In this document: positions 1-64,000 of the stretch, piece by piece
How the letters are laid out: each line of letters opens with the position of its first letter
Position numbering within the stretch: the first letter of the stretch is position 1
Assembly: GCF_040958095.1 (NCBI RefSeq)
Contig: NC_091228.1
Coordinates: forward strand, 8,874,840-8,938,839
Length of the DNA stretch: 64,000 nt
From: Procambarus clarkii
Lineage: Eukaryota > Arthropoda > Malacostraca > Decapoda > Cambaridae
Reading direction: 5' to 3'
Translations under genes and position numbers: made by a program
The notes under the pieces: generated by a model
What the model was told of the DNA's origin: nothing
The model's database searches: none
Seen by the model: only the letters and a program-made list of their open reading frames with translations

Positions 1-2425
1 AAAAATAATGGCATTTACTATTTTTAAAAGATTATTAGCAAATTTACAGAAATGGAGCATTCGGAAGACAAAACCGTGGTAGACATGGTTGGAACAAGTT
101 AGGTGAGAGGGTGGTGGAGGCCAAAACCATAATCATAATCATCTGTATCAAACCTTATTACAGGTAAAACCAGTAGGCAGTCTACTGTATTTTATCAAAC
201 CGTTATTAGTATAATAGATCTCGTAATAATTTTGCAAAAATAATGGCGTTTACTATTTTTAAAAGATTATTAGCAAATTTACAGAAATGGTGCATTCGGA
301 AGACAAAACCGTGGTAGACATGGTTGGAACAAGTTAGGTGAGAGGGTGGTGGAGGCCAAAACCATAATCATAATCATCTGTATCAAACCTTATTACAGGT
401 AAAACCAGTAGGCAGTCTACTGTATTTTATCAAACCGTTATTAGTATAATAGATCTCGTAATAATTTTGCAAAAATAATGGCATTTACTATTTTTAAAAG
501 ATTATTAGCAAATTTACAGAAATGGTGCATTCGGAAGACAAAACCGTGGTAGACATGGTTGGAACAAGTTAGGTGAGAGGGTGGTGGAGGCCAAAACCAT
601 AATCATAATCATCTGTATCAAACCTTATTACAGGTAAAACCAGTAGGCAGTCTACTGTATTTTATCAAACCGTTATTAGTATAATAGATCTCGTAATAAT
701 TTTGCAAAAATAATGGCATTTACTATTTTTAAAAGATTATTAGCAAATTTACAGAAATGGTGCATTCGGAAGACAAAACCGTGGTAGACATGGTTGGAAC
801 AAGTTAGGTGAGAGGGTGGTGGAGGCCAAAACCATAATCATAATCATCTGTATCAAACCTTATTACAGGTAAAACCAGTAGGCAGTCTACTGTATTTTAT
901 CAAACCGTTATTAGTATAATAGATCTCGTAATAATTTTGCAAAAATAATGGCATTTACTATTTTTAAAAGATTATTAGCAAATTTACAGAAATGGTGCAT
1001 TCGGAAGACAAAACCGTGGTAGACATGGTTGGAACAAGTTAGGTGAGAGGGTGGTGGAGGCCAAAACCATAATCATAATCATCTGTATCAAACCTTATTA
1101 CAGGTAAAACAAGTAGGCAGTCTACTGTATTTTATCAAACCGTTATTAGTATAATAGATCTCGTAATAATTTTGCAAAAATAATGGCATTTACTATTTTT
1201 AAAAGATTATTAGCAAATTTACAGAAATGGTGCATTCGGAAGACAAAACCGTGGTAGACATGGTTGGAACAAGTTAGGTGAGAGGGTGGTGGAGGCCAAA
1301 ACCATAATCATAATCATCTGTATCAAACCTTATTACAGGTAAAACCAGTAGGCAGTCTACTGTATTTTATCAAACCGTTATTAGTATAATAGATCTCGTA
1401 ATAATTTTGCAAAAATAATGGCATTTACTATTTTTAAAAGATTATTAGCAAATTTACAGAAATGGTGCATTCGGAAGACAAAACCGTGGTAGACATGGTT
1501 GGAACAAGTTAGGTGAGAGGGTGGTGGAGGCCAAAACCATAATCATAATCATCTGTATCAAACCTTATTACAGGTAAAACCAGTAGGCAGTCTTCTGTAT
1601 TTTATCAAACCGTTATTAGTATAATAGATCTCGTAATAATTTTGCAAAAATAATGGCATTTACTATTTTTAAAAGATTATTAGCAAATTTACAGAAATGG
1701 TGCATTCGGAAGACAAAACCGTGGTAGACATGGTTGGAACAAGTTAGGTGAGAGGGTGGTGGAGGCCAAAACCATAATCATAATCATCTGTATCAAACCT
1801 TATTACAGGTAAAACCAGTAGGCAGTCTACTGTATTTTATCAAACCGTTATTAGTATAATAGATCTCGTAATAATTTTGCAAAAATAATGGCATTTACTA
1901 TTTTTAAAAGATTATTAGCAAATTTACAGAAATGGTGCATTCGGAAGACAAAACCGTGGTAGACATGGTTGGAACAAGTTAGGTGAGAGGGTGGTGGAGG
2001 CCAAAACCATAATCATAATCATCTGTATCAAACCTTATTACAGGTAAAACCAGTAGGCAGTCTACTGTATTTTATCAAACCGTTATTAGTATAATAGATC
2101 TCGTAATAATTTTGCAAAAATAATGGCATTTACTATTTTTAAAAGATTATTAGCAAATTTACAGAAATGGTGCATTCGGAAGACAAAACCGTGGTAGACA
2201 TGGTTGGAACAAGTTAGGTGAGAGGGTGGTGGAGGCCAAAACCATAATCATAATCATCTGTATCAAACCTTATTACAGGTAAAACCAGTAGGCAGTCTAC
2301 TGTATTTTATCAAACCGTTATTAGTATAATAGATCTCGTAATAATTTTGCAAAAATAATGGCATTTACTATTTTTAAAAGATTATTAGCAAATTTACAGA
2401 AATGGTGCATTCGGAAGACAAAACC
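1..2425. repeat. 235-bp satellite array, 10 full units plus a partial one
   Basis: The same unit starts at 1, 236, 471, 706, 941, 1176, 1411, 1646, 1881, 2116 and 2351, giving an exact 235-bp period with only a few substitutions between units. The array runs off the left edge. About 165 bp of each unit matches the left end and left flank of the foldback element seen intact at 12581-12920 (compare 12527-12700). The rest, from GTGGTAGACATGG to the AATCATAATCATC stretch, occurs only here. The last unit switches at 2425 into the normal interior of that element. No coding content. Confidence 0.97.
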
Positions 2426-2627
2426 AATTTTTCACTTTTGACAATTGAGCACCTGCTACATCCAGATTCTAGGGAGGAAAGGAAGGACGATCTTACTGGA
2501 TCCCATAGGCTCTCCGAGGCACAAACCAGGCTTTTACATAACCCCCCCCCCTGCACCCGAGCTTTTTAAAATAGTAAATGCCATTATTTTTGCAAAATTA
2601 TTACGAGATATATTATACTAATAACGG
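2315..2627. mobile_element. Foldback/MITE copy 1, at the edge of the satellite
   Basis: Terminal inverted repeats of about 65 bp: CCGTTATTAGTATAATAG at 2315 mirrors the sequence ending ACTAATAACGG at 2627. The interior, 2420-2560, has the family's AATTTTTCACTTTTGAC and GGATCCCATAGG sequence and a poly-C run near 2541. It has no coding capacity. Its left inverted repeat is also the last unit of the 235-bp satellite, so element and satellite are physically fused. Confidence 0.85.
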
Positions 2628-2754
2628 TAAATAAATAATAAATAGTAAATAAATCAAAATCAGTTACATTATTTTATCTTATTCATAGCATAAATGTTCT
2701 CGAAGATTACTAAAAAGAAATTGAATTAGACTACAGCAAATTGGCAAACTTTAC

Positions 2755-2861
2755 CTTGTATCTGTTTCCTCCGAGTTTGTTTGGGGCGTTCTTCAACATA
2801 TCAGCAATACTTGTCTCAACATCTCTTTCAGTTGCATTAGTGTGGGTGTTGATACAGGCTT
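2755..2861 (-). CDS. Candidate internal exon, unknown protein
   Basis: On the minus strand a splice acceptor (TTTCCAG, ending 2862) is followed by 107 bp of open frame and a donor AAG|GTAAAG (2754-2753). It translates to a segment containing TERDVETSIADMLKNAP then NKLGGNRYK. The frame has no stop. I do not recognise the protein family. The 78-bp sequences at 5908-5985, 12078-12155 and 40315-40392 carry a related but broken version ending LKRAPYRLGGSRCK, also followed by GTAAAA, which supports a once-functional exon. It could belong to a host gene or to a spliced transposon gene. Confidence 0.45.
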
Positions 2862-2894
2862 CTGGAAATTTATAAGAATTAATTAATATATATA

Positions 2895-3195
2895 ATTATA
2901 ATTCACTTTGCTATTCCCCATTCCACAGTCCTCTCGTCCTTCCCACTTCCCTGTCCCCACATCATCCCCACTATTCCCACTTCCCTGTCCCATCGTCCTC
3001 CTTACCATTTTCCCCTCCCCTGTCCTTCTTCCTCCCCCACCATCTCCCATTCACCTGTCCCTTTGTCCTCCCCAGCATTCCCCTGTCCCCACCATCCCCA
3101 ACTCCCCAGTCCCCTCGTCCTCCCCACCATTACCCTCTCCTCTGTCCCCTCGTCTTCCCCACCATACCCCCCTCTCGTCCTCCCCACCATTCCAA
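2895..3195. repeat. Pyrimidine-rich irregular tandem repeat
   Basis: About 300 bp almost purely C and T on the plus strand, built from variants of TCCTCCCCACCATTCCC and CCCTGTCCC. Both strands are open for 60-120 codons, but the peptides are low-complexity (Pro/Ser/Leu one way, Gly/Glu the other) and not credible genes. The strand asymmetry suggests non-B DNA potential. Confidence 0.85.
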
Positions 3196-3335
3196 ACTAC
3201 CTCATCCGATGCATTCTATAATGGTCTGATGCTTCCATCAGAAAATTGGGAACATCAAATGATCTGATATTCCCATCACTGAAAAATAAGAACAGCTAAA
3301 AAAATGAAATGAAAAAAATAAAAAAATAAACTATA

Positions 3336-3638
3336 CTCATGAAATGAACAGTATGGTAAACAACACAGCTCAATTTCAATGCAATGTCACACAAAATTAT
3401 TAAATCGAAATGAAAATAAATTGAAATCTATGAAAATTCAAATTATCAATACAATCGGAAATATTGAAATAATATCACAACATAATATAGTGTGGGTTGC
3501 TCTTACGTGCAACAGACGGTGCTGTTTTTCAAAAAAGGCATGGTTTTACCTGTCACAAGTGTGGCATCTATACTTATACTCACGAAATGAACGGTATGGT
3601 AAACAACATAGCTCAATTGCAATGCAATGTCACAATAA
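3336..3638. repeat. Direct repeat pair, about 63 bp, 240 bp apart
   Basis: 3336-3398 and 3576-3638 share ATACTCA(T/C)GAAATGAAC(A/G)GTATGG and the following 40 bp with a handful of differences. The sequence between and around them is AT-rich with no gene I can see. Confidence 0.7.
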
Positions 3639-3786
3639 CATTTAATAACAATAATAACAATAACATTTAAATATACTTTAAGATATAATCTAGAAGAAAA
3701 TAAGAACATTGAAACGGTTCATGAACTCGATTTCAATAAAGGACACTATGGGGAACTTTGAAAAACAGTTAATGAGTATAATTAGA

Positions 3787-4430
3787 CAGACTTGTTGCTA
3801 GGCAGAGGAGTAAATAATGAGATATATGGCAAATTTTGCAAAATATACGGCACACAAACATTCATACCCAAACAAAGCAAAATGCTAGGTAAGAACAAAG
3901 CAGTTGGCCCGTAGGGGAAAGGAGATACCCACAAGACTGGAATACAAGTCATTAACAAGCACACAAGTACTACACTACACAACAACCGCACTACTACCAG
4001 AACTGGACGAATCACTACCAAAACAACACATTGCACATCACTACCAAAACAACACAACACAACACAAGCATTGGCAAAGAATTATAGACCAGTTGCACTA
4101 ACATCCCACATAATAAAATTATTTGAGAGTGATCAGGAGTCAGATTACTAGTTTTATAGAGACCAATGACCTCCACAATCCAGGCCAACAAGGATTTAGA
4201 GCAGTTTCTATGATCGAGCCACTGAGATCTATAAAGAATTCTGATCAAGAAAGAGATCTAGGGGTGGTTTTAGATAGAAAACTATAACCTGAGGATCATA
4301 TTAAGAACATTCTGCGAGGGGCCTATGCTACACTTTTTAAATTTAGAATTGCTTTTAAATACATAGGTCAAAAAGTTTTAAAAGTTTTAAAAGTTTTTTA
4401 AACCTCTCGTGTATCATGAGTGTGTTAAAG
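3787..4430 (+). pseudogene. Decayed LINE fragment: linker and broken reverse transcriptase
   Basis: Three collinear pieces of a jockey/CR1-type LINE polyprotein are readable in shifting frames. A linker peptide, NNEIYGKFCKIYG, at 3800-3900 is related to the one at 5040-5200. A reverse-transcriptase start, NYRPVALTSH, lies near 4080, with PGQQGFRA near 4180. A later-domain piece, ERDLGVVLDRKL*PEDHIK, lies near 4250-4300. The catalytic core between the last two is deleted. Frameshifts and stops make it non-functional. The same later-domain piece recurs at 14030-14125 and 42265-42360. Confidence 0.7.
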
Positions 4431-4559
4431 CATCAGATGGTGCATTCAGATGATGAATATTACCTAGTTCCTTCATCTGGGAAGAATGAACACATATTGG
4501 TGCATTCGGTGAATAAAACTAACTACTGTAGCTTAATTGATCAACAGACTGTATATCAT

Positions 4560-4735
4560 ATGCAGACTGTATGTGGATCTGCGGGCCACTCCAAACAACA
4601 CCCTGGTGGACCAAGCTCCACCAGGGCTAAAGCACAAAGTGATATAGATGTGATAGAGAAACTAGGTCAAATGGAGGAGTAGGTCTGTATATTAAACAGC
4701 ACCTGACGTGCACAGAGCTACTAAACTCAATGTGG
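4560..4735 (+). pseudogene. Two small LINE fragments (C-terminal tail, endonuclease)
   Basis: 4572-4640 reads VDLRATPNNTLVDQAPPG, the same tail peptide as the LINE ending at 26308 (GLRAAPSNSLVDQ). Immediately after, 4643-4733 reads YRCDRETRSNGGVGLYIKQ, typical of the endonuclease domain of jockey/CR1-type elements. The order tail-then-endonuclease shows two separate insertions or a rearrangement. Neither is functional. Confidence 0.65.
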
Positions 4736-5029
4736 TGGTAGAGTTGTGGGGGGGGGGGAAACATTGCAGAAAAAAACAAAAATACAATTTGGTCAACAAA
4801 ACAGCATTGTTTAAAATAGAAGACATGGGTTGTCATTTTGGGGGTAAGGTAGGTTACATTGAGTTAATTAGTTAGTACTTAGTTTTTATCTTAAACTGGT
4901 TGGGAGAGGTACAGTGTTGCTGTGCTGGTGAAAGAACACCTAAAGGTAAATTAAATAATGATTGCGAATCCACAAGAAGTTGACATAATATCGCTAGAGA
5001 TCTGCAATCAGGATGATAAACTTTCCTTA

Positions 5030-5330
5030 AAGAATTTGACAAACACTTGCTGATAGGACATGAAGTAAATGAAATGTATGTCAAGTTTTGTGAAATATAT
5101 GATAAAAGCACAACAAAATTTGTACCAAAGGAGAGATGCAGAACTAGGAAAAGGGGTTTGTTCAACAGAAATTGCGAGAGGGCCTGAGACCCAAACACAC
5201 ACAAATGGAATCAATATATAGCAAGAGGCCAAACCCCCAAACATGCAAGCGATGCAAAGATGCGAGAAACAGCAGCAGCATTAAGGAGAGGGACTTAAGG
5301 ACCATAAATAAAGTGTGAAAATAAACTCGA
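5030..5330 (+). pseudogene. LINE fragment, endonuclease-to-RT linker
   Basis: The frame near 5037-5190 reads EFDKHLLIGHEVNEMY then VKFCEIYDK and LFNRNCERA, matching the linker that sits between endonuclease and reverse transcriptase in this LINE group. A stop follows ERA. The upstream 4850-5030 stretch contains LINE 3'-tail-like sequence in the opposite direction. The rest of the interval holds nothing recognisable. Confidence 0.55.
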
Positions 5331-5454
5331 GTAAATTTTTTTAACTACTCTCGACAGTGAAGAAAAACAAATATTCAGACGATTTGTGTTAGAATCATTA
5401 ATCTTACACTTTCGGTCATATTCAACAACACAAATACATACACACACATTCCTG

Positions 5455-5604
5455 TTGCTGTAGCAAGTGAAGAATTACACACACAGATCACAATAACGTG
5501 ATGCATCAAATGAACAAATCCACAAGGGCCGTGACGAGGATTCGAACCTGCGTCCGGGAGCATCCCAGACACTGCCTTAATCGACTGAGCTACAACAGGG
5601 TAAA
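5455..5604 (-). mobile_element. tRNA-derived SINE
   Basis: On the minus strand the head resembles a tRNA, with an A-box-like TAGCTCAGTCGATTAAGG (5575-5592) and a perfect B box GGTTCGAATCC (5538-5548). It is followed by a non-tRNA body through CCCTTGTGGATTTG and on to about 5455. The lack of a clean acceptor stem and the attached body make it a SINE, not a tRNA gene. It has replaced the left half of a foldback element whose right half continues at 5632. Confidence 0.75.
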
Positions 5605-5631
5605 AGGGTTGAAACCGAAGTTCTACTGAAC

Positions 5632-5850
5632 TTACTGGATCCCATAGCCTCTCCGAGGCACAAACCAGGCTTTTACACAACCCCCCCCCCCTGCACCCGA
5701 GCTATGTCAACAGGCCGTTCTCCCTCTTCGCCCTTCCGAATGCACCATATCAGTAAATTTTTTAATAATCTTTTAAAAATAGTAAATGCCACTATTTTTG
5801 CAAAATTATTACGAGATCTATTATTCTATAGAATAATGCATATAAATGCA
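5632..5850. mobile_element. Foldback/MITE copy 2, right half only
   Basis: Matches the interior (GGATCCCATAGCC, poly-C run, GCACCCGAGC) and right inverted repeat of the family, ending in the variant ATTATTCTATAGAATAATG also seen at 12016 and 40254. A short unrelated stretch at 5703-5760 interrupts it. The left inverted repeat is missing. Confidence 0.8.
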
Positions 5851-5907
5851 TATATGCATATAAATACAAAACATAAATACAAAACAAGTAAATGTAAATA
5901 ATTTTAC

Positions 5908-5985
5908 CTTGCACCTAGATCCACCAAGCCTGTATGGCGCGCGTTTCAGTACTTCGGAAATCTAGAACTATCTTGAATCTCTAAT
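5908..5985 (-). pseudogene. Decayed copy of the candidate exon at 2755-2861
   Basis: A splice acceptor-like TTTCATTGCAG, 78 bp, then a donor AAG|GTAAAA on the minus strand. The frame ends ISEVLKRAPYRLGGSRCK, matching the intact exon's C-terminal half, but carries two in-frame stops. The copies at 12078-12155 and 40315-40392 share the same stops, so they descend from one already broken ancestor. Confidence 0.5.
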
Positions 5986-5999
5986 CTGCAATGAAACAA

Positions 6000-6110
6000 T
6001 ACATATTATTGCACTTACCAAAACATGGATGAATGTAGAAAATACAGAACTATTAGCTGAATATCAAATAAATGGATTTAATCTATTTCACACAGATAGA
6101 TATATTACAC
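6000..6110 (+). pseudogene. LINE endonuclease fragment
   Basis: Reads LTKTWMNVENTELL then YQINGFNLFHTDRY, an N-terminal endonuclease stretch typical of CR1/jockey-type elements. Also present at 12190-12290 and 40427-40525. No flanking coding continuity. Confidence 0.65.
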
Positions 6111-6440
6111 CGTGTATATTAGGTAATACCTAACATACACGCCTCCACACACACTACATTTGAAATGTAGTCTCAAAAAGACTACATTTCAACAGCAAAG
6201 ATTACTCCATAAAAAAATAATTAAATTATTGACCAACATGAGAGAGGGTTAGCCAACATGAGAGGGTTGTGTTGATTGCCTGAAAATATTTAAATTGTGT
6301 AATGTATTGAATGGCATTTTTCAAGTTACAACATTTTTTAAATTACTGAACTAGGTTCTAGGCTTTGCTAGGCTTAATTCAATTATTACAGATAAGCCTA
6401 ACCTAGCCTAGAACCCAGTGGGTTTTCTTCCTATTGGGGA

Positions 6441-6762
6441 GTGTTGTACATGCCTCGCCTCCACATACACACTAGCACAGCCAGGCCTCGCCTCCACATA
6501 CACACTAGCACAGCCAGGCCTCGCCTCCACATACACACTAGCACAGCCAGGCCTCGCCTCCACATACACCAGCACTGCCAGGCCTCGCCTCCACATACAC
6601 CAGCACTGCCAGGCCTCGCCTCCACATACACACTAGCACAGCCAGGCCTCGCCTCCACATACACACTAGCACAGCCAGGCCTCGCCTCCACATACACCAG
6701 CACTGCCAGGCCTCGCCTCGCCTCCACATACACCAGCACTGCCAGGCCTCGCCTCCACATTT
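6441..6762. repeat. 31/33-bp minisatellite, about 10 units
   Basis: Units of GCCTCGCCTCCACATACAC followed by either ACTAGCACAGCCAG or CAGCACTGCCAG, giving 33-bp and 31-bp types mixed along the array. Several frames are open on both strands only because the unit lacks stops. No gene is indicated. Confidence 0.95.
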
Positions 6763-7545
6763 AAACCAACCAAGCCCACAAATACGTTAACATGGACCAG
6801 CATTACACCGTCTAACATACTCTGTCAGATGTAACAACTAAATTTGTGAATTCAAGACCAAATCTATTGTATAACACAGTGTTAGTACGAGAAAAACATT
6901 ACTTACATTCGAAGCCGTGTTTTAAAATGGCGGCGGTCTTGTACTGACGCTCCAAACTGTGTGTTCGTTTGCGTATGATGAACGTGTGACAATTTACTAC
7001 AACAATTATTTAATTATTCTTATTCTTTATTTTAATATTTTTAGGGTACATGAAATTTCAAACTTATTTGCACACAATAATATAATTGCATTGTCATAAC
7101 CTTTATATATTACGGAAAATACGATGACATGAACGAAGTCAAAGTGAAGTTGAAGTCAAAGTCATTCGCCGAACGTATTAGTCATTTTTTTTCTCCCAAA
7201 CGATAGGGGTAACAAATCCACAGAGAATATAAGTGTACAGTAAAGTCAATTTTATTCAGGAAAGTACATACATAGTTGATTTACAAACATAATGTTGGAT
7301 TTATAGATAGAGCTAGTGCATACAATACCTAAAGCCACTATAGTAGGCATATAGCATTTCAGGCAACCGGGCAGTATATATGGACCCCTTACTCAAATCT
7401 CTGAATATGTTAGATATTAAGTCCCTGCACATACTCTCATGTGTATTTTATATATATAAAACGCTGCACTGTAATGTCAATCCTGACCTTAAAAGCTTCC
7501 TAGAAGGTTGTAACAGATCCCATGAGCACCACACCAGAAACAAAT
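6763..7545. repeat. Duplicated 780-bp segment (also 14186-14965, 42421-43200)
   Basis: From AAACCAACCAAGCCCAC through the LINE fragment start this sequence recurs with a few differences at 14186 and 42421. It contains a minus-strand consensus splice donor (CTTCGAAT|GTAAGTAATG, at 6906/6905) and an ATGGCGGC motif (6924-6936), which may mark an old first exon. I see no open frame worth calling between 6780 and 7380. Confidence 0.75.
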
Positions 7546-7697
7546 ACCTATTTGATATTCCAAGAGTACGACTTAGTCAAACTAGAAATGCTTTACAAAT
7601 CAAGAGACCTCGAATGTGGAATGACCTTCCCAATTATGTTAAAAACTGTACCTCTCCCAACCAGTTTAAGATAAATAAAGATAAATTTATAAGTTAA
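7380..7697 (+). pseudogene. CR1/L2-type LINE, C-terminal 105 residues
   Basis: The frame (SLNMLDIKSLH, HHTRNKYLFDIPR, RMWNDLPNYVKN, stop) is the C-terminal end of the same LINE family as the 499-residue ORF at 31532-33031, which has HHTRNKYLFDIPRVK and LWNSLPSELKN in the same order. The region upstream is lost, so this is a 5'-truncated copy. Relatives end at 19279 and 47513, and a further one is cut by a minisatellite at 14975. Confidence 0.85.
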
Positions 7698-7705
7698 GAA
7701 AAATT

Positions 7706-7876
7706 CCACAAATCAACAACCCTGTTACTGACCCTGTATTTACCCAAGTCTTTCCTAAATCTAAACTTATCCAATTTATACCCATTGTTTCGTGTTCTAT
7801 CTTGTGTTGACAATTTTAATACCCTATTAATATCCCCTTTGTTATATCTATTCAGGAAATTGTGGTTGATCTCGAA
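7706..7876 (-). pseudogene. CR1-like LINE fragment, opposite strand
   Basis: The minus strand reads NFLNRYNKGDINRV, LSTQDRTRNNGYKLDK and then RVVDLWN, the C-terminal region of another CR1-like LINE. It lies tail to tail with the plus-strand fragment ending at 7697. Copies lie at 19288-19455 and 47522-47690. Confidence 0.7.
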
Positions 7877-7877
7877 C

Positions 7878-8234
7878 CCATTGATAATGTGACGACTTAT
7901 ACAGAATTTTGTAACTATATCATCAAGATTGTAACCAGCTTAGCTAAATGTAGTGTGGGGTTCAGTCCCTAAGCCCATATATGTGCCTCTCTAACCATTT
8001 AGGTTACAGGGCAAAAACATAAAAACAAAGGTAACTGCAGAAGGCCTATTGGCCCATACCAGGCAGCTCCTATCTATAACAGATAAACACTAAGTACTAC
8101 CTAATTAACTCAATGTAACCTACCAACCTAACCCCCTATCCACCTAACCTATCCACCGCTGCCCACTGGATGGGGGGCGGTGTGCAGGACAAACATATAA
8201 ATTTTGATACTAGCTCTCCACATATGTCAGTTGC
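7878..8234. repeat. LINE 3'-tail sequences, with an unoccupied AACCATT site
   Basis: 7878-7996 matches the 3' UTR of the LINE ending at 37874 (GATCTCGAACCCATTG ... TGTGCCTCT). 7997-8130 carries another LINE 3' tail (TGCAGAAGGCCTATTGGCCC). 8143-8234 returns to the first family (CACCGCTGCCCACTGG). AACCATT at 7993-7999 corresponds to the insertion site of the 16.9-kb element, here empty. Confidence 0.75.
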
Positions 8235-9972
<1,738 letters not shown>

Positions 9973-10559
9973 CCACAAGTTGACATTGAATGTGAATTAA
10001 CAATGAGACAAGTAAGATTTATACTAATACATTTATACTAACTCTGTTGAGCGTTGACCATTTATACATCAAATCTGTTGATGTGAGCACTTTAGTTTAG
10101 TCTGCCGTTTAAAGAAAAAAAGAGCATATCAATGGTATATCACAGAAAACGAATTTATCATAAACTCATGTATTTGTCTTATCATATTGAACTGCATTCA
10201 TATTTTTAATATATAACAATATGAATATACAAATTTCTGTAAATCCCCTACCTTGTTGGAATCTGTGGAAATGAATGAGCAAATGTGCTGGCTGAAGGCG
10301 CTGAAGGAAACCACATTGGTTTCATTTTGGATACAAATGTCCATGGAGATTCAAAATGGAAACTAATTATATAGTTGAACCTGCAGAGACGAGTTTAAGA
10401 ATCTGTGTTGAGAGTGATGGACACAGCCTTCACAATTATACTTCAGAGAATGTAAACATCTAAGAGTCATTAGAAATATGTGTAGAATAATAAACCCTAC
10501 ATTGTTTGAGTTAGGGAAAACACCATTTGTGATATATAGATACTATAGCTGTTCCTAAA

Positions 10560-11685
10560 GATTCACCCTTTTTTGCACCAGCAAGATAACATATAAGATT
10601 TTAAGAGTTGACGAATGTTAATATTCTTGTTTGATAAACTGTGAACTTGAGACATAGTTAATAAGAACATATTAACACAACAAAATGTTTTCATAATCTT
10701 TAACACCACTTTCCAGCAACTTATATAATTTATATAAATTATTTTAGAGAATAATACATAAATTATATATTTAAACATGATATAGTGTTTAGTGGAATGT
10801 ATAAGGAGTCAAATTGTGTTAAAAAGAGCAATTTTTAGAAAATTTGGAAAAATACTTTTTTCTGTTCAAATTATAACTAAATGGATTTTAAAGGTTTCAC
10901 TCAGCCAATATATATCATTCACAATTTATTAATGAATTTTACAAAAAAACACCATAAATTTTATATTTAAACATGTAAAAACTATTTGTTTTACATTTGG
11001 AAGAAAATAATTGTAGAAAAACAATTTATAATTAAACCTTTGTGTTTGGATTTTTTGAGTAAAAGTTTCTCAAAGGCTTTCCTGCACCATTCTCAATGCA
11101 AATCATTCCCACACCTATGGCAAGAGATAGGCGAACGTTGTGTAGATGATTTGTGTTTGCTGGGTAGTTAATAAGAACACGGTAATATAAGACAACAAAA
11201 CGTTTTCAGATTCGTTCTCACCACTTTCCAGCAACTTTTAAAATTTATATAAATTATCTTAGGGAATAATACATAAATTATATATTTAAACATGATATTA
11301 GTGTTTAGTGGAATGCATAAGGAGTCAAATTGTGTTAAAAAGAGCGATTTTTAGAAAATTTGGAAAACTACTTTTTTCTGTTCATATTATAACTAAATGG
11401 ATTTTAAAGGTTTCACTCAGCCAATATATATCATTCACAATTTATTAATGAATTTTACAAAAAAACACCATAAATTTTATATTTAAACATGTAAAAACTA
11501 TTTGTTTTACATTTGGAAGAAAATAATTGTAGAAAAACAATTTATAATTAAACCTTTGTGTTTGGATTTTTTGAGTAAAAGTTTCTCAAAGGCTCTCCTG
11601 CACCATTCTCAATGCAAATCATTCCCACACCTATGGGAAGAGATAGGCGAACGTTGTGTAGATGATTTGTGTTTGCTGGGTAGGC
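10560..11685. repeat. AT-rich module, tandemly duplicated (about 516 bp)
   Basis: Two consecutive copies offset by 516 bp, each ending in GATGATTTGTGTTTGCTGGG. Open frames of 61-87 codons (MFYIWKKIIVEK...) recur in every copy, but base composition and lack of any motif argue against coding. Single copies occur at 18399-19000 and 46633-47235, another double one at 38801-39925, and a diverged one at 50090-50707. Each is followed by different sequence right after CTGGG. Confidence 0.75.
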
Positions 11686-11693
11686 AGTCTACT

Positions 11694-12016
11694 GTATTTT
11701 ATCAAACCCTTATTAGAATAATAGATCTCGTAATAATTTTGCAAAAATAGTGGCATTTACTATTTTTAAAAGATTATTAAAAAATTTACTGATATGGTGC
11801 ATTCGGAAGACAAACCCAATTTTTCACTTTTGACAATTGAGCACCTTCTACATCCAGATTCTAGGGAGGAAGGAAGGACAATCTTACTGGATCCCATAGC
11901 CTCTCCGAGGCACAAACCAGGCTTTTACACAACCCCCCCCCCCCCTGCACCCGAGCTTTTTAAAATAGTAAATGCCACTATTTTTGCAAAATTATTACGA
12001 GATCTATTATTCTATA
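11694..12016. mobile_element. Foldback/MITE copy 3
   Basis: Left inverted repeat GTATTTTATCAAACCC from 11694 and right repeat ending at the CTATAG variant (12016). Interior as in other copies, with a poly-C tract near 11935. It abuts the AT-rich module end and is followed by the decayed exon at 12078-12155 and an endonuclease fragment. Confidence 0.85.
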
Positions 12017-12286
12017 GAATAATGCATATAAATGCATATATGCATATAAATACAAAAGTAAATGTAAATAATTTTACCTTGCACCTAGATCCACCAAGCC
12101 TGTATGGCGCGCGTTTCAGTACTTCGGAAATCTAGAACTATCTTGAATCTCTAATCTGCAATGAAACAATACATATTATTGCACTTACCAAAACATGGAT
12201 GAATGTAGAAAATACAGAACTATTAGCTGAATATCAAATAAATGGATTTAATCTATTTCACACAGATAGATATATTAGATATTATA

Positions 12287-12525
12287 TTATATTCCTTTCC
12301 TCCCTAGAATCTGGATGTAGCAGGTGCTCAATTGTCAAAAGTGAAAAATTTGGTTTATTTAACATACACGCCATAGACCGGCTTGGGAAAAAAAGTTCGT
12401 AAAACCCAGGGGCCATAGACCGGCTTGGGAAAAAAAGTTCGTAAAACCCAGGGGCCATAGACCGGCTATGAAAGAAAATTTGAGAAAACCCTGGGGCCAT
12501 AGAACGGCTATTTAATCCCCTGGAA
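12287..12525. repeat. Inverted foldback-interior piece and 42-bp tandem repeat
   Basis: 12287-12355 is the foldback interior in reverse (CTAGAATCTGGATGTAGC ... TCAAAAGTG). It is followed by three to four units of GCCATAGACCGGCTTGGG plus AAAAAGTTCGTAAAACCCAG, 42 bp each, with the last two degenerate. The duplicate lies at 40525-40765. Confidence 0.85.
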
Positions 12526-12580
12526 CGGATAATCATCTGTATCAAACCTTATTACAGGTAAAACCAGTAGGCAGTCTACT

Positions 12581-12920
12581 GTATTTTATCAAACTCTTAT
12601 TAGAATAATAGATCTCGTAATAATTTTGCAAAAATAGTGGCATTTACTATTTTTAAAAGATTATTAGAAAAATTACAGATATGGTGCATTCGGAAGACAA
12701 AACCAATTTTTCACTTTTGACAATTTAGCACCTGCTACATCCAGATTCTAGGGAGGAAAGGAAGGACGATCTTACTGGATCCCATAGCCTCTCCGAGGCA
12801 CAAACCAGGCTTTTACACAACCCCCCCCCCCTGCACCCGAGCTTTTTAAAATAGTAAATGCCACTATTTTTGCAAAATTATTACGAGATCTATTATTCTA
12901 ATAAGAGTTTGATAAAATAC
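12581..12920. mobile_element. Foldback/MITE copy 4 (best preserved)
   Basis: 340 bp with nearly perfect 78-bp terminal inverted repeats (GTATTTTATCAAACTC ... mirrored by GAGTTTGATAAAATAC) and a 180-bp interior holding GGATCCCATAGCC and a poly-C run. No open frame of note. It is the reference copy for the family in this window. Its transposase source is unknown and no target duplication is obvious because neighbouring copies sit in a tandem array. Confidence 0.92.
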
Positions 12921-12998
12921 AAACACTGGGGCCATAGAACGGCTATTTAATCCCCTTGAACGGACCTGTGCATGGGCCACTGAGGCATCGAAAAAAAA

Positions 12999-13038
12999 CA
13001 TAGACCGGCTTGGGAAAAAAGCAAAATAGCCGGTCTAT
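12999..13038. other. Perfect 12-bp hairpin
   Basis: CATAGACCGGCT is followed 16 bp later by its exact reverse complement AGCCGGTCTATG. The stem repeats after each foldback unit (about 13668-13707, 41239-41278 and 41904-41943). Its arm is the same motif that makes up the 42-bp tandem repeat at 12370. Confidence 0.85.
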
Positions 13039-13247
13039 GGCCCGGCTGATGGCTGTGCATGGATGGCTAATGGCTGTTAGTTATGGAGCTAGGTTAGACT
13101 ATGTATGTTTAAATCATTGATTTAAACAGAGCCAGTGTTCAGTCAAATAACTGAATTTATCAAATCTTATCCTTGTATAATATACAAGCTGATGTGAGAT
13201 CCCTGTCTACAGGTGGACTGGAACTATTATCCAGTAGGCAGTCTACT

Positions 13248-13588
13248 GTATTTTATCAAACCCTTATTAGTATAATAGATCTCGTAATAATTTTGCAAAA
13301 ATAATGGCATTTACTATTTTTAAAAGATTATTAAAAAATTTACAGATATGGTGCATTCGGAAGACAAACCCAATTTTTCACTTTTGACAATTGAGCACCT
13401 GCTACATCCAGATTCTAGGGAGGAAAGGAAGGACGATCTTACTGGATCCCATAGCCTCTCCGAGGCACAAACCAGGCTTTTACACAACCCCCCCCCCCCT
13501 GCACCCGAGCTTTTTAAAATAGTAAATGCCACTATTTTTGCAAAATTATTACGAGATCTATTATTCTAATAAGAGTTTGATAAAATAC
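13248..13588. mobile_element. Foldback/MITE copy 5
   Basis: Same structure as the copy at 12581, offset by about 667 bp together with its flanks. This is therefore a tandem duplication of element plus downstream DNA and not a separate insertion. The following 13600-13930 stretch has an extra 70-bp duplication (GGCTAATGGCTGTTAGTTAT) absent after copy 4. Confidence 0.9.
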
Positions 13589-14029
13589 AAACCCTGGGGC
13601 CATAGAACGGCTATTTAATCCCCTTGAACGGACCTGTGCATGGGCCACTGAGGCATGGAAAAAAAACATAGACCGGCTTGGGAAAAAAGCAAAATAGCCG
13701 GTCTATGGCCCGGCTGATGGCTGTGCATGGATGGCTAATGGCTGTTAGTTATGGAGCTAGGTTAGACTATGTATGTTTAAATCTCTGATTTAAACAGAGC
13801 CGGCTAATGGCTGTTAGTTATGGAGCTAGGTTAGACTATAGGCTAGGCTAGGTTAGAGCCAGTGTTCAGTCAAATAACTGAATTTATCAAATCTTATCCT
13901 TGTATAATATACAAGCTGATGTGAGATCCCTGTCTACAGGTGGACTGGAACTTCTATCAACTAATCCATACATCAAACCTGTCCCTTACAGCCCACAATC
14001 TATCATTAGGAAAACCATGTGAGAAATCT

Positions 14030-14125
14030 TTAAGGAATTCTGATAAAGAAAGAGATCTAGGGGTGGTTCTATATAGAAAACTATCACCTGAGGACCACAT
14101 AAAGAACATTGTGTGAGGAGCCTAT
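14030..14125 (+). pseudogene. LINE reverse-transcriptase fragment
   Basis: Reads NSDKERDLGVVLYRKLSPED then HIKNIV*GAYA, matching the fragment at 4250-4330. One internal stop. The duplicate is at 42265-42360. Confidence 0.65.
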
Positions 14126-14983
14126 GCCATGCATTCCAACTTCAACAGCATGTTGTGGGGTGCCGATATTGTGTGCCATCACATGTAAACCAACCAAGCC
14201 CACAAATACGTCAACATGGACCAGCATTACACCGTCTAACATACTCTGTCAGATGTAACAACTAAATTTGTGAATTCAAGACCTAATCTATTGCATAACA
14301 CAGTGTTAGTACGAGAAAAACATTACTTACATTCGAAGCCGTGTTTTAAAATGGCGCGGACCTTGGTCTACTGACGCTCCACACTGTGTGTTCGTTTGCG
14401 TATGATGAACGTGTGACAATTTACTACAACAATTATTTAATTATTCTTATTCTTTATTTTACTATTTTTAGGGTACATGAAATTTCCAACTTATTTGCAC
14501 ACAATAATATAATTGCATTGTCATAACCTTTATATATTACGGAAAATACGATGACATGAACGAAGTCAAAGTGAAGTTGAAGTCAAAGTCATTCGCCGAA
14601 CGTATTAGTCATTTTTTTTCTCCCAAACGATAGGGGATAACAAATCCACAGAGCATATAAGTGTAGAGTAAAGTCAATTTTATTCAGGAAAGTACATACA
14701 TAGTTGATTTACAAACATAATGTTGGATTTATAGATAGAGCTAGTGCATACAATACCTAAAGCCAATATAGTAGACATATAGCATTTCAGGCAACCGGGC
14801 AGTATATATGGACCCCTTACTCAAATATCTGAATATGTTAGATATTAAGTCCCTGCACATACTCTCATGTGTATTTTATATATATAAAACGCTGCACTGT
14901 AATGTCAATCCTGACCCTAAAAGCTTCCTAGAAGGTTGTAACAGATCCCATGAGCACCACACCAGAAACAAATACCTATAGGT

Positions 14984-16050
14984 GTGTACTGGTGCCTTAT
15001 AGTGTGTACTCGTACCTTATGGTGTGTACTGGGGCCTTATGGTGTATACTGGTGCTTTATGGTGTGTACTGGTGCCTTATGGTGTGTTCTAGTGCCTTAT
15101 GGTGCGTACTGGTGCCGTATGGAGTGTACTGGTGCCTTATGGTGTGTACTGGTGCATTATTGTGTGTACTGGTGCCTTATTGTGTACTGGTGCCTTATGG
15201 TGTGTACTGGTGCATTATGGTGTGTACTGGTGCATTATGGTGTGTACTGGTGCATTATGGTGTGTACTGGTGCATTATGGTGTGTACTGGTGCATTATGG
15301 TGTGTACTGGTGCCTTATGGTGTGTGTTCTGGTGCCTTATGGTGTGTACTGGTGCCATATGATGTGTACTGGTGCATTATGGTGTGTACTGGTGCCTTAT
15401 GGTGTGTACTGGTGCATTATGGCATGTACTGGTGCCTTATAGTGTGTACTGGTGCATTATGGTGTGTACTGGTGCCTTATGGTGTGTACTTGTACCTTAT
15501 TGTGTATACTGGTGCCTTATGGTGTGTACTGGTTCCTTATGGTGTGTACTGGGGCTTTATTGTGTGTACTGGTGCTTTATGGTGTGTACTGGTGCCTTAT
15601 GGTGTGTTCTGGTGCCGTATGGTGCGTACTGGTGCCTTATGGTGTGTACTGGTGTCTTATGGTGTGTACTGGTGCCTTATGGTGTGTACTGGTGCCTTAT
15701 AGTGTGTACTGGTGCTTTATGGTGTGTACTGGTGCCTTATGGTGTGTACTGGTGCCTTATGGTGTGTAATGGTGCCTTATGGTGTGTACTGGTGCCTTAT
15801 GGTATATACTGGTGCCTTATAGTGTGTACTGGTTCCTTATGGTGTGTACTGGTGCCTTATGGTGTGTACTGGTGCCGTATGGTGTGTACTGGTGCCTTAT
15901 GGTGTGTACTGGTGCCTTATGGTGTGTACTGGTGCCTTATGGTGTGTTCTGGTGCCTTATGGTGTGTGTTCTGGTGCCTTATGGCGTGTACTGGTGCCTT
16001 ATAGTGTGTACTGGTACCTTATTGTGTGTACTGGTGCATTATGGTGTGTA
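14984..16050. repeat. 20-bp minisatellite, about 53 units
   Basis: Unit GGTGTGTACTGGTGCCTTAT with common variants (GCATTAT, GCTTTAT, TTCTGG). Because 20 is not a multiple of 3 and the unit has no stop, all three forward frames stay open for 87-250 codons; these are artefacts. The array interrupts the C-terminal frame of a LINE (14811-14975) right after AACAAATACCTAT, and downstream joins the piggyBac remnant at 16059. The duplicate, 43219-44285, has exactly the same length. Confidence 0.97.
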
Positions 16051-16058
16051 TAATGCAC

Positions 16059-17700
<1,642 letters not shown>

Positions 17701-18398
17701 TTGTACAATGCATGTACAATGCATTGAGTAAAGACCAAATAGCAACTTCATGGAACTAGAGCAGAGTTAGTTTCCTTCGATCATCTGTGTTGGCCTTGTA
17801 CAATGCAACCACAAGTTGACATTGAATGTGAATTAACAATGAGACAAGTAAGATTTATACTAATACATTTATACTAACTCTGTTGAGCGTTGACCATTTA
17901 TACATCAAATCTGTTGATGTGAGCACTTTAGTTTAGTCTGCCGTTTAAAGAAAAAAAGAGCATATCAATGGTATATCACAGAAAACGAATTTATCATAAA
18001 CTCATGTATTTGTCTTATCATATTGAACTGCATTCATATTTTTAATATATAACAATATGAATATACAAATTTCTGAAAATCCCCTACCTTGTTGGAATCT
18101 GTGGAAATGAATGAGCAAATGTGCTGGCTGAAGGCGCTGAAGGAAACCACATTGGTTTCATTTTGGATACAAATGTCCATGGAGATTCAAAATGGAAACT
18201 AATTATATAGTTGAACCTGCAGAGACGAGTTTAAGAATCTGTGTTGAGAGTGATGGACACAGCCTTCACAATTATACTTCAGAGAATGTAAACATCTAAG
18301 AGTCATTAGAAATATGTGTAGAATAATAAACCCTACATTGTTTGAGTTAGGGAAAACACCATTTGTGATATATAGATACTATAGCTGTTCCTAAAGAT

Positions 18399-19000
18399 TC
18401 ACCCTTTTTTGCACCAGCAAGATAACATATAAGATTTTAAGAGTTGACGAATGTTAATATTCTTGTTTGATAAACTGTGAACTTGAGACATAGTTAATAA
18501 GAACATATTAACACAACAAAAAGTTTTCAGAATCTTTAACACCACTTTCCAGCAACTTATATAATTTATATAAATTATTTTAGAGAATAATACATAAATT
18601 ATATATTTAAACATGATATAGTGTTTAGTGGAATGTATAAGGAGTCAAATTGTGTTAAAAAGAGCGATTTTTAGAAAATTTGGAAAAATACTTTTTTCTG
18701 TTCAAATTATAACTAAATGGATTTTAAAGGTTTCACTCAGCCAATATATATCATTCACAATTTATTAATGAATTTTACAAAAAAACACCATAAATTTTAT
18801 ATTTAAACATGTAAAAACTATTTGTTTTACATTTGGAAGAAAATAATTGTAGAAAAACAATTTATAATTAAACCTTTGTGTTTGGATTTTTTGAGTAAAA
18901 GTTTCTCAAAGGCTCTCCTGCACCATTCTCAATGCAAATCATTCCCACACCTATGGGAAGAGATAGGCGAACGTTGTGTAGATGATTTGTGTTTGCTGGG
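18399..19000. repeat. AT-rich module, single copy
   Basis: Matches 10563-11170 but lacks the tandem second half and ends at the same GTTTGCTGGG boundary. A LINE C-terminal piece (AAGTCCCTGCACATAC) follows immediately. Confidence 0.75.
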
Positions 19001-19279
19001 AAGTCCCTGCACATACTCTCATGTGTATTTTATATATATAAAACGCTGCACTGTAATGTCAATCCTGACCTTAAAAGCTTCCTAGAAGGCTGTAACAGAT
19101 CCCATGAGCACCACACCAGAAACAAATACCTATTTGATATTCCAAGAGTACGACTTAGTCAAACTAGAAATGCTTTACAAATCAAGGGACCTCGAATGTG
19201 GAATGACCTTCCCAATTATGTTAAAAACTGTACCTCTCCCAACCAGTTTAAGATAAGTAAAGACAAATTTATAAGTTAA
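18999..19279 (+). pseudogene. CR1/L2-type LINE C-terminal fragment
   Basis: Reads KSLHILSCVFYIYK ... HHTRNKYLFDIPRVRL ... PRMWNDLPNYVKN then stop, the same family as 7380-7697. The cut-in point is the AT-rich module's end. It is followed by the opposite-strand LINE piece at 19288-19455 and a LINE 3' tail to 19574. Confidence 0.85.
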
Positions 19280-20104
19280 GAAAAATTCCACAAATCAACA
19301 ACCCTGTTACTGACCCAGTATTTACCCAAGTCTTTCCTAAATCTAAACTTATCCAATTTATACCCATTGTTTCGTGTTCTATCGTGTATTGACAATTTTA
19401 ATACCCTATTAATATCCCCTTTGTTATATCCATTCAGGAAATTGTGGTTGATCTCGAACCCATTGATAATGTGACGACTTATACAGAATTTTGTAACTAT
19501 ATCATCAAGATTGTAACCAGCTTAGCTAAATGTAGTGTGGGGTTCAGTCCCTAAGCCCATATATGTGCCTCTCTAACCATTCAACCCGTTCTCACACAAG
19601 ACAGCACATATATGACTTAATGCTTAAAGTCAATATGTTGAATATGAATTAGTAAATATGTGATATATTCCCAGTTACTTTTTTTTCCAAGGCCCAAACT
19701 CTTCCTCACGTACCAACTTGCGTCTCACAGTACCCGTCCGTCAACCTAGATAGCAGAATAGTCGTGATTGGTTCAATTATAAGGAAAATTGTACTTTTCA
19801 GGTCCCACATGGGTTGTGAAATTTACCTACTATTGTCCATGCTCTTAGAATATTATAGATCAGCTACTTCCTATTGAAGGTTCGTAGTTTTGTTTTGAGA
19901 AATATTAGTTGTTCTTAGTAAATTATAATAAGCACTAAAAATTATTACATAGAATAACAGTCCTTCACCAATCAATATTATATACCATAGTTGGTGCTTT
20001 ACAAATCTTTAAAGGATGTTTTGTAGGAATGCTAACAGAAAACGATGGTTCATTGGAATGTCTATGGGGTAAACTACTCTAAACAGGATGGTATTGTGTC
20101 TACT

Positions 20105-20405
20105 ATACCAACTACAGGATCGGTATATTGTCCACTACCACCTGTTAGGTGAGTAAGGGGTGCAATACCACCCACAGGATGGGTATGAGGGTCACATCCA
20201 CCCAGAGGATGAGTATGGGGATCACATCCACCCACAGGAAGGGTATGGGGTCCAATACCACCCACAGGATGAGTATGGCGTCCACTACAACCCACAGGAT
20301 GGGTATGGGGCTCCAACCACCCATAGAATGGGTATGGGGCTCCAACCACCCATAAAATGGGTATGGGGTCCAATAACACCCACTGGATGTGTATATGGCT
20401 TCCAT
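20105..20405. repeat. 30-bp minisatellite in left arm (about 9 units)
   Basis: Units of CCACCCACAGGATGGGTATG plus GGGTCCAATA with drift. The mirror image is at 35693-35993 with the same unit number, so this array did not change size after the arms formed. Open frames on both strands are artefacts. Confidence 0.92.
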
Positions 20406-20419
20406 TGCCGCGCGTCGAG

Positions 20420-21160
20420 CTCGAAAACCGCAGCATTCATCTCAGAACCATGCCTATTTCACGCAGATTCCTTAATAAACGTAAAAGTTTTATATGTCAC
20501 AAGAAAGATAGAAATATAAGCTTCATTCTAAATACCTTACCATGGGCATATTTAAATTTAAACCGAAGATACGTGTACTTTTATAATAGCCGAGCTCCGA
20601 CCCCGGACAGATCGATCGACCGAGCAACTCTCTCTCAGAACAATGTTTATTTCACGTGAATTCGTTAGTAAACATATATGTTTTATATGTCTCAAGAAAG
20701 ACAGACATATAAGCTTCACTTTAAACACTTTACTATAGACATATTTAAATTTCTAATGAAGATTATTGTATATTAAAAATTACGGAGCTCCCACCCCGTA
20801 CAGACTGAACGACAGAGCAACTCTCTCTCAGATCAATGTTTATTTCACGTAAATTCGTTAATAAACACAAATGTTTTATAAGTCTTAAGCAAGATAGAAA
20901 TAAGAGCTTCATTTTAAATACATTACAATAGACATATTTATAGCTCAAGTGAAGATACATATGTTTTTATACTAGCGCTCAGTAGCTTGTCGGGCATGGA
21001 GTGCAGACGCCTACGCACTTGCCGATATATTGTATAATTAACAAAGATACGCTAATAAAGCCTAAAATCTTATATGCCTCCAGAAAGACCGATATATGAA
21101 CATTATTATAATTGCACCAAATGAAATATATCATGTTCGAGAACAAAGATATATCAATTT
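20420..21160. repeat. Degenerate satellite of about 190 bp, left arm
   Basis: Three to four monomers sharing GAGCAACTCTCTCTCAGA, ATGTTTATTTCACG, TTATATGTC(T)CAAGAAAGA and ACATATTTAAATTT. More diverged monomers are recognisable near 21765-21850 and 22280-22560. The mirror copies are at 34940-35680 and 33540-33820. The monomers differ widely from each other, while each is nearly identical to its mirror partner. Confidence 0.75.
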
Positions 21161-21855
21161 TAAATTAAGTTTCGACTCTCTCTCGGGTGAGAGAGATGGG
21201 GCGACTCTCGCCCCATCTATTGGAGATTCTGTGCACTAAATACCCAAAGCTACTCAAACCCTCCTAGCATTATTTAAGTAATGAAGTAATATGGTATATT
21301 TACTCACTATAATGTGGGTGCTGAATGCAGAACATGAGAAAACATATATTTACTCCAAACTAATATAATTTCATTATGAAATAAGTAGCATCAAAGGAAG
21401 TCGATGGTCCAAGCAGCAATGTTGTGGAGCGACTTATCCAAGATATATCGTTGTTTGGAAAGTGTTTGTTGGCATATCCAGTTGTCGCACTTCTCTGCTC
21501 AAATTATCACAAATTTAAATTATAATGTTAACAAGTAGAATACGTATTTTTAATAAAATCTAACATAACTAGCCAGAAAACATTTAACATTAATTAAAAA
21601 ATATATGTTTGGAAGTTAAATCGACTTCATAGGACAATGGTTTTGTTATATATACTCGTTATTCGTTGACATGCGTTCGCTACTTAAACTACCATGTACT
21701 GTACTTATGTAAAATCTCCCATGTTTCTTCGCTCATCTCACCGAACCCTACAGGCTCTGTGATATATTGTTTAATTAATTGAGATTCACAAATAAAGCTA
21801 ATAATTGTATATGTTATCAAAAAGGCAGAGCTTAGTTTAGTTCAATTATTATGCA
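21160..21855. other. AT-rich stretch of left arm, no gene
   Basis: Contains a short imperfect palindrome around 21180-21225 (CTCTCTCGGGTGAGAGAGATG, then GGGGCGACTCTCGCCCC). Otherwise AT-rich with no frame or motif I can support. Mirror: 34240-34940. Confidence 0.6.
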
Positions 21856-22145
21856 CTCCATACCCATCCTATGGACGATAGTGGAGTGTTACAGAGGCAC
21901 ATAATGGGCTCAGGGAATGAGCCCCACAATTCATATAGCCAAGCAAGTTATAATCTTGATAAGCTAGTTACAAAAGTCAATACACATTGTCACATCAACA
22001 ATGGGCTCGAGACCGACCACAAGTACAGTTTATAATTTAAGCAACTGATTTATATGGAGGGCTAGTGTCACAATTGATATGTTTATCCTACACATAACCC
22101 CCTCTCCCCCATCCAATGGGCAGGGGTGGATAGGTTACAATCAAG
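21855..22145 (-). mobile_element. LINE 3'-UTR copy (5'-truncated insertion)
   Basis: On the minus strand, CACCCCTGCCCATTGGATG through AACCCATTG (here GAGCCCATTG) to ATGGGTATGGAGTGCATAAT is the full 3' UTR of the LINE whose coding end lies at 37563-37874. The plus-strand mirror in the right arm is 33955-34250. A related pair, facing each other, is at 22686-22800 (+) and 22812-22960 (-), and another lies at 23400-23610 (-). Confidence 0.75.
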
Positions 22146-23138
22146 TTTTTTTTTTGCGTTTTATTCAGAGATTAGGTCTTATTAGGTGAGGAAAGATATT
22201 CATATTTTAAAGAAGGTTTCTTGGCTGATGATCTCCATTGATGGAAAATATACAACCTTTTGAAAATCAATGTTAGTTTGATCTAGATATTGTAATTAAC
22301 GAAAGTATTTATGTCATCAGAAAGGTAGAAATATAGGATACATTTAAAATCCTTTGTCATAAATATAACTGAAGTGAAAACGAAGATATATTCGTTTTGA
22401 TAGTTACTTGATGGCTTGCTCTGAGAGTGTGAAGCCCTGCACACCACCCAATAAATTGTATAATTAGTTTCCATATATTTTAATTAATCTTAAAAATCTA
22501 TATGTCAGAAGAAAGGAAGATGTAGTTGTTAATGTGACAACATTTAAAAATATATATCTCTTAAGTTAAATAAATAATACCACCTTATCGCCGGTGTCCG
22601 GACACATGAAAATTACCTAGGTATCAGTATCCAGCCAGGCGGGGATCACAGGCTGCACAATACTGATAAATTATATAATGCACTACTTGTGGTCGATCTC
22701 GAACCCATTTATGATTTGACGACTTATAGTGAATTTTGTAACTAGCTCATTAAGATTGTATCTTGCTTAGCTAAATGAATTGTGGGGTTCGGTCCATTCA
22801 TTTTCTTTCTTTATTATGCACCCCATAATACCCATCCTGTGGGCGGTGGTGTAAAGGATTACAGAGGCACATAATCGGTTCAGGAACTGAACCCTCTAGT
22901 TCGTTTAGCTAAGCAAATAACAATCTTTTGACGCTAGTTACAAAATTATTAATGTACACATACTTATGCATACATGTACATATACATACGTATACATATA
23001 TAAATACACATACATATTTAATCACCCACACAAATACACACATCAGTAATTTTTTGTGTCACAAGTGATTCAACAAGAGGCTCACAACAGTCACTATACA
23101 AGGCACTTTACATTTATGAGGAGTCGCACAGTTACTAG

Positions 23139-23312
23139 TCTTGCTGCACACCCACCCAACTGGGCGGCAGCTTTACAGTCATGTGCTCCACACCCACCCA
23201 ACTGGGCGGCAGCTTTACAGTCATGTGCTCCACACCCACCCAACTGGGCGGCAGCTTTACAGTTATGTGCTCCACACCCACCCAACTGGGCGGCAGCTTT
23301 ACAGTTACCTGG
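23139..23312. repeat. 42-bp minisatellite, 4 units, end of left arm
   Basis: Unit GTGCTCCACACCCACCCAAC plus TGGGCGGCAGCTTTACAGTCAT in the plus direction. Same unit as the 22-copy array at 29912-30838, inverted. The left arm ends with this array. Confidence 0.95.
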
Positions 23313-23399
23313 TGTTATTCTTCACCTATATCTTTTTCTGGTTAATCCCTATTTACATTATGCAGTTCAGGTTTCGTCGCCATACTATAGTTTTTAGTT

Positions 23400-23725
23400 T
23401 AGTTAATTTATCACATAATGGGTTCAGGGACTGAACACACAATTTATTTATCTAAGCAAGTTACAATCTTGAGGAGCTAGCCACAAAATTCATAACACAT
23501 CGTCACATCAACAACATGTGTTCGAGATCGACCACAAGTACAGTTTCTAAATTAAGCAAATGCTATATGTGGAGAGCTAGTGTCACAATTGATATGTTTG
23601 TCCTGCACATTTCCACAGTAGTTTGCTTGGGTTTGCTTGGGTACATAGACAAGAGACTGAACTTCAGCACCCACATACAACACACAAGGGGATGCTCTGA
23701 GAGAGAGAGAGAGAGAGGGAGAGTA
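23400..23725. repeat. LINE tail, small LINE fragment and (GA)n
   Basis: 23400-23610 is another minus-strand LINE 3' UTR copy. 23631-23690 reads IDKRLNFSTHIQHT, a match to the LINE at 31532 (LDKRLNFSTHIQHI), in the plus direction. It is followed by GAGAGAGAGAGAGAGA at 23700-23717. Confidence 0.7.
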
Positions 23726-24228
23726 AAAATATCCACTGAGGTCTGATTAAGTTCTTTTGGGGACCTTAATCATTAGGACGTTCAATGATTAACGCAAAGT
23801 GAGGCGTATTCAGATGGTATATTGACAACATTCAGCATATCTCATAATGACCTAGTAGTACTTGGTGCACAAATACCTTTTCCAAAGGAATCGCAAAACA
23901 TAATTAAACACAACTGTACCGTACAGTGTTATATATTTATTTCAGTTTGAACAATTTTTAACATTAAAGGATAAATCCTTTAATTGGTTGAAATTGGTTT
24001 TAATATTCGAAATCTAATTTGTTGATGTTAAATAATATAAGGTTCAAATTTATTAAGATACATACTTTAAAAACTATTTCTATTTGAAATTTAAATAACA
24101 TTAAAAGAGTACAGAATATAACAAATACCGACTATATAAAAGACCTGATAGTTGCAGCACTTAATTATGCTATTGTAACACATTGAAAGTAATAACATTA
24201 TTTGATTCAGCAAAGCATTTGGTAAGGT

Positions 24229-24277
<49 letters not shown>

Positions 24278-24280
24278 TAT
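24229..24280. repeat. (TAA)n microsatellite
   Basis: About 17 uninterrupted TAA/ATA units. Confidence 0.97.
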
Positions 24281-24304
24281 TAATTAAGTATTTTAAATTA
24301 TAAT

Positions 24305-25011
24305 TTACAACTTGCTAGCGCACAAGAAACAAATCCACGAATCATCATTACATTCTGTAACACCTACACATGATCCATGGTGCCAAATATTGCAACGTTC
24401 ACAGCATACCATCAGCTTCAAATCATTTAGCTTTCTGCAAATGCAGTACACTTCCATCGAGCATGACCGGATGATTCGTTTTCTTCTCAGTGTCTGAGCT
24501 GCAGGGAATGAGATGAGACACTTTTCTTTAAAGTTCTCTTGAAGATGTTGTCTCATTCTGCATATCATACGAGGTTCACCGGATCTACACCACTTGCAAG
24601 TGATGCAGCAAACGCCACAGCATATACCCCACTCATACTTGAGTCCTTGTGTCTGCTGACATTCATTATATTGCATATCAGCTTATCATCCTGGCAATTA
24701 GCAAGAGCATACAAGATAACTTCAGTAGATTTGGATGGTAATTTATGCCTGGTGTCGTATATGTTAATTTGTCCAGTTACTCCAATGTTGGAAACGGTGG
24801 CCCAGTGACAACCATCAACTTGGATAATTTGAATAAATTCACCAATTGTAACTGGCCAGGAGAGGTCCCGCTACCACGCTGGGTCATGAAGGCCTTCTAG
24901 GCTTGGCACAGTTTGTTTGATGAGGTCACATGCAGATTTTATATGAAGGTCAGAGAGCTGTACATTTGTTCCAATGTTCATTATCTCGTCATTTGTTAAA
25001 TAATTTAACAT
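24305..25011 (-). pseudogene. Transposon-borne Ulp1/C48-like peptidase with PHD finger, broken
   Basis: Minus strand, read in two frames. The first part has the Ulp1-like core of a family common in animal transposon proteins: LSDLHIKSACDLI, then IQVDGCHWATVSNIG (catalytic His) and INIYDTRHK (catalytic Asp). Where the catalytic Asp-Cys-Gly is expected it reads SSMSGVYAVAFAASL, so Cys appears replaced by Ser. A TAG stop lies at 24871-24873 and a frameshift near 24565. The second frame (24305-24570) continues RMRQHLQENFKEKC and ends in a complete C4HC3 PHD finger: YCIC, CERC, WHHGSC, CFLC. PHD fingers read histone tails. Here the protein is presumably an element-encoded accessory or transposase-associated factor. 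Confidence 0.65.
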
Positions 25012-25381
25012 TGTCGAATGTGAAGCACTGTTATCACTCTCCTTATTGTTGCATTGGTGTGAGGAGTGGCAGTGATTGGTTCAGTTTATTTTCTTTTTTT
25101 AAATAGGGACATATATTTGTACTGCAGATACCAGTACAGTTGCACCGTTTCTTTATATATTTTATACTTGGGTTAGCAAGGCGAGACGCTTCTCTTAACG
25201 TGATACTGTTGGTATCAAATAGAAATAGTTTTTAAAGTATGTATCTTAATAAATTTGAACCTTATATTATCAACATCAACATATTATATTATTTAACATC
25301 AACAAATTAGATTTCGAATGTTAAAACCAATTTCAACCAATTAAAGGATTTATCCTTTTTAAAGGATTTAATTAAAGGATT

Positions 25382-26325
25382 TGACACAAAAATCAGTATG
25401 AAAATTACCTCGGCTGAGGATATTGAAAAACTTCAAGCTGATATTATTAAAGTTTTCGACTGGGCATCAGAAAATAACATGATGTTTAACAGTGATAAAT
25501 TCCAGGTACTCAGGTACGGTAAAAATGAGGACCTTAAACATAATACAGAGTACAAAACACAATCAAATGTACCCATAGTAGGAAAACAGCATGTAAAGGA
25601 TTTGGGAATAATAATGTCTGACGACCTAACGTTTAAGGAGCATAACCAAGCAAATATTGCGACAGCCAGAAAAATGATAGGATAGATTACGAGAACTTTC
25701 ATATCCAGGGATCCCATCACAATGGTTGTACTCTTCAAGTCACTTGTGTTGTCCCGTCTTGAGTACTGCTCAGTACTCACTTCCCCCTTCAGAGCAGGAG
25801 AGATTGCTGAAATAGAGGGAATACAGAGAACATATACGGCACGCATAGACGCAATAAAGCACCTAAATTATTGGGATCGTCTCAAAGCCCTCCAAATGTA
25901 CTCACTAGAAAGAAGACGAGAGAGATATCAAATAATATACACCTGGAAGATACTGGAGGGCCAAGTACCAAATCTACACAGTAAAATAACAACGTACTGG
26001 AGTGAACGATATGGAAGAAAATGTAGAATAGAACCAGTGAAGAGCAGAGGTGCCATAGGCACAATCAGAGAACACTGTATAAACATCAGAGGTCCGCGGT
26101 TGTTCAACGTCCTCCCAGCAAGCATAAGAAATATTGCCGGAACAACCGGGGACATTTTCAAGAGGAAACTAGATTTATTCCTCCAAGGAGTGCCGGACCA
26201 ACCGGGCTGTGGTGGGTATGTGGGCCTGCGGGCCGCTCCAAGCAACAGCCTAGTGGACCAAACTCTCACAAGTCAAGTCTGGCCTCGGGCCGGGCTTGGG
26301 GAGTAGAAGAACTCCCAGAACCCCA
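25382..26325 (+). pseudogene. CR1/jockey-type LINE, 3' third, inserted into the inverted repeat
   Basis: Starts within the catalytic box (DTKISMKI, the remainder of a FADDTK motif) and runs to a stop at 26308 through HVKDLGIIMSDDLTF, LSRLEYCS, RGPRLFNVLPASIRN and VGLRAAPSNSLVDQ. The frame is uninterrupted except for one TAG at 25683-25685, probably a mutated Trp codon (KMIG*ITRTF). 5'-truncated, as is normal for LINE insertions. It splits the right repeat of the 23906-26402 element at an AAAGGAT sequence, so it is younger than that element. Confidence 0.85.
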
Positions 26326-26479
26326 TCAACCAGGTATCCTTTAATGTTAAAAATTGTTCAAATTGAAATAAATATTTAACACTGTACAGTACAGTTGTGT
26401 TTGCCTGCCACAGCCTGCCACAGCCTTGAGAGCACGGAGCCTCTCTCTACATTGGCGACCCAGTCTGGCTAAACATTGC

Positions 26480-28350
26480 GGTACAGTAGAACCTCAAGAC
26501 CAAGGTATTTGTATCTGGTAACTAGTCGAGCAGAGAGCCATCATCCAACTGCATTTTGCGATCGGCCCCACCCCGTCTGGGTGGGTGTCGGTTCAGGATC
26601 TTTGTTTTCTCTACTGAGATGACTAAGCATAGTTCCTGACATGTGGACAATACAGAGTTCAGAACATTTTGGGTGTTGGTATACCCATTGGTGTGGATCA
26701 GTATATCATCCACATAGCTAATGATGTGTTTGCTGGACCTTCTAGTTACAAAGTTTAAAAGTGCACTGATTAACACATTGAACAGAGTAGGACTGAGGAC
26801 ACCTCCCTGTGGAGTGCCAAGTTCAAAAAATCTCGTTACACTCCTATGCCCATGGAACAGTACAGATGACTTCCTGTTGGATAGATAGCCTCTTATTCAC
26901 CGTAGAAGCCATCCTCCAACATTTATTTTAGCAAGTTCTCTCAGAATGACGTGTGGGTTAGCAATGTCAAAGGCTGACTTAAGATCTAGGAAAGTGGTGT
27001 ATGACCTATCAGTATGCAGGGTGAGGAATGTGGTAATACAGTGATGTACACTCTTTCCATGCATAAAGCCATATATCTGGGGAGACAACATATTAATAAT
27101 TTTGTAAAGGAGACGGTTGAGAACCCTCCTCTCAAGACACTTATAGAGACAACTAGTGAGGGAGATTGGGCGAAAAGCACTCGGCTGGTGAGGTTTAGGA
27201 ATGGGAATAATAACACTGTTGGTCCATGACTTAGGAAGCTCCCCAGTTACATAGCTCATATTATACAATTGAAGAAAGGTATTCCCTGGAACTAGCAGAA
27301 GCATATGCAGTATGCCGTCAGTAACTCCATCCTCCCCGGGTGATGTAGCTTTGCCTTTATGTAGAGCAGAATCTAGTTCGTATTCAGTAAAAGCATGTCA
27401 CAGTCATCCTCTTAATGAAGCATGAAGTCAAGGAACCTTGCCCTATCAGTATATCTATCATTTAATTCATTCTGCGAGGGTAGAGGAAGACTGTCAAAGC
27501 TGGAAGTCGTGGCCCAAGCACCAACAAGCTCATTTGCTCTGTGCAGAGGATTAGGGTACGAGATCTCTGCAGCATTTTTCCCTTTGATCTTGTTGATATC
27601 CTTCCATGCCCGACTTAGTGGCGTGTGAGAATTGAGACTACGGACAAAAGTTTCCCAGTCTATCTGCCTCAGCTCCACCATACGTTCCCTGGCCTTAGCC
27701 AGAGCCGCTTGAAAGAGCCGAAGCATTTCAGCAGTGCGGGTCCTTCTACAAGCTAGTCCAATTATTCTGGCAGTGCGTTTTAGTGTCTGCAATTTAGAAT
27801 CATTATAATAAACATAAGTGCTATGACCAGTGTAATTTGGGTTACGTGGCCTGGACGATGGATCAAGTGATTCTATAAACTGGTTGATAGTACCTGTGAG
27901 CTCATTGTTAAAATCTTCAACTGATGAAGGCTCAGATGAACTGCACCAATCTGACACATGAGCAACAAGATTGTCTCGCTGATTGATGGGCACAGCCAGC
28001 CTCTTCCGCTTGAACACTCCACCAGGGAGGATAGAACTGCCAATGCTTACAGTGGCTAATATGGCCAGATGATCAGACGCCATAACTGGCACTATTGACG
28101 AGGCGCACACGGTGTGGGAGACGTTGAAACCAAGACATAGACCAAGAATACCCCCGTAGATATGCGTCGGTTCAAGGTCACCCACAATCTGTGCATCATC
28201 GTGACTACCTAATAGTGACACTAGTTGCCGTTACGATTACTGAACTGCGAATTACCAATATTCCTATGTCTAGCGTTATAATCACCTTTAATGATGGTAG
28301 GCTCAGTCTGAATACAGATAGGAAGGTCAGCATAATTAAAGTTACAAGGA
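26480..28350 (-). pseudogene. I-clade-like LINE: endonuclease and reverse transcriptase remnants
   Basis: Minus strand. Near 28290 the endonuclease motif IIKGDYNARHRNIG is readable, then ASDHLAI near 28070, then a linker to 27412. The RT follows in another frame: SPGEDGV near 27330, FRPISLTSCLYKCLERR near 27200, LDLKSAFDIANP near 26980, GTPQGGVLSP near 26810, and the active-site box SYVDDIL near 26710. Stops or frameshifts occur around 28215, 27410 and 26897. Retained order and motifs place it among I/Nimb-type elements; RNase H is not seen. The 3' end beyond 26520 is lost. Confidence 0.75.
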
Positions 28351-28423
28351 GTCGATTATTTAGTACATAGTTGTTTTTCTCTTAAACTGGATGATAGAGG
28401 GGGAGTCTTTAACGTGATTGGGA

Positions 28424-29176
28424 ATACATACATACATACATACATACATACATACATACATACATACATACATACATACATACATACATACATACATACA
28501 TACATGCATGCGTACATCCATACATACATACATACATACATACATACATACATACATACATACATGCATGCATACATACATACATACATACATACATACA
28601 TACATACATACATACATACATGCGTATATAAATACATGCGTATATACATGCGTATATAAATACATACATACATACATTACATACATACATACATACATGC
28701 ATGCGTACATACATACATCCATCCATCTATCCATACATACATACATACATACATACATACATACATACATACATACATACATACATACATACATACATGC
28801 ATGCATACATACATACATACATACATACATACATACATACATACATGCATGCGTACATACATACATCCATCCATCTATCCATTCATACATGCATACATAC
28901 ATACATACATACATACATACATACATGCATGCATACATACATACATACATACATACATGCATGCATGCATGTATGCATGCATACATACATACATACATAC
29001 ATACATACATACATACATACATACATACATACATACATACATGCATACATACATGCATGCATGCGTACATACATACATCCATCCATCTATCCATTCATAC
29101 ATGCATACATACATACATACATACATACATACATACATACATACATACATACATACATACATACATACATACATAC
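28424..29176. repeat. (ACAT)n microsatellite, about 750 bp
   Basis: ACAT repeats with islands of GCATGCAT, GTACATCC, ATCCATCTATCC and GCGTATATAA. The island block GCGTACATACATACATCC and ATCTATCC recurs at 28700, 28850 and 29065, showing higher-order duplication. All long frames here (Met-Tyr-Val-Cys or Thr-Tyr-Ile-His repeats) are artefacts. Confidence 0.98.
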
Positions 29177-29590
29177 ACGTCCAGCCAGCATATAGCTATT
29201 TCGGGACAAAATCCAATACAGTTTATATTGGTGAAACGCCACTGTGATGAGGAGTTGAAATATCACAGGAACTGTAGGTTAATGTGTGACATAAGTGAGG
29301 TTAGATGAGGCATCTACAAGCATCAGCTGGAGGCTGATGGAGTGTTGTGGAGGCTGGTGGTACTATGTCCAGATGTTGGAGGGTGGATTTGACTCTCCCA
29401 CCCTCCCTCCCCCTCCCCCCCCCCACACATTGACCGCAGTACGTCTAAGGTTACTTTCCACTCTCGCTTACCAAGGGTATAACCCCCGCCCCTCCCAACA
29501 CACACACATGCATCAGATTCTTAACTTACACTATTTATGATTTACCAATTTATGTTACTACACTGACTGTCAATTTCACAATATTGTATA
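29177..29590. other. No recognisable feature
   Basis: Includes a C-rich run (29400-29425) and a short CA run (29498-29510). No frame, motif or repeat I can assign. Confidence 0.5.
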
Positions 29591-29601
29591 AACTTTGATG
29601 A

Positions 29602-29907
29602 ATCGCTCGTCTATGGGTCATCCAATAATGTTAGCAGACTTCTAGATGTTACCACTGCTAGGTTTAGGCTCAGCTACAAGTACTTCTGGAAGTTTGTAAC
29701 ATCTGATGATGTAGATTTGACTAAATGTAAACTCTGTCAGCAGAACTATTCGCATACTTTGCGTCATTATATAATGGAATGTGAAAAATCGCGGAATTTA
29801 AAGATAACAACATCAATAGTGTCCATGAAATGTGTAAGTACTTCATTCATAATGATGTGCTGCTCGAAATCTTAGCGAAGTATCCAAAATTTGCTTACTG
29901 TAGGTAA
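29602..29907 (+). pseudogene. LINE C-terminal zinc-binding segment
   Basis: Reads SSNNVSRLLDVTTARFRL, LTKCKLCQQNYSHTLRH, MECEK, then after a one-base frameshift near 29800 continues EILAKYPKFAYCR and stop. The CxxC...H...C pattern is the C-terminal knuckle of an I-type LINE, clearly related to 37563-37874. The 42-bp minisatellite begins directly after the stop codon. Confidence 0.8.
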
Positions 29908-29911
29908 TGCA

Positions 29912-30838
29912 TACACATGACTGTAAAGCTGCCGCCCAGTTGGGTGGGTGTGGAGCACATGACTGTAAAGCTGCCGCCCAGTTGGGTGGGTGTGGAGCAC
30001 ATGACTGTAAAGCTGCCGCCCAGTTGGGTGGGTGTGGAGCACATGACTGTAAAGCAGCCGCCCAGTTGGGTGGGTGTGGAGCACATGACTGTAAAGCTGC
30101 CGCCCAGTTGGGTGGGTGTGGAGCACATGACTGTAAAGCTGCCGCCCAGTTGGGTGGGTGTGGAGCACATGACTATAAAGCTGCCGCCCAGTTGGGAGAG
30201 TGTGGAGCACATGACTGTAAAGCTGCCGCCCAGTTGGGTGGGTGTGGAGCACATGACTGTAAAGCTGCCGCCCAGTTGGGTGGGTGTGGAGCACATGACT
30301 GTAAAGCTGCCGCCCAGTTGGGTGGGTGTGCAGCACATGACTGTAAAGCTGCCGCCCAGTTGGGTGGGTGTGGAGCACATGACTGTAAAGCTGCCGCCCA
30401 GTTGGGTGGGTGTGGAGCACATGACTGTATAGCTGCCGCCCAGTTGGGTGGGTGTGGAGCACATGACTGTAAAGCTGCCGCCCAGTTGGGTGGGTGTGGA
30501 GCACATGACTGTAAAGCTGCCGCCCAGTTGGGAGAGTGTGGAGCACATGACTGTAAAGCTGCCGCCCAGTTGGGTGGGTGTGGAGCACATGACTGTAAAG
30601 CTGCCGCCCAGTTGGGTGGGTGTGCAGCACATGACTGTAAAGCTGCCGCCCAGTTGGGTGGGTGTGGAGCACATGACTGTAAAGCTGCCGCCCAGTTGGG
30701 TGGGTGTGGAGCACATGACTGTAAAGCTGCAGCCCAGTTGGGTGGGTGTGGAGCACATGACTGTAAAGCTGCCGCCCAGTTGGGTGGGTGTGGAGCACAT
30801 GACTGTAAAGCTGCCGCCCAGTTGGGTGGGTGTGCTGC
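29912..30838. repeat. 42-bp minisatellite, 22 units, inner end of right arm
   Basis: Unit CATGACTGTAAAGCTGCCGC plus CCAGTTGGGTGGGTGTGGAGCA, with variants such as GGGAGAGTGTGG and GTGCAGCA. 42 is a multiple of 3 and the unit lacks stops, so 170-322-codon frames are open on both strands. They are not genes. The left arm has only four units. Confidence 0.97.
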
Positions 30839-31007
30839 AAGACTAGTAACTGTGTGACTCACCATAAATGTAAAGTGCCTTGTATAGTGACTGTTGTGAG
30901 CCTCTTGTTGAATCACTTGTGACACAAAAAATTACTGATGTGTGTATTTGTGTGGGTGATTAAATATGTATGTGTATGTATATATGTATACGTATGAATA
31001 TGTACAT

Positions 31008-31008
<1 letters not shown>

Positions 31009-31038
<30 letters not shown>

Positions 31039-33121
31039 TGCATATACAAGAATGTACATAAGGAATGTGAGGATACAATTATGGTAATTACAGTCTTGTA
31101 AAGCCACTAGCACGCGCAGCGTTTCGGGCAGGTCCTTAATCTAAGAAAATTTTAAGGAGGTAAATACTTGCAAAATTTATAGACAAAAAAATGATAACAG
31201 ATTACATGGAATGAAAAAAAAAAAAAAAAGATGAGAGAAAATTATAGGTACAGTATATTAAAGCACATAGGTAGCTATGATTGATTGCAATGACAGCTTA
31301 AAATGGTAGTTGACAACAAATTGGTAGGCACAATACAGCAGAAACAATATAAGATTGATTGCAATGACAGCTTGAATGGTAGTTGACAAAAATTGGTAGT
31401 CACAATACAGCATATGGCTAGCACATAAAAGAAGACAGCAATGAACACAATGATAAGGTTTGATATTACATAAAAATTAGGAGATTGTGTACCACTAGGT
31501 ACAGAGCAAATTTAAAGCTCAGTGTAGGAAACTAAATAGATGAAGTTAGGTACTTTTTGGTTTTGCTTTTAAATAAGGCAAAAGTTTTACAGTTTTTCAA
31601 TTCACTAGGGAGTGAGTTCCATAGACTAGGTCCCTTAATTTGCATAGAGTGTTTACACAGATTAAGTTTGACCCTGGGGATATCAAAGAGATATTTATTT
31701 CTGGTGTGGTGATAATGGGTCCTATTACATCTGTCCAGGGAGAGTTTCAGAGCATGGTTTGCATTTAAGAACAGGGTTTTGTAAATGTAGTTGACACAAG
31801 AGAATGTGTGGAGGGAGTTAATATTTAGCAAGTTTAGAGATTTAAATAAGGGAGCTGAGTGTTGTCTGAAAGCAGAGTTAGTTATTATTCTGATAGCAGA
31901 TTTTTGCTGTGTGATGATGGGCTTAAGGTGGTTTGCAGTGGTAGACCCCCATGCACAGATACCATAATTAAGATAGGGGTATATTAGTGCATAATATAGT
32001 GAGAGGAGAGCAGAGTTAGGAACATAATATCTGATTTTGGAGAGTATACCAACTGTCTTAGAGACTTTCTTAGTTATGTGTTGAATGTGGGTGCTGAAGT
32101 TGAGTCTCTTGTCTAGGAATAGGCCAAGAAACTTGCCATCATTTTTATTACTGATGTTAATGTTGTCTATCTGTAGCCGAATTGCATTTGATGATTTGCT
32201 TCCAAATAAGATGTAGTAAGTCTTTTCGATGTTTAATGTTAGTTTGTTCGTTGACATCCATAAGTGGACTTTTTTTAATTCATTATTCACAACATTATTT
32301 AGTGTATGTGGGTTGAGGTTTGAGTAGATAAGGGTAGTATCGTCAGCAAACAATATAGGTTTGAGAATATTAGAGACATTAGGCAGATCGTTTATATATA
32401 TAAGAAATAGAAGAGGTCCTAAGATGCTGCCCTGTGGCACTCCAACGGTAATTGGTAGAGTGGAAGAAGTTGTATCATTGATGGTTACATATTGGTGTCT
32501 GTCACTAAGATAGGATCGGATGTAGTCAAGGGCAAGGCCTCGGATTCCATAATGCTGGAGTTTAAGTAAGAGGTAGTTGTGATTAACAGTATCAAAGGCT
32601 TTTCTTAGGTCAATGAAGAGTCCAATCGGAAACTCATTTTTGTCAAGGGCTGAGTAGATAATGTCAAGGAGACTAATGATTGCATCATTGGTACTCTTTT
32701 GGGACCGGAAGCCAAACTGGCAGGGGCTGAGTATGTCGAATTTTACGAGGTAGGAATAGAGCTGTTTGTAAATAATTTTTTCAAATATTTTTGATAGAAT
32801 GGGTAGATTTGATATTGGTCTATAATTGTTTATGTCCGCCGGATTGCCTCCTTTATGGACTGGCGTTACTCTTGCTTTTTTGAGGATATCAGGGAAGGTG
32901 TGACACTCTATAGATTTGTTGAACAGTAGTGCTATGGGTGGGGCAAGGGCATGGGAGGCTCTCTTGTACACAATGGACGGAATTTCACTGGTGTTCCCTG
33001 CCTTGGTTTTTAGAGAGTGTATGATGGACACAACATCTGCCGGGCTGATTGGTGAAAGGAGAAGAGAGTTTGGATAGCTGCCTGAGAGATATGTGTTAAT
33101 ATGTGTCTGAGTATGTGTTTA
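31009..33121 (-). mobile_element. LINE insertion in the right arm (CR1/L2-type), absent from the left
   Basis: The left-arm sequence GTACATGTATGCATAAG (mirrored, near 22970) is unbroken. In the right arm the same point is split by 2.1 kb that begins with a (TTTA)n tail (31009-31038, the element's 3' end) and ends near 33121. The tail of short repeats instead of poly(A) fits CR1/L2-type elements. The target duplication is very short or absent (shared ACAT). The 5' end is truncated, with the frame already open at the boundary. Confidence 0.85.
31532..33031 (-). CDS. LINE reverse transcriptase, N-terminally truncated
   Basis: 499 codons from the first Met. The frame actually stays open upstream to about 33120 (NTYLSGSYPNS...), so the Met is arbitrary. 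RT landmarks in order: NYRPISNLPILSKIFEK (69-85), FIDLRKAFDTV (139-149), GVPQGSILGP (197-206), FADDTT (228-233) with both catalytic aspartates, DKRLNFSTHIQH, and the C-terminal HHTRNKYLFDIPR ... LWNSLPSELKN. No stop or frameshift interrupts it. The endonuclease domain is missing, so it cannot move by itself. The intact frame points to recent insertion. Short relatives at 7380, 18999 and 47223 are older copies. Confidence 0.93.
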   Translation of the reverse strand: MSIIHSLKTKAGNTSEIPSIVYKRASHALAPPIALLFNKSIECHTFPDILKKARVTPVHKGGNPADINNYRPISNLPILSKIFEKIIYKQLYSYLVKFDILSPCQFGFRSQKSTNDAIISLLDIIYSALDKNEFPIGLFIDLRKAFDTVNHNYLLLKLQHYGIRGLALDYIRSYLSDRHQYVTINDTTSSTLPITVGVPQGSILGPLLFLIYINDLPNVSNILKPILFADDTTLIYSNLNPHTLNNVVNNELKKVHLWMSTNKLTLNIEKTYYILFGSKSSNAIRLQIDNINISNKNDGKFLGLFLDKRLNFSTHIQHITKKVSKTVGILSKIRYYVPNSALLSLYYALIYPYLNYGICAWGSTTANHLKPIITQQKSAIRIITNSAFRQHSAPLFKSLNLLNINSLHTFSCVNYIYKTLFLNANHALKLSLDRCNRTHYHHTRNKYLFDIPRVKLNLCKHSMQIKGPSLWNSLPSELKNCKTFALFKSKTKKYLTSSI

Positions 33122-33174
33122 CATGTATGCATAAGTATGTGTACATTAATAATTTTGTAACTAGCGTCAAAAGA

Positions 33175-34255
33175 TTGTTATTTGCTTAGCTAAACGAACT
33201 AGAGGGTTCAGTTCCTGAACCGATTATGTGCCTCTGTAATCCTTTACACCACCGCCCACGGGATGTGTATTATGGGGTGCATAATAAAGAAAGAAAATGA
33301 ATGGACCGAACCCCACAATTCATTTAGCTAAGCAAGTTACAATCTTAATGAGCTAGTTACAAAATTCACTATAAGTCGTCACATCATAAATGGGTTCGAG
33401 ATCGACCACAAGTAGTGCATTACATAAATTTATCAGTATTGTGCAGCCTGTGATCCCCGCCTGGCTGGATACTGATACCTAGGTAATTTTCATGTGTCCG
33501 GACACCGGCGATAAGGTGGTATTATTTATTTAACTTAAGATATATATATTTTTAAATGTTGTCACATTAACGGCTACATCTTCCTTTCTTCTGACATATA
33601 GATTTTTAAGATTAATTGAAATATATGGAAACTAATTATACAATTTATTGGCTGGTGTGCAGGGCTTCACACTCTCAGAGCAAGCCATCAAGTAACTATC
33701 AAAACGCATATATCTTCGTTTTCACTTCAGTTATATTTATGACAAAGGATTTTAAATGTAGCCTATATTTCTACCTTTCAGATGACATAAATACTTTCGT
33801 TAATTACAATATCTAGATCAAACTAACATTGATTTTCAAAAGGTTGTATATTTTCCATCAATAGAGAGCATCAGCCAAGAAGCCTTCTTTAAAATATGAA
33901 TATCTTTCCTCACCCAATAAGATCTAATCTCTGAATAAAACGCAAAAAACGACTTGATTGTAACCTATCCACCGCTGCCCATTGGATGGGGGAGAGGGGG
34001 TTATGTGTAGGATAAACATATCAATTGTGACACTAGCCCTCCATATATGTCAGTTGCTTAAATTATAAACTGTACTTGTGGTCGGTCTCGAGCCCATTGT
34101 TGATGTGACAATGTGTATTGACTTTTGTAACTAGCTTATCAAGATTATAACTTGCTTGGCTATATGAATTGTGGGGCTCATTCCCTGAGCCCATTATGTG
34201 CCTCTGTAACACTCCACTATCGTCCATAGGATGGGTATGGAGTGCATAATAAATG
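33175..34255. repeat. Right-arm LINE tails and satellite (mirror of 21855-22960)
   Basis: 33175-33280 (+) and 33290-33425 (-) are facing copies of the LINE 3' UTR. 33540-33820 is degenerate 190-bp satellite. 33955-34250 (+) is a complete 3' UTR copy. Order and orientation are the exact mirror of the left arm. Confidence 0.75.
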
Positions 34256-34799
34256 AACTAAACTAAGCTCTGCCTTTTTGATAACATATACAATTATTAG
34301 CTTTATTTGTGAATCTCAATTAATTAAACAATATATCACAGAGCCTGTAGGGTTCGGTGAGATGAGCGAAGAGACATGGGAGATTTTACATAAGTACAGT
34401 ACATGGTAGTTTAAGTAGCGAACGCATGTCAACGAATAACGAGTATATATAACAAAACCATTGTCCTATGAAGTCGATTTAACTTCCAAACATATATTTT
34501 TTAATTAATGTTAAATGTTTTCTGGCTAGTTATGTTAGATTTTATTAAAAATACGTATTCTACTTGTTAACATTATAATTTAAATTTGTGATAATTTGAG
34601 CAGAGAAGTGCGACAACTGGATATGCCAACAAACACTTTCCAAACAACGATATATCTTGGATAAGTCGCTCCACAACATTGCTGCTTGGACCATCGACTT
34701 CCTTTGATGCTACTTATTTCATAATGAAATTATATTAGTTTGGAGTAAATATATGTTTTCTCATGTTCTGCATTCAGCACCCACATTATAGTGAGTAAA

Positions 34800-36000
34800 T
34801 ATACCATATTACTTCATTACTTAAATAATGCTAGGAGGGTTTGAGTAGCTTTGGGTATTTAGTGCACAGAATCTCCAATAGATGGGGCGAGAGTCGCCCC
34901 ATCTCTCTCACCCGAGAGAGAGTCGAAACTTAATTTAAAATTGATATATCTTTGTTCTCGAACATGATATATTTCATTTGGTGCAATTATAATAATGTTC
35001 ATATATCGGTCTTTCTGGAGGCATATAAGATTTTAGGCTTTATTAGCGTATCTTTGTTAATTATACAATATATCGGCAAGTGCGTAGGCGTCTGCACTCC
35101 ATGCCCGACAAGCTACTGAGCGCTAGTATAAAAACATATGTATCTTCACTTGAGCTATAAATATGTCTATTGTAATGTATTTAAAATGAAGCTCTTATTT
35201 CTATCTTGCTTAAGACTTATAAAACATTTGTGTTTATTAACGAATTTACGTGAAATAAACATTGATCTGAGAGAGAGTTGCTCTGTCGTTCAGTCTGTAC
35301 GGGGTGGGAGCTCCGTAATTTTTAATATACAATAATCTTCATTAGAAATTTAAATATGTCTATAGTAAAGTGTTTAAAGTGAAGCTTATATGTCTGTCTT
35401 TCTTGAGACATATAAAACATATATGTTTACTAACGAATTCACGTGAAATAAACATTGTTCTGAGAGAGAGTTGCTCGGTCGATCGATCTGTCCGGGGTCG
35501 GAGCTCGGCTATTATAAAAGTACACGTATCTTCGGTTTAAATTTAAATATGCCCATGGTAAGGTATTTAGAATGAAGCTTACATTTCTATCTTTCTTGTG
35601 ACATATAAAACTTTTACGTTTATTAAGGAATCTGCGTGAAATAGGCATGGTTCTGAGATGAATGCTGCGGTTTTCGAGCTCGACGCGCGGCAATGGAAGC
35701 CATATACACATCCAGTGGGTGTTATTGGACCCCATACCCATTTTATGGGTGGTTGGAGCCCCATACCCATTCTATGGGTGGTTGGAGCCCCATACCCATC
35801 CTGTGGGTTGTAGTGGACGCCATACTCATCCTGTGGGTGGTATTGGACCCCATACCCTTCCTGTGGGTGGATGTGATCCCCATACTCATCCTCTGGGTGG
35901 ATGTGACCCTCATACCCATCCTGTGGGTGGTATTGCACCCCTTACTCACCTAACAGGTGGTAGTGGACAATATACCGATCCTGTAGTTGGTATAGTAGAC
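34800..36000. repeat. Right-arm satellite and 30-bp minisatellite
   Basis: 190-bp monomers at 34940-35680 and the 30-bp array (CCTGTGGGTGGTATTGGACC units) at 35693-35993 mirror the left arm. From 36000 to 36516 the sequence is unique AT-rich DNA up to the element terminus, with no gene seen. Confidence 0.8.
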
Positions 36001-36899
36001 ACAATACCATCCTGTTTAGAGTAGTTTACCCCATAGACATTCCAATGAAACATCGTTTTCTGTTAGCGTTCCTACAAAACATCCTTTACAGATTTGTAAA
36101 GCACCAACTATGGTATATAATATTGATTGGTGAAGGACTGTTATTCTATGTAATAATTTTTAGTGCTTATTATAATTTACTAAGAACAACTAATATTTCT
36201 CAAAACAAAACTACGAACCTTCAATAGGAAGTAGCTGATCTATAATATTCTAAGAGCATGGACAATAGTAGGTAAATTTCACAACCCATGTGGGACCTGA
36301 AAAGTACAATTTTCCTTATAATTGAACCAATCACGACTATTCTGCTATCTAGGTTGACGGACGGGTACTGTGAGACGCAAGTTGGTACGTGAGGAAGAGT
36401 TTGGGCCTTGGAAAAAAAAGTAACTGGGAATATATCACATATTTACTAATTCATATTCAACATATTGACTTTAAGCATTAAGTCATATATGTGCTGTCTT
36501 GTGTGAGAACGGGTTGAACCATTTAGGTTACAGGGCAAAAACATAAAAACAAAGGTAACTGCAGAAGGCCTATTGGCCCATACCAGGCATGCAGCTCCTA
36601 TCTATAACAGATAAACACTAAGTACTACCTAATTAACTCAATGTAACCTACCTAACCACCAAAATGTCAATCCATATCTTTTATTTTAAACAATGCTGTT
36701 TTGTTGACCAAATTGTATTTTTACTCTTTTTCTGTCATGTTTCTCCCACCCCTGTTTTTTCCCTTTTTTCTTATTTTTTCTCAACATAATTCATACTTTA
36801 ATTAGGCGGATCAGGACATCACCTGATCAAACACATCAAACATCGTTTGACCACCATCAAACACACACATTTCGTGTGTGTTTGACGCTCACTGATATG

Positions 36900-37500
36900 T
36901 ACCAGCGTTGTTTTATATATGGTGCTATTCTATATTACGCTTTGTTGCTCTTTTTTACCTACGGGCTCATAGAACATTCTATTGCGAAAACATTGGCACA
37001 AAAATGAATGACGTACATACAATAATAATGTCAGGACAGTGAAATAATTATAAACTTTCAAAGCGCTGTATCGCCCATGTGTCGTCGTGTCACCAATACT
37101 GGGTAAAAGTTCCGCCACTTCCCACACTCTTGCGGGTGGGCAGCGACCATTATTCTACGTTTATATTCATATCACCGTGTTGGGAATTTCATTGCGAGTA
37201 CATTGATACCAAAATTAACGCTGTAGGACAAGTGTGAAAGTGATAACAATCCCAAGAGTAAAAACATTTTGTTGCTCTTGGGCACTCACGGCGAGTCATC
37301 TACGTAGGTATTTATTGGGTGCTGGTATTCATATAACTTTTGGTGACCGTTTTTACTGATGTTCTTCTAGAGAATGTTATTGCGAACACGTTGGTACCAA
37401 AATGAAATACATAGCTCGAGAACTAAGGTCAGGAGAGTAAAAAGAGTATACACATTTTTGTTTTGACGCTTAATTAAGGTTATTGTGAGTACTCATCGCC
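36900..37500 (-). mobile_element. piggyBac-type subterminal repeats, inverted
   Basis: The reverse complement (CGCTTTGAAAGTTTATAATT ... CTGACATTATT ... CAATGTTTTCGCAATAGAA) aligns with 8680-8790 of the piggyBac remnant. Three subrepeats with TTGCGA(A/G)(A/T)ACATTGG cores lie near 36970, 37190 and 37380. Only the end region is present; there is no cysteine-domain frame. The copy in B' is at 48200-48800. Confidence 0.65.
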
Positions 37501-37562
37501 TGCCTAGAAACTGGAATTAAACTGGAACCAGTAATTCCATCTATCATCATACTATCATACAA

Positions 37563-37874
37563 GAGGAGCCACACATCTATGGATCATCCAATAAAATCAG
37601 CAGACTTCTAGATGTTACTACTGCTCGGCTTAGACTCGGTTACAAGTATCTCTGGGAATTCTCATTATCTGCTGATGTAGACCTGACCAAATGTAAACTG
37701 TGTCAACAAAATTATTCGCACACCCTCCGTCACTATGTGATGGAGTGCGAAAAGATACATGAATTTAGAGACAATTCTATAACCAATGTTCCAGCGATGT
37801 GTCAATATTTCATTCAAAATGATCTGCTACCAGAAATTTTAGCCAAATATCCCCAGTTTGCTAACTATAGATAA
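37563..37874 (+). pseudogene. I-type LINE, last 103 codons
   Basis: Open to a TAA at 37872-37874: SSNKISRLLDVTTARLRL, DLTKCKLCQQNYSHTLRHY, MECEK, EILAKYPQFANYR. The cysteine/histidine knuckle is intact. It is followed at once by GTGATTGTAACCTATCC and the 300-bp 3' UTR found as stand-alone copies all over this window, which identifies those copies as 5'-truncated insertions of this LINE. The duplicate is at 48862-49173. Confidence 0.82.
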
Positions 37875-37884
37875 CAACTAAGTG

Positions 37885-38180
37885 ATTGTAACCTATCCAC
37901 CGCTGCCCACTGGATGGGGGGCGGTGTGCAGGACAAACATATAAATTTTGATACTAGCTCTCCACATATGTCAGTTGCTTAATTTAGAACCTGTACTTGA
38001 GGTCGATCTCGAACCCATTGTTGATGTGATGACTTATATTGAATTTTGTAACTAGCTCATCAAGATTGTAACTTGCTTAGCTAAATGAATTGTGGGGTTC
38101 AGTCCCTGAGCCCATTATGTGCCTCTGTAACCCTTTCCACAACCGCCCACAAGATGGGTATGGGGTGCATAATGGGGTGG
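37885..38180 (+). repeat. LINE 3' UTR (reference copy)
   Basis: CCTATCCACCGCTGCCCAC, CTCTCCACATATGTCAG, GATCTCGAACCCATTG, CTTGCTTAGCTAAATGAAT and ATGGGTATGGGGTGCATAAT occur in this order. Partial or full copies are at 7878, 19443, 21855, 22686, 22812, 23400, 33175, 33290, 33955, 47677 and 49184. Confidence 0.8.
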
Positions 38181-40817
38181 GGTGACTTGGCCAAACGTGC
38201 CACATCAAAACCACAAGTTGACATTGAATGTGAATTAACAATGAGACAAGTAAGATTTATACTAATACATTTATACTAACTCTGTTGAGCGTTGACCATT
38301 TATACATCAAATCTGTTGATGTGAGCACTTTAGTTTAGTCTGCCGTTTAAAGAAAAAAAGAGCATATCAATGGTATATCACAGAAAACGAATTTATCATA
38401 AACTCATGTATTTGTCTTATCATATTGAACTGCATTCATATTTTTAATATATAACAATATGAATATACAAATTTCTGTAAATCCCCTCCCATGTTGGAAT
38501 CTGTGGAAATGAATGAGCAAATGTGCTGGCTGAAGGCGCTGAAGGAAACCACATTGGTTTCATTTTGGATACAAATGTCCATGGAGATTCAAAATGGAAA
38601 CTAATTATATAGTTGAACCTGCAGAGACGAGTTTAAGAATCTGTGTTGAGAGTGATGGACACAGCCTTCACAATTATACTTCAGAGAATGTAAACATCTA
38701 AGAGTCATTAGAAATATGTGTAGAATAATAAACCCTACATTGTTTGAGTTAGGGAAAACACCATTTGTGATATATAGATACTATAGCTGTTCCTAAAGAT
38801 TCACCCTTTTTTGCACCAGCAAGATAACATATAAGATTTTAAGAGTTGACGAATGTTAATATTCTTGTTTGATAAACTGTGAACTTGAGACATAGTTAAT
38901 AAGAACATATTAACACAACAAAATGTTTTCATAATCTTTAACACCACTTTCCAGCAACTTATATAATTTATATAAATTATTTTAGAGAATAATACATAAA
39001 TTATATATTTAAACATGATATAGTGTTTAGTGGAATGTATAAGGAGTCAAATTGTGTTAAAAAGAGCAATTTTTAGAAAATTTGGAAAAATACTTTTTTC
39101 TGTTCAAATTATAACTAAATGGATTTTAAAGGTTTCACTCAGCCAATATATATCATTCACAATTTATTAATGAATTTTACAAAAAAACACCATAAATTTT
39201 ATATTTAAACATGTAAAAACTATTTGTTTTACATTTGGAAGAAAATAATTGTAGAAAAACAATTTATAATTAAACCTTTGTGTTTGGATTTTTTGAGTAA
39301 AAGTTTCTCAAAGGCTTTCCTGCACCATTCTCAATGCAAATCATTCCCACACCTATGGCAAGAGATAGGCGAACGTTGTGTAGATGATTTGTGTTTGCTG
39401 GGTAGTTAATAAGAACACGCTAATATAAGACAACAAAACGTTTTCAGATTCGTTCTCACCACTTTCCAGCAACTTTTAAAATTTATATAAATTATCTTAG
39501 GGAATAATACATAAATTATATATTTAAACATGATATTAGTGTTTAGTGGAATGCATAAGGAGTCAAATTGTGTTAAAAAGAGCGATTTTTAGAAAATTTG
39601 GAAAACTACTTTTTTCTGTTCATATTATAACTAAATGGATTTTAAAGGTTTCACTCAGCCAATATATATCATTCACAATTTATTAATGAATTTTACAAAA
39701 AAACACCATAAATTTTATATTTAAACATGTAAAAACTATTTGTTTTACATTTGGAAGAAAATAATTGTAGAAAAACAATTTATAATTAAACCTTTGTGTT
39801 TGGATTTTTTGAGTAAAAGTTTCTCAAAGGCTCTCCTGCACCATTCTCAATGCAAATCATTCCCACACCTATGGGAAGAGATAGGCGAACGTTGTGTAGA
39901 TGATTTGTGTTTGCTGGGTAGGCAGTCTACTGTATTTTATCAAACCCTTATTAGAATAATAGATCTCGTAATAATTTTGCAAAAATAGTGGCATTTACTA
40001 TTTTTAAAAGATTATTAAAAAATTTACTGATATGGTGCATTCGGAAGACAAACCCAATTTTTCACTTTTGACAATTGAGCACCTTCTACATCCAGATTCT
40101 AGGGAGGAAAGGAAGGACAATCTTACTGGATCCCATAGCCTCTCCGAGGCACAAACCAGGCTATTACACAACCCCCCCCCCCTGCACCCGAGCTTTTTAA
40201 AATAGTAAATGCCACTATTTTTGCAAAATTATTACGAGATCTATTATTCTATAGAATAATGCATATAAATGCATATATGCATATAAATACAAAAGTAAAT
40301 GTAAATAATTTTACCTTGCACCTAGATCCACCAAGCCTGTATGGCGCGCGTTTCAGTACTTCGGAAATCTAGAACTATCTTGAATCTCTAATCTGCAATG
40401 AAACAATACATATTATTGCACTTACCAAAACATGGATGAATGTAGAAAATACAGAACTATTAGCTGAATATCAAATAAATGGATTTAATCTATTTCACAC
40501 AGATAGATATATTAGATATTATATTATATTCCTTTCCTCCCTAGAATCTGGATGTAGCAGGTGCTCAATTGTCAAAAGTGAAAAATTTGGTTTATTTAAC
40601 ATACACGCCATAGACCGGCTTGGGAAAAAAAGTTCGTAAAACCCAGGGGCCATAGACCGGCTTGGGAAAAAAAGTTCGTAAAACCCAGGGGCCATAGACC
40701 GGCTATGAAAGAAAATTTGAGAAAACCCTGGGGCCATAGAACGGCTATTTAATCCCCTGGAACGGATAATCATCTGTATCAAACCTTATTACAGGTAAAA
40801 CCAGTAGGCAGTCTACT

Positions 40818-41158
40818 GTATTTTATCAAACTCTTATTAGAATAATAGATCTCGTAATAATTTTGCAAAAATAGTGGCATTTACTATTTTTAAAAGATTA
40901 TTAGAAAAATTACAGATATGGTGCATTCGGAAGACAAAACCAATTTTTCACTTTTGACAATTGAGCACCTGCTACATCCAGATTCTAGGGAGGAAAGGAA
41001 GGACGATCTTACTGGATCCCATAGCCTCTCCGAGGCACAAACCAGGCTTTTACACAACCCCCCCCCCCCTGCACCCGAGCTTTTTAAAATAGTAAATGCC
41101 ACTATTTTTGCAAAATTATTACGAGATCTATTATTCTAATAAGAGTTTGATAAAATAC
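40818..41158. mobile_element. Foldback/MITE copy 7 (in A')
   Basis: Same as 12581-12920. 40956 reads CAATTGAGCACC where the A copy reads CAATTTAGCACC, so the two are not simply one sequence assembled twice without difference. Neighbours 39932-40254 and 41486-41823 are the equivalents of copies 3 and 5. The latter has a shorter poly-C tract than its counterpart (about 41717-41734 versus 13488-13500). Confidence 0.9.
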
Positions 41159-43218
41159 AAACACTGGGGCCATAGAACGGCTATTTAATCCCCTTGAACG
41201 GACCTGTGCATGGGCCACTGAGGCATCGAAAAAAAACATAGACCGGCTTGGGAAAAAAGCAAAATAGCCGGTCTATGGCCCGGCTGATGGCTGTGCATGG
41301 ATGGCTAATGGCTGTTAGTTATGGAGCTAGGTTAGACTATGTATGTTTAAATCTCTGATTTAAACAGAGCCAGTGTTCAGTCAAATAACTGAATTTATCA
41401 AATCTTATCCTTGTATAATATACAAGCTGATGTGAGATCCCTGTCTACAGGTGGACTGGAACTATTATCCAGTAGGCAGTCTACTGTATTTTATCAAACC
41501 CTTATTAGTATAATAGATCTCGTAATAATTTTGCAAAAATAATGGCATTTACTATTTTTAAAAGATTATTAAAAAATTTACAGATATGGTGCATTCGGAA
41601 GACAAACCCAATTTTTCACTTTTGACAATTGAGCACCTGCTACATCCAGATTCTAGGGAGGAAAGGAAGGACGATCTTACTGGATCCCATAGCCTCTCCG
41701 AGGCACAAACCAGGCTTTTACACAACCCCCCCCCTGCACCCGAGCTTTTTAAAATAGTAAATGCCACTATTTTTGCAAAATTATTACGAGATCTATTATT
41801 CTAATAAGAGTTTGATAAAATACAAACCCTGGGGCCATAGAACGGCTATTTAATCCCCTTGAACGGACCTGTGCATGGGCCACTGAGGCATGGAAAAAAA
41901 ACATAGACCGGCTTGGGAAAAAAGCAAAATAGCCGGTCTATGGCCCGGCTGATGGCTGTGCATGGATGGCTAATGGCTGTTAGTTATGGAGCTAGGTTAG
42001 ACTATGTATGTTTAAATCTCTGATTTAAACAGAGCCGGCTAATGGCTGTTAGTTATGGAGCTAGGTTAGACTATAGGCTAGGCTAGGTTAGAGCCAGTGT
42101 TCAGTCAAATAACTGAATTTATCAAATCTTATCCTTGTATAATATACAAGCTGATGTGAGATCCCTGTCTACAGGTGGACTGGAACTTCTATCAACTAAT
42201 CCATACATCAAACCTGTCCCTTACAGCCCACAATCTATCATTAGGAAAACCATGTGAGAAATCTTTAAGGAATTCTGATAAAGAAAGAGATCTAGGGGTG
42301 GTTCTATATAGAAAACTATCACCTGAGGACCACATAAAGAACATTGTGTGAGGAGCCTATGCCATGCATTCCAACTTCAACAGCATGTTGTGGGGTGCCG
42401 ATATTGTGTGCCATCACATGTAAACCAACCAAGCCCACAAATACGTCAACATGGACCAGCATTACACCGTCTAACATACTCTGTCAGATGTAACAACTAA
42501 ATTTGTGAATTCAAGACCTAATCTATTGCATAACACAGTGTTAGTACGAGAAAAACATTACTTATATTCGAAGCCGTGTTTTAAAATGGCGCGGACCTTG
42601 GTCTACTGACGCTCCACACTGTGTGTTCGTTTGCGTATGATGAACGTGTGACAATTTACTACAACAATTATTTAATTATTCTTATTCTTTATTTTACTAT
42701 TTTTAGGGTACATGAAATTTCCAACTTATTTGCACACAATAATATAATTGCATTGTCATAACCTTTATATATTACGGAAAATACGATGACATGAACGAAG
42801 TCAAAGTGAAGTTGAAGTCAAAGTCATTCGCCGAACGTATTAGTCATTTTTTTTCTCCCAAACGATAGGGGATAACAAATCCACAGAGCATATAAGTGTA
42901 GAGTAAAGTCAATTTTATTCAGGAAAGAACATACATAGTTGATTTACAAACATAATGTTGGATTTATAGATAGAGCTAGTGCATACAATACCTAAAGCCA
43001 ATATAGTAGACATATAGCATTTCAGGCAACCGGGCAGTATATATGGACCCCTTACTCAAATATCTGAATATGTTAGATATTAAGTCCCTGCACATACTCT
43101 CATGTGTATTTTATATATATAAAACGCTGCACTGTAATGTCAATCCTGACCCTAAAAGCTTCCTAGAAGGTTGTAACAGATCCCATGAGCACCACACCAG
43201 AAACAAATACCTATAGGT

Positions 43219-44285
43219 GTGTACTGGTGCCTTATAGTGTGTACTCGTACCTTATGGTGTGTACTGGGGCCTTATGGTGTATACTGGTGCTTTATGGTGT
43301 GTACTGGTGCCTTATGGTGTGTTCTAGTGCCTTATGGTGCGTACTGGTGCCGTATGGAGTGTACTGGTGCCTTATGGTGTGTACTGGTGCATTATTGTGT
43401 GTACTGGTGCCTTATTGTGTACTGGTGCCTTATGGTGTGTACTGGTGCATTATGGTGTGTACTGGTGCATTATGGTGTGTACTGGTGCATTATGGTGTGT
43501 ACTGGTGCATTATGGTGTGTACTGGTGCATTATGGTGTGTACTGGTGCCTTATGGTGTGTGTTCTGGTGCCTTATGGTGTGTACTGGTGCCATATGATGT
43601 GTACTGGTGCATTATGGTGTGTACTGGTGCCTTATGGTGTGTACTGGTGCATTATGGCGTGTACTGGTGCCTTATAGTGTGTACTGGTGCATTATGGTGT
43701 GTACTGGTGCCTTATGGTGTGTACTTGTACCTTATTGTGTATACTGGTGCCTTATGGTGTGTACTGGTTCCTTATGGTGTGTACTGGGGCTTTATTGTGT
43801 GTACTGGTGCTTTATGGTGTGTACTGGTGCCTTATGGTGTGTTCTGGTGCCGTATGGTGCGTACTGGTGCCTTATGGTGTGTACTGGTGTCTTATGGTGT
43901 GTACTGGTGCCTTATGGTGTGTACTGGTGCCTTATAGTGTGTACTGGTGCTTTATGGTGTGTACTGGTGCCTTATGGTGTGTACTGGTGCCTTATGGTGT
44001 GTAATGGTGCCTTATGGTGTGTACTGGTGCCTTATGGTATATACTGGTGCCTTATAGTGTGTACTGGTTCCTTATGGTGTGTACTGGTGCCTTATGGTGT
44101 GTACTGGTGCCGTATGGTGTGTACTGGTGCCTTATGGTGTGTACTGGTGCCTTATGGTGTGTACTGGTGCCTTATGGTGTGTTCTGGTGCCTTATGGTGT
44201 GTGTTCTGGTGCCTTATGGCGTGTACTGGTGCCTTATAGTGTGTACTGGTACCTTATTGTGTGTACTGGTGCATTATGGTGTGTA
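43219..44285. repeat. 20-bp minisatellite, about 53 units (in A')
   Basis: Same length and variant order as 14984-16050, differing at one visible base (GGCGTGTACTGG for GGCATGTACTGG). Open frames of up to 250 codons in all three forward frames are artefacts. Confidence 0.97.
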
Positions 44286-44292
44286 TAATGCA

Positions 44293-45935
<1,643 letters not shown>

Positions 45936-47222
45936 TGTACAATGCATGTACAATGCATTGAGTAAAGACCAAATAGCAACTTCATGGAACTAGAGCAGAG
46001 TTAGTTTCCTTCGATCATCTGTGTTGGCCTTGTACAATGCAACCACAAGTTGACATTGAATGTGAATTAACAATGAGACAAGCAAGATTTATACTAATAC
46101 ATTTATACTAACTCTGTTGAGCGTTGACCATTTATACATCAAATCTGTTGATGTGAGCACTTTAGTTTAGTCTGCCGTTTAAAGAAAAAAAGAGCATATC
46201 AATGGTATATCACAGAAAACGAATTTATCATAAACTCATGTATTTGTCTTATCATATTGAACTGCATTCATATTTTTAATATATAACAATATGAATATAC
46301 AAATTTCTGAAAATCCCCTACCTTGTTGGAATCTGTGGAAATGAATGAGCAAATGTGCTGGCTGAAGGCGCTGAAGGAAACCACATTGGTTTCATTTTGG
46401 ATACAAATGTCCATGGAGATTCAAAATGGAAACTAATTATATAGTTGAACCTGCAGAGACGAGTTTAAGAATCTGTGTTGAGAGTGATGGACACAGCCTT
46501 CACAATTATACTTCAGAGAATGTAAACATCTAAGAGTCATTAGAAATATGTGTAGAATAATAAACCCTACATTGTTTGAGTTAGGGAAAACACCATTTGT
46601 GATATATAGATACTATAGCTGTTCCTAAAGATTCACCCTTTTTTGCACCAGCAAGATAACATATAAGATTTTAAGAGTTGACGAATGTTAATATTCTTGT
46701 TTGATAAACTGTGAACTTGAGACATAGTTAATAAGAACATATTAACACAACAAAAAGTTTTCAGAATCTTTAACACCACTTTCCAGCAACTTATATAATT
46801 TATATAAATTATTTTAGAGAATAATACATAAATTATATATTTAAACATGATATAGTGTTTAGTGGAATGTATAAGGAGTCAAATTGTGTTAAAAAGAGCG
46901 ATTTTTAGAAAATTTGGAAAAATACTTTTTTCTGTTCAAATTATAACTAAATGGATTTTAAAGGTTTCACTCAGCCAATATATATCATTCACAATTTATT
47001 AATGAATTTTACAAAAAAACACCATAAATTTTATATTTAAACATGTAAAAACTATTTGTTTTACATTTGGAAGAAAATAATTGTAGAAAAACAATTTATA
47101 ATTAAACCTTTGTGTTTGGATTTTTTGAGTAAAAGTTTCTCAAAGGCTCTCCTGCACCATTCTCAATGCAAATCATTCCCACACCTATGGGAAGAGATAG
47201 GCGAACGTTGTGTAGATGATTT

Positions 47223-47513
47223 GTGTTTGCTGGGAAGTCCCTGCACATACTCTCATGTGTATTTTATATATATAAAACGCTGCACTGTAATGTCAATCCT
47301 GACCTTAAAAGCTTCCTAGAAGGCTGTAACAGATCCCATGAGCACCACACCAGAAACAAATACCTATTTGATATTCCAAGAGTACGACTTAGTCAAACTA
47401 GAAATGCTTTACAAATCAAGGGACCTCGAATGTGGAATGACCTTCCCAATTATGTTAAAAACTGTACCTCTCCCAACCAGTTTAAGATAAATAAAGACAA
47501 ATTTATAAGTTAA
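47223..47513 (+). pseudogene. CR1/L2-type LINE C-terminal fragment (in A')
   Basis: As 18999-19279, ending PNQFKINKDKFIS (the A copy has ISKDKFIS). Followed by the opposite-strand LINE piece 47522-47690. Confidence 0.85.
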
Positions 47514-47808
47514 GAAAAATTCCACAAATCAACAACCCTGTTACTGACCCAGTATTTACCCAAGTCTTTCCTAAATCTAAACTTATCCAATTTATACCCA
47601 TTGTTTCGTGTTCTATCGTGTATTGACAATTTTAATACCCTATTAATATCCCCTTTGTTATATCCATTCAGGAAATTGTGGTTGATCTCGAACCCATTGA
47701 TAATGTGACGACTTATACAGAATTTTGTAACTATATCATCAAGATTGTAACCAGCTTAGCTAAATGTAGTGTGGGGTTCAGTCCCTAAGCCCATATATGT
47801 GCCTCTCT

Positions 47809-49509
47809 AACCATTTAGGTTACAGGGCAAAAACATAAAAACAAAGGTAACTGCAGAAGGCCTATTGGCCCATACCAGGCATGCAGCTCCTATCTATAAC
47901 AGATAAACACTAAGTACTACCTAATTAACTCAATGTAACCTACCTAACCACCAAAATGTCAATCCATATCTTTTATTTTAAACAATGCTGTTTTGTTGAC
48001 CAAATTGTATTTTTACTCTTTTTCTGTCATGTTTCTCCCACCCCTGTTTTTTCCCTTTTTTCTTATTTTTTCTCAACATAATTCATACTTTAATTAGGCG
48101 GATCAGGACATCACCTGATCAAACACATCAAACATCGTTTGACCACCATCAAACACACACATTTCGTGTGTGTTTGACGCTCACTGATATGTACCAGCGT
48201 TGTTTTATATATGGTGCTATTCTATATTACGCTTTGTTGCTCTTTTTTACCTACGGGCTCATAGAACATTCTATTGCGAAAACATTGGCACAAAAATGAA
48301 TGACGTACATACAATAATAATGTCAGGACAGTGAAATAATTATAAACTTTCAAAGCGCTGTATCGCCCATGTGTCGTCGTGTCACCAATACTGGGTAAAA
48401 GTTCCACCACTTCCCACACTCTTGCGGGTGGGCAGCGACCATTATTCTACGTTTATATTCATATCACCGTGTTGGGAATTTCATTGCGAGTACATTGATA
48501 CCAAAATTAACGCTGTAGGACAAGTGTGAAAGTGATAACAATCCCAAGAGTAAAAACATTTTGTTGCTCTTGGGCACTCACGGCGAGTCATCTACGTAGG
48601 TATTTATTGGGTGCTGGTATTCATATAACTTTTGGTGACCGTTTTTACTGATGTTCTTCTAGAGAATGTTATTGCGAACACGTTGGTACCAAAATGAAAT
48701 ACATAGCTCGAGAACTAAGGTCAGGAGAGTAAAAAGAGTATACACATTTTTGTTTTGACGCTTAATTAAGGTTATTGTGAGTACTCATCGCCTGCCTAGA
48801 AACTGGAATTAAACTGGAAACTGGAACTAGTAATTCCATCTATCATCATACTATCATACAAGAGGAGCCACACATCTATGGATCATCCAATAAAATCAGC
48901 AGACTTCTAGATGTTACTACTGCTCGGCTTAGACTCGGTTACAAGTATCTCTGGGAATTCTCATTATCTGCTGATGTAGACCTGACCAAATGTAAACTGT
49001 GTCAACAAAATTATTCGCACACCCTCCGTCACTATGTGATGGAGTGCGAAAAGATACATGAATTTAGAGACAATTCTATAACCAATGTTCCAGCGATGTG
49101 TCAATATTTCATTCAAAATGATCTGCTACCAGAAATTTTAGCCAAATATCCCCAGTTTGCTAACTATAGATAACAACTAAGTGATTGTAACCTATCCACC
49201 GCTGCCCACTGGATGGGGGGCGGTGTGCAGGACAAACATATAAATTTTGATACTAGCTCTCCACATATGTCAGTTGCTTAATTTAGAACCTGTACTTGAG
49301 GTCGATCTCGAACCCATTGTTGATGTGATGACTTATATTGAATTTTGTAACTAGCTCATCAAGATTGTAACTTGCTTAGCTAAATGAATTGTGGGGTTCA
49401 GTCCCTGAGCCCATTATGTGCCTCTGTAACCCTTTCCACAACCGCCCACAAGATGGGTATGGGGTGCATAATGGGGTGGGGTGACTTGGCCAAACGTGCC
49501 ACATCAAAA
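47809..49509. repeat. Block B' with the unoccupied AACCATT site
   Basis: CTCTCTAACCATTTAGGTTAC at 47803-47822 runs straight from A' into B' and is the empty counterpart of the 16.9-kb insertion. The rest matches 36517-38210. A minus-strand 65-codon frame at 48222 lies in the piggyBac-type subterminal repeats and is not supported as a gene. The LINE C-terminus is at 48862-49173 and its 3' UTR at 49184-49480. Confidence 0.93.
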
Positions 49510-50707
49510 CCACAAGTTGACATTGAATGTGAATTAACAATGAGACAAGTAAGATTTATACTAATACATTTATACTAACTCTGTTGAGCGTTGACCATTT
49601 ATACATCAAATCTGTTGATGTGAGCACTTTAGTTCAGTCTGCCGTTTAAAGAAAAAAAGAGCATATCAATGGTATATCACAGAAAACGAATTTATCATAA
49701 ACTCATGTATTTGTCTTATCATATTGAACTGCATTCATATTTTTAATATATAACAATATGAATATACAAATTTCTGTAAATCCCCTCCCATGTTGGAATC
49801 TGTGGAAATGAATGAGCAAATGTGCTGGCTGAAGGCGCTGAAGGAAACCACATTGGTTTCATTTTGGATACAAATGTCCATGGAGATTCAAAATGGAAAC
49901 TAATTATATAGTTGAACCTGCAGAGAGGAGTTTAAGAATCTGTGTTGAGAGTGATGGACACAGCCTTCACAATTATACTTCAGAGAATGTAAACATCTAA
50001 GAGTCATTAGAAATATGTGTAGAATAATAAACCCTACATTGTTTGAGTTTGGGAAAACACCATTTGTGATATATAGATACTAGCTGTTCCTATAAAGATT
50101 CACCCATTTTGCACCAGCAACTATAACATATAAGATTTTAAGAGTTGACGAATGTTAATATTCTTGTTTGATAAACTGTGAACTTGAGACATAGTTAATA
50201 AGAACATTCCAATTATAACACAACAAAAAGTTTTCAGATTCTTTCACACCACTTTCCAGCAACTTATATAATTTATATAAATTATTTTAGGGAATAATAC
50301 ATAAATTATATATTTAAACATGATATAGTGTTTAGTGGAATGCATAAGGAGTCAAATTGTGTTAAAAAGAGCGATTTTTAGAAAATTTGGAAAACTACTT
50401 TTTTCTGTTCATATTATAACTAAATGGATTTTAAAGGTTTCACTCAGCCAATATATATCATTCACAATTTATTAATGAATTTTACAAAAAAACACCATAA
50501 ATTTTATATTTAAACATGTAAAAACTATTTGTTTTACATTTGGAAGAAAATAATTGTAGAAAAACTATTTATAATTAAACCTTTGTGTTTGGATTTTTTG
50601 AGTAAAAGTTTCTCAAAGGCTCTCCTGCACCATTCTCAATGCAAATCATTCCCACACCTATGGGAAGAGATAGGCGAACGTTGTGTAGATGATTTGTGTT
50701 TCCTGGG
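49510..50707. repeat. Partial, more diverged third copy of block A
   Basis: Matches the first 1.2 kb of A and A' but carries more differences (small indels around 50085-50230) and only one AT-rich module. It ends at the module boundary (GTTTCCTGGG), after which a SINE begins. The right border of the tandem array therefore falls at 50707. Confidence 0.88.
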
Positions 50708-50884
50708 CTGTTACCTAGCAGTAAATAGGTACCTGGGAGTTAGTCAGCTGTCACGGGCTGCTTCCTGGGGTGTGTGTGTGTGTGTGTGGTGTGGAAAAAA
50801 AAAAGTAGTTAGTAAACAGTTGATTGACAGTTGAGAGGCGGGCCGAAAGAGCATAGCTCAACCCCCGTAAAAACACAACTAGTA
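50708..50884 (+). mobile_element. SINE, 3' part, with LINE-like tail
   Basis: CTGTTACCTAGCAGTAAAT onward matches the body of the SINE at 54734-54989. After a (TG)n run and an A run it continues GTTGATTGACAGTTGAGAGG ... AGCTCAACCCCCG ... CACAACTA, which is the 3' end of the LINE at 54333-54400. The tRNA-like head is missing. Confidence 0.75.
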
Positions 50885-51125
50885 AACACACAACCACAGA
50901 CACACGTACACACGCACTGACATACACTCACACAGCGACAGACACACTCACACAGCCACAGACACACGTACACAGACACACTCACACATACACTCACACA
51001 GCGACACACATACGCACACACAGCCACAGACACACGTACACAGACACACTCACACATACACTCACACAGCGACAGACACACGCACAGACACATACACTCA
51101 CACAGCCACAAACACACGTACACAG
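50885..51125. repeat. CA-rich microsatellite/minisatellite
   Basis: Irregular units of CACACACGTACACAGACACA and CTCACACAGCGACAGACA. Lies within an intron or downstream of the A2M exon at 51149. The 104-codon minus-strand frame (Cys/Val-rich) is an artefact. Confidence 0.92.
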
Positions 51126-51148
51126 AAAGACTAACAGAGTAAGCTCAC

Positions 51149-51361
51149 CTGCAAGACAGCACATCCCTGGCCCTCCATAGTGATGGAGACCTTGGTGGGA
51201 ACAGTGGGCAGCTTTACCAACTGCTGCAGCAGTTTGTTGTCGTCGGTGACGGTGAAGGGGTGTGCCAAGCCGCTAGCTGTCACCGTTGCCACCACGTTCA
51301 GAGGTCCCTGGTACAAGTGGGTCTCGTACAGTGCCAGCGCCTGGAGGGCCACCACCGTATC
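51149..51361 (-). CDS. A2M: Alpha-2-macroglobulin exon (post-thioester segment)
   Basis: 213 bp, 71 codons, phase 0 at both ends. Acceptor TTATGCAG|GATACG (51363-51362) and donor TTGCAG|GTGAGC (51148-51147). The peptide starts DTVVALQALALYE, has FTVTDDNKLLQQLVKLP and ends GQGCAVLQ. In A2M-family proteins STQ|DTVVAL closes the thioester domain, and the LLQQ...LP...GxGCxxLQ stretch lies in the following CUB-like region. The Cys in GQGC favours A2M over TEP or CD109. A2M is a secreted broad-range protease trap that acts in haemolymph immunity and clotting in crustaceans. No downstream exon (receptor-binding domain) is visible in the window. Confidence 0.93.
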
Positions 51362-52021
51362 CTGCATAATGGGGACAAAACGTCCTGTTAGTAGAGACAT
51401 TTTTCAATTATGATTTTCCCCTAACATTCACGATGCTTCCTTTAACTGAAAATATGTTTCATTATGTACCTACGTGTTAGTTTCAGATTCAACACCATAG
51501 ATTTGGAAAAGTTTCAGTAAACATAATTCCGTTGAGCAATTACAAGTAATATATGTACAGGTGCAAGTATTGTGTAATGCCAACCACTTGCTTCGCACAA
51601 TCCCCTCTTCATGCTGATATTCTCAAAGTACTTCTGTTTCTCATATTACCTAACCCACAGCTCTCACCATCAAACTACCCTAACTCTTACATTTGGTTAG
51701 CAATATTAATTTCTTAATTAGCTAAGGTTCCATTCGTTTTTAATATGCAGACAAATTTCACAAATGTAATATCCATCTTGTTCATACAAACATGTTTTGC
51801 AGTCAACCTTAAACATTTTCCACCTAAACACTATCAAGACAAGGAGCTAGTGTTGTCTCAGCAACACAACTCACAAAATACGGCAAACTTCTCGCTGTTG
51901 CCACATTCCCAAGTACCGCTCCATTATGTAAATTAAATTAGTAGAAGAGAGGGACCTCTTTAGTATTGTTTACAGTTATTCTAGACATGTGTGGAGATGT
52001 GGTGCACCCGTCACGTCCCGA
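51362..52021. other. A2M intron, unremarkable part
   Basis: About 660 bp without recognisable repeats or frames, from the acceptor of the 51149 exon to the direct repeat flanking the LINE. Confidence 0.6.
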
Positions 52022-52056
52022 GTACAGGCAACACACACACCTGAAGTACCACCTGA

Positions 52057-52665
52057 ATGAGAGGAGGGGATGAACCAGCCTTGCTTGATCTGATATTTAC
52101 CCTAAATGAGTCGGATATAAGGGAAGTTAAGTTGGAAGCCCTATTGGGAATGAGTGATCATAGTGTATTGAGCTTTGAGTACCTGGTTGAGCTAGGAATT
52201 ATCACCCCCAAAAAAGAACTGGGAACCAAAGGGCTGGCGTACCGAAAGGAAAACTATGAGGAAATGAATAAATTCCTATGGGATATACATTGGGACACAG
52301 AACTCGGAACCAAGTCCGTACAAGACATGATGGACTATGTCACCCAAAAATGTCAGGAGGCTGTAAGCAGGTTTGTCCCAGTCCGACAGGAAAAAACAGA
52401 GAAGCAAAGGAAGAATCCGTGGTTTAATAAGGAATGTATGAAAGCAAAGGAGCAGAACAAAAGGGCATGGAGGAACTTCCGTAATAACAGAACACCAGAA
52501 AGTAGAGAGAGATACCAGAGAACCAGGAACGAGTATGTCAGTGTGAGAAGAGCAGCTGAGAAAAGGTATGAAAATTATATAGCTAAAAGCCAAGACCGAA
52601 CCAAAGCTACTACACAGTCACATCAGGAGGAAGACAACAGTGAAGGAACAGGTGATGAAACTTAG
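52057..52665 (+). pseudogene. CR1-like LINE, endonuclease C-terminus and linker
   Basis: Frame 1 of the LINE. PALLDLIFT and LLGMSDHSVLSFEY are the terminal motifs of AP-type endonuclease. The linker NPWFNKECMKAKEQNKRAW follows. The natural continuation (EPKLLHSHIRRKTTVKEQV) is in the next frame, so an extra base lies near 52595-52597. After it, this frame runs into unrelated residues and stops. The N-terminal two-thirds of the endonuclease is missing. Confidence 0.85.
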
Positions 52666-54313
52666 GGTGGGCGAGGACAGGTACACAGAGAATGACAAAG
52701 AGGTGTGTGAAGAACTCAACAAAAGGTTCCAGGAGGTCTTTACAATAGAACAGGGAGATGTCGCGGCGCTAGAAGAGGTGGCAGCAAACCAGGTGACCTT
52801 GGATAGGTTCGAAATTACAGGAGATGAGGTCAAGAAGAACCTATTGGAGCTGGATGTGGGAAAAGCTGTTGGGCCGGATGGAATCTCGCCATGGGTATTG
52901 AAAGAGTGTGCAGGAGCACTTTGCCTACCACACTCCATAGTGTATAGTAGGTCACTGGAAACGGGGGACCTACCAGAAATATGGAAGACTGCTAATGTAG
53001 TACCAATATACAAAAAGGGTGACAGACAAGAGGCACTGAACTACAGGCCAGTGTCCTTAACTTGTATACCATGCAATGTGATGGAGAAGATTGTGAGAAA
53101 AAAACTAGTAACACATCTGGAGAGAAGAGACTTCGTGACAACCCATCAACATGGGTTCAGGGAGGGTAAATCTTGCCTTACAGGATTGATAGAATTCTAC
53201 GATCAGGTGACAAAGATTAAACAAGAAAGAGAAAGGTGGGCGGACTGCATTTTTGTGGACTGTCGGAAAGCCTTTGACACAGTACCCCATAAAAGGTTGA
53301 TGCATAAGCTAGAGAAACAGGCAGGAGTAACTGGTAGGGCGTTCAAGTGGATAAGGGAGTACCTAAACAATAGGAAGCAGAGAGTTACAGTGAGGGGTGA
53401 GACCTCTGACTGGCATGAAGTCACCAGTGGAGTCCCACACGGCTCTGTACTTGGACCTATCCTGTTTCTGATATACGTAAATGATCTCCCAGAGGGTATA
53501 GACTCATTCCTCTCAATGTTTGCTGACGACGCCAAAATTATGAGAAGGATTAAGAGAGAGGAGGACAGCTTGAGGCTTCAAGAAGACCTGGACAAGCTGC
53601 AGGAATGGTCGAACAAATGGCTGTTAGAGTTTAATCCAAGCAAATGTAATGTAATGAAGATAGGGGTAGGAAGCAGGAGACCAGATACAAGGTATCACTT
53701 GGGAGATGAAATACTTCAAGAGTCCGAGAGAGAGAAAGACCTGGGGGTTGATATCACGCCAGACCTGTCCCCTGATGCTCATATCAAGAGGATAACAGCA
53801 GCAGCATATGCCAGGTTGGCTAACATAAGAACGGCCTTTAGAAACTTGTGTAAGGAATCTTTCAGAACATTATATACCACATATGTCAGACCAATCCTGG
53901 AGTATGCGGCACCAGCATGGAGTCCATGTCTAGTCAAGCATAAGACTAAAATGGAAAAGGTTCAAAGGTTTGCCACCAGACTAGTACCCGAGCTGAGAGG
54001 TATGAGCTACGAGGAGAGACTACGGGAATTAAACCTCACTTCGTTGGAAGACAGAAGAGTTAGGGGGGACATGATCACCACATTCAAGATCCTCAAGGGA
54101 ATTGACAGGGTTGATAAAGACAGGCTGTTTAACACAAGAGGCACACGCACTAGGGGACACAGGTGGAAACTGAGTGCCCAAATGAGCCACAGAGATATTA
54201 GAAAGAACTTTTTTAGTGTCAGAGTGGTTGACAAATGGAATGCATTAGGAAGTGATGTGGTGGAGGCTGACTCCATACACAGTTTCAAGTGTAGATATGA
54301 TAGAGCCCAATAG
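52640..54313 (+). CDS. CR1-like LINE reverse transcriptase
   Basis: 557 codons from a GTG; the real frame enters from the endonuclease part by way of the frameshift, so no true start exists here. Landmarks: KAVGPDGI (75-82), NYRPVSL (134-140), FVDCRKAFD (205-213), SGVPHGSVLGP (263-273), FADDAK (294-299). A C-terminal region follows with EKDLGVDITPDLSPD and a final KWNALGSDVVEADS. The catalytic Asp pair is intact. The usual Gln of GVPQG is His, unusual for an active RT. It has no stops over 1.67 kb, indicating a young copy. Confidence 0.93.
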   Translation: MKEQVMKLRVGEDRYTENDKEVCEELNKRFQEVFTIEQGDVAALEEVAANQVTLDRFEITGDEVKKNLLELDVGKAVGPDGISPWVLKECAGALCLPHSIVYSRSLETGDLPEIWKTANVVPIYKKGDRQEALNYRPVSLTCIPCNVMEKIVRKKLVTHLERRDFVTTHQHGFREGKSCLTGLIEFYDQVTKIKQERERWADCIFVDCRKAFDTVPHKRLMHKLEKQAGVTGRAFKWIREYLNNRKQRVTVRGETSDWHEVTSGVPHGSVLGPILFLIYVNDLPEGIDSFLSMFADDAKIMRRIKREEDSLRLQEDLDKLQEWSNKWLLEFNPSKCNVMKIGVGSRRPDTRYHLGDEILQESEREKDLGVDITPDLSPDAHIKRITAAAYARLANIRTAFRNLCKESFRTLYTTYVRPILEYAAPAWSPCLVKHKTKMEKVQRFATRLVPELRGMSYEERLRELNLTSLEDRRVRGDMITTFKILKGIDRVDKDRLFNTRGTRTRGHRWKLSAQMSHRDIRKNFFSVRVVDKWNALGSDVVEADSIHSFKCRYDRAQ

Positions 54314-54733
54314 GCTCAGGAACCTGTACACCTGTTGATTGACAGTTGAGAGGCGGGACCAAAGAGCCAGAGCTCAACCCCCGCAAGCACAACTAGGTGA
54401 GTACAACTAGGTGAGTACCTGCAACAAGGCTAGTCCTGCCTGTGTGTGACGAGACATCCCAGGTACAGGCAACACACACACCTGAAGTGAGGACCCAGAC
54501 AGGAGTCGAAGGGGCTGATATTTTATCTGTATACTCAGCGAGAAATCCATGTAACAGTGAACACCAGCCAGTGGACAGGATAATTATCTAAGTGTAGTTC
54601 CAGGATGAGAGCTACACTCATGGTGTCCCGTCTTCCCAGTACTCATTGCAGTATAACATTTTCACACTACTTCGGTATAAACTTTATGCCTACATCATGC
54701 CCATCTGTCAGGGCGCCATTATGCCTGTCAGGC

Positions 54734-54989
54734 ACCTGACAGCTGGGTGGACAGCACTTCGGATTCATAGTCCTGAGGTTCCGGGTTCGATTCCGGTGGA
54801 GGTGGAGACAAATGGGCAAAATGTTTCTATCACCCAGATGCCACTGTTACCTAGCAGTAAATAGGTGCCTGAGAAGTTAGACACCTGCTACGGGTTGTTT
54901 CCTGGGGATGTGTAACAAAAAGGAGGCCTGGTTGAGGACCGGGGAGCGGGGACGCTAACCAACGAAATCATCTCAAGATAACCTCAGAA
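54734..54989 (+). mobile_element. tRNA-derived SINE, full length
   Basis: tRNA-like head: A-box-like AGCTGGGTGGACAGC (54741) and B box GGTTCGATTCC (54784-54794). Then a body with TGTTACCTAGCAGTAAATAG, GGGTTGTTTCCTGGGG and GAGGACCGGGGAGCGGGGAC, ending ATCTCAAGATAACCTCAG. Lies in the A2M intron, antisense to the gene. The body joins the 50708 copy's sequence, but the tail differs. Confidence 0.85.
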
Positions 54990-55430
54990 TAGATCATATA
55001 TTTCACAAAACATGGCAGGCAACACGTGAATAACGACCGAGTTTCCTACACCACTTAAGAGGAGAGCATGGATAAAGAACTCCAAAAGTCAACTACCGGT
55101 GGCAGGTCAGAATGTAAGGGGCCCCTCATGAAACATGACAACCATCAAGACTATAGTGAAGCACTCGAGTCACACCGCCAGTACCACCAGACCCCTGATT
55201 TCCTTATTTAAGGTTACAAATCCAACTCTAAACACAAATAACGGGAAGAAGACAGAAAAGCAGCACAAAACAGTGGCTTCCACTTATCCTAACACATCCC
55301 TAAAACACATGAAGGAAACCACAGAATAAAAGCAAGGCTCAGACTCCGCCGCTACCACCACCGAGGGAGCAACACCAGACAGCCGTCTACTGCACCTTAA
55401 CATCTGGAGCTCGCGGGGACTGTGGAACAA
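54990..55430. other. A2M intron, no feature seen
   Basis: About 440 bp of mixed sequence; a 64-codon plus-strand frame at 55135 has no recognisable motif and is not called. Confidence 0.5.
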
Positions 55431-55433
55431 GGA

Positions 55434-55772
55434 CTTAATACACTGGGGGTTCTGTGGTATAAGGACTTAATACACTGGGGGTTCTGTGGTATAAGGACTT
55501 AATACACTGGGGGTTGTGTGGCACTAGGGATTAATACACTGGGGGTTCTGTGGTACATGGGCTTAATACAATGGGAGTTCTGTGGTACAAGGACTTAATA
55601 CACAGGGAGTTCTGTGGTACAAGGAGTTAATACACAGGGAGTTCTGTGGTACAAGGACTTAATACACTAGGGGTTCTGTGATACAAGGACTTAATTAATA
55701 CACTGGGAGTTCTGTGGTACAAAGTCTTAATACACTGAAGGTTCTGTGGTACAAGGACTTAATACACTGGGC
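55434..55772. repeat. 32-bp minisatellite, about 10 units
   Basis: Unit ACTTAATACACTGGGGGTTC plus TGTGGTATAAGG with substitutions and one 4-bp insertion (AATTAATACAC). Intronic. Confidence 0.95.
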
Positions 55773-55957
55773 TGCTACATAGAGGACAGCCCAGAAATAT
55801 GTTTTTCCGCTCCACAGTGCTCAACTTGTGTATATTTCTTTGTCAGTTTCTTTCATATCATCATTTCTTTTGTTCAAAAGAAATTATACGAGTTCTTCTA
55901 TTGCTAAAGAACATGAAAGTAAACAAAATTCTGCTAAATTTCCATGCAATAAAATGG

Positions 55958-56436
55958 TTGGTTGTATAGGCAAGACATGTGGGTAACAATGATGGTTGTA
56001 TAGGCAAGACATGTGGGGTAACAATGATGGTTGTATAGGCAAGACATGTGGGTAACAATGATGGTTGTAAAGGCAAGACATGTGGGTAACAATGATGGTT
56101 GTATAGGCAAGACATGTTGGGTAACAATGATGGTTGTATAGGCAAGACATGTTGGGTAACGACGATGGTTGTATAGGCAAGACATGTTGGGTAACAATGA
56201 TGGTTGTATAGGCAAGACATGTGGGTAAATATGATGGTTGTATAGGCAAGACATGTTGGGTAACAATGATGGTTGTATAGGCAAGACATGTTGGGTAACG
56301 ATGATGGTTGTATAGGCAAGACATGTGGGTAACAATGATGGTTGTATAGGCAAGACATGTGGGTAACAATGATGGTTGTATAGGCAAGACATGTGGGTAA
56401 CAATGATGGTTGTATAGGCAAGGCATGTGGGTAACG
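55958..56436. repeat. 34/35-bp minisatellite, 14 units, next to an A2M donor site
   Basis: Unit GATGGTTGTATAGGCAAGAC plus ATGTGGGTAACAAT; some units have ATGTTGGG. In the gene direction the array begins about 15 bp after the exon's GT donor. All three minus-strand frames are open (140-230 codons) and one fuses with the real exon, but the splice site and family alignment show this is intron. Confidence 0.95.
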
Positions 56437-56450
56437 AAGGAGAATATTAC

Positions 56451-56602
56451 CTGTGTGGAATAGAATCCTCCTTGGCCATTCCTCTGCGCCGTGATCCACT
56501 TGACCACCTTCCTAGCCTGCTGCTCGTATTGTTTAGGGTCAAGGGTCATCATGGCCATGATGGCGTAGCCAGCTGTTTCCACCCCTACAGCCTTCGTCTT
56601 GC
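56451..56602 (-). CDS. A2M: Alpha-2-macroglobulin exon (end of thioester domain)
   Basis: 152 bp. Acceptor ATAATCAG|GCAAG (56604-56603), donor CCACACAG|GTAATA (56450-56449). The first two bases complete a Gly codon begun in the upstream exon. Peptide: KTKAVGVETAGYAIMAM ... RKVVKWITAQRNGQGGFYSTQ, read directly into DTVVAL of the next exon. VETAGYA and WxxxQRNxxGGFxSTQ are signature sequences of the alpha-alpha barrel of the thioester domain. The intron to the next exon is 5.1 kb and full of repeats, whereas the preceding one is 743 bp. Confidence 0.93.
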
Positions 56603-56702
56603 CTGATTATGCAATACGTAATTGTTGTATGAAACATATCAATCATTTGGACACAGGTAAAATATATCCCTGACCACAAGACACGTAGATAATAATTTTT
56701 TT

Positions 56703-56908
56703 TCGCTTTGACCATCAGAGCCTCGAACCCAGAACCACCAAAGCAGAAGACTTGTTCTACCAACCAAGCTACGAGCACCCACAATAAGGGAGGAGCTCAG
56801 AGAGACAGCTGGTTTTTCAGTCAGATACCAGTTGTGGTGCTTGTAGCCTGGTTGGTAGAACTAAAGTTGTCTGCTTTTGTGGCATTTGGTTCGAGGCTCT
56901 GATGGTCT
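56703..56908. mobile_element. Inverted pair of tRNA-like SINE heads
   Basis: Minus strand 56703-56785 and plus strand 56835-56908 share GTGCT(C/T)GTAGC(T/C)TGGTTGGTAGA and GGTTCGAGGCTCTGATGGT. The A-box-like part and a degenerate B box (GGTTCGAGGC) suggest a tRNA-derived SINE. Neither folds as an intact tRNA by eye. Lies in the 743-bp A2M intron. Confidence 0.65.
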
Positions 56909-57345
56909 ACGTGAATGAAATGTAAAATAAATTAAAACAAATGCTGTAAACAATCATCTTAAAACTAAAGTTCTTTTTAAAACTTCTTTTTAACCGAACA
57001 AAATTTATTACGTGATTATTTTGATTAGGCTGCAAATATCAAGCCACAATACACGGGTTCTTTGATTAGATATATTTATATTGATTTACCTGTGTTTATT
57101 TTCAAATATAAATTATTCTAGGAGTTGCATTTAATAAAACAATAATGAATGACATTCATCTCAATTTTGTTTTTGATTATAGCTTTATTTAAGGCCTATC
57201 AAGCTCGCCTAAAATTATAACCATAACTACTTGTCAGTACAACCAACAAGATTATTCATTCGTAAGCAAAGTTAAAGAGAAAATAAATATAATGCTTACG
57301 CACTTACTAAGGTAACACCTTATACCCTTCTTCCCCCGATTATAC

Positions 57346-57619
57346 CTGGTCCCTTGGGCAGCTCCCAGTGAGTGGAGTTCTTTGTCACAACAGCTTGTTC
57401 CAGCAATTTCTGGAGAATTACTTCGGCTTCAGGAAGCTTAGCCAAGGCGAAAGCATAGGCTTTGAGCGCCATAACGTAGAGGTCAGAGGAGGAGTCTGCT
57501 TGTAGACACTGGGCAGCCAAACAGTCGGCCTGGCTGCATGACTTGTCATTGGCCTCCAGGAGAGCAATCATCACATAGGCTGTTAGAGGCACGGGAGAGT
57601 CAATTCCATCAATTCCTCC
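57346..57619 (-). CDS. A2M: Alpha-2-macroglobulin exon (thioester-domain helices)
   Basis: 274 bp, starting in phase 0 after TTTCTAACAG (57621-57620) and ending one base into a Gly codon before GTATAATC (57345-57344). Peptide: GGIDGIDSPVPLTAYVMIALLEAND, then KAYAFALAKLPEAEVILQKLLE and STHWELPKGPG. The LTAYVxIALLE helix and the ALxxYAxAL(A)K helix are typical of the A2M thioester domain. The thioester motif itself lies upstream and is outside the window. A 71+50+92-residue stretch (about 214 residues) is recovered from the three exons, all in frame. Confidence 0.93.
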
Positions 57620-57759
57620 CTGTTAGAAATGTGATAACATATTGTTATAGGATCGCCTGAGTGTTGAACTCTACTGCATGTTCTTGCAAATTCAATCATC
57701 AGTTCCTAACACATAACTTACTTTCAATTATTTCATTCTGAAAATCTTTGTCTGATCAT

Positions 57760-60700
57760 TGTTTGTTGGTGGTCCTTGTTGGTGTTCAGAGTCAGGTCTG
57801 GGTTGGTAGAAACTTAATTGTTGGTTGTTACGTTGTCCGCGTATATGTGCCCAGTTTTGGGTCTGGTTGGTTGGGATCCTTGCCTGGAGTGCTGCCTTCT
57901 CTTCTCTCTTCCTTTGGTGGGAGTGGTGTAAGGTGAAGTGTTGGAGGTTTTTAGGCGTTGTCGCTAAGCAGGAGGCAGCCAGGAGGTTTGGCCTGCTGCG
58001 GGTTGCTTCAGGCTCGACTCTAGTGTGCATGTGCGGTTGAATGCTGGGGTTGACTGCTTTGGGGAGATTTTTGAGTGTAAGGAGCGTATTTGTAGGTTGC
58101 ATACAGAGTTGGCTGAAGGTGTTCGGGTGCGTGCTCGTGTGGCTGAGCGTGTGGATGGGAGAGGCTCTTCCCCTTTCTTTTAGGGTGTCAGAAGGCTGCG
58201 AGGGATTCTGTTCTTCTTACGGGCCTTCGGCCGCCTGATGGTTCTGTTTTTTCTTGCATGGAGGGGGTTCTGCTTTACATGCGGCGGGAATTGAAGGCGC
58301 TCTATGGGGCGGTGCAAGGGGATGGTGTGCTCGCAGATTTGTTTTTGGATGGGTGTACCCTGGTTTGTCAGAGGCGGACTGTGCCCGCTTGGTGAGGGAT
58401 GTTTCGTTGGGGGAACTTCTGGATGAGGTCCAGTCGTTTCATACGGGAAAGGTGCCCGGTGTGGATGGCCTTCCCGTTGAGTTCTATATTACCTTTTGGG
58501 ATGTGTTGGGGGAGGTCCTTTTGGATGTGGTGCAGGCTTGTCTGCAGGTGGGTGCCCTGCCTGACTCCTATTGTGACGGGATCGTGCGGCTGCTCCCGAA
58601 GCCGAGCGATTTGCAGTTTTTTTTTCGAATTGGAGGCCTATTACGCTTTTCAATGTTGATTATAAGATTTTGTCTAAGGTTTTAGCTTGTCGCTGTGGAG
58701 TTGTCGGGCGTCGGTGTTCTCTGTAGAGCAGTTTTGTGGTGTTTCTAGTCGTGCCCTTGGGAATTGCAATTCTTTGATTCGTGACATGCTTCTGTACGCG
58801 TCCGAGTATCGCTTTTCAGCGGCGATGATCAGCTTGGACTGATCGAAGGCCTTCAATTGGGTGTCGTTGACGTTTGAGTTCCGTGCGATGGATCGGTTTG
58901 GGTTTCCGTCGATGTTTGTAGATTGGGTGCGCATGTTGTATGCCAGGTGTCACAGTCGCGTTTGTGTGAATGGGTTTTTTAGTTCCTTTTTTCGATTTGC
59001 CGTTCTGTGCATCAGGGGTGCCCCATGTCTATGCTCTTGTATGTGATTTTTCAGGAACGTCTTTTTCGGGCGGTCAAGGCATGTTCCTTGATTGTGCCTC
59101 CTCTTCTGCCTTTGGGTCTTCGGCAGCCTATTTGCAGGTATGCTGACGATACCGTTTTGTTTGTGGCTTCAGTGGGTTCGGTTGGTGCTGTTCAGGACGT
59201 TCTCCTGCGGGTTGAGTCTGCCACGGGGGCAAATCCTGCAAAGTTGTGTTTGATGGGTATCGGTGAGTGGGCCTCCCGCCTGGTGTAGGGAGGGTCGGGG
59301 TTTCCGGTGGTCTTGTCGCTTCGGGTTTTTGGGGTTACCTGGTTTGCCTCTTATGACCATTCCTTGGAGTGGAATTGGGGAGCTGTCTCTCGTTCAGTTG
59401 GGGTTGCGGTTGGGTTATTGTTGTGTCGTCAGTAGACGATCTACCAGCGGGCGTTGGTTGTTACGTGTAAGGTTCTGTTGCGAGTGTGGTGGTTGATGGC
59501 TCGGTGTTTTCCTTTGGATCGCCTGAAGGCCTTGGATCAGGAGAGGCTGGTGTACAAATATGTGTGGTGTGGTCATTATCAGCCGGTATGTCATTCGACG
59601 CTGGTGTTAGGGGTGAGGGAGGGAGGTGTTGGTATTCCCGACGTCTTTACTAAGGCCAGGGCCCTCTTCTGGGTCTCGCTGTGTCAGGGGCTGATTCTGG
59701 GCGGGGGGGGGGGGGGGTTAAATGCGCTGTTTTTTTTTCTGCTCCATTCGGTTCAGTTGCTTTGCTTGGTTAATTTGGAGGTTAGTTGGGAGGTAGCTTT
59801 GTTTACCCCCTGTTTATTCTTGGGCCGTGGAGGTTCTTCGGGCGCTCTGCCGTCATCCCTTTTTGTTTTCCTTTTCGTGTAAGGCTGTATATGGGGTGTT
59901 GTTGTCTCGGGTTGCCTCGAGTGGAGGACTTGTTACCCTGTTGGATTGGGGTGGAATCTGGTCGTGTTTGAGGGGGAGGGTCTTGGCGCCTCAGCAGCGG
60001 GAGTTAATGTTGCAGTTTCTGCATTTGTCGCTGGTGACAAGTGAACGGTTTTGTTTGCTTGGCTTGCGTGATTCTGAGGCGTGTGTGCACTGTGGCTTTA
60101 GTGAATCGCAGGTGCATGTCTTTTATTTTTGTGACCAGTTGCAGGGTTTACCTGGTATCAGGATGTCCTGGAGGTGTTTTGTGGACCGGAGTGTCAGAGT
60201 GGTGTTTTGCAGTTTTTGTTCTTGCATTTTCTGGGTTGTTCGCAGAGGGTGTGCAAAACGTTGTGTTTCGTTTGTGGATTATGTGTTTTGTGTGTGGGTT
60301 GGGAGGCGGGAGGGTTATGGGGTCACTTGCATTTTTTTTTTTTTGTGAGGGTGCATGTGGTTTACCTGGTGTTGGTTGCAACGCGCTTTTCCTGCAGAGT
60401 TTGGTCAGTGGTTTACGGATGTCTATGTTAGTGGGTTGCTTTAGAGTGCGTCGGTGCGTCGGTGGTTGGGCGGTGGTGATTGGTCGTGGGAGGGGTTGGG
60501 GCGTTGTTATGGGTTTGGGGTGTGGAGGAGGTTTCAGGGGGTTGCTTTAGCTGTGTGTTCCCTTCCCCGTCCCTTTGGGCCTCCTTAGCGGGGGTTGCAT
60601 GTGGTTGTGTGTGTATTCCTTGTGGTGGTGCTGCTCCTGTCCGTGTGTGGTGTGTTTTGGTGCCTCCGGGCACCGAGTGTGTCAGTGTGCATGGGGAGTG

Positions 60701-61378
60701 TGGGTTTGGGGGCTGTTTTCGGCTTCTGCGTGGACCTGAGTTTTTTTGTTTTTTAGTTTTTCAGCTTTTTTTTTGTCCTGGTCCGCCTTGGCCTATGCTC
60801 TTTGTATTTGGGTGTTTTGTTGTGTGTGGTGTGCAGTTGTGGTGTGGGTGGTTGTGTGTGTATTTTTCTTGTTGTTTGCGTGGGTGTTTCGTGTGCGTGT
60901 TCAGGGTTTTCTGTGCTTTTGTCTCTATGTATATATTTTTGTGTCTTGTGTGTTTGTCCTGTGCTCCTTTGTTAATGTGTGTGCGTGGTGTGGTTGGCGT
61001 TGTGTGCGTGGTCATCTATCCACGTTTGTTATGTGTCTGTTTTCTGTATTCGGTTGAGAGTGTGTTTTATGTTATTTATGTTTTTTATTTATGTATTTTT
61101 CTGTGTTCTGTTATATGTTACTACGTATCTGTGTTCTGTTTAGACTTGTTTTTTATGATGCCCGTGTCGGGATATCGGGGTTTTGCCCTGTATTGTGTTA
61201 TATTTTTTATGTGTCGCTTGTGTATGTTTTTTTTTTTTTAACTGTTCCTGATGCTGTTTACTGTTCCTGTTACTGTCCCTGTTTACTGTTATTCGTTATT
61301 ATTTTATATATGTACCGGATTTCTTTTGTGTTTTGTGTGTTCTGGTATTTGTTTTATTTTTAAAAAATAAAAAAAAAT
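57760..61378 (+). pseudogene. Tx1/L1-like LINE, decayed, GT-rich strand
   Basis: Fragments of one RT polyprotein appear in order despite stops and frameshifts: AERVDGRGSS near 58140, SCMEGVLLYMRRELKALYG near 58260, GKVPGVDGLPVEFYITFW near 58440-58500, RLLPKPSDLQ near 58590, HQGCPMSMLLYV near 59010, RYADDTVLFVAS near 59135-59170, GVREGGVGIPDVFTKARALF near 59610, and the zinc knuckle CVHCGFSESQVHVFYFC near 60085-60135. This order and the wording of PGxDGLPxEFY/LLPK fit the Tx1 branch of L1-type LINEs. 60420-61370 is a degenerate GT-rich 3' UTR ending in an A-rich tail (61358-61378). It sits upstream of the 57346 A2M exon on the opposite strand, presumably in an intron. Confidence 0.8.
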
Positions 61379-62380
61379 ATTGGGTCCCACCAATGACCCT
61401 CAGAAAAAGGGGTTTCATTTTATATAATGCAGTTTTTCTAGGAGGGGGGCTGAACTGTGGCTCCCTGTAGCTCACCTCTGAATAGATAAAAATGGGACTT
61501 ACCAGGGAAGAGAGCAAAGATCAGCCCACCTTTGGTGGGTAGATCTTTGACATATATGAGGGAAACTCCTTCCAAGGTCCACACAAGCTCAAAGGGACCA
61601 AGAAAACCAGGTAATGAAATGATTCGTGGTATATCCAAAGAGCCCTTAAAAAACGAAGCCCACGAAAAATTAGAAAATACTGTCGGCAAAGTCGCAAGGT
61701 CCCAAATAACACGTGCCCAAAGACACACTGCGGCTTTCTAAATACAAAACCGTGAAGTGCTGCAATCAGACAACAAAGGATGCACTCCCTGCCAAACAAA
61801 TCAAGGACCAATAACCAAAGGACCCATCTGAACGCCAACCTTCTCAATCTGACCAAAAAAAAAAAAACAGGAAGAAATACGCCATGGACGAAAGAACAAA
61901 ACGCACACTTCCAGAGGAGAGCGAGAAGCTTCTCAACACCACAACTGGAAGCAATGCCCAACAAAAACAAAGACCTCCAATGAGAAGTCATAGACCAAAG
62001 GGACAAAAGAGAACAGAGGAGACGACAAAACCCTGATCCAGAGACCAAGATGGTCAAGGAGTAAAATGAGCAGGCCAAAGGTGAACAATTGCACGGGACA
62101 ATTTGGAAAATAGTGTCGAGATAGTATAGACACCGAAGGACAGCAAAAGTAGCTCCTCCTAGACCGAATTACAAAGAGGCGACAGTATTCAGCACATGAT
62201 GTTGACCAACAAACAACTAAGATTAAAAGAGAGAGGACCACAAAAACTGAAGACAAACCATAAAGTGATACAAATGAGTGAAACCTTATACTGCCCCTGC
62301 GACAAATGAGGCAGTTATGATTCTTAAGCTTATTTATAGCTCGCCATACAGATGGCGAAAGATCAGAGTAAGAAACTCCA
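61379..62380. other. AC-rich stretch, no assigned gene
   Basis: The plus strand is T-poor, so the minus strand is GT-rich like the neighbouring Tx1-like LINE, and a 185-codon minus-strand frame (61521-62078) stays open. I see no RT, endonuclease or A2M motif in it; the peptide is Leu/Phe/Cys-rich as expected from composition. It may be a 5' fragment of the same LINE family in reverse. Not called as a gene. Confidence 0.4.
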
Positions 62381-63350
62381 CGCATGAGGAGTCCAGAACG
62401 TCAAACCAAAGGGAAAAATCTCTGGAGAGATTTGCTGAGAGACATGTGATCGGAAAAAAGGTGCTTCAAATGATTATTGTGTATGTAAACATTCAGTGTG
62501 TGGAAAATTTCCGCCAACTACATCATTATTATAATCATAGAAATGAAATACATCAGAATAATTATTTCTATATCATACATCTGAATCCTACATCAGAATT
62601 ATATCAAAATCATCTATTAGATCCTACACGACAATACCACAACGGTCACGTCCACCATTAGGCCTATGGATGCCTACGTGACTGTGTTCGTGTATCTTCA
62701 AGGATCAATAAGGTTCAATAAGAAGCTGTCTTAATTGAAATACCATTGCAACATGTTTTGGGCTTCCGGTGATGTATTTTCAAGTTTTAAATAAAGAATC
62801 AATCTGTACTACTAGTACTATCTATAATCATTAGATCCAATACATATTTATCTTTCAATCCCGATTGCTCTCAATAATCTGTCTAGACATTAACAATTAT
62901 TAATCCATATTCAATGTTGGCCTCTATCACTTGAGAGAGGGAGGAGCTACCTCCGAGAGCAAGCGTCCACGAGCGCCTTGAGGCCCAGAACCCATTGTTT
63001 ACATACAGAGTGAACACGTGACGATGCTTGAGACTTTTATAATAAGATTAACACCACATAAACAATCTAATTATCACCAGAATAGCTCCCTAAGACACTC
63101 AGGGAGGTGGTGAACTATAAATCAGAACAAATTACTGATACATGTATCTAAATACGAGTGTAGAGAGCGGTACCCTCCAGCATGTGTTGACTGTTGACCG
63201 CTCACCACTACCACGGATAGCTTAATCCTCATAAAAACTCTACAGCGTGTATCTATTCACTGCAGTAATGCGGTTATATCATTAAAATACTGTGGCTAAT
63301 CTCATCAGAATCTGGCAACTGGTCAGTTGGGCATCAGTTCTCAATTTGGA
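62381..63350. other. AT-rich, no feature seen
   Basis: No motif, repeat or splice-flanked A2M-like segment detected. A 127-codon plus-strand frame ending at 62661 is low-complexity (His/Tyr/Asn-rich) and unsupported. Confidence 0.5.
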
Positions 63351-63352
63351 TA

Positions 63353-63500
63353 GTTATTAGTTATTACTAGTTATTAGTAATAACTAGTTATAATTAGTTA
63401 TAACTAGTTATTTACTAGTTATTACTTATTATTAGTAATAATTAGTTATAACTAGTTATTTACTAGTTATTACTAGTTATTACAATTATTATTATAATAG
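63353..63500. repeat. Self-complementary TAGTTATTA repeat
   Basis: Multiple copies of TAACTAGTTA, TTACTAGTTATTA and TAATAACTAG in both directions. The block can fold on itself throughout and contains palindromic ACTAGT sites. The remainder to 64000 is AT-rich with nothing recognised. Confidence 0.85.
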
Positions 63501-64000
63501 TAATTATAGTTAATAACTGGATAATTATTAGTTACAAACATCAGTTATTAAGTGTTTGTAAAGTGTAAATTGGTAAATTGCATGCTCTTATGACCTTAAT
63601 ATGTCCATATAAATTGTTAATCGTTATGTAGAGGGGAAAAATCAAGCAATCAAGTGAGCATCCATCTTAATCTTTACAATTTGTTCTGAATATATGTACA
63701 AATATCTATATATAAATATAATTCAACTGTATAAATTATCAATTGCTATCACATTTATGATTAATTTATCATAAGTGCTTGCATATTTGCATATAATATC
63801 TTGCTTGTATCATATAACTAGTTGTTATAATTACTAGACATGATCTCAGTTATTGGGTATGCAGTTTAAGAGCGAGATTAGACTGTGTAGTGTTCAGAAC
63901 TTTTGATACTAAAAGAGAACCAGTATTTAGAGTCACTGAACTGTGTTTTATCATTTTATCATTTAATCCATTGTAAACTACAATGCTGATGTGTTTTAAA

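Follow-up and report, generated by a model that had tools for sequence, protein, structure and literature searches.

The Foldback (FB) element of Drosophila carries very long inverted repeats built of tandem repeats and generates 9-bp target duplications. The element described here, identified in a 64,000-nucleotide window of the Procambarus clarkii genome, resembles FB in the former feature and is unlike it in the latter, the likeness being one of description only. The Tm1 Mutator/Foldback element of root-knot nematodes, as far as its available account goes, is alike in having foldback form outside of the insects and is also compared by description only. Galileo, a member of the P superfamily in Drosophila, resembles the crayfish family in that its arms are long and repetitive inside, its target duplications measure 7 or 8 bp, and many of its copies lack transposase, according to the available portions of three reports (PMC4168063, PMC3573991, PMC3688188). 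However, the arms of Galileo are given in partial text as about 0.3-1.2 kb, with a D. mojavensis arm of 1,260 bp as the longest (PMC3573991), whereas those of the window element reach 3.7 kb. Galileo also prefers a palindromic target, which was not seen among 22 duplications of the crayfish family, and its P-type transposase was not found here in a domain search for which the control genomes were also blank. Tetris of Drosophila virilis is similarly non-autonomous, with modular arms containing tandem repeats, a variable middle and, in the excerpted report, no transposase found (PMC4079207). Excerpts of the same report describe arm repeats that give rise to satellites and raise homogenization of those repeats as a possibility at most (PMC4079207). 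Three structurally complete copies with 8-9 bp duplications are described there (PMC4079207), in contrast to 2,159 exact ends in the crayfish family. In the latter, tandem repeats lie within the long inverted arms, and many insertions, short target duplications, and empty sites are present. Collectively, these observations identify Foldback/Galileo-type elements as the closest described kind; assignment to a superfamily is unproven. Very probably, the block in the window is a single member of a foldback DNA transposon family that is large, young, and non-autonomous and whose arms are kept alike by copying.

The element occupies positions 19582-36516 (16,935 bp), as in the original prediction, with termini CAACCCG...CGGGTTG at 19582 and 36516. 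The AACCATT duplication that had been claimed on both flanks was observed at 19575-19581 and 36517-36523 (forward strand). The surrounding locus is a tandem duplication with a period of 11,296 bp; when the element and one AACCATT were removed from unit 1 and the alignment was extended up to 38418, 11,500 bases of units 1 and 2 could be aligned, with 16 differences and 6 gap openings (99.86% identity). Both of the anticipated empty sites were recovered, each with a single AACCATT and continuous flanks on the forward strand: one in tandem unit 2 (47809-47815) and one in an older duplicate (7993-7999). The duplications and empty sites show that the element integrated at this locus.

The left arm (19582-23305, forward strand) measures 3,724 bp, in agreement with the 3.7 kb that had been predicted, and is strongly homogenized across the outer 2.07 kb. 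It contains a 30-bp tandem repeat (20157-20373, forward strand; mirrored at 35716-35941) and a 193-bp tandem repeat (20440-20940, forward strand; mirrored at 35158-35658), and ends inwardly in 3.9 copies of a 42-bp minisatellite (23142-23305, forward strand). The right arm lies on the reverse strand and is interrupted by a 5'-truncated LINE (about 31012-33088, reverse strand) with an ATTT-type tail at 31006-31039 and a 528-aa open frame, listed at 31532-33118, that carries RVT_1. The outer part of the right arm (33089-36516) is 98.8% identical to the left arm over 3,431 columns. The inner part past the LINE (29914-31011) is 97.3% identical over 336 bp and terminates in an expanded version of the 42-bp minisatellite (29914-30834, reverse strand; 21.9 copies). 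Mismatches between the arms are unevenly distributed: the outer 2,143 bp hold 4 and the inner ~1,290 bp hold 34.

Exact copies of the 33-base terminus number 2,159 in the 4.03-Gb genome from which the window derives, as compared to zero for the reversed control, and viral contigs contained no exact match. These ends correspond to a family of up to about a thousand elements. The first 501 bases of the element yielded at least 40 full-length matches, 40 of the 1,758 candidates having been scored, and all 30 excised loci begin at the identical terminus, with flanks that are unlike each other save for duplicated loci (L007 = L009; L016 = a locus on contig C2). Among the first 100 listed termini, with the single one on contig C3 left out, 58 of 99 ends formed inward-facing pairs, and 26 of the 29 listed pairs span 7-21 kb; a 189-bp pair was set aside as a small rearranged hairpin within another arm that lacks a duplication. 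Several listed members are located in inverted duplications. A larger palindrome centered on the member at C2:18801006 was considered and rejected, its mirrored flank being just 18 bp.

Perfect 7- or 8-bp duplications were found in all eight elements that were read end to end and in 14 of 28 further end pairs from two contigs. The remaining 14 pairs, which represent 9 distinct loci once duplicated ones are merged, have no duplication; an AT-repeat pair with a 6-base match was scored among pairs without one. In 756 comparisons of ends that are not partners, none agreed at 7 bp and four agreed at 8 bp; a single duplicated locus and a single telomere-like 8-mer account for these four. Distinct loci with a duplication (n = 21) comprise 12 with 7 bp and 9 with 8 bp, and base preferences across 29 distinct flanks are only weak. 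Crossed duplications were also considered as proof of exchange between members; the sole candidate, AGGTTAGG, was not counted because its bases are telomere-like. Recurrence of the terminus at many loci, each with its own 7- or 8-bp duplication, is the outcome that the original prediction had expected of a mobile family from a genome search with the element end. Its alternative, a palindromic amplicon formed or captured at a break in this locus without any transposon, draws on the tandem duplication of the locus and on the members within inverted duplications. However, a family terminus that is fixed at roughly two thousand places, own duplications, and exact empty sites are not expected of such an amplicon, which was rejected on these grounds as extremely improbable.

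Between the arms lies an interior of nested repeat remains without a detected transposase domain (23306-29913). It includes a nested inverted-repeat remnant (23906-26402) made up of an outer pair of 68 bp and, inside it, two pairs of ~75 bp, as well as two broken frames on the reverse strand, one with a PHD finger (24308-24682) and one related to an Ulp1-peptidase protein of the shrimp Palaemon carinicauda (24568-24870). A broken LINE reverse transcriptase (26522-28230, reverse strand) and an ATAC microsatellite (28424-29177) are common to sister copies. The same composite interior is present in complete copies and is shorter in two; an exact interior marker was identified in 222 genome places versus 2,159 termini, such that interiors are characterized in a minority of members. 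Pfam scans covered 8 frames from the window, 10 long ones from sister copies, and 43 from the interior of E35; besides marginal matches, the domains recovered were limited to reverse transcriptase, LINE endonuclease, and PHD. Consistent with the earlier claim that the inserted DNA has no recognizable transposase, these frames contained neither a transposase domain nor an autonomous copy of the family, and no polymerase, integrase, or capsid genes of the Maverick/Polinton type. The size and long inverted ends of the element might suggest descent from a large element (Maverick or virus-like) whose genes have since been lost, but this is very unlikely given the domains recovered and the 6-bp duplications expected of Mavericks. 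The Ulp1/PHD relic was likewise rejected, as a main reading, as the element's own transposase because nested inverted repeats enclose it, its frames are broken in the window, and its exact marker is far rarer than the termini. Ginger elements combine an integrase core with a 4-bp duplication; the interior relic holds only Ulp1 and PHD pieces and no Ginger integrase core, and the duplication of the whole element is 7-8 bp versus 4 bp in Ginger.

Variants were compared across 16 arms of 8 elements; of the 10 members fetched, E58a, E39, and E36 were dropped because the fetched stretch lacked the right end. Nine of 11 doubleton variants (those in exactly two of the 16 arms) fall in both arms of one element, a degree of pairing that was reached in 0 of 20,000 permutations, and each of the eight elements holds at least one doubleton shared by its own two arms; the other two are common to different elements. 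A 30-bp deletion is private to both arms of one element. A 330-bp insert, which from its look we take to be SINE-like and in which ARAGORN calls no tRNA, sits at the identical base in both arms of one element, and its exact 41-base junction occurs twice in the genome, once per arm. In 13 of 87 elements, both arms carry a 13-bp indel that is otherwise a one-sided marker; where confined to a single arm, it adjoins the interior marker in 36 of 43 cases, with no marker nearby in the other seven. These observations show that, in some copies, sequence has been copied from one arm onto the other within the same element.

Phylogenetic reconstruction of the outer arms, omitting E47_R due to clustered divergent stretches, placed the two arms of an element as sisters in six of seven elements, the exception being E38. 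In the inner-arm tree, in which E57 is represented by one arm, one side of seven elements clusters separately from the other side; conversion extends through the whole arm in E38 and as far as an inner point in E35. Distances between the arms of an element range from 2 to 15, except in E47 (57 differing sites), and the minimum between elements (4; median 10) is smaller than several within-element distances. Arm likeness is highest in the outer 2 kb, where copying traces were found in 8 of 8 elements read, and is patchy farther inward, with traces that reach at least 3 kb in two. Homogenization of the arms is incomplete. Median divergence is 0.5-1.3% for interiors versus 0.4-0.6% for outer arms, excluding the inner-arm figure, which mixes the two sides; values of such similar order suggest that the arms are not much younger than the interiors. 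Very recent common origin without later exchange could account for the finding that most of the 30 loci are at least 99% identical to the window's arm over the outer 2 kb. However, it is at odds with variants and a deletion that only the two arms of an individual element carry, with the 13-bp indel on both arms, and with side-specific groups in the inner arms, and is contradicted by the paired 330-bp insert, leaving it with almost no probability.

The foldback transposon reading thus matches the original prediction of a giant non-autonomous element. A transposase from elsewhere would recognize the CAACCC...GGGTTG ends and insert the element at a staggered cut of 7 or 8 bases. Likeness of the arms is maintained by occasional copying between the two arms of an element, probably through gene conversion or through repair of one end against the opposite, folded-back end. 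In the copies read, the interior is a passenger comprising older LINE, microsatellite, and DNA-transposon remains that their common founder already carried.

As to the source of that transposase, CA...TG ends are usual for the P superfamily and favor a Galileo-like member moved by a THAP-type enzyme, as do the duplication lengths and repetitive arms described in portions of the Galileo reports (PMC4168063, PMC3688188). Evidence against this possibility, which we regard as the less probable one, includes zero genome matches to PF21788 and PF21787 (5 and 8 candidates; control genomes also lacked a match) and a THAP domain of low copy (7 matches of 13 candidates, two on contig C1 outside of the elements listed there). 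Moreover, the Galileo target GTANTAC was in none of the 22 duplications read. We lean slightly toward a different superfamily whose duplications are similar (Mutator-like, hAT, Merlin, KDZ, or one yet undescribed), since the foldback form arises in several superfamilies and Tm1 is reportedly titled a Mutator/Foldback family, although duplications are usually 8-10 bp in Mutator-like elements and 8 bp in hAT.

The paired insert and the tally of converted copies make arm homogenization directly measurable. A large hairpin-capable family is a possible source of rearrangement, and the candidate transposase would need to move unusually long non-coding elements. It is also conceivable, though doubtful, that transposition itself regenerates an arm, with an excised or nicked element folding back and one end being resynthesized on the opposite arm, copying inward 2 to 3.5 kb or more. 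If so, arms would be reset at each jump, as are the LTRs of retrotransposons, and the divergence between the arms of a DNA transposon would reveal the age of each insertion.

The foldback element spans window positions 19582 to 36516; its ends are mirror images of each other and AACCATT lies on either side, as the original prediction had claimed. The element locus is a tandem duplication with a period of 11,296 bp, and this places an empty counterpart of the insertion site to hand. The two predicted empty sites were recovered as vacant counterparts at 47809 to 47815, in tandem unit 2, and at 7993 to 7999, in an older duplicate. Once the element and one AACCATT are removed, units 1 and 2 show 16 mismatches over 11,500 aligned bases and 6 gap openings. 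The simplest reading is that the tandem duplication came first and the insertion later. Either tandem unit carries 53.4 copies of a 20-bp minisatellite (14981 to 16050 and 43216 to 44285), and positions 1 to 2425 hold a satellite array in which a 235-bp unit is repeated 10.3 times, the copies being 99% alike.

The left arm measures 3,724 bp and the right arm is its inverted sequence, consistent with the 3.7-kb arms predicted. A LINE that is truncated at its 5' end and keeps an open reverse-transcriptase frame interrupts the right arm. Tandem repeats of 30 bp and 193 bp lie inside the arms, and the inner arm ends comprise a 42-bp minisatellite (3.9 copies in the left arm versus 21.9 in the right). 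Between the arms lie an ATAC microsatellite and a broken LINE, together with the remnant of a nested inverted repeat that contains fragments of a Ulp1/PHD protein; the named relative of this protein (one of two matches) is from the shrimp Palaemon carinicauda. Ulp1/PHD-type proteins are presumably part of Ginger transposons. No transposase domain was detected in the eight window frames scanned, in agreement with what had been predicted. The frame of the LINE in the right arm, at 31532 to 33118 (minus strand), is nearly identical to protein P0003 of a 1,725-base JGI contig, which suggests that DNA of the host, or of a near relative, may occur in a metagenome.

The element's first 501 bases yielded at least 40 full-length matches at ~100% identity (of 1,758 candidates, 40 were scored) in the 4,027,284,227-base assembly. 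The genome search with the element end that had been proposed returned 1,080 forward and 1,079 reverse occurrences of the exact 33-base terminus, and separate loci carry their own 7- or 8-bp duplications. A control in reversed, uncomplemented order occurred 0 times, versus 2,159 for the terminus. Among the termini listed on two contigs, 58 of 99 formed 29 inward-facing pairs (median length 15.2 kb), comprising one of 189 bp, 26 of 7.1 to 20.7 kb, and two of 29 and 33 kb. Ten family members were fetched, seven of them with both ends inside the fetched stretch.

Perfect target-site duplications flank all eight elements read end to end (the seven fetched and the window copy); they are 7 bp long in five elements and 8 bp long in the other three. 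Among 28 further end pairs, seven had a 7-bp duplication, seven an 8-bp duplication, and 14 none. Both lengths are real, since a 7-bp comparison mismatches at 4 to 6 positions in the 8-bp cases among these further pairs. Non-partner ends agreed in 0 of 756 comparisons over 7 bp and in 4 of 756 over 8 bp, these four being traceable to a single duplicated locus and a single 8-mer that resembles telomeric repeats. After merging duplicated loci and omitting the 189-bp pair, a duplication was present at 21 of 30 distinct loci; loci that lack one may be recombined copies. Together, the duplications and empty sites show that the element integrated via a staggered cut.

At L022 (G000:C35:17820954) the arm stops at 590 bp, followed by sequence absent from the other elements compared, and at L052 two back-to-back termini are separated by an 8-base spacer, TGCGAGAA. 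Locus L053 (G000:C2:62708413-62743801) is an array of same-orientation termini spaced ~5.85 kb apart, where the single unit read comprised an arm plus a LINE; element arms may be seeding a satellite there. On the same contig, one element-bearing locus without a target duplication occurs five times between 20.71 and 23.31 Mb, in both orientations and with no difference between its flanks in the 20 bases compared, and a locus at 25.93 Mb recurs inverted at 26.08 Mb, with one flank found again on C37. Members at G000:C1:12109072 and 12401452, separated by 0.28 Mb, differ in length (10.1 and 7.1 kb), and their flanks mirror each other across the 20 bases compared.

The two arms of an element have been copied onto one another. 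Between the two arms of the window copy, 4 sites differ in the outer 2,143 bp and 34 in the remaining ~1,290 aligned bp. Across ungapped columns of the 16 outer arms of the eight elements, 11 biallelic variants were found in exactly two arms; 9 of these were in both arms of a single element, each element having at least one, and none of 20,000 random arm pairings reached nine. Both arms of one element share a 30-bp deletion. E35, a sister copy, carries the same ~330-bp insert at the identical base of both arms, its two copies being one substitution apart, with unequal tail length, over the stretch printed. The insert looks like a SINE, with no tRNA called in it by ARAGORN. Its exact 41-base junction occurs twice in the genome, once per E35 arm. 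It is not credible that separate insertions hit the same base in both of these arms and nowhere else; therefore, one arm served as the template for the other. In the outer-arm tree, the two arms are sisters in six of seven elements. Against a tidy picture of copying stand the exception, E38, the 57 sites that differ between the arms of E47, the 96 single variants (many in one E47 arm), the 2 of 11 doubletons common to different elements, and certain between-element arm distances that are smaller than within-element ones.

From 2.07 to ~3.5 kb from the end, inner arms adjoining the long minisatellite (the first side) form one group in seven elements, which E35 enters with its inner part only; those adjoining the Ulp1/PHD relic (the second side) fall outside it. 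In E38, the exception, the first side is now like the second throughout the inner arm, and in E35 it is so as far as ~3.1 kb from the end. A 13-bp indel with adjoining changes, lying ~2.67 kb inside the terminus, marks the second side: on contigs C1 to C36, 36 of 43 single occurrences adjoin the interior marker (an exact 33-mer within the relic) and seven have no marker nearby. The indel is found at 40 of 98 interior markers on these contigs and is thus not fixed on the second side. Among 100 of 131 places listed, and with an element taken as a facing pair within 25 kb, 13 of 87 elements had it on both arms, so copying has extended as far as 2.67 kb in roughly one in seven elements that carry it. 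Gene conversion between the element's two arms within the chromosome would be the plain reading of this copying. Alternatively, the element may fold back while transposing and have one end repaired on the opposite end, which would account for likeness peaking at the element ends. Short internal tracts, such as that in one inner arm of E42, are better explained by plain gene conversion than by end repair.

Searches of open-licence papers returned three unrelated listings for foldback elements in crustaceans, and none for elements of crayfish that combine inverted ends with target duplications. By the length of its duplications and the form of its arms, the family is a candidate for the Galileo branch of the P superfamily. 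Galileo's target was found in 0 of 22 duplications. Galileo arms measure ~0.3 to 1.2 kb, and the longest, from D. mojavensis, has 1,260 bp (PMC3573991), in contrast to the 3,724-bp left arm observed here. PF21788 and PF21787 had no match in the genome, and neither had a match in any control genome. THAP gave seven low-copy matches, and the two on C1 fall outside the elements listed there. Tetris is a non-autonomous foldback with three structurally complete copies for which a transposase was not found, and homogenisation of its arm repeats is considered possible (PMC4079207).

Complete copies share a common composite interior to which private insertions have been added, and two (E42 and E57) have internal deletions. 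In ten long frames of E35, E47, E38, E5, E58b, and E57 no transposase was found; the domains present, where there were any, were those of reverse transcriptase and LINE endonuclease. Likewise, no transposase was found in 43 E35 interior frames of at least 45 aa that passed a complexity filter (a set that leaves out two frames spanning the fetch border), where the scan identified LINE and PHD domains plus three matches of marginal significance (E 0.012-0.022); such scans could miss a transposase divided among short exons. A transposase acting in trans would presumably mobilize these copies. The interior marker occurs 222 times in the genome and lies inside 5 of 29 pairs among the termini and markers listed, so in most members the interior is a different one, is shorter, or has mutated, and one of these members may be an autonomous copy.
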